Source of the DNA: a virus
IMG/VR virus record: IMGVR_UViG_3300025892_000068
Location: 1 to 33,775 of that record
DNA: 33,775 nt
Direction: 5' to 3' (one strand)
The notes below the pieces were generated by a model, which worked only from the letters and a program-made list of their open reading frames with translations, did not search any database and was not told where the DNA came from. The translations under genes and the position numbers were made by a program. Below, in pieces: positions 1-33,775 of this stretch (positions within the stretch are counted from its first letter, which is position 1; the number at the start of each line of letters is the position of its first letter).

Positions 1-1
1 T

Positions 2-181
2 CCTGAAAGACCTTTAAAAGAGTTAATTAGAACAGGTGTTATTAAAAAAGTATTCACTACAAAAAATGGCCGTTGGTCATGTGAGGGTGCTTTATGTGGT
101 ACATCATTTGAAACAACACTTGAGTGGCTAAAAGACAATGAGGATTTATTACCTAAATTACGTAAACAGATATTTAAATAA
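2..181 (+). CDS. 3' end of an unidentified gene (cut by window edge)
   Basis: An open frame enters from the left edge and ends at TAA 179-181, leaving 59 C-terminal residues. The fragment is basic (it ends in PKLRKQIFK) and contains two cysteines in CEGALC, with an acidic/aromatic stretch between them and the end. It stops three bases before the next ATG, so it belongs to the same tightly packed late operon. Too little is present to name a product. Position suggests a head or neck gene, because the following genes are neck proteins, but nothing in the fragment proves this. Confidence 0.7.
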   Translation, partial: PERPLKELIRTGVIKKVFTTKNGRWSCEGALCGTSFETTLEWLKDNEDLLPKLRKQIFK

Positions 182-184
182 GAT

Positions 185-823
185 ATGACTTTACTTGAGT
201 GGCACGAAACTGCTGATTTATTAATTGACAAAGCTGATGCACCATATTTTAACAGTACGGAGAAAGATAGGTTTTTTAATTTATCGCAAGTTGAATTTGT
301 GGAAACTCGATATGGTCAGTTTGAGTTTAATGAAAGACGTAGAAAGGAATTAATACCTTTAGTTAGAGTATCTACTGCTGTTACAGCAAATATAATTAAT
401 CTTGATGCTATAACTGATTTTCTTTTTATTTTAAACTTAAGAGGTGTATTTTCTGATGGTTGTGGTGGAGAAAAGAGTAGAAGAATATCTCCTATTAAAT
501 TAGATACTGAGGGTGAAGATGATAGTGACCCTTTTAACAGACACGATAATAGTAATCCTGGTTATACTGAATATAATGATAACACTAATAATATAGTAGA
601 TATTCAGTCAGAAACAGACCCTGTTAGTGTATCAATGAAATATTTAAAGCTTCCTGTTAATGTGTTTTTAGATGAAGCAGTTCCAGCCAATACAGTTGAG
701 TCTGAAATGCCTGATGGAACACATGAGGAAATTGTAAATATTGCTGTTAGAAAAATGTTGTTTACGGTTCAAGATCAACTCGGTTATCAATTACAAGCAA
801 ACGAAATAAACCAACAAGAATAA
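185..823 (+). CDS. crAss-like virion structural protein, probable neck/ring protein
   Basis: The product is 212 residues. Its N-terminal third has the pattern WHETADLLIDKADAPYF, then EKDRFFNLSQVEFVETRY and ERRRKELIPLVR. I recall this as a conserved crAss-like structural protein: a helical N-terminus followed by a more variable part. Residues about 95-140 are acidic and Asn-rich (DTEGEDDSDPFNRHDNSN), probably a flexible loop, and the C-terminus is helical. It opens the run of neck genes and starts at ATG 185 after AAGAT, a typical A-rich Bacteroidota start context with no clear Shine-Dalgarno sequence. Membership in the crAss-like set is fairly secure. Which ring position it takes (portal-proximal or not) is inference. 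Confidence 0.7.
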   Translation: MTLLEWHETADLLIDKADAPYFNSTEKDRFFNLSQVEFVETRYGQFEFNERRRKELIPLVRVSTAVTANIINLDAITDFLFILNLRGVFSDGCGGEKSRRISPIKLDTEGEDDSDPFNRHDNSNPGYTEYNDNTNNIVDIQSETDPVSVSMKYLKLPVNVFLDEAVPANTVESEMPDGTHEEIVNIAVRKMLFTVQDQLGYQLQANEINQQE

Positions 824-834
824 TACTATAAGCT

Positions 835-1113
835 ATGGCTAAGAAAAAGAAGTATAACACTATGGAGCAATTATCAGATATGAAAGTATCTGAATTAAAA
901 GCTATTGCTCCAGAGTTTGAGGTAAAAATTTCTAAAAAAATGAGGAAAGCTGACATAATAAAAGCTATCTTTGATTCAAAGTACAATATTTATATTGATG
1001 CTGATGCTCCAACTAAAGCTAATTCTATTAAAGTAGAAAAGGCTAAAGAAGAAGTTAAGCCAGTATTTAAAAAACCTGTAAGGGTTGGTAAGTATAGAAG
1101 AAATTTTCAATAG
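835..1113 (+). CDS. Small basic protein with SAP/HeH-like helical motif
   Basis: The product is 92 residues and Lys-rich at both ends (MAKKKK at the start, GKYRRNFQ at the end). Residues about 10-46 read MEQLSDMKVSELKAIAPEF then KISKKMRKADIIKAIFDS. This matches the two-helix pattern of SAP, HeH or Rho-N type domains (short helix, loop, second helix with K.DIIKAI), often used to bind nucleic acid or as a docking module. The remainder is low-complexity and charged. It lies 11 bases after the previous gene and before the 229-residue structural gene. A small DNA-binding virion or assembly factor is plausible. The exact role is unknown, and a bacterial IHF-type fold is not supported. Confidence 0.6.
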   Translation: MAKKKKYNTMEQLSDMKVSELKAIAPEFEVKISKKMRKADIIKAIFDSKYNIYIDADAPTKANSIKVEKAKEEVKPVFKKPVRVGKYRRNFQ

Positions 1114-1123
1114 AATTTAACAA

Positions 1124-1141
1124 GCTTGAAATGACTCAAGC
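1124..1141 (+). other. Small stem-loop in intergenic leader
   Basis: GCTTGA (1124-1129) pairs perfectly with TCAAGC (1136-1141) around the loop AATGAC. Two further A-T pairs are possible across a bulged C. No T-run follows; the next bases are A/T mixed and A-rich. It is therefore more likely an mRNA-end or processing structure than an efficient intrinsic terminator. It sits between the small basic gene and the 229-residue gene. Confidence 0.4.
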
Positions 1142-1147
1142 CTTAAA

Positions 1148-1175
1148 TATAAATAAATAATAAAAAAATAAAGAT
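1148..1175 (+). promoter_or_regulatory. A-rich leader with TATAAATAAATAA element
   Basis: The 28 bases before ATG 1176 are almost entirely A and T and start with the 13-mer TATAAATAAATAA. The same 13-mer occurs 29 bases before the ATG at 27402. A-rich leaders are known to favour translation starts in Bacteroidota, where Shine-Dalgarno sequences are weak. The element could instead be part of a late promoter read by a phage factor. No TAnnTTTG box is visible here. The sequence match is certain; function is inferred. Confidence 0.35.
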
Positions 1176-1865
1176 ATGTCGCAAAACGCAGGACGTAATT
1201 ATTTCGCTATCGTAACTGAAGGTTTCGATACGACAGAAGCAAACGGAATTATAACTCTTTCGCCAGGGTTTCAATTTCCGTCAACATCATTAAAAAAGGC
1301 GCTATTAATTGCACCAGCAGTAGGTTCAGCAGGTGATTTAGAATTTACATTTGCAAGTACTTATGTAGTTGGTGATTCTATCAGATTGACTTTTACTTCA
1401 AACTTGACTAATCGTCAACAATGGAGAAAGTCTTATGTGTATTCAGTTGTATCTGGAGATACGGTAACAGATATTGCAGCAGCATTTGCTTCGCTTATAT
1501 CTGCTGATATGGGAGAAAATTCTCCTTATGCATCTGCTGTTTCAGCATTAGGTGTTCTTACTGTTACTCAAAAAGGTGACGATAAGAGAGGATTAGTTGG
1601 TTATGAATATACTGATTCAGCTGCCGGAACTATAGCTCTTGTTTCAACTCTAACTGTTTATTCAGAAGGGCAACCTGATGATTTAATAGACAAAGGTGTT
1701 GATGCTGGTGATATTGGTCTTGCTCAATACGATACAGTTCGTATAGCGGCTAATGTTGAAACTCCAATTCCTTTTATTGATGCTGTAGGTGCAGTAGCAA
1801 CGGAAATTTTTTGGTATGGAACTCCAGGTAAAGGAGCAGCACTTGTAACACAAGTAAATACTTAA
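1176..1865 (+). CDS. Beta-rich virion protein, probably abundant structural protein
   Basis: The product is 229 residues, low in charge and rich in Ser, Thr, Val and Ala, as expected of a beta-sandwich structural protein. Residues about 50-130 (GDLEFTFASTYVVGDSIRLTF, then VVSGDTVTDIAAAFASLI) form an Ig-like or tube-like module. A related module appears inside the 394-residue protein at 3136-4320. The C-terminal part (DTVRIAANVETPIPFIDAVG) has further strands. It begins after an A-rich leader and ends just before a strong intrinsic terminator, so it may be transcribed or stabilised separately from its neighbours, which fits a protein needed in many copies. Candidates are an auxiliary capsid, head-fibre or tail-tube-like protein; the sequence does not decide between these. 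Confidence 0.65.
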   Translation: MSQNAGRNYFAIVTEGFDTTEANGIITLSPGFQFPSTSLKKALLIAPAVGSAGDLEFTFASTYVVGDSIRLTFTSNLTNRQQWRKSYVYSVVSGDTVTDIAAAFASLISADMGENSPYASAVSALGVLTVTQKGDDKRGLVGYEYTDSAAGTIALVSTLTVYSEGQPDDLIDKGVDAGDIGLAQYDTVRIAANVETPIPFIDAVGAVATEIFWYGTPGKGAALVTQVNT

Positions 1866-1887
1866 GATTAATAAGTTTTTGTTTATC

Positions 1888-1920
1888 AAAGGGAGGTGGC
1901 ATTGTCTCCTCCCTTTTTTA
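1888..1920 (+). terminator. Strong rho-independent terminator
   Basis: AAAGGGAGG (1888-1896) pairs perfectly over nine bases with CCTCCCTTT (1908-1916). The loop is 11 bases, and the T-run overlaps and follows the stem (1914-1919). It lies 23 bases after the stop of the 229-residue gene and 11 bases before the next ATG. It is the only classic intergenic terminator in the window. Confidence 0.88.
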
Positions 1921-1930
1921 TTTTTATATT

Positions 1931-2629
1931 ATGGCAACATTAGATGAATACGCATATAATATTAGGAACATTGCACGTTCAGGTCAAGGTAACTCTGATG
2001 ATGATTTATTAAAGATAAAGCAAGTTAAGTTTTGGATTCAGTATTATCGTGCTAAAGGAATTGAGCTATTGACTGATATGGGGAAGAACATTGACCCGCA
2101 ACTTGTACAAGATTTAGGTATTTTAAAATTAGAAGAAGTAGATAAAACTGATAGTGTATGTCCAGCTGTTACGTGGGGTTGTAAGATACAAAAAGTAATT
2201 TTACCAAAGTTTGCTTCTTTTCCTAAAAACAGAGCAATTATGTTTATCGGAAAAATAGATAAACAAACTCCATTAGATTATAATAAAGCTGACGTAAATA
2301 AGTTTAAAGGAGCTACAAGGTTTGGTAATCTTAGGAGCAAGGTTTATTTAATTGGTAATACAGCGTATGTTGAGTTAATAGAAGCTGATGCTGATATGTG
2401 TTATATTAATGTTCGTGGGGTGCTTGAAGATCCAACTAAAGTAAATTATTTTCCACAAGTAGGGTGTGAAGCTGTTTGTTGGGATGATGGTAAAGATGAA
2501 TATCCAATGCCTATGAGTCTTTATACGTTTGTATTAGAGAACATACTTCAAAAAGAATTAAACTGGACTACTAAAGCTGTAAATGACGAACTTAATAATG
2601 CAAGACAAGACAATCAAAAGCTTGGATAG
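1931..2629 (+). CDS. Conserved crAss-like virion structural protein (neck/ring)
   Basis: The product is 232 residues. The N-terminus (YAYNIRNIARSGQGNSDDD, then KIKQVKFWIQYYRAKGIELL) is a helical start I recognise from crAss-like neck genes. The middle has beta strands (VILPKFASFPKNRAIMFIG, KVYLIGNTAYVELIEADA). The C-terminus is helical (PMSLYTFVLENILQKELNW). The layout resembles tail adaptor or ring proteins of short-tailed phages. It is the first gene after the terminator at 1888-1920, so it needs a promoter in 1866-1930 or read-through. It overlaps the next gene by 47 bases. Ring identity is inferred from position and the remembered family pattern. Confidence 0.65.
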   Translation: MATLDEYAYNIRNIARSGQGNSDDDLLKIKQVKFWIQYYRAKGIELLTDMGKNIDPQLVQDLGILKLEEVDKTDSVCPAVTWGCKIQKVILPKFASFPKNRAIMFIGKIDKQTPLDYNKADVNKFKGATRFGNLRSKVYLIGNTAYVELIEADADMCYINVRGVLEDPTKVNYFPQVGCEAVCWDDGKDEYPMPMSLYTFVLENILQKELNWTTKAVNDELNNARQDNQKLG

Positions 2630-3134
2630 ACATGGCTTCGTTACTTTAAAAGGAGTATTTGATGAGGCTAAAGAATCTATAGATAAGGACTTAAATAACT
2701 TATCTGAAAATCCTACAAGGATTAAAAGAATAACATGGAGAATGTTTTCTTTGATTATGAGAATGTATTTTAAGATAATGTTCAGAGAATTGGTAAAGGG
2801 TTATGAGTTTGTTTGGCTAAACAAATTTGGTAACTTACGTGTAGTAAAAACTATGTGTACAAGGTATAATCCATCTACTTATAAAGTTTATAAGGATAAA
2901 AATGGTAAACCTTACGTAAAAAAAGTTAAATTTGATGTAAATAAATATGGTGGTTATTGGCACTTTATTTTTTGGGATGTAGGAAAGAAGTGGAGACAGT
3001 ATCGCTTTAATGCAGATATAAAGTTCAAAAGAGCGTTTATGGAGCAAGTTGATAATGGTTTCGATTACTTAGACTACTCTCTTTATAAAGACGGTCAAGG
3101 AGCATCTGACACTTACATCTTTAAAGTAAAATAG
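2583..3134 (+). CDS. Conserved crAss-like protein of unknown role, basic and aromatic
   Basis: The product is 183 residues from ATG 2583. An in-frame ATG at 2598 would give 178 residues (MQDKTIKSLDRHGF) and has the more A/T-rich upstream context, so it is an equally good start. Either way the gene overlaps the end of its upstream neighbour, suggesting coupled translation. The N-terminal half is helical (RITWRMFSLIMRMYFKIMF); the C-terminal half is rich in Tyr, Trp and Lys (KYGGYWHFIFWDVGKKWRQY). The hydrophobic stretch RMFSLIMRMYFKIMF has too many Arg and Lys to be a convincing membrane segment. Being wedged between ring-type genes suggests a structural or assembly part. I do not recognise a named domain. 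Confidence 0.6.
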   Translation: MTNLIMQDKTIKSLDRHGFVTLKGVFDEAKESIDKDLNNLSENPTRIKRITWRMFSLIMRMYFKIMFRELVKGYEFVWLNKFGNLRVVKTMCTRYNPSTYKVYKDKNGKPYVKKVKFDVNKYGGYWHFIFWDVGKKWRQYRFNADIKFKRAFMEQVDNGFDYLDYSLYKDGQGASDTYIFKVK

Positions 3135-3135
3135 A

Positions 3136-4320
3136 ATGAGCCATAAAGTATCTCTCAATAGAATTATAGGTAACGTTGTAGGTAATCTTGATCTTGAAAA
3201 CATTAATGAAACTATTGAAGATTTCGCAAGATGGTCTGCAGAGGCAGTGACAAAAATTGGTTCAAGAAACTCTTATCATAGACATGAATGCTTAATAGAA
3301 ATTAAAAACTACAAAGCTTCTCTTCCAAAAAACTTTGTTTCTCCTATTGCTGTTAAATATAAGAATCAACTATTAAATATAACTAAAAGAAGTTTTAGAG
3401 ATTTTAGTAAAGGAGCTAATTCTAATATAGTTCAAGACGGAAACATAAACAACAATCAATTAATTACAAATTCTGAAGGTGTTCCTCTTACTATTAGAAT
3501 AACATTTATAGGTGTGTTTACTCCGGGAGAAACTATTTCTATTACAGTAGTTTCAAATGATTGTGGTAATGTTTATTCAAATATATATAGTTACATTGTT
3601 TTACCGGGTGATACTCCAGCTTTAATTGCTATTGCTTTTAATGACATGTTTCAAGCTATTTCAAATCTTCCTTATACTTCTGTGGTTAGTGGAGATTCTA
3701 TTGATTTAATTGGAAGAAGTCCTGAGATTAGCTTTAATATTGCTATTTCTGATGATAGTGTAATGGGTTCTGTTGAACAATGTGTTGTTCAAAAACGTGT
3801 TCTTCCAAAAATAAACACAGAAACTTCAGCTACTAATTTAAGCGTAAAACATCCTAAATTTACTGATGAGAGTTTAGCTAATAAAAATGTAGCTAACATA
3901 AATACTGGAATGTTAGCTGTTGATAGGTCTGGAAGTTATAGTGCATATGGATTTGGTTTTAATGATTTTCAATCTGCTCAAGTATATTCAATAGATAATG
4001 GGTGTATTAACTTTAATGCTTTAGATGGAGAAACATTGGCTATAGCTTATATGGGTGTAGAATTAGATAAAGAAGGGTGGCCGATGATTTATCATGTTCA
4101 CGAAGATGCTGTTACTCATTATTTACAGTATATGCTTGTTTCAAGAAGATATTACAATGGTAAAGTTCCTCAACATGTATTTGTTAATTCTGAAAGACGA
4201 TGGAAGGATTTGTGTGCTCAAGCAAGAGGAGATGATGAAATGCCTACTCCTGATGAACTTAATTATCTTGCTAATATGTGGAACCAGTTAATGCCACTAC
4301 CTAATAAAAACTTATTTTAA
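3136..4320 (+). CDS. crAss-like neck/ring protein (gp4-like) with inserted beta domain
   Basis: The product is 394 residues. The first ~95 residues (IGNVVGNLDLENINETIEDF, KIGSRNSYHRHECLIEI, NYKASLPKNF) and last ~130 residues (YSIDNGCINFNALDGE, IAYMGVELDKEGWPMI, then helical SERRWKDLCAQARGDDEMP) match a conserved crAss-like ring protein I associate with P22-gp4-like tail accessory proteins. Between them, residues about 113-225 look like a separate beta domain (GETISITVVSNDCGN, LPGDTPALIAIAFNDMF, PYTSVVSG) similar to part of the 229-residue protein at 1176. This insertion probably decorates the neck surface. The gene starts one base after the upstream stop and overlaps the next start (TAATG). 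Ring role is likely; exact position in the tail is inferred. Confidence 0.72.
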   Translation: MSHKVSLNRIIGNVVGNLDLENINETIEDFARWSAEAVTKIGSRNSYHRHECLIEIKNYKASLPKNFVSPIAVKYKNQLLNITKRSFRDFSKGANSNIVQDGNINNNQLITNSEGVPLTIRITFIGVFTPGETISITVVSNDCGNVYSNIYSYIVLPGDTPALIAIAFNDMFQAISNLPYTSVVSGDSIDLIGRSPEISFNIAISDDSVMGSVEQCVVQKRVLPKINTETSATNLSVKHPKFTDESLANKNVANINTGMLAVDRSGSYSAYGFGFNDFQSAQVYSIDNGCINFNALDGETLAIAYMGVELDKEGWPMIYHVHEDAVTHYLQYMLVSRRYYNGKVPQHVFVNSERRWKDLCAQARGDDEMPTPDELNYLANMWNQLMPLPNKNLF

Positions 4321-7300
4321 TGGCGGGAAAACAATCAGTAAATTCGTTTCAAGAAGGAATGAAGCAAGATATAGATATTTTGCTATCTAATAATAAGTCT
4401 TATCGTTACTCTGTAGGAGGAAGATTAATGTACAATAAAAATGGTACTTATTCTTGGGAAGTTGAAGATGGTAATAGGATTTCATTTTCTATATTGCCAA
4501 GAAACGAAACTGATTCTAATAAATATGTTCCTATTGGTCATACTGGAAATAGTAGTATACGTATTATATTTTCCGTTGCTCCATTAACAGGTTATTCAGA
4601 AATAGGTATATTTTCTATAGACAATGAAGGAAGTGGAACCTATAAAACTTTGTTTAATGACCAAGATGATCCAAATAATGAATTGTTAAATTTTAATCCT
4701 AATAATCAAATTGAGGCTCGTTTTATATATGAAAATGACAACATAATTAGAGTTTATTGGGTTGATGGTGTTGAAGATGATAGTAATCAACCAAGAGTAT
4801 TTACTTTTAAATATAATAGAAATCTTGGAAATTCTTCTGACGTTGGAGCTTACTCCCCTGTAACTTTAAGTGTAAGTTCAATTAATTCTCAGCCTGAATT
4901 TAATATGGGAATTATTAAGTATGTTCAAAAGATAGCTGGTGGTCTTTTAACGGGTGTTTATCAATACACTTACAGCCTTCAAACTGTAGATGGCTATAAT
5001 ACTCCTTGGTACCCTTTAACAAGAGAAATTTTTCTTACTTCAGATGATATAAGTTCTATTAATTGGAATCTTTATGAAATGGAATCTTCTAGCATTTCTA
5101 CTTCTAAGGGAAATAGAATAGAAATAAAAGGTATTGATCAGAGGTTTGATAAAATTAGAGTTGCCTATGTTTATAGCACAACAGAAGAAACGACTAATTC
5201 CTCAAATATATTTTCTCAAATATCAATTAATTCTGAGACAATGGTTTTTGACCATGTTTCAAATACAGGAGAGCCATTACTAATAGATGAAATTCCAGCT
5301 ATATTTTCTGGTATAAGCGCCGCTAAAACACTTAATATAAAAGATTCAACACTTTATTATGGAAATATAATTGAGGGTGTTACAGGGGTGTATGATACAG
5401 AAGCAATTCTTTCCAATGTTACAGTTAAACCTGTATTTAGGGATATGCGTTCTGATACAAAAAATTACGTAAATAATGCTAGTGGTTATGGTTGGATTCA
5501 AAATCCTCCTGTTACTCATGCAAATCCTGAAAGTGGAACTACAACTAAAGTTCTTCATAGTGCTGTGGGTGGTACTGAATCATATGTTATAAACAATGAT
5601 TACATAAATTATAAAGGAACGCAAATAGACCATTTATATGCTGGTTATTTTAGAGCAGAAACATATAGGTTTGCTCTTGTCTTTTATGATAAAATAGGTT
5701 TTCCTTCATTCGCTGTTCATTTAGCTGATGTTAAATTTCCTGAACAATCTTCTAAATCTTTTACAGCAAATAGAATTACTAATAATGATACTGTTGTAGA
5801 CGTTGCTGATAGTGGTGGAGTTATATCTCCTGAGTCTGCGTGGCCGACAAATAACTTTGGAGATTATACTTCTACTCCTGTTTTTGATGGAGAAAATACT
5901 GGAGCTGGAAACTATTCTCATATTCGTATAATGGGATTAGAGGTTAGTGGTATTGATATTTCTTCTATTTCTACTGTTATATCTGGGTTTAAAATAGTTA
6001 GAACAAAGCTTGAAAATACTATTCTTCTTCAGGGATTAATATATCCTACTGTAAACATGGGAATTGTGACAAAAATTATGCCTCTCACAACTCAAGAATG
6101 GCTTGATAAGGCAACAGCTCTTTCTCCTACGAACTCTACTCCCATTAGCGACATAGAATATGATGGAGGAGAATATGATGGCACTACTACACGAGGAACA
6201 ACTGTAGGAGCAACTACTAAATATGGAATAAGACCTAATTTTCATTCTTTTTATGCTCCTGAATACGATTTTGATAACAGTACATTGCCTGTTGTTCAGT
6301 CTCAAGATAGATTAAGTTTGGTTGGCGGTTGTTATTCTGATAACCCTCCTGCGGGAAGTTCCGGAGTGCCAGGTTTTTTAACGTCTTGTTTTTTAGACGG
6401 AATAAGGTTTAACAGTTTGTTTTCTAAAATGTATTATTCAAAAAATGAATTTCCTGAGACTGCTCCAAATCCGGGTCCATATCCAAGATATTTAGCTAAA
6501 GCTTCTATAGGCAATCAATTTACTATGAGTCTTGGTTCGGTAAAACCAAATTATGATTCGGGAGATCCTACTCTAACATTATATAATGATGCTCAAGTTT
6601 ATAGGCCTTTAGCAATGGTTTCTCAGAATCCTCCCTGGGCTAAAGAGGAGCATAGAGGTTGGGGTAAGGGAAGAACTATTTTTTATAAAACTGGAAATTT
6701 TGATATAAATAATTCTTTTTCTCCAATGTATCAGGCTGATCCACTGCCAAGTGGTTTTGGAGAGAATGCGGGAGCATTTATTTGTAATTACGTAAGAGTT
6801 AATAATGCTCCTTATGGAGGGTTGTCATTAAGCGCTTTGTCTACAAGTATTTTTTATGGCACTGGTCATTTTCAACCAATAAATAATTCAGAATTTATTA
6901 CTCCGGCAAATAGTATTTTTAATAATATAGAGGTTTGGGGTGGAGATTGCTACTTAGATTACTTTGGGTTTTTAAAAATATATTCAAGAATTGATGCAGA
7001 TTTAGACTATCCAGATTTAAATATGGGTCTTATATTTCCTTGGGAGAGTAAATTAAATCATACATTAAGAAATGCTCCATCTCAAGATAATCCAATGTAT
7101 ACTGATATAGGTTCTCGTTGTTCGGAAAATTATCTTGGCGGTCCTTTAATATCTGATTTTAATGGTATTTTTTATGCTAATAGTGATACTTCATTGCTGG
7201 AGGAGTTTAATATTAATGATGTTTTATTAAGACAAGAATTGATTCAGTTTTATACTCCTAAATCTATTGATTTTGAAGAAAGCACTCGCTTTCCTGTTCG

Positions 7301-8681
7301 TTGGAGATATAGTCTAAATAAGGTTTATGGTGATCCCGTTGATTCTTGGAGAGTATTTCAGGTGTTTGATTTTCTTGATATTAATGGACAGTATGGAGAA
7401 ATAACTTCATCATTATATATATTTAATCAAATATATTCTTGGCAGTTATCTGCTTTTGGTAGGCTTCGTGCTTCTGATAGGGCTTTAATTGAATCAGCTA
7501 ATGCTGGAACATTAACTACGGGAATTGGGGATAAACTTGATGGAGTTGACTATGTATCTACTATAGAAGGTAATCAACATCAATGGAGTTTATTTTCTTC
7601 GGGTAAAGCTGCTTATTGGATTAATGTTGATATGAAATCTATTATGCGATTTGCTCAAGACGGTAGAGTTAGCTTAAGTGATACTTATGGAGTTCATGAT
7701 TTTAGCGGAGATACTTTAGGAGTTTTTACTAATTTAGATAATCCAGCTTGGGCTGGTGGTATTGTGGGTGTTTTTGACCACGATAACGGAGATGCTATTT
7801 GGTCATTAAATTATGATTCATATATATATAGAAATGGACCTATTAACGTTTCTTCAGAAAGAACAGAATTTGGTTCAGAAGTTTTTGAAAATAATGAAAC
7901 TATTTTTTACAATAGATTTGGCTTTCTTCCTGGTGGAGTAACTTTCCCAGAAGGAGAAACTTTAGCAGGGACAAACAATAATTCAGTTTATTATGTATGT
8001 GCTCATATTGCTTCTAGTGTTTTTCCAATTTACACGCTACCTGTTGGTGGAACTCTTATTAATTTGACAGACGTTAATCCTGGAGAGTGCTTTAAAGTAA
8101 GTAGGATTAACAATACAGATTCTTGGACGGCTATTCAAGTTACAGAAAAAGAAATAAGTCCTGAGCCATTTTCACTATCTTATAACGAAAATTTAAATAT
8201 ATTTCAAGGCTTTCATCCATTTAAAGCTACATTCTTTATGGGGCATAAAGATAATATATTATCATATGATAATGATATTGTAGGAATAGATAATAGAATT
8301 TATATACATGACAAAAAGGCTAAAAAAAATACTTTCTATGAATTAGAGTATAAGGCAATTTTATCTTCTGTGGTTTCAGAAGGACCAATGCTTCAAAAAA
8401 TATTTGATGACGTTAGAGTTAACTGCAATAAAGAAGCTTCAGAAACTATGACTAATTTTTTAATGGAAACTGAAACTCAAAGCTATTTCTTTAATGTTCC
8501 TACTGATACAAGAAAGAAATATCTTGAAGATATATTAAGGTTTCCTATTAGAACAAAAATACAAAAAGATCGTATACGTGGAAAACATTTAAGAATGACA
8601 TTTGAATTTTTAAATAATTCGTATAAGTCAGTTAGAATGACTAATTTAGTGACATTCTTTAGAAACTCAAATAGAATATAA
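4320..8681 (+). CDS. Tail muzzle/stabilisation protein (P22 gp10-like)
   Basis: The product is 1,453 residues, almost wholly beta-rich with high Asn, Ser, Gly and aromatic content. The N-terminus (NSFQEGMKQDIDILL, NNKSYRYSVGGRLMYNKNG, WEVEDGN) is the hallmark start of crAss-like stabilisation or muzzle proteins: a Gly-Met-Lys-Asp segment followed by an N/GxR strand and an acidic Gly-Asn turn. The C-terminus has KAILSSVVSEGPMLQKIFDD, EASETMTNF and a basic run (RTKIQKDRIRGKHLRMTFEF), also typical. Length fits the crAss001 muzzle class of about 1,400-1,500 residues. It would form the distal end of the short tail and hold cargo until infection. It overlaps both neighbours by one base (TAATG on each side), so translation is probably coupled. 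Confidence 0.82.
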   Translation: MAGKQSVNSFQEGMKQDIDILLSNNKSYRYSVGGRLMYNKNGTYSWEVEDGNRISFSILPRNETDSNKYVPIGHTGNSSIRIIFSVAPLTGYSEIGIFSIDNEGSGTYKTLFNDQDDPNNELLNFNPNNQIEARFIYENDNIIRVYWVDGVEDDSNQPRVFTFKYNRNLGNSSDVGAYSPVTLSVSSINSQPEFNMGIIKYVQKIAGGLLTGVYQYTYSLQTVDGYNTPWYPLTREIFLTSDDISSINWNLYEMESSSISTSKGNRIEIKGIDQRFDKIRVAYVYSTTEETTNSSNIFSQISINSETMVFDHVSNTGEPLLIDEIPAIFSGISAAKTLNIKDSTLYYGNIIEGVTGVYDTEAILSNVTVKPVFRDMRSDTKNYVNNASGYGWIQNPPVTHANPESGTTTKVLHSAVGGTESYVINNDYINYKGTQIDHLYAGYFRAETYRFALVFYDKIGFPSFAVHLADVKFPEQSSKSFTANRITNNDTVVDVADSGGVISPESAWPTNNFGDYTSTPVFDGENTGAGNYSHIRIMGLEVSGIDISSISTVISGFKIVRTKLENTILLQGLIYPTVNMGIVTKIMPLTTQEWLDKATALSPTNSTPISDIEYDGGEYDGTTTRGTTVGATTKYGIRPNFHSFYAPEYDFDNSTLPVVQSQDRLSLVGGCYSDNPPAGSSGVPGFLTSCFLDGIRFNSLFSKMYYSKNEFPETAPNPGPYPRYLAKASIGNQFTMSLGSVKPNYDSGDPTLTLYNDAQVYRPLAMVSQNPPWAKEEHRGWGKGRTIFYKTGNFDINNSFSPMYQADPLPSGFGENAGAFICNYVRVNNAPYGGLSLSALSTSIFYGTGHFQPINNSEFITPANSIFNNIEVWGGDCYLDYFGFLKIYSRIDADLDYPDLNMGLIFPWESKLNHTLRNAPSQDNPMYTDIGSRCSENYLGGPLISDFNGIFYANSDTSLLEEFNINDVLLRQELIQFYTPKSIDFEESTRFPVRWRYSLNKVYGDPVDSWRVFQVFDFLDINGQYGEITSSLYIFNQIYSWQLSAFGRLRASDRALIESANAGTLTTGIGDKLDGVDYVSTIEGNQHQWSLFSSGKAAYWINVDMKSIMRFAQDGRVSLSDTYGVHDFSGDTLGVFTNLDNPAWAGGIVGVFDHDNGDAIWSLNYDSYIYRNGPINVSSERTEFGSEVFENNETIFYNRFGFLPGGVTFPEGETLAGTNNNSVYYVCAHIASSVFPIYTLPVGGTLINLTDVNPGECFKVSRINNTDSWTAIQVTEKEISPEPFSLSYNENLNIFQGFHPFKATFFMGHKDNILSYDNDIVGIDNRIYIHDKKAKKNTFYELEYKAILSSVVSEGPMLQKIFDDVRVNCNKEASETMTNFLMETETQSYFFNVPTDTRKKYLEDILRFPIRTKIQKDRIRGKHLRMTFEFLNNSYKSVRMTNLVTFFRNSNRI

Positions 8682-9457
8682 TGGCATTATTTACAGATAC
8701 AAGAGAATTAGATAGACAAGAAAGCGTTGCTAACTTAAGTCCTTCTGGCAATGAAGTGGCTTTAAATATGCTTGGATATGACAAATACGGTCAATTAAAC
8801 ACTTGGGGTAAAGTTAATCCTATGATTGGTGGTGGAGTTACAAATAAAATTGCTTCAAAAGTAGCTACAGGAGAAACAAAAGAAACCTTTGAAAAAAGTC
8901 AAGCAGCAGCTAATAAGCATACTTTAGATAAAGTTAAACTTGCTGCAGATATAGTGACTTTAGGAACCGGAAGTGCTGTTACAAAAGGCGTAAGTAAGGG
9001 AATTGGAATGATTCAGGGTGGTGAAAATACAGATATCGGTAAAACGATAAAAGGTATTGCGGGGAAAAATGATGCTATGGATAGCTTAAATAGTGGGGCA
9101 GAAAAATCAACAGAAGTTGGACCAGGTGGTGTTGATTCTTTTGGAGATGCGGTTCTTACTGATAATCCTGCAGAAGATGGATTGAGTGCTGAAGGTATTG
9201 CTAAGTTTCAAGAATTTATGAAAGAAAATCCTGACGGAACAAGAGAAATGTTTGAAGAAACTATGAAAGAATCTGGAGGAATGGAAAACTTACTTAGTGG
9301 TGCGGGAGCAGAAAAAGCAATAGGAATGACTGATGCGTTGCCTGTAATAGGTTCTACTATTAGCGCTATAAGTTCTGGAGTAGCATATGACGAAGAATTA
9401 AAAAATAATCGTGTATTAGATGGTAAAAAAACAATGAACACATTTAATTATTTATAA
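8681..9457 (+). CDS. Gly-rich internal/cargo virion protein
   Basis: The product is 258 residues. There is no enzymatic motif. The N-terminus (MALFTDTRELDRQESVANL) is polar. Residues about 90-114 (DIVTLGTGSAVTKGVSKGIG) have Gly and small residues at regular spacing, as in glycine-zipper membrane or pore helices. A second such stretch near residues 210-235 (GAGAEKAIGMTDALPVIGST) is weaker. The middle is acidic (DNPAEDGLSAEG, ENPDGTREMFEETMKE). It lies between the muzzle and the glucosaminidase, the usual place for ejected proteins in short-tailed phages. A role in crossing the envelope is a reasonable guess; the family is not one I can name. Confidence 0.55.
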   Translation: MALFTDTRELDRQESVANLSPSGNEVALNMLGYDKYGQLNTWGKVNPMIGGGVTNKIASKVATGETKETFEKSQAAANKHTLDKVKLAADIVTLGTGSAVTKGVSKGIGMIQGGENTDIGKTIKGIAGKNDAMDSLNSGAEKSTEVGPGGVDSFGDAVLTDNPAEDGLSAEGIAKFQEFMKENPDGTREMFEETMKESGGMENLLSGAGAEKAIGMTDALPVIGSTISAISSGVAYDEELKNNRVLDGKKTMNTFNYL

Positions 9458-9458
9458 T

Positions 9459-12107
9459 ATGGCTGCTACAAAAAAAGAATCTTTTTACAAAAAATACTAT
9501 CCAATGGTCGTTAAGGCTACCGAAGGAACTGGATTGTTTCCTGAAATGGTTATTGCTCAAATGGCTCTTGAGTCAAGTTGGGGAGAAAGCGGGTTAGCTA
9601 CAAAAGCTAATAATATGTTTGGTGTTAAATCTCATGGTGAAAAAGACGGAATTATATTACAAAATAAAAAAGAAGGTAAAGATATAAGTTGGAAAAAATA
9701 TGAAACTCCTTTAGATAGTATTAATGGGTATGTTAAGTTTTTGCAAGATAATCCAAGATACAAAAAAGGTGGTGTCCTTGATGCTAAAACTCCACAAGAA
9801 CAAGCTAATCTTTTACAAAAAGCTGGATATGCCGGAGATAGTACAACTTATGCAAATAAAATAATTAGTACTATGGAAAATAAAGAAAATGCAAATCACG
9901 TTAAATCTTTATCTACAGAAAAAGCTGAAGAAGTACATAAACTTAATAATGGAGATACTTGGTATGGAAAATTAGATGATAATTTTTTGCCAACTGGAGC
10001 AGGAAAATTAGTAAGTAAAGAGTTTGGAACTAAAACATATAATAAGGGTATTGTTATTCTTCCAAAAAATAAAAAAAAGTTAACTTCTACAGAAAAGTTT
10101 GCAGAAAGTTATCAAAATATTCAAGATGAATTTCCCGATGGAGAATATGGTAGAGGGGGAGATGTGTATGTACTTCCTGATGGAAGAATTTTTTCCTATG
10201 ATGGTAAAATGGGAACATATGATAGAGAATTAAAAAGACCTAAGTGGACACATAACTCATATACTGCAACTAAAGACTGGAAAGGTACTCCTGGCTATGA
10301 AGAAAGACAAGCAAAAAAAGATAAAATAGCTGCTGAAGATGCTGAAAGAACAGCACAAGAACAAGCAGATATAGATAAATACGGAAAAAAAGGTACGTTA
10401 ATTACTGAAGGAAAAAATAGAGGTGGAACTCGATTTTCAGATAACATGTATAGAAATATCTATGGCGATGATGTTTATGAAGGTAGATACACTTTATCTG
10501 ATGAAGAAAAAGCAGAGCAAAATAAAAAAGAAGAAGGTGTTAATATACAAGATTTAGCTGATGAAGAATCAAAAACAACTACAGGTGCTATTAAAGAAAA
10601 TGATTCTCGTGAAGATATTGAAAGAAGAATACAAGATAATAAAGACATATTAAATAATCTTGGTAACAGACCTAAGTTTGTACATGATTATGCTCCTGAC
10701 CAACAACAAAATACAAATTTAGCGGGAAATATTATTGATGCTGGAAGAGGTGTTATTGGAATGATTGGAGCTAACACCGAGGTTCCTGTATATCAAAGAG
10801 GTTCAATGTTTCAAACTTCAATGGATGAGTTAACTCAAAGAAGAAACATGGGTTTAACTGATACTGAAAAAGATTTTGCAAGAAATATGGCTGAGAGAGG
10901 TTATGGCTATGATGTTAAGAATATTGCAAAATTTGCGGGTGGTTCTGCAGGTGTTGCTCTTGGTGGTCTTGGTCGTGCTACTGGACAGTTATATGATCAG
11001 TATGGTCAAATAGCCGTAAGAGATGAAGGTGTGCGTAGGCAAAACAGAGCAGATTTTAATAGAGGTGCTTTAGCTGATGAACAAGTTAATCGTCAAATAT
11101 TTACAGATGATTTAAATCAGACAATGATGACTAAACAAGCTGGTGCTGCTTTGGTTCAAGATGCTACAAAAAATATAAGAGATAGAGCTCAATATGAAAA
11201 AGCTTATGGAAAGGGTAGTCAAATGTATGAGTACATGAAAACTCTTGATAAGGATAGAAAACAGTCTATGTTTGACCAAGAACAAGCTAATGCTGATAGA
11301 GTCGAAGAGTCTAAAAAAACTACTCAAAGAGCAATAGAAAATGATGAGGCGTTGCTTCAAAAATATGGCGCTATAACTCCCGGAACTGTATTAGGTGATG
11401 CTCCAACTGCAACAGAGGGATTTAAGACTGTAGAGGAACTTCAACAAATGAAAAAGGAAGGAGTCATTGAAGAAGATGTTTATCAAGAAAAACTACGACA
11501 ACAACCAGATGATACTGAAATGCCTGATGATTATGTTTATCCAAGTGCTGCATTTGATCCTAATTCTGAAAAAGTAGAAACAGTAAGAAATGTAAGTAAT
11601 GCTCCTCGTGCTAATGATTACAATGAGGGTCTTGTTGGCGTTGATGCTCAAAGACCTAAATCAGCTCTTGTTGATAAAGCTGAAACTGAAACTACAGAAA
11701 CTCCTGACTTAGCTACTCCTGGTATTGTTGCCGATGCTATTACTGAGGAAGTTGTTGCTGAGGAAGAACAAGCTAAGCCAGATGTAAAGGTAAATGACGA
11801 GTGGAATAAAAAATACGATGAGGCTACTGAAAAAGAAAGAGAGAAAATGCTGGATGAACTTCCTATAGAATTTGATGCTTCTTCATTTTCAGATGAAACA
11901 GACCCTGAAGATAATATAAAAGATTATGTTTCAGAATTAGAAAAAAATCCAGAAACTTTAAAAAAATATAAAGAAAATCCTATTGCTTTCTTAGAAGATG
12001 ATATTAGAGGTTGGGAAAGTGAGCCAGACAGTAAAAAGAAAACTGAAAGCCTTAAAAATCTTAAAAGAAATCTTAAATATCTAAAAGCAAAAAAGAAGGG
12101 ACAATAG
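9459..12107 (+). CDS. Virion cargo protein with N-terminal glucosaminidase domain
   Basis: The product is 882 residues. Residues about 10-145 form a FlgJ/LytG-type glucosaminidase domain: PEMVIAQMALESSWGESGL with candidate catalytic Glu38, NNMFGVK, a YETPLDSINGYVKFL segment, and a C-terminal GYAGDSTTYANKI helix. This would cut peptidoglycan when the phage injects. Residues about 230-260 contain a beta repeat (VYVLPDGRIFSYDGKMGTYD). Residues 489-512 (AKFAGGSAGVALGGLGRATG) look like a glycine zipper. The rest is long charged helix, likely coiled coil, ending in a Lys-rich tail. It starts one base after the upstream stop. It differs from the lysis enzyme at 31449, which has a different fold; this one is placed to act at entry. 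Confidence 0.78.
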   Translation: MAATKKESFYKKYYPMVVKATEGTGLFPEMVIAQMALESSWGESGLATKANNMFGVKSHGEKDGIILQNKKEGKDISWKKYETPLDSINGYVKFLQDNPRYKKGGVLDAKTPQEQANLLQKAGYAGDSTTYANKIISTMENKENANHVKSLSTEKAEEVHKLNNGDTWYGKLDDNFLPTGAGKLVSKEFGTKTYNKGIVILPKNKKKLTSTEKFAESYQNIQDEFPDGEYGRGGDVYVLPDGRIFSYDGKMGTYDRELKRPKWTHNSYTATKDWKGTPGYEERQAKKDKIAAEDAERTAQEQADIDKYGKKGTLITEGKNRGGTRFSDNMYRNIYGDDVYEGRYTLSDEEKAEQNKKEEGVNIQDLADEESKTTTGAIKENDSREDIERRIQDNKDILNNLGNRPKFVHDYAPDQQQNTNLAGNIIDAGRGVIGMIGANTEVPVYQRGSMFQTSMDELTQRRNMGLTDTEKDFARNMAERGYGYDVKNIAKFAGGSAGVALGGLGRATGQLYDQYGQIAVRDEGVRRQNRADFNRGALADEQVNRQIFTDDLNQTMMTKQAGAALVQDATKNIRDRAQYEKAYGKGSQMYEYMKTLDKDRKQSMFDQEQANADRVEESKKTTQRAIENDEALLQKYGAITPGTVLGDAPTATEGFKTVEELQQMKKEGVIEEDVYQEKLRQQPDDTEMPDDYVYPSAAFDPNSEKVETVRNVSNAPRANDYNEGLVGVDAQRPKSALVDKAETETTETPDLATPGIVADAITEEVVAEEEQAKPDVKVNDEWNKKYDEATEKEREKMLDELPIEFDASSFSDETDPEDNIKDYVSELEKNPETLKKYKENPIAFLEDDIRGWESEPDSKKKTESLKNLKRNLKYLKAKKKGQ

Positions 12108-12134
12108 TTAATTAATTTTTAATACATTTACAAC

Positions 12135-13709
12135 ATGGCAGATTGGGGTTTATATAGTGCTTTAAGAGGCACTGACGATTGGGCAACTAAACGACAAGAT
12201 AAAAGAATGAACTTGTTGGCGGCTGAAAAAATGGAATTAAGGCAACAAAAAAAAGTTGCTGAATCTAATAAAGCAGAAGCTGACATTGCAAAATACATGG
12301 AAGAACTACAGAACTTAAAGGTTCTTCCTGAAGATCAAGAAAGAGTTGCTCAAGCAGAAAAACAAGCTCGCCAAAGTATAGTTAAAGGAATTGCAAATGC
12401 TAATGGAGATTTAAGAAAGTATATGAGTACGGGAGGTATTACTGCTCTTAATGAATATAAAACTAATGTAATGCAGTCTGAAGAAGTTAAGCAAGCGGGT
12501 GTTAATTCAGTTAATCTTGCTAATTATATTAAAATGGAACAAAAAGGAAATCAACGTCATAAATTAATTGATGTTGAAGTTCCTATGATTGGAGAAGATG
12601 GGAATCCTGTTCTTGATGCTCAAGGCAATCCACAATTCCAAGTTGAGAAAATGACCATGCAAGACCAATATAATAAATATAAAGCTGGAGAAATTACTAA
12701 GCTTAATTATAATGGTTCTGAAACAAAAGTTAAACTTGGTCTTAAAGACTTTGCTAATCAATATAAAAATCCTTCTAATATTTATCAAAAAGATAATTTT
12801 GTTACTGAATCTAATGTTTATGAAAAAATGCTCGATCAAACTGCTTCAGAAGAATACGCAAGAGAACAAGCTAAACGTTACGGCAGTATGGTAAAAGCTG
12901 GCGGAGATCCTTGGAGATGGAAGGCTGGAGATGAAAGTGAATTAGCTTTAAAGATGGCTAAACTTCAACAAAGTCAAGCTAAAGCAAATGCTAAAGCTGC
13001 TGCTGGTGGAGAAAGAAGTTTAACTTCTACTGCTATTTCAAATGTAGTTGGAGAAATTCAAAAACTTGAAGCAGGGCAATCTATGCAAGTTCCTGTAGAA
13101 CTTATCAATGCTGCTGAAAAACAAACTGGGTGGGAGAAAAATAAAGAAGGAAATTATAGACCAAGAAATGGAACAATGGTTTATGACCAATTAAAGCCAG
13201 GCGATGATAAATTTAGTTATGATTTAAGTAAAGCATCTGAAATAACTCCTATGGATGTTGTTGCGTTAGATGGGCCTAAAGATGATAAAGGACAAAGTAG
13301 AACAAGTAGATACATAAGATATAAAGTAACATATGATGATCCTAGTGCTTGGTATAATCCTGGTCTTGGTGGAGATTATTCAGACTTACCGTTTGATGAT
13401 GTACTTTGGAGAACTTCAATAAAAGATAAAGGTATTGAAAAAAATTGGGAAGATGATGGTAGCGGTAATTACACTGGGTATGTTTTAATGGGTATTGATG
13501 ACAAAATAAATAGCCCAACAGTTAAAATGGCAATGAATAAGTTTACAGGTATTAATCAAAACGCTCAATATGCTCATGGATATGCTACTAATGAAACTAT
13601 GCAACAGTTAAGTCCAGAAACTATTCAGTATTATATGGATGCAAATCCTGGTATGTCTGCTGAAGATGTAATAGAAGCTTTTATGATTGAAAAAACAAAC
13701 TATGAGTAA
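12135..13709 (+). CDS. Probable cargo protein, helical N-terminus
   Basis: The product is 524 residues. Residues about 15-100 are strongly helical and charged (RQDKRMNLLAAEKMELRQQK, EERVAQAEKQ-type repeats), probably coiled coil. Residues about 150-180 include a DGNPVLDAQGNPQFQ turn-rich segment. The C-terminal half alternates strands and loops (YIRYKVTYDDPSAWYNPG) and ends in a short acidic helix (GMSAEDVIEAFMIEKTNYE). No catalytic motif was found. A 27-base AT-rich gap precedes it, and its last eight bases overlap the start of the giant polymerase gene (ATGAGTAA), so the two are probably co-translated and may be packaged together. Assigning it to cargo rests on position only. Confidence 0.6.
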   Translation: MADWGLYSALRGTDDWATKRQDKRMNLLAAEKMELRQQKKVAESNKAEADIAKYMEELQNLKVLPEDQERVAQAEKQARQSIVKGIANANGDLRKYMSTGGITALNEYKTNVMQSEEVKQAGVNSVNLANYIKMEQKGNQRHKLIDVEVPMIGEDGNPVLDAQGNPQFQVEKMTMQDQYNKYKAGEITKLNYNGSETKVKLGLKDFANQYKNPSNIYQKDNFVTESNVYEKMLDQTASEEYAREQAKRYGSMVKAGGDPWRWKAGDESELALKMAKLQQSQAKANAKAAAGGERSLTSTAISNVVGEIQKLEAGQSMQVPVELINAAEKQTGWEKNKEGNYRPRNGTMVYDQLKPGDDKFSYDLSKASEITPMDVVALDGPKDDKGQSRTSRYIRYKVTYDDPSAWYNPGLGGDYSDLPFDDVLWRTSIKDKGIEKNWEDDGSGNYTGYVLMGIDDKINSPTVKMAMNKFTGINQNAQYAHGYATNETMQQLSPETIQYYMDANPGMSAEDVIEAFMIEKTNYE

Positions 13710-16700
13710 AGAATTAAATAGCGGAGAAGGGGAAAGAATGATAGACAAAATGTCTGAAATAGATTTATCTGATTGGGTAAAATCTGGAAAACCTCTTTCT
13801 GAATATAAAGCTGATATTGCTGATAGAGAAAAATCTAACCCTGGTGGATTGACCGATGAGGGGATGGAATATTTAAGAGAAAATCAAGATGGAGGAAGAT
13901 TAGAAGATGGTCGTTTTATTACTCAAGATGGTAAAGGTGCTTTTGATACAGAAGAAGAGGCACAAGCTTATGACGCTGAAGTAAGACAAGAAAATGTAGA
14001 AAAAATACGTGCGACTGCAGAAGCAGGGGGCAGAGACCTTGGTCAGGATATACAACAATTAAGAGAGGTTGCTAGTCAATTAAATCCAGCTGAAGCTACT
14101 GGATTTGAAGATACTTATATACCAAATTTAGCTGAAAATAATCAATCATGGTTAAGTGATTTTGGTGAAAGTCTTTATGAGGGATTAATTCTTGATACTT
14201 TAAAAGGAGTTACTAATTTAATACCTACTGTTACACAGGCTTTTTCTGAAAATGTATCACATAGTGTTGAGAAAGGACATGATTGGAAAGATGACTGGAC
14301 TACTGGCTGGATAGAAAATACTACAGCTTGGTTTGATGGAATTTCTCCAACATATAGTGATGCTTATTATAAAGGAGATGGTTATCGTAAATTAGCTACA
14401 GGTCTTGGTCAAGGATTTGGGTTTGTTGGTGGTATTATGTTAGGTGGTTCAGCTATAGCTCAAGGCCTTGGTAAGGGTTTAGGAATGGTTAATAAAGTTG
14501 CCAAACTTAATAAATACGGAGAAATTGTTGGTCAAGTAGGAAAACCTACAAAATGGGCTAATAGGATTGGCTCTTTTACTGCGGGTACTACTATGATGTA
14601 CCCAATGGTTTATGAAGAAGCTATTCAAAAAGGAGTTAATCCTGTTCATGCTGCTCGTTTAGCACTTGGAATTGCTGGTGTTGTTTCAACTACTGAAGGA
14701 ATGGCTTTAGAGTGGATAGGAAAATCAATGAGTAAACCTCTTATTAAAAAAGCTACTAAAGAAGTTTTAAATAAAGAGTTAGTTAAATTAGGAAAAACTA
14801 CTTCTTTAAAAGAAGTATATGCGTTAGAAAAAAACTTTACAAAAGGATTTGTTGAAAAATTAAAAGCAATGGGTCCGAAAGTTTTTCAAGGTAGCGCTAT
14901 TGAGTTTGGTCAAGAATTTTCTCAAACATATATTGAGGAGGGAATGAAACAAATGTATGATGGAACTATAGGTAAAGGTAAAAAAGAAGGAGAGGGTAAT
15001 TTTGGAGCTGACATAGGAACTTTTGAAACTTTTAAAGAAGCCGCTTGGGGAGGTTTAATAGGTGCTATAGTGGGTGGAACACTTCCTGCTGCTGGAAATA
15101 TTAGAGGTAAGGTTGAGCAAGAATCTTTATTTGGTTATGTTAATCAAAATGTTCGTAGAAAAAAACCTAATAATAATTTTCAACTTGAAAAATCAATAAG
15201 AGAATTAGAGGCATCAGGAAGATTAACTCCAGATCAAGCTAATAAAGCTTCTGATGAAATTAAAAATATGGTTCGTTTCTCTACTGAAACAAAAGGACTT
15301 AACATAAACAGTGGTATTGCTAACTACCAATTATTTCAATTATCTGAAAATAATAAAATTATAAAAGACAAATTTGATAAAACATTTAGAGAATCTGAAA
15401 CACTTCCCGCTGCTGTTGCTGCTACGTATGTAATGAATAAGAAAATGGGTAATGAAATAGCTACTGCTATTAATGAGGACATGAGTACTATAATTGAAGA
15501 TAAACAAGCATGGACTAAAAATAAAGTTAAGTTTGAAAAAAGAATAGGGCTTTATAATAAGCTTGCTTTAAAGGTGATACGTAATGAAATAACTGAAGAA
15601 GATTTTACTAAAGAGTTAGAGGGTATTAAAACAGGTAAGACTGCGAAACCTTCAAAACAAGCAGCCAAGAAGAACGGAGCAAAAGTTACAGAATATAAAA
15701 CTAAGAATGGGGATGTAGTTACAGAGTCAGCTATGGAAAATGCTGAATCTATTATTACGGGATATAAAGCGGCTGGTGAAATAAGTTCTGAAGCAGAAAT
15801 TGAGTTTCAGTCTAAAATAAAAGAAGAATATGGTATTGATGAAAAAGGATTAAAATTCTTATTTCAAAATGAAGGTGCTACTGTTAAGGAAATGAAAGCT
15901 AACTTGGAAGAGTTAGAGGTTATGGCTCAAAAAACTTCTGGTAAAACTGAAGTTATTAATAAGGAATTAAAGGCTAAGGTAGCTGATATAGAGCAAAGAA
16001 GAAAAGCTGATTTAGATTCAATAGAATTTAAAGAAACTTTTCTTGGAGATACTTATGTTGCAGATGGATATGAAAGTGACGGAACGCTTGAGGGTGCTAA
16101 AAAAGCTATTAATGATAAATACGATGCTGAATTATCTGAACTTGAAAAAAGTGATAAGTCTAAAGACGATACAAAACCATCATTTGGAGTAGACTTTAAA
16201 AATGTTGAAAGAGAATCAGAAACAAATGATACAGAATTTAAGAAAAGGTTTGATGCTGAACAAGATAAAAAGACACAGAAATATATAACACAAGTTAAGG
16301 AACAAGAGAATTTAACTGATAAAGACCTTAATGCTATAATGGATGAAGCAGATGCCGAAGGTGTTATGAGTCCTGATTTAATGATGGCTATTTCTGAACG
16401 TAGAGATTCTTTAAACAAAACTGATGACTCTGTTCTTACTGATAAAACTGACAAAACTGATAAAGTTGATAAAGTTGATAAAGGTCCAAAAGATATAAAT
16501 AAAATTACTCGTAAAGAAAGAGAAGTAAGATTAAGGGAAAAATATCCAGATGGATATAAAGTTGGTAATAGTTTCTTTGTTGGAAGAAATGAAGATGGTA
16601 GTTTAGATGCTTATAGTTTAGCTACTGGTAAAAAGCTTGAGGGTAAATTAGCTGAAAGAGCAAAAAATCAACATGCTCTTATACCGGGAATGATTAAAGC

Positions 16701-19700
16701 TAAGATGGGAGAGTTCTTAGATTCAGATAAGGCTATTCCTTTGTTTGAGTTAATGGATAAATGGTATGATGTACAAATAAAAGAAAATGCTAATCAGGAA
16801 ACAGTACAAGACCAAATAGCAGATAAATTATTTGGCGTAAAGTTTAAAAGCAACAAAGAATTAGAAGCAGATTATCTTGATTTACCTAAGTCTTGGATTT
16901 CTAAAGATGGTGTTTCGATTGATACGTTTGTTACAGACACATTAATGGCAGAAATTTTAGAGCTTGAAAATGCAGACACACAAGAACTTATTGAAGAAGT
17001 AAAAGATTTTATATCTGAATACAAACATAGTAGAGAATACTTAAAAGAAAGAAGGTCTGAATTTGATAATGATAGAGCAGATATAGCAGATCAGTTTGAA
17101 GAGTTAAGCGGTATTAGGTTATCAAATGAAGTAACTAAAGATAATGACACTGTAGCTAATGCTATAATGGATGAATTAGTTTCTAAACATTTTTATAAAC
17201 AACCAGTAGGAGAGGTTGACCAAAGTGGTTATCAAGATTATGAACTTGTTCCTATAGTTGAAGGATTCGATGTTGAATCTGAACAAAATGAAGATTATTA
17301 TGAACAACAAGAAAAAGATAGTACTGAAACCGGGGAGCAAGGAGGAACTACAGTTCCATCAGAAGTTAGTGAGGAAACAGATACAGATGTTGAAGAACAA
17401 ACAGAAGAAGTAGATGAAAACAGGGTTTATCCTGGGGATGTTATTGAATATGACGGTTCTTTCTATAAAGTAGAAGCTCCTGAAAATATTGATAAGCTTT
17501 CTGGTGAACAGATTTTAGCATTAGAAGAAGATGGATATACGGGTGGTTCTATGGCTGTTGAAGCTTATTTAAACATGGATAAGTTTGACTTAATGCCTTG
17601 GAATGTAAGTAAAAATAAAGTTGATGATTCAGATTTACATCCAACAGGTCCTTTATTCGGAGCTCCTTTAGAAGTTTTACAAAACGAAGGATTTAAGAAA
17701 GTAAAAAAAGGTGAATTTAGCAAAGCGTTTGATTCAATTCAAGATGCTGAAATAGTTGAAGAAACTCAAGAACAAATTGATGATGCAGTAAATGATGCGT
17801 TAAATTTTCTGGATGAAACTAATGACGATGTTAAAGACCAAAGGCTTGCTCCTAATAGTCCAATAGTTAAAGATACTATTAGGCAAAATCCTAAATTACA
17901 GGCTAAGATAGTTAAACACTTTCAAAAAATATTCCCTAACATACCTGTAAGTCAAGTTGAAAAAATAGCTTCTGAGTATGGTGGAGAAGTATTAGGTAGA
18001 GTTGTAGAGCAAGGTATTCAAATAGATAGTTCTCGTGCTTTCCAAAATACTATTATACATGAGTACGCTCACGTTTATATTAAGATTCTTGGAAAGAATA
18101 ATCCTATTATTAAAAAAGGATTAGAGTTAATGGAGGGTTCTCAGTACTTTAAAGACGCTCAAAAGAAATATCCAGACCTAAGTAAGGCTGACCAATTAGA
18201 AGAAGCTTTAGCTGAAGCTATAGCTGATAATTCTTATGATAAACTAAAGGTTAAGCTTGACGGTAATTTAGCTGATAAGTTTGTTGCTGTAATGAAAAAG
18301 TTTTGGGCTGCTGTTAAAAGAAACTTTACTAAATCAAAAGGAAAAGATATTGTTAGTATAATAGCTGATGGTATGACTTTCGGTAATCAACCATTTACTT
18401 ATGATTCTAAAATACTTAAAGGGTTAAATAAAGACCAACGTGCTTCTAAAAAAGCGGTTGCAACTACATCTATGCTTCAGGCTATTGTGTCAAGACTTAG
18501 GGTAGGAAAAATACAAGATTCAACTAAGCTATTTGATCCAACTAATTCTGTACAGCTATCTCAAGTTGTGTATGATGTATTAAAAAACAGATATATTGCA
18601 GAAAATAAAATTGATTGGAAAGATTCTGATACAAAAATATTTGAAAATGTTAGTGTTAATCTTATTGAAGAAAAAACTATTGCTGATAGAAAAATAAATA
18701 GAACAGCAATGATGGAAATGATGCAGGAAAAAATGCCTGAATTATATACCGTAACACAAAGAACTATTGAATCGTTTAGTAAGAATCCATTACCTACAAT
18801 CGATGAAGTTAATTCTGATAGTGCTGTAAAAGCTAATAAAAAAATATCAGAATCTCTTAGGTCTATTGTAACTTCTATTGTTGATTATGAAGGTAGGTCT
18901 ATTGAAGCAGATAACATTTATAGATATGTTGCTGATGTTGCTCAAAATACTTATGGTAAAAAACAATTTAGAAAAAAGATTAAAGATAATGCAGATGCTG
19001 GTGTAAGCATAGAAGCTATTAGGTTCTATGAAATGATGCAAGAAATGCCTAAAGGTATTAAAGATTCTATTGAAAGTGAATTATCTTCATTGATACAAAC
19101 TAAGTATAAGGGTATAACTATAACTCGAAATAAAGATACTGGTAAGTTAGAGTTAAGAATAAAACTTGTAAATAAAGATGAGTCTTTAGCTTCTCAACTT
19201 AATGAAGCTTATCAAAGAGTAGAATCTCTTTCAAATGATTTTGGATTACGTGAGATTATTGAAACTCCAAGTTATTTTCCTAAATTAAAAGATAGAAATT
19301 CTGATATATTTAAACAAGCTAAAAAAACTATAGAAGATATTTTTGATATGTCTATATCAAATGAAGATTTTAATACTTTCGTTGACTTAATTACAGAAAA
19401 GAATCCAATAGGTTTGGGTGGCTTTATCACTAATGTGTGGGATGTTTTTAATGGTTCTATTCAGAAAGAAAGTAAAACAGCAAAGAAAGGAAAAGCTGTA
19501 ACTGGTAAACATATAAACACTTATCTTTCTAAATTGTTTAACGCTGCTTCTGATAAGACTGCTTTGACAAATACATTCCCCAATATGAGTGGGAATAGTG
19601 TATCGTCTACAAACTTTGGTTATTTTATTTCTGAGCAAATATCAATGATATTTAATAAGCCTGGTCATTTAGAATTAATGAAAAAGAATCCTCTCTACAA

Positions 19701-22700
19701 GAACAATCCAGTTCTTAAGATGATTTCAGACCTTAAAGATAAAGGAGTTAAAAGTCTTGATTGGTCTGTTCATGATGCAATTAGCAATATGTTTACTAAT
19801 AAAACTATTGAACATGGAAAACAAGTTCAATCTGATACTCTTTTAATGGGCTTGTCTTATTTTGCCGCTACTGCAAATAAAGATTCTTACGATCAAAGTA
19901 TTGGTATAAGTGGTGACAGAAGTAAAACAACTACTGTTCAAGCTCCAAGATTTAAAAATGTACAAGCTATAGCTAATCAATTAAATAAAGATGCTTCTAC
20001 TCAGCAAAAAATGTTTAATGATAAAATAAAAGGCATTGAAATAGGTTCAAAAGATTACAACACTATTGTAGATAATTTCAATAGTATGTATATGAATAAA
20101 ATTAACGAAGAAGGTAAGGTTGTTTCTCCGTTAATTGTAAGAGCAGATAATGTTGTTGATAATAATCCAAGTTATCCTAAAAAGTTTAGAGTTGCTAATG
20201 AAAAGAATATAGCTATTCTTAATAAAACTATTAGAAATAATAAACTTACTGAAGCTATTGGTAAAGATTTAGTTGGATTTGGAAAACCTTACAATTCTTT
20301 AAAAGAATTAGTAAATAGTTATTATTACACTGAAGCTATTAATAGAAGTGCGTTGATGGATATATTTGCTGGTCCGATGTTAGACCGTAAGAATGTAGCT
20401 GATGCAGTTAAACGTGGTTCGGGGCCAAACTCTGGTGGTACTTTAATTGAACATGAAAAGCCTGTTACGTTTGTTGTTTATGATGTTCCAAGTGAAGTTG
20501 AAGAAGGAGAGTTTACTTCTGACTCAATGAGTATTGATGGTTCTTATTTACATGACTATACTATTGAAGAATCAGGGGAGTTAGGAAATGTAGGTGTAAA
20601 TAAAAAAGATTTCATTTATCAAGTTGACCCTACTACTAATAAAGTTCTTATGGTTAAGATGAGTTCTATTGGACTTCAAAAAGAAGGTCAAGGAACTAAT
20701 TTTGATAAGATGGGGAAAGAGTATAAAAGAATGGGAGAGGCTTTCTTAAAAGCTGAACAATATTTTGCTGAAAAATATGGAGATGAAAAGCCTCATATTA
20801 AATTCGTTGATAGTAAAACAATGAAAGGTAATGACGGTAACTTTAAGAAAGTTAAGCTTACTGACTTACTTAACGATATAGAAAACGATAAATTTAGTTC
20901 TCTTGAATCTGCTTCTTTTGAGAAAGAAATTACCAATCATAGAGTTGCATTTAATCTTAATAAAGATTTATCTAAGATTCCATTAAGTGAACAAGTATCT
21001 ACGTTATCTACTCAGTTAAGAAATATCGCTTCTACCGGCGCTACTAAAACCGAGATTGATGCTTTTGAAGATTCGATAGTTGAGTTACTTCAAGAATCAT
21101 TGGGTGCAACTAATGGAGATTATAATAACGCTAAGTCTAAAAAACAATTAGAGAATAACTCTGTATTTTTAGATGAACTGTTAAAAGGAGCTGATGAACA
21201 AAAGTCTAATTCTATATCTCGATTGTTATATCAAATTAAAGACCACAATAAAAACAATCCAAATAATCAGATTACTGTTTACGATGATCCAAATTTAGTT
21301 AATCTTGTTCAGCAATTTATTGCTACTAAACTTACTAAAGATGGTATTCGTACAGAAGTAGCAGGTGCATATAACCATATGATACCTAATTACGGTAATG
21401 ATTTAAAGTGGTATGACTATGGTAAAACAGGAACAGAAAGTCATCCAGAAGTTGCTTTACCTACTTCTATGTTTGTTCAACAAAAAGAAGGAGAAACTTA
21501 TGAAGAATATGAAGCAAGAGCAGATAAGTATTTAGCTGATGCTAAAGAAAAAGGTGGGTTAAGAGTTGTTGTTGTTCGTGTTCCTGCTTCAAAAGGTATG
21601 TCAACATTTGTAGCTACTGTTAAATATTTTACAGACCCAAAAGCAAATACTGTTATTGTTCCTGATGGATTTATAAAAGCTTCTGATGCTGATCATGATG
21701 GAGACAAAACTTTTGTCTATAGAGAAGATTTAGATAATAATGGAGTTGTTAATGAAAATTCGTTTAAGAATAAAGTATTTAATAACTTACATAAAAGAAT
21801 ATCTTCTGAAGCTCTTATTAAAGAAACAAAAGATAGTTTAAAGTTAGATGATATTAAAGCAATTCTTAATGAGTTTGGTTTAGACCAAACAAAAGGGTAT
21901 AAATTATCTGATGCTGTTGAGGTCGCTAATGTTACTGAACAAATGGCGTTTGGTAATGACGCTGTTGGTATATTAGCTATTGCTTCTAAAATGCTTGCTG
22001 TAATGAGTCAATCTAAAGAAGAACTTAAAGACGGTAAAGAAATTAGTTTTGGATATGAAATGACTAAAAATCCAGAAACAGGAAAGGTTGAAAGAAGAAT
22101 GTTATTTGGAGATGAAGCTACAACATATAAAGAGTTTTCTGATGCACAAGGTTCTGATATGGCAAGGTTACTACAAGCTGCTTTAGATATGGGTAATGAC
22201 CCTATTTTAATGTCAACTGGTATTAATCAAGAAAGTATTGGCGTAGCTACTACTTTGTCTTTATTGGGTGTAGATACCAAAGAAATAATTGGATTCCTTA
22301 CTGACCCTGATATACAGAAATTTAATCAAGCAATCTTTGAAGCTAACACAGGTTTTAGTCAAGGTGATGCTAAGACAAGTAATGAAATAAGAACTGAAGA
22401 AATCTTAAAGATATCTCCTGAAGTAGGAAGGTTTAAGAAAACAAGTGGAAAGGGTGGATTAACAGATTACATTAAAGGTCCTGCTAAAGGTATAATTAAG
22501 ATAGATGAAAAGTCTCCACAAAAAGAAGGTGTGTATCGTACTACAAAAGGTGACACTTATTATTCTGTTACTGCTACTGATGTTGAGGGAGATTATCAAG
22601 TTGAAATTGTTCATCAATTACAAGAAGGTGCTATATCTAAAATAGATAATTACATTGATATTCAAAAAGTAAGTAATAGTATACAAGAGCTTATACCAAT

Positions 22701-23958
22701 ATTACAGTTAGATAGTAAACTTCCTAATACAGGAACTAAAATTACTAATTTAAAAGAAACTTATAATACAATTACTGAAGAAGAATTTCCTATAACTACT
22801 GATAATTTATTGGCAAGACCATTAAACAAACATCAAAAGTCAGTATCAGATATGCAAAGAACTGTTACTAAACAAAAATTCATTACTGAAAATGAAGCGT
22901 TTTATAACATAGCTAATCAGTTTAAAAAGATTGCTAAAGCAAAGAAAGCTGTTGATAATTCTTTTATGCAACAACATGCTCAAAATCAATTAAGACTTAC
23001 GCATAGTGACCCAAAATCATTTATATACGACTTCTCTAAAGAAGTTAATAATATACTTTATACTTCTATAGTTGGAGAAGTTCAATTATCTGATGCGGCT
23101 TGGAGTGATATTGATACTCGTAAAATGGTTTTAGATTTTATAGAAGAAAAAGATTCTAACCCAAGAGTGTATGAAGAAAAATTATTAAAACTTTCATCAA
23201 AAAGTCAAGAAACTATTAAAGACTTAATGAACAAGTATAATAATTCTTTAAATAGTTTTGATAAAAATTATGAATTAGGAAAGAATCCATTTATGAGTGC
23301 TATTCAAATGTCTTGGACTGAAGTAGAGTCTGAAGATCAATATGGTGAATCTATAAAAACTAAAGAAAATTTCTTAATTAAGTCTAAAGGTAATATTAAC
23401 AAATTAAGCCCATCTGTTCTTCAGGAAATTAAAGATGGCTTCTTAAAACTACCTCAAGAAATGCAAGATAAGTTTATTGATTATCAATTACTACGTCATG
23501 GAGTAAATGAAAAAATGGGTAGCTTAATGGGAATACTTCCAGATAGCCTTAGTTTAAAAACTAACACTCTTGCAAATATATCTGAGATAGATGGAATGAA
23601 TAGAGAAGATTATTTTAAAAATCAAAGACCTCTTATTCAAAGAAATGTAGCTTTGTCAATGTTTAATAAACTTGCTGAACCACAATATGCTAATAAAATA
23701 GCGGGTAGAACTGACAATGTTTTGTCTTGGAACGGTAAGGATGTTTACATTAAAAAAGGAAATGACATATACGAAAGAACAAATGAAAAAGTTCAAGTAG
23801 AAAACAATGAACCAAACATTTATAAAAAAATAACTAACAGTCAGTTTATTGCTGGGAAAGATTTTACTAAATTTGGAGATCAAGCTTCTTTAGAGATTAG
23901 TGAAGTTACAGACAAAGAGATTGAAGAAGAAATAAAAAAGTGTAAAATTAAAACTTAA
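13702..23958 (+). CDS. Giant virion cargo protein: zincin-type site plus virion RNA polymerase
   Basis: I choose ATG 13702, overlapping the upstream stop, over TTG 13687; this gives 3,418 residues. Residues 234-263 and 446-468 are Gly-zipper hydrophobic segments (GLGQGFGFVGGIMLGG; AAWGGLIGAIVGG). Residues 914-928 are a DKT/DKV repeat linker. HEYAH at 1453-1457 with Glu1500/1501 downstream is a zincin metallopeptidase pattern. The RNA polymerase core shows RVP (2626-2628) followed by ADHDGD (2663-2668). This mirrors the cellular beta' RAP...NADFDGD catalytic loop, and the RxP-to-motif spacing is also close. An earlier candidate DPBB-1 region includes SIDGSY (2278-2282) and DSKTMKG (Lys2372, Lys2375). 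This fits the YonO/phi14:2 gp66-like single-chain RNAPs of crAss-like phages, carried in the virion for early transcription. Domain boundaries are approximate. Confidence 0.82.
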   Translation: MSKELNSGEGERMIDKMSEIDLSDWVKSGKPLSEYKADIADREKSNPGGLTDEGMEYLRENQDGGRLEDGRFITQDGKGAFDTEEEAQAYDAEVRQENVEKIRATAEAGGRDLGQDIQQLREVASQLNPAEATGFEDTYIPNLAENNQSWLSDFGESLYEGLILDTLKGVTNLIPTVTQAFSENVSHSVEKGHDWKDDWTTGWIENTTAWFDGISPTYSDAYYKGDGYRKLATGLGQGFGFVGGIMLGGSAIAQGLGKGLGMVNKVAKLNKYGEIVGQVGKPTKWANRIGSFTAGTTMMYPMVYEEAIQKGVNPVHAARLALGIAGVVSTTEGMALEWIGKSMSKPLIKKATKEVLNKELVKLGKTTSLKEVYALEKNFTKGFVEKLKAMGPKVFQGSAIEFGQEFSQTYIEEGMKQMYDGTIGKGKKEGEGNFGADIGTFETFKEAAWGGLIGAIVGGTLPAAGNIRGKVEQESLFGYVNQNVRRKKPNNNFQLEKSIRELEASGRLTPDQANKASDEIKNMVRFSTETKGLNINSGIANYQLFQLSENNKIIKDKFDKTFRESETLPAAVAATYVMNKKMGNEIATAINEDMSTIIEDKQAWTKNKVKFEKRIGLYNKLALKVIRNEITEEDFTKELEGIKTGKTAKPSKQAAKKNGAKVTEYKTKNGDVVTESAMENAESIITGYKAAGEISSEAEIEFQSKIKEEYGIDEKGLKFLFQNEGATVKEMKANLEELEVMAQKTSGKTEVINKELKAKVADIEQRRKADLDSIEFKETFLGDTYVADGYESDGTLEGAKKAINDKYDAELSELEKSDKSKDDTKPSFGVDFKNVERESETNDTEFKKRFDAEQDKKTQKYITQVKEQENLTDKDLNAIMDEADAEGVMSPDLMMAISERRDSLNKTDDSVLTDKTDKTDKVDKVDKGPKDINKITRKEREVRLREKYPDGYKVGNSFFVGRNEDGSLDAYSLATGKKLEGKLAERAKNQHALIPGMIKAKMGEFLDSDKAIPLFELMDKWYDVQIKENANQETVQDQIADKLFGVKFKSNKELEADYLDLPKSWISKDGVSIDTFVTDTLMAEILELENADTQELIEEVKDFISEYKHSREYLKERRSEFDNDRADIADQFEELSGIRLSNEVTKDNDTVANAIMDELVSKHFYKQPVGEVDQSGYQDYELVPIVEGFDVESEQNEDYYEQQEKDSTETGEQGGTTVPSEVSEETDTDVEEQTEEVDENRVYPGDVIEYDGSFYKVEAPENIDKLSGEQILALEEDGYTGGSMAVEAYLNMDKFDLMPWNVSKNKVDDSDLHPTGPLFGAPLEVLQNEGFKKVKKGEFSKAFDSIQDAEIVEETQEQIDDAVNDALNFLDETNDDVKDQRLAPNSPIVKDTIRQNPKLQAKIVKHFQKIFPNIPVSQVEKIASEYGGEVLGRVVEQGIQIDSSRAFQNTIIHEYAHVYIKILGKNNPIIKKGLELMEGSQYFKDAQKKYPDLSKADQLEEALAEAIADNSYDKLKVKLDGNLADKFVAVMKKFWAAVKRNFTKSKGKDIVSIIADGMTFGNQPFTYDSKILKGLNKDQRASKKAVATTSMLQAIVSRLRVGKIQDSTKLFDPTNSVQLSQVVYDVLKNRYIAENKIDWKDSDTKIFENVSVNLIEEKTIADRKINRTAMMEMMQEKMPELYTVTQRTIESFSKNPLPTIDEVNSDSAVKANKKISESLRSIVTSIVDYEGRSIEADNIYRYVADVAQNTYGKKQFRKKIKDNADAGVSIEAIRFYEMMQEMPKGIKDSIESELSSLIQTKYKGITITRNKDTGKLELRIKLVNKDESLASQLNEAYQRVESLSNDFGLREIIETPSYFPKLKDRNSDIFKQAKKTIEDIFDMSISNEDFNTFVDLITEKNPIGLGGFITNVWDVFNGSIQKESKTAKKGKAVTGKHINTYLSKLFNAASDKTALTNTFPNMSGNSVSSTNFGYFISEQISMIFNKPGHLELMKKNPLYKNNPVLKMISDLKDKGVKSLDWSVHDAISNMFTNKTIEHGKQVQSDTLLMGLSYFAATANKDSYDQSIGISGDRSKTTTVQAPRFKNVQAIANQLNKDASTQQKMFNDKIKGIEIGSKDYNTIVDNFNSMYMNKINEEGKVVSPLIVRADNVVDNNPSYPKKFRVANEKNIAILNKTIRNNKLTEAIGKDLVGFGKPYNSLKELVNSYYYTEAINRSALMDIFAGPMLDRKNVADAVKRGSGPNSGGTLIEHEKPVTFVVYDVPSEVEEGEFTSDSMSIDGSYLHDYTIEESGELGNVGVNKKDFIYQVDPTTNKVLMVKMSSIGLQKEGQGTNFDKMGKEYKRMGEAFLKAEQYFAEKYGDEKPHIKFVDSKTMKGNDGNFKKVKLTDLLNDIENDKFSSLESASFEKEITNHRVAFNLNKDLSKIPLSEQVSTLSTQLRNIASTGATKTEIDAFEDSIVELLQESLGATNGDYNNAKSKKQLENNSVFLDELLKGADEQKSNSISRLLYQIKDHNKNNPNNQITVYDDPNLVNLVQQFIATKLTKDGIRTEVAGAYNHMIPNYGNDLKWYDYGKTGTESHPEVALPTSMFVQQKEGETYEEYEARADKYLADAKEKGGLRVVVVRVPASKGMSTFVATVKYFTDPKANTVIVPDGFIKASDADHDGDKTFVYREDLDNNGVVNENSFKNKVFNNLHKRISSEALIKETKDSLKLDDIKAILNEFGLDQTKGYKLSDAVEVANVTEQMAFGNDAVGILAIASKMLAVMSQSKEELKDGKEISFGYEMTKNPETGKVERRMLFGDEATTYKEFSDAQGSDMARLLQAALDMGNDPILMSTGINQESIGVATTLSLLGVDTKEIIGFLTDPDIQKFNQAIFEANTGFSQGDAKTSNEIRTEEILKISPEVGRFKKTSGKGGLTDYIKGPAKGIIKIDEKSPQKEGVYRTTKGDTYYSVTATDVEGDYQVEIVHQLQEGAISKIDNYIDIQKVSNSIQELIPILQLDSKLPNTGTKITNLKETYNTITEEEFPITTDNLLARPLNKHQKSVSDMQRTVTKQKFITENEAFYNIANQFKKIAKAKKAVDNSFMQQHAQNQLRLTHSDPKSFIYDFSKEVNNILYTSIVGEVQLSDAAWSDIDTRKMVLDFIEEKDSNPRVYEEKLLKLSSKSQETIKDLMNKYNNSLNSFDKNYELGKNPFMSAIQMSWTEVESEDQYGESIKTKENFLIKSKGNINKLSPSVLQEIKDGFLKLPQEMQDKFIDYQLLRHGVNEKMGSLMGILPDSLSLKTNTLANISEIDGMNREDYFKNQRPLIQRNVALSMFNKLAEPQYANKIAGRTDNVLSWNGKDVYIKKGNDIYERTNEKVQVENNEPNIYKKITNSQFIAGKDFTKFGDQASLEISEVTDKEIEEEIKKCKIKT
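16441..16485 (+). repeat. Five 9-bp tandem units encoding DK(T/V/G) linker
   Basis: Five near-identical units of the form GA(T/C)AAA(A/G)(C/G)T encode DKT-DKT-DKV-DKV-DKG inside the giant protein at residues 914-928. The repeat sits in a charged, low-complexity region between the N-terminal helical part and the zincin part, so it is probably a flexible spacer. Unit number may vary between relatives through slippage, always in frame. Confidence 0.75.
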
Positions 23959-23965
23959 GTAAAGT

Positions 23966-26900
23966 ATGGCAACGTGTCCAAATAAAGCTCATCCAGATTG
24001 GAAAACACTTGAAACTCGTCATGGGGAAAAAGGTGCTTGGAAAATGTATATAGAAAATGGCTATAACATTCCTGTTCCTGAGTTACCTTCAAGTAAGGTA
24101 AAGTTTGATGCGGATGGTGTTAGATATAATTCTCGTGATACAATGCAAGCTTTAGATAGCAATCCTAAAATGGCTAAAGAAATTATTGATAGCCTTGCTG
24201 AATTATATCCTAATGTTAAAATATATGAAAATGGATTATTTGATAAAGATGGAAATTGGTTAGATATCCCTCCTGGTGAAAAAGGAATGCACTATAGAAA
24301 TGCTTTTGAAGGTGCTGTTGCTTGGTCTAATGACGCACGTATGGAAACTCCTCCACATGAATATGCTCATGAGTACGTTGATATGTTTAGAGAAATGCCT
24401 ATTGTTAAAAAAGGTATTGAGAAATACGGAGAAGAACAGTTGGTAAAAAGAATGGGAGCTTATTACGCAGGAAGAAAAATGAGTAGTTCTTTTAGTAATT
24501 TTGTTCAAGACTTTTGGGAAAGTATTAGGTCCTTCTTTGGTAATCCTGATGTTGCTGATATATTATCACAAAATTTTTACAAAGGTAAAATGCTATCAGG
24601 AAAACCTCATCAAGGAACTGCTATTGTAAGGTATCATGAAGGAGATGGTGTTTTAAAAGAATCAAATGGTGGTGTTAATTCTGAAGGTCAATATAGTGAA
24701 GCTGATGTTACAGTTGCTGAGAACATTGATGAAGAATCAGCAAATAAAGCATTTAAAAGAGTTGCTATCGATAATGATGCGTTGGTATATGATGAGTCTG
24801 ATATTGCTAAATCAGGTGAAGCAAATAACTTTAATGTAAATAAACTACGTACAGTTATAAATGAAAGAATACAAAAACTAAGAGGTAGAGATAGAACAAG
24901 AGATGGCAGAGAAATGAACTCTCCTAATACTGATAGCAGAATACTTGAAGATGTTCAGGAACTAATAAAAGATGATGAGCTAATAGATAAAGTAGCTAAT
25001 TACATATTAGGAAAAAGAGAAATGACTGAGGAGAAATTATCTTTAGATAAGACAAAAGTTATTATGCCTGCTAAAGAAATACCTTTAAGTGCTCAAGAAC
25101 AATTAGTTTATAACACTATAATAAGTATAGAACAAAGGCTTGATTATCTTAGTAAAACTGAAAATTCTTTTTATGATAGTAATGGCAATCTTGTTAATGC
25201 AAAGCCAGTTATTGAGAACATCTCTAATGAGATTAGCGAAGCCGCTAAAAGAAGAGTAGCCATGTATGATAAGATACCAAACAAAGCTTTAAAAAAGTTC
25301 TTTAAAGGCTTTGAAAAGCTTCTTGCTCAATGGCAATTAAATGCAAGACTTATAACTAAGTATTTATCAGGAAGTGAAAATAGTGAGTTATCTGATATGG
25401 TTTATAAAGCGTTAGACCAAGCTGATGGAAAAAAGTTAGGTATAATGCAAAGATTTACTGATATATTTACTGGAGTAGATTCTATTCCTGGTTATAAGAA
25501 ATGGGGTGTATATAATAATCAAGGTGCTGAAATAGATGCATTAGATACTGTTGACGTTAATACAGATCAAGGTACTCTTAAACTAACTAAAGCTGAATTA
25601 CTTTCTTTATATTTAAATTTAAGACAAGGAGATTCAAGAACAGCTATAGCAAATAAAGGATTTATACTAGACCAAGACATTAAAGGAAGAGATATTGAAT
25701 TTGGAAATACATTTAAGATAACTCCTTCAGAAGAAGTAAAAATAAATAGTATTGTAGAAAAAGATTCTCAAATGATGGAAGTTGTTTCTAAAATTGATGA
25801 ATCTCTTGACTATATGTATAGTGCTACAAATCCAACATTTAGACAAGAGCAAGGATATGATTTACCTAAATTAAAGAATTACTTTCCTGTTTATACTGGA
25901 GAAAAAAGTATTACTTTAAGAAGAAGTAAAAATAGTTTAGATGAGTGGAGAGCGGGTAATGCTCGTCTTGGTCAAGATAAGCCATTGCGTATAGGGGATG
26001 CTGTTGGTGTTATGAGTAATGTTAAGAATAGTGGTGCTACATATGCTGCGTATGCATTACCAATAGCAAACATTAGAAAGCTTCAAGCTTCGCTTGCAAA
26101 AAAATATATGAATAAACAAGAAGAAGTTTATTTTAAAAGTATTGATGGAATTATAGAAAATATTGAATCTCCGGGAGAACTATTTAATAGTTGGGCTGAA
26201 AGTAATTTTTCTCAAAAAGTAAATATGATTACAAGTAACTTTGCCGTATCTGTTCTCGGAATGAATTTAGCAGTAATGATGAAACAACCTGTATCATATA
26301 TTACCGCTATGGAAGAGATAGATAAAAAATACCTTAAAGAGGCTGGGTGGGGTATTGGCGGGTTTGTTGGTATAAGTCCTCAAAAAATATTTAAATCATT
26401 AGCTTATACTGGTGTTGAGGGTGGAGATACATTAATTCCTGTAGAGTGGAGATTAGACAAAAAAGATAATCCTATCTATGATGAGATGATGCAAGATCCT
26501 AAGATGAGGGCAAGGCTTGAAGGTATGGTTTCTAAGGAAACGGGTGAAGCTTTAATGAATGCTGAAATAGGTCAAGACAAAATACCAATGCCTTGGAAAA
26601 ATAAACAAGGAGAAAAGGTATATATTAGCAAGGCTCGTTTAATGGAGGGTATTAAAATATTTGATTCTGTAACAATTATGTCCATTTGGAAAGCTGTTAA
26701 ACTTGAAACTGCTGAACAACTACCTCAACTTGTAGAAGGCACTGCTGAATATAAGCAACATGTTGCAATAAGAGTTAATAATATTGTAAATAAAACTCAA
26801 CCTACTTATGACGCGGCTAATAGGGCTGCTCTTTCTTTATCTAAGAATCCAGTAGCAAGAGTTTTTACTATGTTTAGTTCTGCAAGAAGTAAGGTTGCTA

Positions 26901-27364
26901 TGTTATTAATTGATGGTGCTGTTAGTTACATAAATAATCCTTCTCCTGAAAATAAGAAAAAACTTTTTAAACGCTTAATGAATGTAGGTGTAACAACTGC
27001 TTTAACTTTAACTTTAATAGATATGTTAAAGGGTGGTGTTTTATATGGTTTTGATGATGACGATGATATAGCAAAAGCTGTATCAATGAATATGATAACT
27101 ACTAATTTGGGATATTTATATGGTATAGCAAACTTAAGTAGCTTAGTTATGTCTCAATTAGATGATAAGCCTTGGCATAAAAATATGCAACATCCTTTTG
27201 AAGTATTAGTTCAAGAATCATCTCAAGCTATTTCTCATGTTTTTAAAGGTAATTTTGATAAAGCTTTCCTTAAATCTTTAGATGTTGCAATGAAAGCGAG
27301 TGGATTACCAATATCAGTAAAAACATATACTAAGGCGGTATATAATGAGGTCGCAGAAGAATAA
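23966..27364 (+). CDS. Cargo protein with second zincin-type site and hydrophobic C-terminus
   Basis: The product is 1,132 residues. The N-terminus (CPNKAHPDWKTLETRHGEKG, then a YIENGYNIP segment) is a start often seen in large phage virion proteins. HEYAH at residues 131-135 with Glu156/157 after it is a zincin metal-site pattern. The following stretch (MPIVKKGIEKYG, FWESIRSFFGNPDVADIL) parallels the zincin region of the giant polymerase protein. The C-terminal third has SNFAVSVLGMNLAVMMKQP, then NKTQPTYDAANRA and FTMFSSARSKVAMLL, and a membrane-like VGVTTALTLTLIDMLKGG segment. This C-terminal pattern recurs in ejected phage proteins. It begins seven bases after the polymerase gene ends and precedes a promoter. 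A metallopeptidase that is ejected and membrane-associated is inferred; activity is untested. Confidence 0.72.
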   Translation: MATCPNKAHPDWKTLETRHGEKGAWKMYIENGYNIPVPELPSSKVKFDADGVRYNSRDTMQALDSNPKMAKEIIDSLAELYPNVKIYENGLFDKDGNWLDIPPGEKGMHYRNAFEGAVAWSNDARMETPPHEYAHEYVDMFREMPIVKKGIEKYGEEQLVKRMGAYYAGRKMSSSFSNFVQDFWESIRSFFGNPDVADILSQNFYKGKMLSGKPHQGTAIVRYHEGDGVLKESNGGVNSEGQYSEADVTVAENIDEESANKAFKRVAIDNDALVYDESDIAKSGEANNFNVNKLRTVINERIQKLRGRDRTRDGREMNSPNTDSRILEDVQELIKDDELIDKVANYILGKREMTEEKLSLDKTKVIMPAKEIPLSAQEQLVYNTIISIEQRLDYLSKTENSFYDSNGNLVNAKPVIENISNEISEAAKRRVAMYDKIPNKALKKFFKGFEKLLAQWQLNARLITKYLSGSENSELSDMVYKALDQADGKKLGIMQRFTDIFTGVDSIPGYKKWGVYNNQGAEIDALDTVDVNTDQGTLKLTKAELLSLYLNLRQGDSRTAIANKGFILDQDIKGRDIEFGNTFKITPSEEVKINSIVEKDSQMMEVVSKIDESLDYMYSATNPTFRQEQGYDLPKLKNYFPVYTGEKSITLRRSKNSLDEWRAGNARLGQDKPLRIGDAVGVMSNVKNSGATYAAYALPIANIRKLQASLAKKYMNKQEEVYFKSIDGIIENIESPGELFNSWAESNFSQKVNMITSNFAVSVLGMNLAVMMKQPVSYITAMEEIDKKYLKEAGWGIGGFVGISPQKIFKSLAYTGVEGGDTLIPVEWRLDKKDNPIYDEMMQDPKMRARLEGMVSKETGEALMNAEIGQDKIPMPWKNKQGEKVYISKARLMEGIKIFDSVTIMSIWKAVKLETAEQLPQLVEGTAEYKQHVAIRVNNIVNKTQPTYDAANRAALSLSKNPVARVFTMFSSARSKVAMLLIDGAVSYINNPSPENKKKLFKRLMNVGVTTALTLTLIDMLKGGVLYGFDDDDDIAKAVSMNMITTNLGYLYGIANLSSLVMSQLDDKPWHKNMQHPFEVLVQESSQAISHVFKGNFDKAFLKSLDVAMKASGLPISVKTYTKAVYNEVAEE

Positions 27365-27365
27365 C

Positions 27366-27396
27366 TTTGAATTATAAATAAATAAGATTAACTTTG
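27366..27396 (+). promoter_or_regulatory. Bacteroidota-type promoter, near-leaderless
   Basis: TTTG (27366-27369), a 19-base spacer and TAACTTTG (27389-27396) match the Bacteroidota -33/-7 consensus (TTTG, N19-21, TAnnTTTG) exactly. Transcription would start close to 27400, so the mRNA would have almost no leader before ATG 27402. The TTTG is itself inside a first copy of TAACTTTGAA (27362-27371), which could act as an upstream -7 box with a ~27-base leader. It separates the cargo genes from the tail/fibre genes. Confidence 0.65.
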
Positions 27397-27401
27397 AAAA
27401 T

Positions 27402-28334
27402 ATGAATTTAGTACTTGACTTTACGGCTTGCATAGAAGATGATTGCAATAGCATTGAATTTTGTGATACAACTTGTGTCTATGACCCATTGCTTCCAGCT
27501 AACTGTTGTGATGGATATGGAGTTTTAGATAACCCAACTACATACGATACAAATTATACACGTTTTAATTGGACTTCTCCTGATGGAGAGGTAATGACTA
27601 ATTTAGATTTAAACTGGAAAAGAGGCTCTAAGTCTTATATTGTTTTTGAGATTACAAATGCAAGTACAGGTATTTTAATTGTTGATTTTGATAATGTAAT
27701 AATAGGCTCTGTTATTGCAGTTACTGATAAAGATATTACAACTCAATTAATGGTTAATAGCATAAACAGTAATACTGCTACTACTGGATGGGTTGCTGAA
27801 ACAAGACCAAATTCAGCAAACTTCTCAGCTCCTTTTATTGTAATCACTAATGTAAATTATGGTAATGTTTATAATAATAAACTATGCACTCTTACTGTTA
27901 GTGGAGATGTAACAACAAGTTTTTTAGATACTGAATATACTGCTTACGGAACAAATACAACAGAATGTTTTTGTATTACCCCTACGGACTTAGCAGAAGC
28001 TTCTACGTCAGGTAGTGTTGCGTTTAATTCATTTGCTGATGGTATTCATACAATTACTTATATAATATATGATAGTAATGATGATGAAGTTAGTAGGCAA
28101 ACTAAAAAGTTTTTGTTTATGTGTCATTTAATTAATGGAATAAAAGAGTTAATTACTTCTATGGCTAACGGAACTTGTGGTTGCAGTCATGATGAAGTTG
28201 ATGAAAGAATAATGAAATTAAGAATGATGATTGAGCAAGCTCAAGCTGAGTTCGATGAATGTTTATATGAATGTGCAAATGATACAGTTAAAAAGGCTTG
28301 TAAATTATTTGACAGAATTTGTTTAGGTTGTTAA
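27402..28334 (+). CDS. Cys-rich tail/fibre-associated structural protein
   Basis: The product is 310 residues. The N-terminus has an unusual cysteine cluster (CIEDDCNSIEFCDTTC, later NCCDGYG). The middle is beta-rich (FNWTSPDGEVMTNLDLNWK, SYIVFEITNAST, ADGIHTITYIIYDSNDDEV). The C-terminal ~70 residues are helical with paired cysteines (FMCHLINGIKELI, GTCGCSHDE, ECLYECANDTVKKACKLFD-like spacing, final CLGC). The pattern of beta domain plus Cys-rich helical tail recurs in the next gene. It follows the promoter directly. In this setting a tail or fibre-base protein is likely. The cysteines could bind metal or form disulphides after release; neither can be read from sequence alone. Confidence 0.6.
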   Translation: MNLVLDFTACIEDDCNSIEFCDTTCVYDPLLPANCCDGYGVLDNPTTYDTNYTRFNWTSPDGEVMTNLDLNWKRGSKSYIVFEITNASTGILIVDFDNVIIGSVIAVTDKDITTQLMVNSINSNTATTGWVAETRPNSANFSAPFIVITNVNYGNVYNNKLCTLTVSGDVTTSFLDTEYTAYGTNTTECFCITPTDLAEASTSGSVAFNSFADGIHTITYIIYDSNDDEVSRQTKKFLFMCHLINGIKELITSMANGTCGCSHDEVDERIMKLRMMIEQAQAEFDECLYECANDTVKKACKLFDRICLGC

Positions 28335-28337
28335 GAT

Positions 28338-28988
28338 ATGGCTGTTAATCAAATAATCATACCGAATTACGATGAAACACTTGCTTTCCTTTCGGGAGCA
28401 GTTCAGCATATAGAGAGTAGTCGGCCACCTACAGCGATAGACACTATCGATGATTACAATGGGCCATGTATTATTTTCAAGGGTTCTCCTGATTGTGGAA
28501 CAATATACTATGAAGATTATACTGTATATCCATCAGGAAGAGGTGCTGATGATTATAATTACGAGCAAAGTATATCTTTTATTTATAGAACTAAGTGTGG
28601 AGATACATTCACTTGTTCTCCACCAGAGGTTCTTGAAAAGAATGGAAGAACTTCTTTACAGACTGAATACGGTGATGGGAAGTATTGTGCTTTAATGACA
28701 ATGACTATTACCGAAGTAGCTAACCCATTAAATGTATTTGTTGATGAGTATGAGTATTGTGTAGAGATGTACTGTTGCCAGAATAAAGTAGAAACTCTTA
28801 AGATTGAGTTATTGAACTGTATGGCTGCTATCTCTTGTAAGATTGATGAATATAAAAATATTGGTAGAAACTTTACCAAACTAACTTCAAAGTATTTAAA
28901 GATGAGTAATCTTCTTTGGGTTATGAATAATAATTTAATTGATTGTGAAAGCTATAATACATTAGCTTGTTTATTTAAAAAGATTTAA
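28338..28988 (+). CDS. Second Cys-rich tail/fibre-associated protein
   Basis: The product is 216 residues. The first ~130 residues are beta-rich (NYEQSISFIYRTKCGDTF, MTMTITEVANPLNVFVDEYE). The last ~80 are helical with spaced cysteines (YCVEMYCCQNKVETLKIELL, NCMAAISCKIDEYKNIG, NLIDCESYNTLACLFKK). The order of parts matches the gene just upstream: a strand ending in an aromatic-Cys segment, then Cys-paired helices. The two may have arisen by duplication or share a partner. It starts three bases after the upstream stop (TAAGATATG) and one base before the next ATG, so it is part of the same operon. Function is inferred from position. Confidence 0.6.
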   Translation: MAVNQIIIPNYDETLAFLSGAVQHIESSRPPTAIDTIDDYNGPCIIFKGSPDCGTIYYEDYTVYPSGRGADDYNYEQSISFIYRTKCGDTFTCSPPEVLEKNGRTSLQTEYGDGKYCALMTMTITEVANPLNVFVDEYEYCVEMYCCQNKVETLKIELLNCMAAISCKIDEYKNIGRNFTKLTSKYLKMSNLLWVMNNNLIDCESYNTLACLFKKI

Positions 28989-28989
28989 T

Positions 28990-29640
28990 ATGTGTGTAAA
29001 TTGTGGTGTACCGAGTTGTTCAAGTTGTAATAAGACAAGTTTCCTTCCTGCCTATACGTCTGCTTTAAAGTATGATGGACCGGCTTTTGCTTGTTCTGGA
29101 AAGTCTGCTGTTAATTTTGAGATACCAACGTGTATAACGATGAATCAGATGCTAACTCAGATAATGGAAGCTATCTGTGCTAAGAATGGAGGAAGTGTTT
29201 TAGAAAGGGAAGTTGTTGAGATTACTGCTGACCAAGTGAAAGCTTTGCATACTGCACCTCAATTACTACTTGCTAATAGCGTTACCTCTGGTTATGATAT
29301 TCACAGTGTAATTATCAAAGCAAATCAAGTAACAACTGATTATACTTATACAACTCCAGCTGACCCTACTCAATTAGTGGTAAAAGCTATTTCTGTTGTT
29401 GACCCTTCTCCTGGTCAAACACTTTATACAACTGGTGTTTTCTTAGAAGGAATTAATGCAATCTACACTGCGGGAATTGGAAGAGTAGCTACTAAGATGG
29501 TTGAACCTGATGCGAGAACAGTTATCACTGGCAATGACCAAACGGGAATATGGCTTACTACTGGTGGTCCATCTCAAGCATTTACTCTTGGAGACCATAC
29601 GTTAACTGTTACTATACTGTATAGAGAACTTACAGCTTAA
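28990..29640 (+). CDS. Tail-fibre protein with Cys-rich N-terminal adaptor
   Basis: The product is 216 residues. The N-terminus MCVNCGVPSCSSC is followed by LKYDGPAFACSG and a helix with MNQMLTQIMEAICAKNGG. The next two genes have the same pattern, so this looks like a common attachment domain. From about residue 75 a helical connector (EREVVEITADQVKALHT) leads to a beta domain (SGYDIHSVIIKANQVTTDYT, FTLGDHTLTVTILYREL) that would face outward. Unlike its neighbours it has no collagen-like repeat. It is the first of three likely fibre paralogues. Similar Cys-start fibre proteins are common in Bacteroidota phages as far as I recall. The receptor is unknown. Confidence 0.68.
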   Translation: MCVNCGVPSCSSCNKTSFLPAYTSALKYDGPAFACSGKSAVNFEIPTCITMNQMLTQIMEAICAKNGGSVLEREVVEITADQVKALHTAPQLLLANSVTSGYDIHSVIIKANQVTTDYTYTTPADPTQLVVKAISVVDPSPGQTLYTTGVFLEGINAIYTAGIGRVATKMVEPDARTVITGNDQTGIWLTTGGPSQAFTLGDHTLTVTILYRELTA

Positions 29641-29659
29641 TTTAAAAAAAAAGAATATT

Positions 29660-30292
29660 ATGTGCGTAAAATGTGGAATAAATAGTTGTAATAGTTGTAG
29701 TGGTAAAAAATGTATACCATCTGTTACAGGAGATTTACTTTATAATGGATTAGATTTTATTTGTTCTGGCTACTTTTCATTTGATAATGGAGATTCATTA
29801 AATAGCATTATAGATACACTTGCTACACAAGTTTGTACTACGCTTATAAACGGAAGCCCTAAAGGTCCAACAGGAGATCAAGGCCCAGTAGGAAATCAAG
29901 GACCTCAAGGTATTCCAGGTGGTGCTGGCATTCAATTTGAATATTGGACTGAAATATCTTCAAGTAATACACAATGGCCTAAATTTCCACTAAACGATAT
30001 ACTTGCTTCACATACAGTTACTGCTGATGGAAATTATCAAGTTATGGCTACAGTTTTAATAGAACAAACATCATTAAGTGATGGAGGGTTTTATCTTAAT
30101 GCGGGTGGAGTAAATGTTCAGACATTACTTCCTATGAATAAGAATACTGTTGATTCTCAAATATCAACATTAGCAATTAATTGGAGAGGTGCTTTACTTA
30201 ATGGCCAATCTTTATCAATTCACGTTTATGGTTCCGGGCTAGGAGAAGTTAATTATACTCGTGGTGGTGCGTTTTTAATAAATAAAGAATAA
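29660..30292 (+). CDS. Collagen-like tail-fibre protein with Cys-rich adaptor
   Basis: The product is 210 residues. The adaptor is MCVKCGINSCNSCSG then LLYNGLDFICSG and a helix (SLNSIIDTLATQVC). Residues 69-92 form eight Gly-X-Y triplets (GPTGDQGPVGNQGPQGIPGG), a trimeric collagen-like stalk. The C-terminal ~115 residues are a beta domain (ASHTVTADGNYQVMATVLIE, GFYLNAGGVNVQ, INWRGALLNGQSLSIHVYGS) that resembles C1q/TNF-like heads. These form trimers on collagen stalks in other proteins. It follows a 19-base A-rich gap. A trimeric surface fibre is a confident reading; the ligand is not known. Confidence 0.75.
   Translation: MCVKCGINSCNSCSGKKCIPSVTGDLLYNGLDFICSGYFSFDNGDSLNSIIDTLATQVCTTLINGSPKGPTGDQGPVGNQGPQGIPGGAGIQFEYWTEISSSNTQWPKFPLNDILASHTVTADGNYQVMATVLIEQTSLSDGGFYLNAGGVNVQTLLPMNKNTVDSQISTLAINWRGALLNGQSLSIHVYGSGLGEVNYTRGGAFLINKE
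29864..29935 (+). repeat. Collagen-like Gly-X-Y repeat region
   Basis: Eight consecutive Gly-X-Y codon triplets lie between the adaptor and the beta head of the fibre protein. Such repeats vary in number between phage relatives by recombination or slippage in 9-base units. Confidence 0.75.
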
Positions 30293-30302
30293 ATTAAAAT
30301 CT

Positions 30303-30935
30303 ATGTGTAAAAAGTGTGGTATAGTTAATTCTAATTGCGGATGTAATTCTTCTTTTAATAACACTTCAAGCATTGTATTTGATAGTCAAGATTTTATTTG
30401 TCCAAATAATTTTGCTTTAATTTCCGGTGAATCATTAAATGAAATTATAAATACTCTTGCTGTTGGAGTGTGCACTAATGCTGATTTACCACCTAATCCG
30501 GGTGACAAAGGTCCTATTGGAGACCAAGGAATTGACGGTATTCAAGGAGTTCCTGGAAATCCTAATGGTGGTTTTGTTTATGAATATTTTAACACATATC
30601 CAACAAGCGGGTTTCAAGGTTTAACTCCTCCAATAGTTGTTTCTGGTAGCTCTCATATTGCAAGTGCTGATGGTCTTTATCAAATACATTCTATAATGTA
30701 TTTTCTTAGAGAACAATCTGCTGAAGTTAATTTAACTTTACTGATAAATGGAGTTATAGTTGACACTCTTGTTGTTGATAATCTTACTTCATTAAATGAA
30801 GTAACAAATTCATTTGTTTTTAATTGGCAAGGCAATGTTTTGTCTGGTCAAGTAATTGAAATGAAAGTTGAAGTAGTAAGCGTTAGAATTATATATTCTG
30901 GCGGTTCAATGCTTATAAATAGAATTGTTATATAA
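30303..30935 (+). CDS. Second collagen-like tail-fibre protein with Cys-rich adaptor
   Basis: The product is 210 residues, the same length as the gene before it and with the same plan. The adaptor is MCKKCGIVNSNCGC, then FDSQDFICP and a helix (GESLNEIINTLAVGVC). Residues 67-87 are seven Gly-X-Y triplets (GDKGPIGDQGIDGIQGVPG). The rest is a beta head (ASADGLYQIHSIMYFL, VNLTLLINGVIVDTL, FNWQGNVLSGQVIEMKVEVV). The head shares the xADGxYQ, NW(R/Q)G and LxGQ pattern of its neighbour but is otherwise diverged. This pairing suggests duplication followed by receptor-side change. It ends before an AT-rich gap holding a promoter-like box. Confidence 0.74.
   Translation: MCKKCGIVNSNCGCNSSFNNTSSIVFDSQDFICPNNFALISGESLNEIINTLAVGVCTNADLPPNPGDKGPIGDQGIDGIQGVPGNPNGGFVYEYFNTYPTSGFQGLTPPIVVSGSSHIASADGLYQIHSIMYFLREQSAEVNLTLLINGVIVDTLVVDNLTSLNEVTNSFVFNWQGNVLSGQVIEMKVEVVSVRIIYSGGSMLINRIVI
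30501..30563 (+). repeat. Collagen-like Gly-X-Y repeat region
   Basis: Seven Gly-X-Y triplets in the second collagen-like fibre protein, one fewer than in its upstream paralogue and with more acidic X/Y residues. Confidence 0.7.
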
Positions 30936-30954
30936 AATAATAATTAATTTTTTA

Positions 30955-30962
30955 TATATTTG
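30955..30962 (+). promoter_or_regulatory. Candidate -7 box of a Bacteroidota-type promoter
   Basis: TATATTTG fits TAnnTTTG and would place the start of transcription roughly 15-20 bases before ATG 30985. No TTTG lies at the expected -33 spacing, so the match is half complete. It sits in the 49-base gap between the fibre genes and the lysis pair, where a separate promoter would make sense. Confidence 0.35.
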
Positions 30963-30984
30963 ATAAACTTTAAAAAGATAAGTA

Positions 30985-31449
30985 ATGAAAGAAAATGGTA
31001 AAGTAACAAATGCTGACACAAATATGTTAGCACACGCAATTGGAGATTTAATTAATAGTGTTCCTTCTATGAAGATAGGAGTTCTTACATATTTTAAAAA
31101 CATTCAAAAAAAGCTTGATAAGATTAATAAGTTAGCTTTTGATGAACAAACTAAAATATTAAAGAAACATGTTAAGCTTGATAGTAATGGTGGGTGGGTA
31201 CTAACTGAACCTACTCAAGAAGAAATTATGGAGGGAATACAGCCTGAATATGTTTATAAGAACGCTGATGGTCGTGAAAAAGCTGAAGCTGAGATGAAAA
31301 AACTTTTTGGAAAAAATATTACTACAGAATTTAAGAAAATTAATCCTCGTTTAATTGAGAATTTAGATATTGTTCCGGCAAAAAATCCAAAGTTTTCTGT
31401 TATAATGGAAATGCTTTTTGAAGAAGAAGTAGAAATGGAAATAGTGTAA
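30985..31449 (+). CDS. Small helical protein upstream of endolysin, role unknown
   Basis: The product is 154 residues. It is mostly helical and charged: DTNMLAHAIGDLINSVPSMK, then YFKNIQKKLDKINKLAF, an EEIMEGIQPEYVYK centre, and an acidic end (EMLFEEEVEMEIV). There is no membrane segment, so it is not a classic holin or spanin. The overall plan (N-terminal helix, LPxK-like turn, long helix, EExxxL C-terminal part) recalls small phage proteins grouped as DUF1617-like, but I cannot confirm that. Its stop overlaps the endolysin start (TAATG), so their translation is probably coupled. It could be a tail accessory or a regulator of lysis. Confidence 0.55.
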   Translation: MKENGKVTNADTNMLAHAIGDLINSVPSMKIGVLTYFKNIQKKLDKINKLAFDEQTKILKKHVKLDSNGGWVLTEPTQEEIMEGIQPEYVYKNADGREKAEAEMKKLFGKNITTEFKKINPRLIENLDIVPAKNPKFSVIMEMLFEEEVEMEIV

Positions 31450-32255
31450 TGAGTTTAACAAGAGAAGATTATTTACAAGAGCTAATAGTTCCTACCCTTA
31501 CGATAAGTAAGGGTGGGGATTCTTTTTATGCTAAAAAGATTCAGGAGTGGATTAATCTTCATAAGTATCATACACAAGGATTTAATTTAAGTATTGGAAT
31601 AGATGGAGATTATGGTAGAATTACCGAGTCTGCTGTTGAAGATTTTCAAGAGATTAAAGGTCTTGATATTACGGGAGAAGTTAATGCTCTTACGTGGATG
31701 CAATTAGTTTCTCCAATGCAAAAAGCTTTTTCTAAGATTAACTGCTCTTATGAATTTAATTTAAAAGATGTAGCGTTAGCTTATGCTAAACAATTTGTTA
31801 ATCAACATCCTACGGAGATTGGAAATAATACAGGCCCTTGGGTTCGTGCTTTTATGAAGGGTAAAGAGGGTGATTGGGCTGCTTGGTGTTGTGGTTCAAT
31901 TTGTACTGCCATAGACCATGCGGCTAATTCTTTAGAAAAGTCAATGGATATTTGGTTTGAGTGGGATTGGTCTTGTGAAAAACTAAGAAAAAAAGCAATT
32001 AAAGGTGACAATACAACCTATATGACAGAGAAAGAAGTCAAAGAAAAGTATTCAGAAATAGAACCCGGTGATCTTTTTCTCGTAATGAGTAGAGGTAGGG
32101 CAAGGCATATTGGTATCGTAGAAGAAATGAAAGGAGACATCATGTGTACCATTGAAGGTAACACTAATGATGAAGGCTCAAGAGAAGGATATGAATTTGT
32201 TAGAAGAAAACGAAAAACTAATAAAGGTATTTACTCAATTATAAAACTACAATAA
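31449..32255 (+). CDS. Endolysin: PG-binding domain plus CHAP/NlpC-like peptidase
   Basis: The product is 268 residues. Residues about 15-92 form a PG_binding_1-type domain (FYAKKIQEWINLH, IGIDGDYGRITESAVEDFQ, GEVNALTWMQLV). Residues about 105-265 resemble the TIGR02594/CHAP-like cysteine peptidase family: WAAWCC with candidate nucleophile Cys147, PGDLFLVM, ARHIGIVEE with His220, and TIEGNTND with Asn238 as the probable third residue. It would cut peptidoglycan cross-links or amide bonds at lysis. No signal peptide is seen, so release needs a holin not present in this window. It starts within the upstream stop. A terminator-like hairpin lies at codons 15-26. Confidence 0.8.
   Translation: MSLTREDYLQELIVPTLTISKGGDSFYAKKIQEWINLHKYHTQGFNLSIGIDGDYGRITESAVEDFQEIKGLDITGEVNALTWMQLVSPMQKAFSKINCSYEFNLKDVALAYAKQFVNQHPTEIGNNTGPWVRAFMKGKEGDWAAWCCGSICTAIDHAANSLEKSMDIWFEWDWSCEKLRKKAIKGDNTTYMTEKEVKEKYSEIEPGDLFLVMSRGRARHIGIVEEMKGDIMCTIEGNTNDEGSREGYEFVRRKRKTNKGIYSIIKLQ
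31491..31527 (+). terminator. Intragenic terminator-like hairpin in endolysin start
   Basis: CCTACCCTTAC (31491-31501) pairs with GTAAGGGTGGG (31507-31517) over 11 positions with one G-U pair and a five-base GATAA loop. TTCTTTTT follows from 31520. The shape is that of an intrinsic terminator, but it lies inside the reading frame about 45 bases after the ATG. If transcription outran translation, it would stop early. Confidence 0.5.
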
Positions 32256-32256
32256 C

Positions 32257-32634
32257 ATGGCTGAAAATCTAAGAAGAAGTCCAAGTACTAAACAAGAATT
32301 ACTACTATCGGATATATATAATGCAATTAAAGGAGCTGGTGGTGGTGGTGGTGGAGATGCTACTGAAGCGACACAGTTATTGGTTAAAACAGCTGTTCAA
32401 GATTCTGCTCCAGAAGCCACAGTATTAGTTTCATCTTCCACTACAGGACCGGGAACAATACCCGCAGGAAGTAAGGCTGCAACTATTTATATAGATGGAT
32501 CAGGAGGATCAATAAATCATGTCCCAAGACCAGATGGTTGGTCACAATCTTTTGAATTTAATAATGATACATTGCCTGTTATAACTTACGATGGTGGGGG
32601 AACAGCTACAATGTATGTAGATATACTAACGTAA
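32257..32634 (+). CDS. Small tail-adaptor-like protein with poly-Gly hinge
   Basis: The product is 125 residues. The N-terminus (SPSTKQELLLSDIYNAIKGA) is a short helix, followed by six glycines (positions 32338-32355) and then a helix (DATEATQLLVKTAVQD). The last ~75 residues form a beta domain (TVLVSSSTTGPGTIPAGSKA, ATIYIDGSGGSI, TMYVDIL). The plan of helix, Gly hinge and small beta head is common in fibre-base proteins of Bacteroidota phages as far as I recall. It starts one base after the endolysin stop, and the next gene starts one base after its own stop. A fibre adaptor is the best guess. Confidence 0.55.
   Translation: MAENLRRSPSTKQELLLSDIYNAIKGAGGGGGGDATEATQLLVKTAVQDSAPEATVLVSSSTTGPGTIPAGSKAATIYIDGSGGSINHVPRPDGWSQSFEFNNDTLPVITYDGGGTATMYVDILT
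32338..32355 (+). repeat. GGT microsatellite encoding poly-Gly hinge
   Basis: Five GGT codons followed by GGA encode six glycines in the 125-residue protein. Slippage by whole codons would change hinge length without breaking the frame. Confidence 0.7.
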
Positions 32635-32635
32635 T

Positions 32636-33016
32636 ATGTTTGGAACAGTAACAAGATTAAATACTACCACAGCAACAATAACTAAGGTTGCTCATGGTTT
32701 AAGCTTACCGGGTACGGATAAGTTAATGGCTATATATGTTGATACAGCTACAGGAAACTTACTCCCTTCAGATTCAACAGACGTTACTAAGCAGAAAGCT
32801 TTATTTGTAACTGATATAGTTACTGTTGATATTGTAAAAGTACAGACCACTGGATTCTTTATATCAACTGCACATGGCTATACAGTAGGAGAATATTACT
32901 ACGTAACAGATGCTGGTGATGGAGGGTTTTCAACTACACCAGGAACATTAAATGATGTAGGATTCTTGGTACTTGATGCTAACACTTTAATTTTAATAGA
33001 CAATAGAGAATTATAA
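32636..33016 (+). CDS. Small beta-rich tail/fibre protein with two related halves
   Basis: The product is 126 residues and almost all beta strand. Two parts look alike: VAHGLSLPGTDKLMAIYVD near residues 18-36 and TAHGYTVGEYYYVTDAG near 78-94, each a (V/T)AHG turn followed by a strand. The C-terminus ends in VLDANTLILIDNREL. This repeated HG-turn is typical of small fibre or baseplate proteins in phages of this host group, as I recall. It overlaps the next start by one base (TAATG). The final gene is a LamG adhesin, so a chaperone or base protein for that adhesin is plausible but unproved. Confidence 0.55.
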   Translation: MFGTVTRLNTTTATITKVAHGLSLPGTDKLMAIYVDTATGNLLPSDSTDVTKQKALFVTDIVTVDIVKVQTTGFFISTAHGYTVGEYYYVTDAGDGGFSTTPGTLNDVGFLVLDANTLILIDNREL

Positions 33017-33775
33017 TGTTTATTCAAAGACCATATAATCGTTTTGAGATAGAAATAGAAGATGCACCTCCTTTCGTTAACACCTATTCACTAGATTATG
33101 ACGGAGTGGATGACTATGTTGAACTTGGCTCATTGTCACACCTACAAAATGCAACAGAGTACTCTATTTCTAGTTGGTTTAAATCACCTTTAAACAATTT
33201 ATATCAAGTTATTTGGGGGTGGTTTGATGGCGCTGATGGTTATTTACAATTATTGCTAATTTCTGATGGGTCATTTGTTGTTTACAATTACAGAACCTCT
33301 ACCGCTTATGGGTTAAGTGCAACGGGTCTTGTTTCTGCTGATACTTGGTATAATGCGCTTGTAGTTTTTGATGGTGGTGGTGCAACAAATTCCGATAGAT
33401 TAAAGCTTTATATTAATGGCAATCCAATTACTTTGACTTATACGGGTACAATTCCAACGCAAACGGGAACAATGCTAGTTAACACAATGTGGTTAGGAGC
33501 AAGTAATAGCCCTAATTTTTGGGGATTAGAAGGTAATATTGATGAAGTAAGTATTTTTGATAGTGCTATTTCTATTGGAGATGTATGGGATGGGAGCGGT
33601 CAACCAACAGACCTAAGCCTTTTATCAACTCCTCCGATAAATTGGTACAGAAACGGAGATAACGGTGCTTACAAATCACCACAATGGCTTATACCTAATA
33701 ATGAGAATAAAGACAAAGTTTCAAATTATTCATATCAATTTGAAGGAATCAATTCACGAGAAATGAGTGTCGGGA
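33016..33775 (+). CDS. LamG-type adhesin, 5' part (runs off window)
   Basis: An open frame from ATG 33016 continues past the right edge, giving about 253 residues. Residues about 25-185 fit a LamG/concanavalin-like fold: SLDYDGVDDYVELG, YSISSWFKSP, WYNALVVFDGGG, LKLYINGNPITLTYTG, LWLGAS-type strand and NIDEVSIFDSAIS. A second such unit seems to begin near residue 238 (YSYQFEGINSREMSVG). Tandem LamG domains in phage tail proteins usually bind sugars on the cell surface. It overlaps the upstream stop by one base. The full length and any enzyme domain beyond the edge cannot be seen. Confidence 0.7.
   Translation, partial: MFIQRPYNRFEIEIEDAPPFVNTYSLDYDGVDDYVELGSLSHLQNATEYSISSWFKSPLNNLYQVIWGWFDGADGYLQLLLISDGSFVVYNYRTSTAYGLSATGLVSADTWYNALVVFDGGGATNSDRLKLYINGNPITLTYTGTIPTQTGTMLVNTMWLGASNSPNFWGLEGNIDEVSIFDSAISIGDVWDGSGQPTDLSLLSTPPINWYRNGDNGAYKSPQWLIPNNENKDKVSNYSYQFEGINSREMSVG

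Follow-up and report, generated by a model that had tools for sequence, protein, structure and literature searches.

The source phage and its gene content

The window, by which we mean the whole stretch of DNA analysed (33,775 nt; IMG/VR record IMGVR_UViG_3300025892_000068), comes from a marine crAss-like phage. Megablast of the window against phages returned no match. A longer contig, G001 (IMGVR_UViG_3300001355_000010), is 99% identical to the window over the 1.5 kb compared, and the C-terminal half of its giant protein is 100% identical to that of the window. Beyond the window, G001 carries terminase, portal and capsid genes, the capsid protein matching the Pfam family Crass_capsid with an E-value of 3.4e-47. 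In the window itself, the 1,453-residue protein encoded at 4320-8681 matches the stabilization proteins (tail proteins) of phi14:2 and gut crassviruses, and around the giant open reading frame (ORF) the genes follow an order like that of phi14:2, where structural proteins, the polymerase and its associated protein form a block. Judged by its sequence, the phage belongs to the Crassvirales. Beside the cargo genes, 9459-12107 encodes a protein of 882 residues that begins with a glucosaminidase domain (PF01832, E 8.4e-29). At 28990-30935 lie three adjacent proteins with a similar Cys-rich start (MC.KCG...C..C), two of which also have collagen-like or tail-fibre matches.

The features of the giant ORF and of the gene that follows it are these:

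13702-23958, plus strand: giant ORF, 3,418 residues, comprising an N-terminal module, a variable linker, a zincin-like domain and a double-barrel RNA polymerase; relatives have the same one-ORF architecture
14149-15951, plus strand: conserved N-terminal module (residues ~150-750, from the conservation profile), with Gly/Ala-rich hydrophobic stretches
16099-17751, plus strand: poorly conserved linker of variable length (residues ~800-1350; occupancy 0.2-0.7 among relatives), candidate cut region
17839-18501, plus strand: zincin-like domain (residues ~1380-1600), from hhalign homology to other HExxH domains and the conservation profile
18058-18072, plus strand: HEYAH (residues 1453-1457); H1453 and E1454 invariant, H1457 present in all but L069 and L058
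18202-18204, plus strand: E1501, an invariant glutamate and predicted third zinc ligand
19570-22890, plus strand: RNA polymerase core (residues 1957-3063), aligned to phi14:2 gp66
20656-20658, plus strand: K2319, lysine in at least 90% of members (alignment A6), candidate basic residue of the second barrel
21577-21585, plus strand: RVP (residues 2626-2628), counterpart of RIP in phi14:2 gp66 and of RAP in beta'; R2626 and P2628 invariant in alignments A4, A6 and A8
21688-21705, plus strand: ADHDGD (residues 2663-2668); triad D2664/D2666/D2668, then K2669, invariant in A4, A6 and A8
21913-22011, plus strand: predicted 33-residue helix (residues 2738-2770, secondary structure of the model), bridge-helix candidate
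23966-27364, plus strand: next gene, 1,132 residues, with its own zincin-like domain homologous to that of the giant (HEYAH at residues 131-135, nt 24356-24370) and no polymerase motif

A giant ORF with two recurrent sites

The giant ORF runs from ATG to stop without an internal stop codon, with an in-frame TTG 15 nt ahead of the ATG. Translation places HEYAH, RVP and ADHDGD (DHDGD, residues 2664-2668) exactly where the earlier note had reported them, and the separation it gave as about 1,200 residues is 1,211 between HEYAH and DHDGD. In 3,000 shuffles of the giant protein, HExxH arose in 1.8%, DxDGD in 8.5% and both together in 0.2%, while the looser DxDxD appeared in 72%, so that the last motif alone means little. 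Relatives about 30% identical to the giant likewise carry HExxH and the polymerase loop in a single ORF, roughly 1,180-1,360 residues apart; since both sites recur at such low identity, their pairing is real. The position of HExxH itself ranges from 938 to 1457 among full-length relatives.

Part of the N-terminal module is similar to the N-terminus (residues 91-359) of the phi14:2 virion protein g067 (hhalign 89.6%, E 1.9e-6). By analogy with its homologues, the giant would be packaged in the virion. Taken as a whole, the giant is very probably a crAss-type virion RNA polymerase that forms the C-terminal half of a chain with an N-terminal module and a zincin-like middle.

A contrary reading would put HEYAH down to chance and take DHDGD for an acidic loop, calcium-binding or otherwise, the protein being neither peptidase nor polymerase. 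It could be argued from the facts that each motif alone is not rare in a protein this long and that single-sequence searches of the giant against Pfam, PHROGs and PDB gave nothing significant. The conservation seen among relatives and the fit of the modelled core to 6VR4, both described below, leave this reading barely tenable.

The C-terminal half is a double-barrel RNA polymerase

For residues 1884-3063, the predicted structure (pLDDT 78.7, pTM 0.75) matches the phi14:2 virion RNA polymerase, 6vr4_A, with a Foldseek E-value of 1.4e-21 and a Z-score of 21.4 over 938 residues (rmsd 4.9); the next structural matches are QDE-1 and cellular polymerases. Structure prediction, which the earlier note had put forward as a check, thus agrees with its proposal for the polymerase part. 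At the sequence level, the catalytic loop aligns with DFDID-K of phi14:2 gp66. When the window family is aligned with phi14:2 gp66 and the three intermediate marine phages L056-L058, the R and P of the RxP motif are invariant, as are the three aspartates and the lysine that follows. Set against the gp66-family core by hhalign, the window-family core gave 97.6% (E 4e-12), and unrelated cargo proteins used as negative controls remained below 3%. The window-family profile alone did not reach 6VR4 when searched against PDB sequences; a PDB match with an E-value of 4.7e-27 came from a profile that included nearer gp66 relatives, and is not independent. A profile of the catalytic loop, searched against genome contigs, gave no match.

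On the evidence of conserved sequence and the predicted fold, the C-terminal half is a double-barrel RNA polymerase of the phi14:2 gp66 type, in keeping with the single-chain crAss-like polymerase originally suggested. By analogy with phi14:2, it would be active in transcription and serve early genes. Two candidate readings fall away at this point: one without any polymerase is contradicted by the fold match to 6VR4, and one in which DHDGD is a chance occurrence or an EF-hand (calcium-binding) loop is rejected by conservation.

The zincin-like domain

Conservation along the giant peaks at residues 1401-1550, at or above the level of the catalytic loop, and such conservation of the HExxH block contradicts a chance origin of HExxH. 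A conserved block, HFxKIFPNIPV, precedes HEYAH. E1501, in a predicted helix 48 residues past H1453, is predicted to occupy the position expected for the third ligand of a gluzincin. Profile comparison by hhalign relates the domain to the HEAFH domain of L056/L057 (95.6%), to that of cr108_22606 (96.4%), to that of the next gene (97.9%, E 6e-13) and, most closely, to that of the giant virion proteins Gundel_1 gp74 and L047-L050 (99.2%), in which the polymerase catalytic motif is absent. Known zincin families were hit weakly and below threshold (SprT-like, 8/15; Tox-MPTase2, 4/15; also myroilysin and lethal factor), and these recurrent weak hits are all to metallopeptidases. No relation was found to phi14:2 g065, g066 and g067 or to the crAss001 RNA polymerase gp50, nor did profile comparison detect one to phi14:2 g065 and cr8_19918 through their HEIMH and HEGLH motifs. 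A model of the zincin region was poor (pLDDT 68.7, no strands and no recognisable zincin fold), and a fold search with it returned helical chance matches only, with no zincin among them.

The zincin-type site of the earlier note is sustained by the HExxH motif, the conserved glutamate E1501 and homology to other HExxH domains. We take the middle domain to be a putative metallopeptidase, zincin-like and of the type that phage polyvalent proteins carry.

Fused, split and absent forms among relatives

Besides the window, 15 other IMG/VR contigs combine an unaltered HExxH with the polymerase loop in a single ORF (L042, L043, L044, L045, L046, L054, L055, L063, L064, L067, L068, L070, L071, L072 and L073), a count that includes one near-duplicate of the window (L043) and two near-identical sets (L054/L055 and L063/L068/L071). 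Fusion extends to distant crassviruses, namely L056, L057, cr50_1 and cr108_1. In the case of cr50_1, a giant of 4,774 residues has HEAFH at 1665 and DFDID at 3154; the gene (L076, 7396-21720) carries the annotation 'DNA helicase', just as the polymerase giant of cr8_1 (L007, 7732-21000) is annotated 'nuclear pore complex-like protein'. The polymerase gene of cr108_1 (L004) is broken for ~290 nt at 11726-12017, just before the catalytic loop, and then resumes; the interruption is probably an intron.

In crAss001, the zincin-like domain (HEAFH, 2157) sits close to the C-terminus of gp47, and the gp47 gene break falls just past that domain; the polymerase is the separate gp50. We located the polymerase core and its DFDVD loop in gp50 (L075), whereas in PMC8375218 the predicted catalytic subunit is gp49. 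All three of gp47, gp49 and gp50 are virion proteins (PMC10172136; PMC6235969). The zincin domain is absent from g066 and g067 of phi14:2.

Two fused relatives have lost the second histidine, L069 having HEFAE and L058 HEVFE. Together with EECAH in cr108_22608, such HExxE sites would suit a structural domain, a metal-stabilised fold used for packaging or ejection that has no peptidase role in the giant. Encapsidation of the N4 polymerase, for instance, needs a region spanning its peptidase domain even though the protein is uncut (PMC5512222). Nearly all members nevertheless retain both histidines, the glutamate of HExxH and the later glutamate, within the most conserved block of the giant, and we would put a purely structural role at perhaps one chance in four.

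Certain giants contain the domain twice. In L041 (G003:C1:1-14000), a close relative, an extra HEYAH zincin-like domain at residue 1534 precedes the usual one at 1760, and the L049 and L050 giants have two zincin-like domains each. These duplicates, and the same domain in the next gene and in the Gundel_1-like giants lacking a polymerase, would fit an effector that enters with the DNA, cleaves proteins of the host or other phage cargo, and merely rides on the delivered polymerase chain; host targeting has been proposed for polyvalent peptidases (PMC5512222). Even in distant relatives the zincin-like domain shares a chain with the polymerase at a nearly constant spacing, which argues against such an effector, as does the lack of a known target, and we would give this role perhaps one chance in four.

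Comparison with known systems

A peptidase-like domain and a virion polymerase in one chain have been published before, for N4 (T7-like) and P23-45 gp96 (double-barrel). The N4 vRNAP (gp50) and N4-like polyvalent RNA polymerases resemble the giant in being giant injected polymerases with an HExxH zincin-like domain in the same chain (PMC5512222; PMC12633501), but the N4 polymerase is T7-like and its HExxH domain follows the polymerase rather than preceding it. The core of the giant is not T7-like but double-barrel, matching both 6VR4 and QDE-1. P23-45 gp96 (PMC10770324), compared here by description only, also joins a double-barrel virion polymerase to a metallopeptidase domain; it is, however, a long-tail tape-measure protein with an N-terminal polymerase, whereas that of the giant is C-terminal. 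The nearest structural counterpart, phi14:2 gp66 (PDB 6VR4), shares the double barrel, the RxP motif and the aspartate-triad loop, but is a separate protein of 2,180 residues without HExxH, the g067-like module being encoded by another gene. In crAss001 (gp47/gp50), cr50_1 and cr108_1, a zincin-like HEAFH/HESFH domain occurs with the same polymerase family, in one chain in cr50_1 and cr108_1 but in two proteins encoded on opposite strands in crAss001; the zincin branch of these three (HExFH) is distant from that of the window.

The crassvirus version, then, is a phi14:2-type polymerase with a polyvalent-type domain placed ahead of it, a real and conserved pairing that extends the N4 and P23-45 pattern of giant injected polymerases with peptidase-like domains to the crassviruses. 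The literature searched, to which Drobysheva 2021 and Yutin 2018 did not belong, contained no naming of a zincin-like domain in crassviruses; an earlier mention is possible.

Possible self-release of the polymerase

We tentatively favour, at somewhat under an even chance, a giant that is packaged whole and whose zincin domain cuts its own chain during or after ejection, freeing the polymerase for early transcription. The N-terminal module would help packaging or ejection of the intact chain. During or after ejection, the zincin domain would refold, bind zinc and cut the chain, in cis or between copies, either in the variable linker upstream of the domain or at the junction just downstream of it. 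The cut would part the ejection module from the polymerase, which might then transcribe early genes. A conserved cut site was sought in the conservation profile of the giant, which offered none, only the variable linker; since this linker precedes the zincin domain, cleavage within it is no less likely than cleavage between the zincin and DPBB parts.

The polymerases of phi14:2 and crAss001 are encoded as proteins of their own, so the polymerase need not stay attached, and self-cleavage is plausible. The crAss001 gene break just past the zincin domain corresponds to the downstream of the two candidate cut positions. Precedent for cleavage exists in P1 DdrB, which is cut prior to packaging (PMC5512222), and autoproteolysis has already been proposed for the N4 polymerase (PMC5512222; PMC12633501). 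Against release, the N4 polymerase with its HExxH domain is packaged unprocessed (PMC5512222), and the crAss001 gel bands of 150, 270 and >300 kDa (PMC6235969) seem to fit uncut gp49, gp47 and gp50. Loss of the second histidine in the fused L058 and L069, and the occurrence of homologous domains without a polymerase, both in the next gene and among Gundel_1-like giants, also count against it, and keep host-directed and structural roles in play.

Whether the same holds for crassviruses in general, with a peptidase module between ejection part and polymerase that is fused in many lineages, split in crAss001 and frees the polymerase by self-cleavage at entry, seems to us doubtful. The zincin-like site in gp47 of crAss001, a cultured phage, makes release testable. 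If true, self-cleavage would act as a timed switch, tying the onset of transcription to delivery of the genome in a group of gut viruses that is very abundant.

The start of the next gene

The first ~36 residues of the next gene (23966-24073; MATCPNK..W..L..G..) recur at the starts of otherwise different proteins, and this possibly represents a packaging or docking tag. Starts of this MATCPNK type occur downstream of the polymerase in L056-L058 and in cr108_22608.
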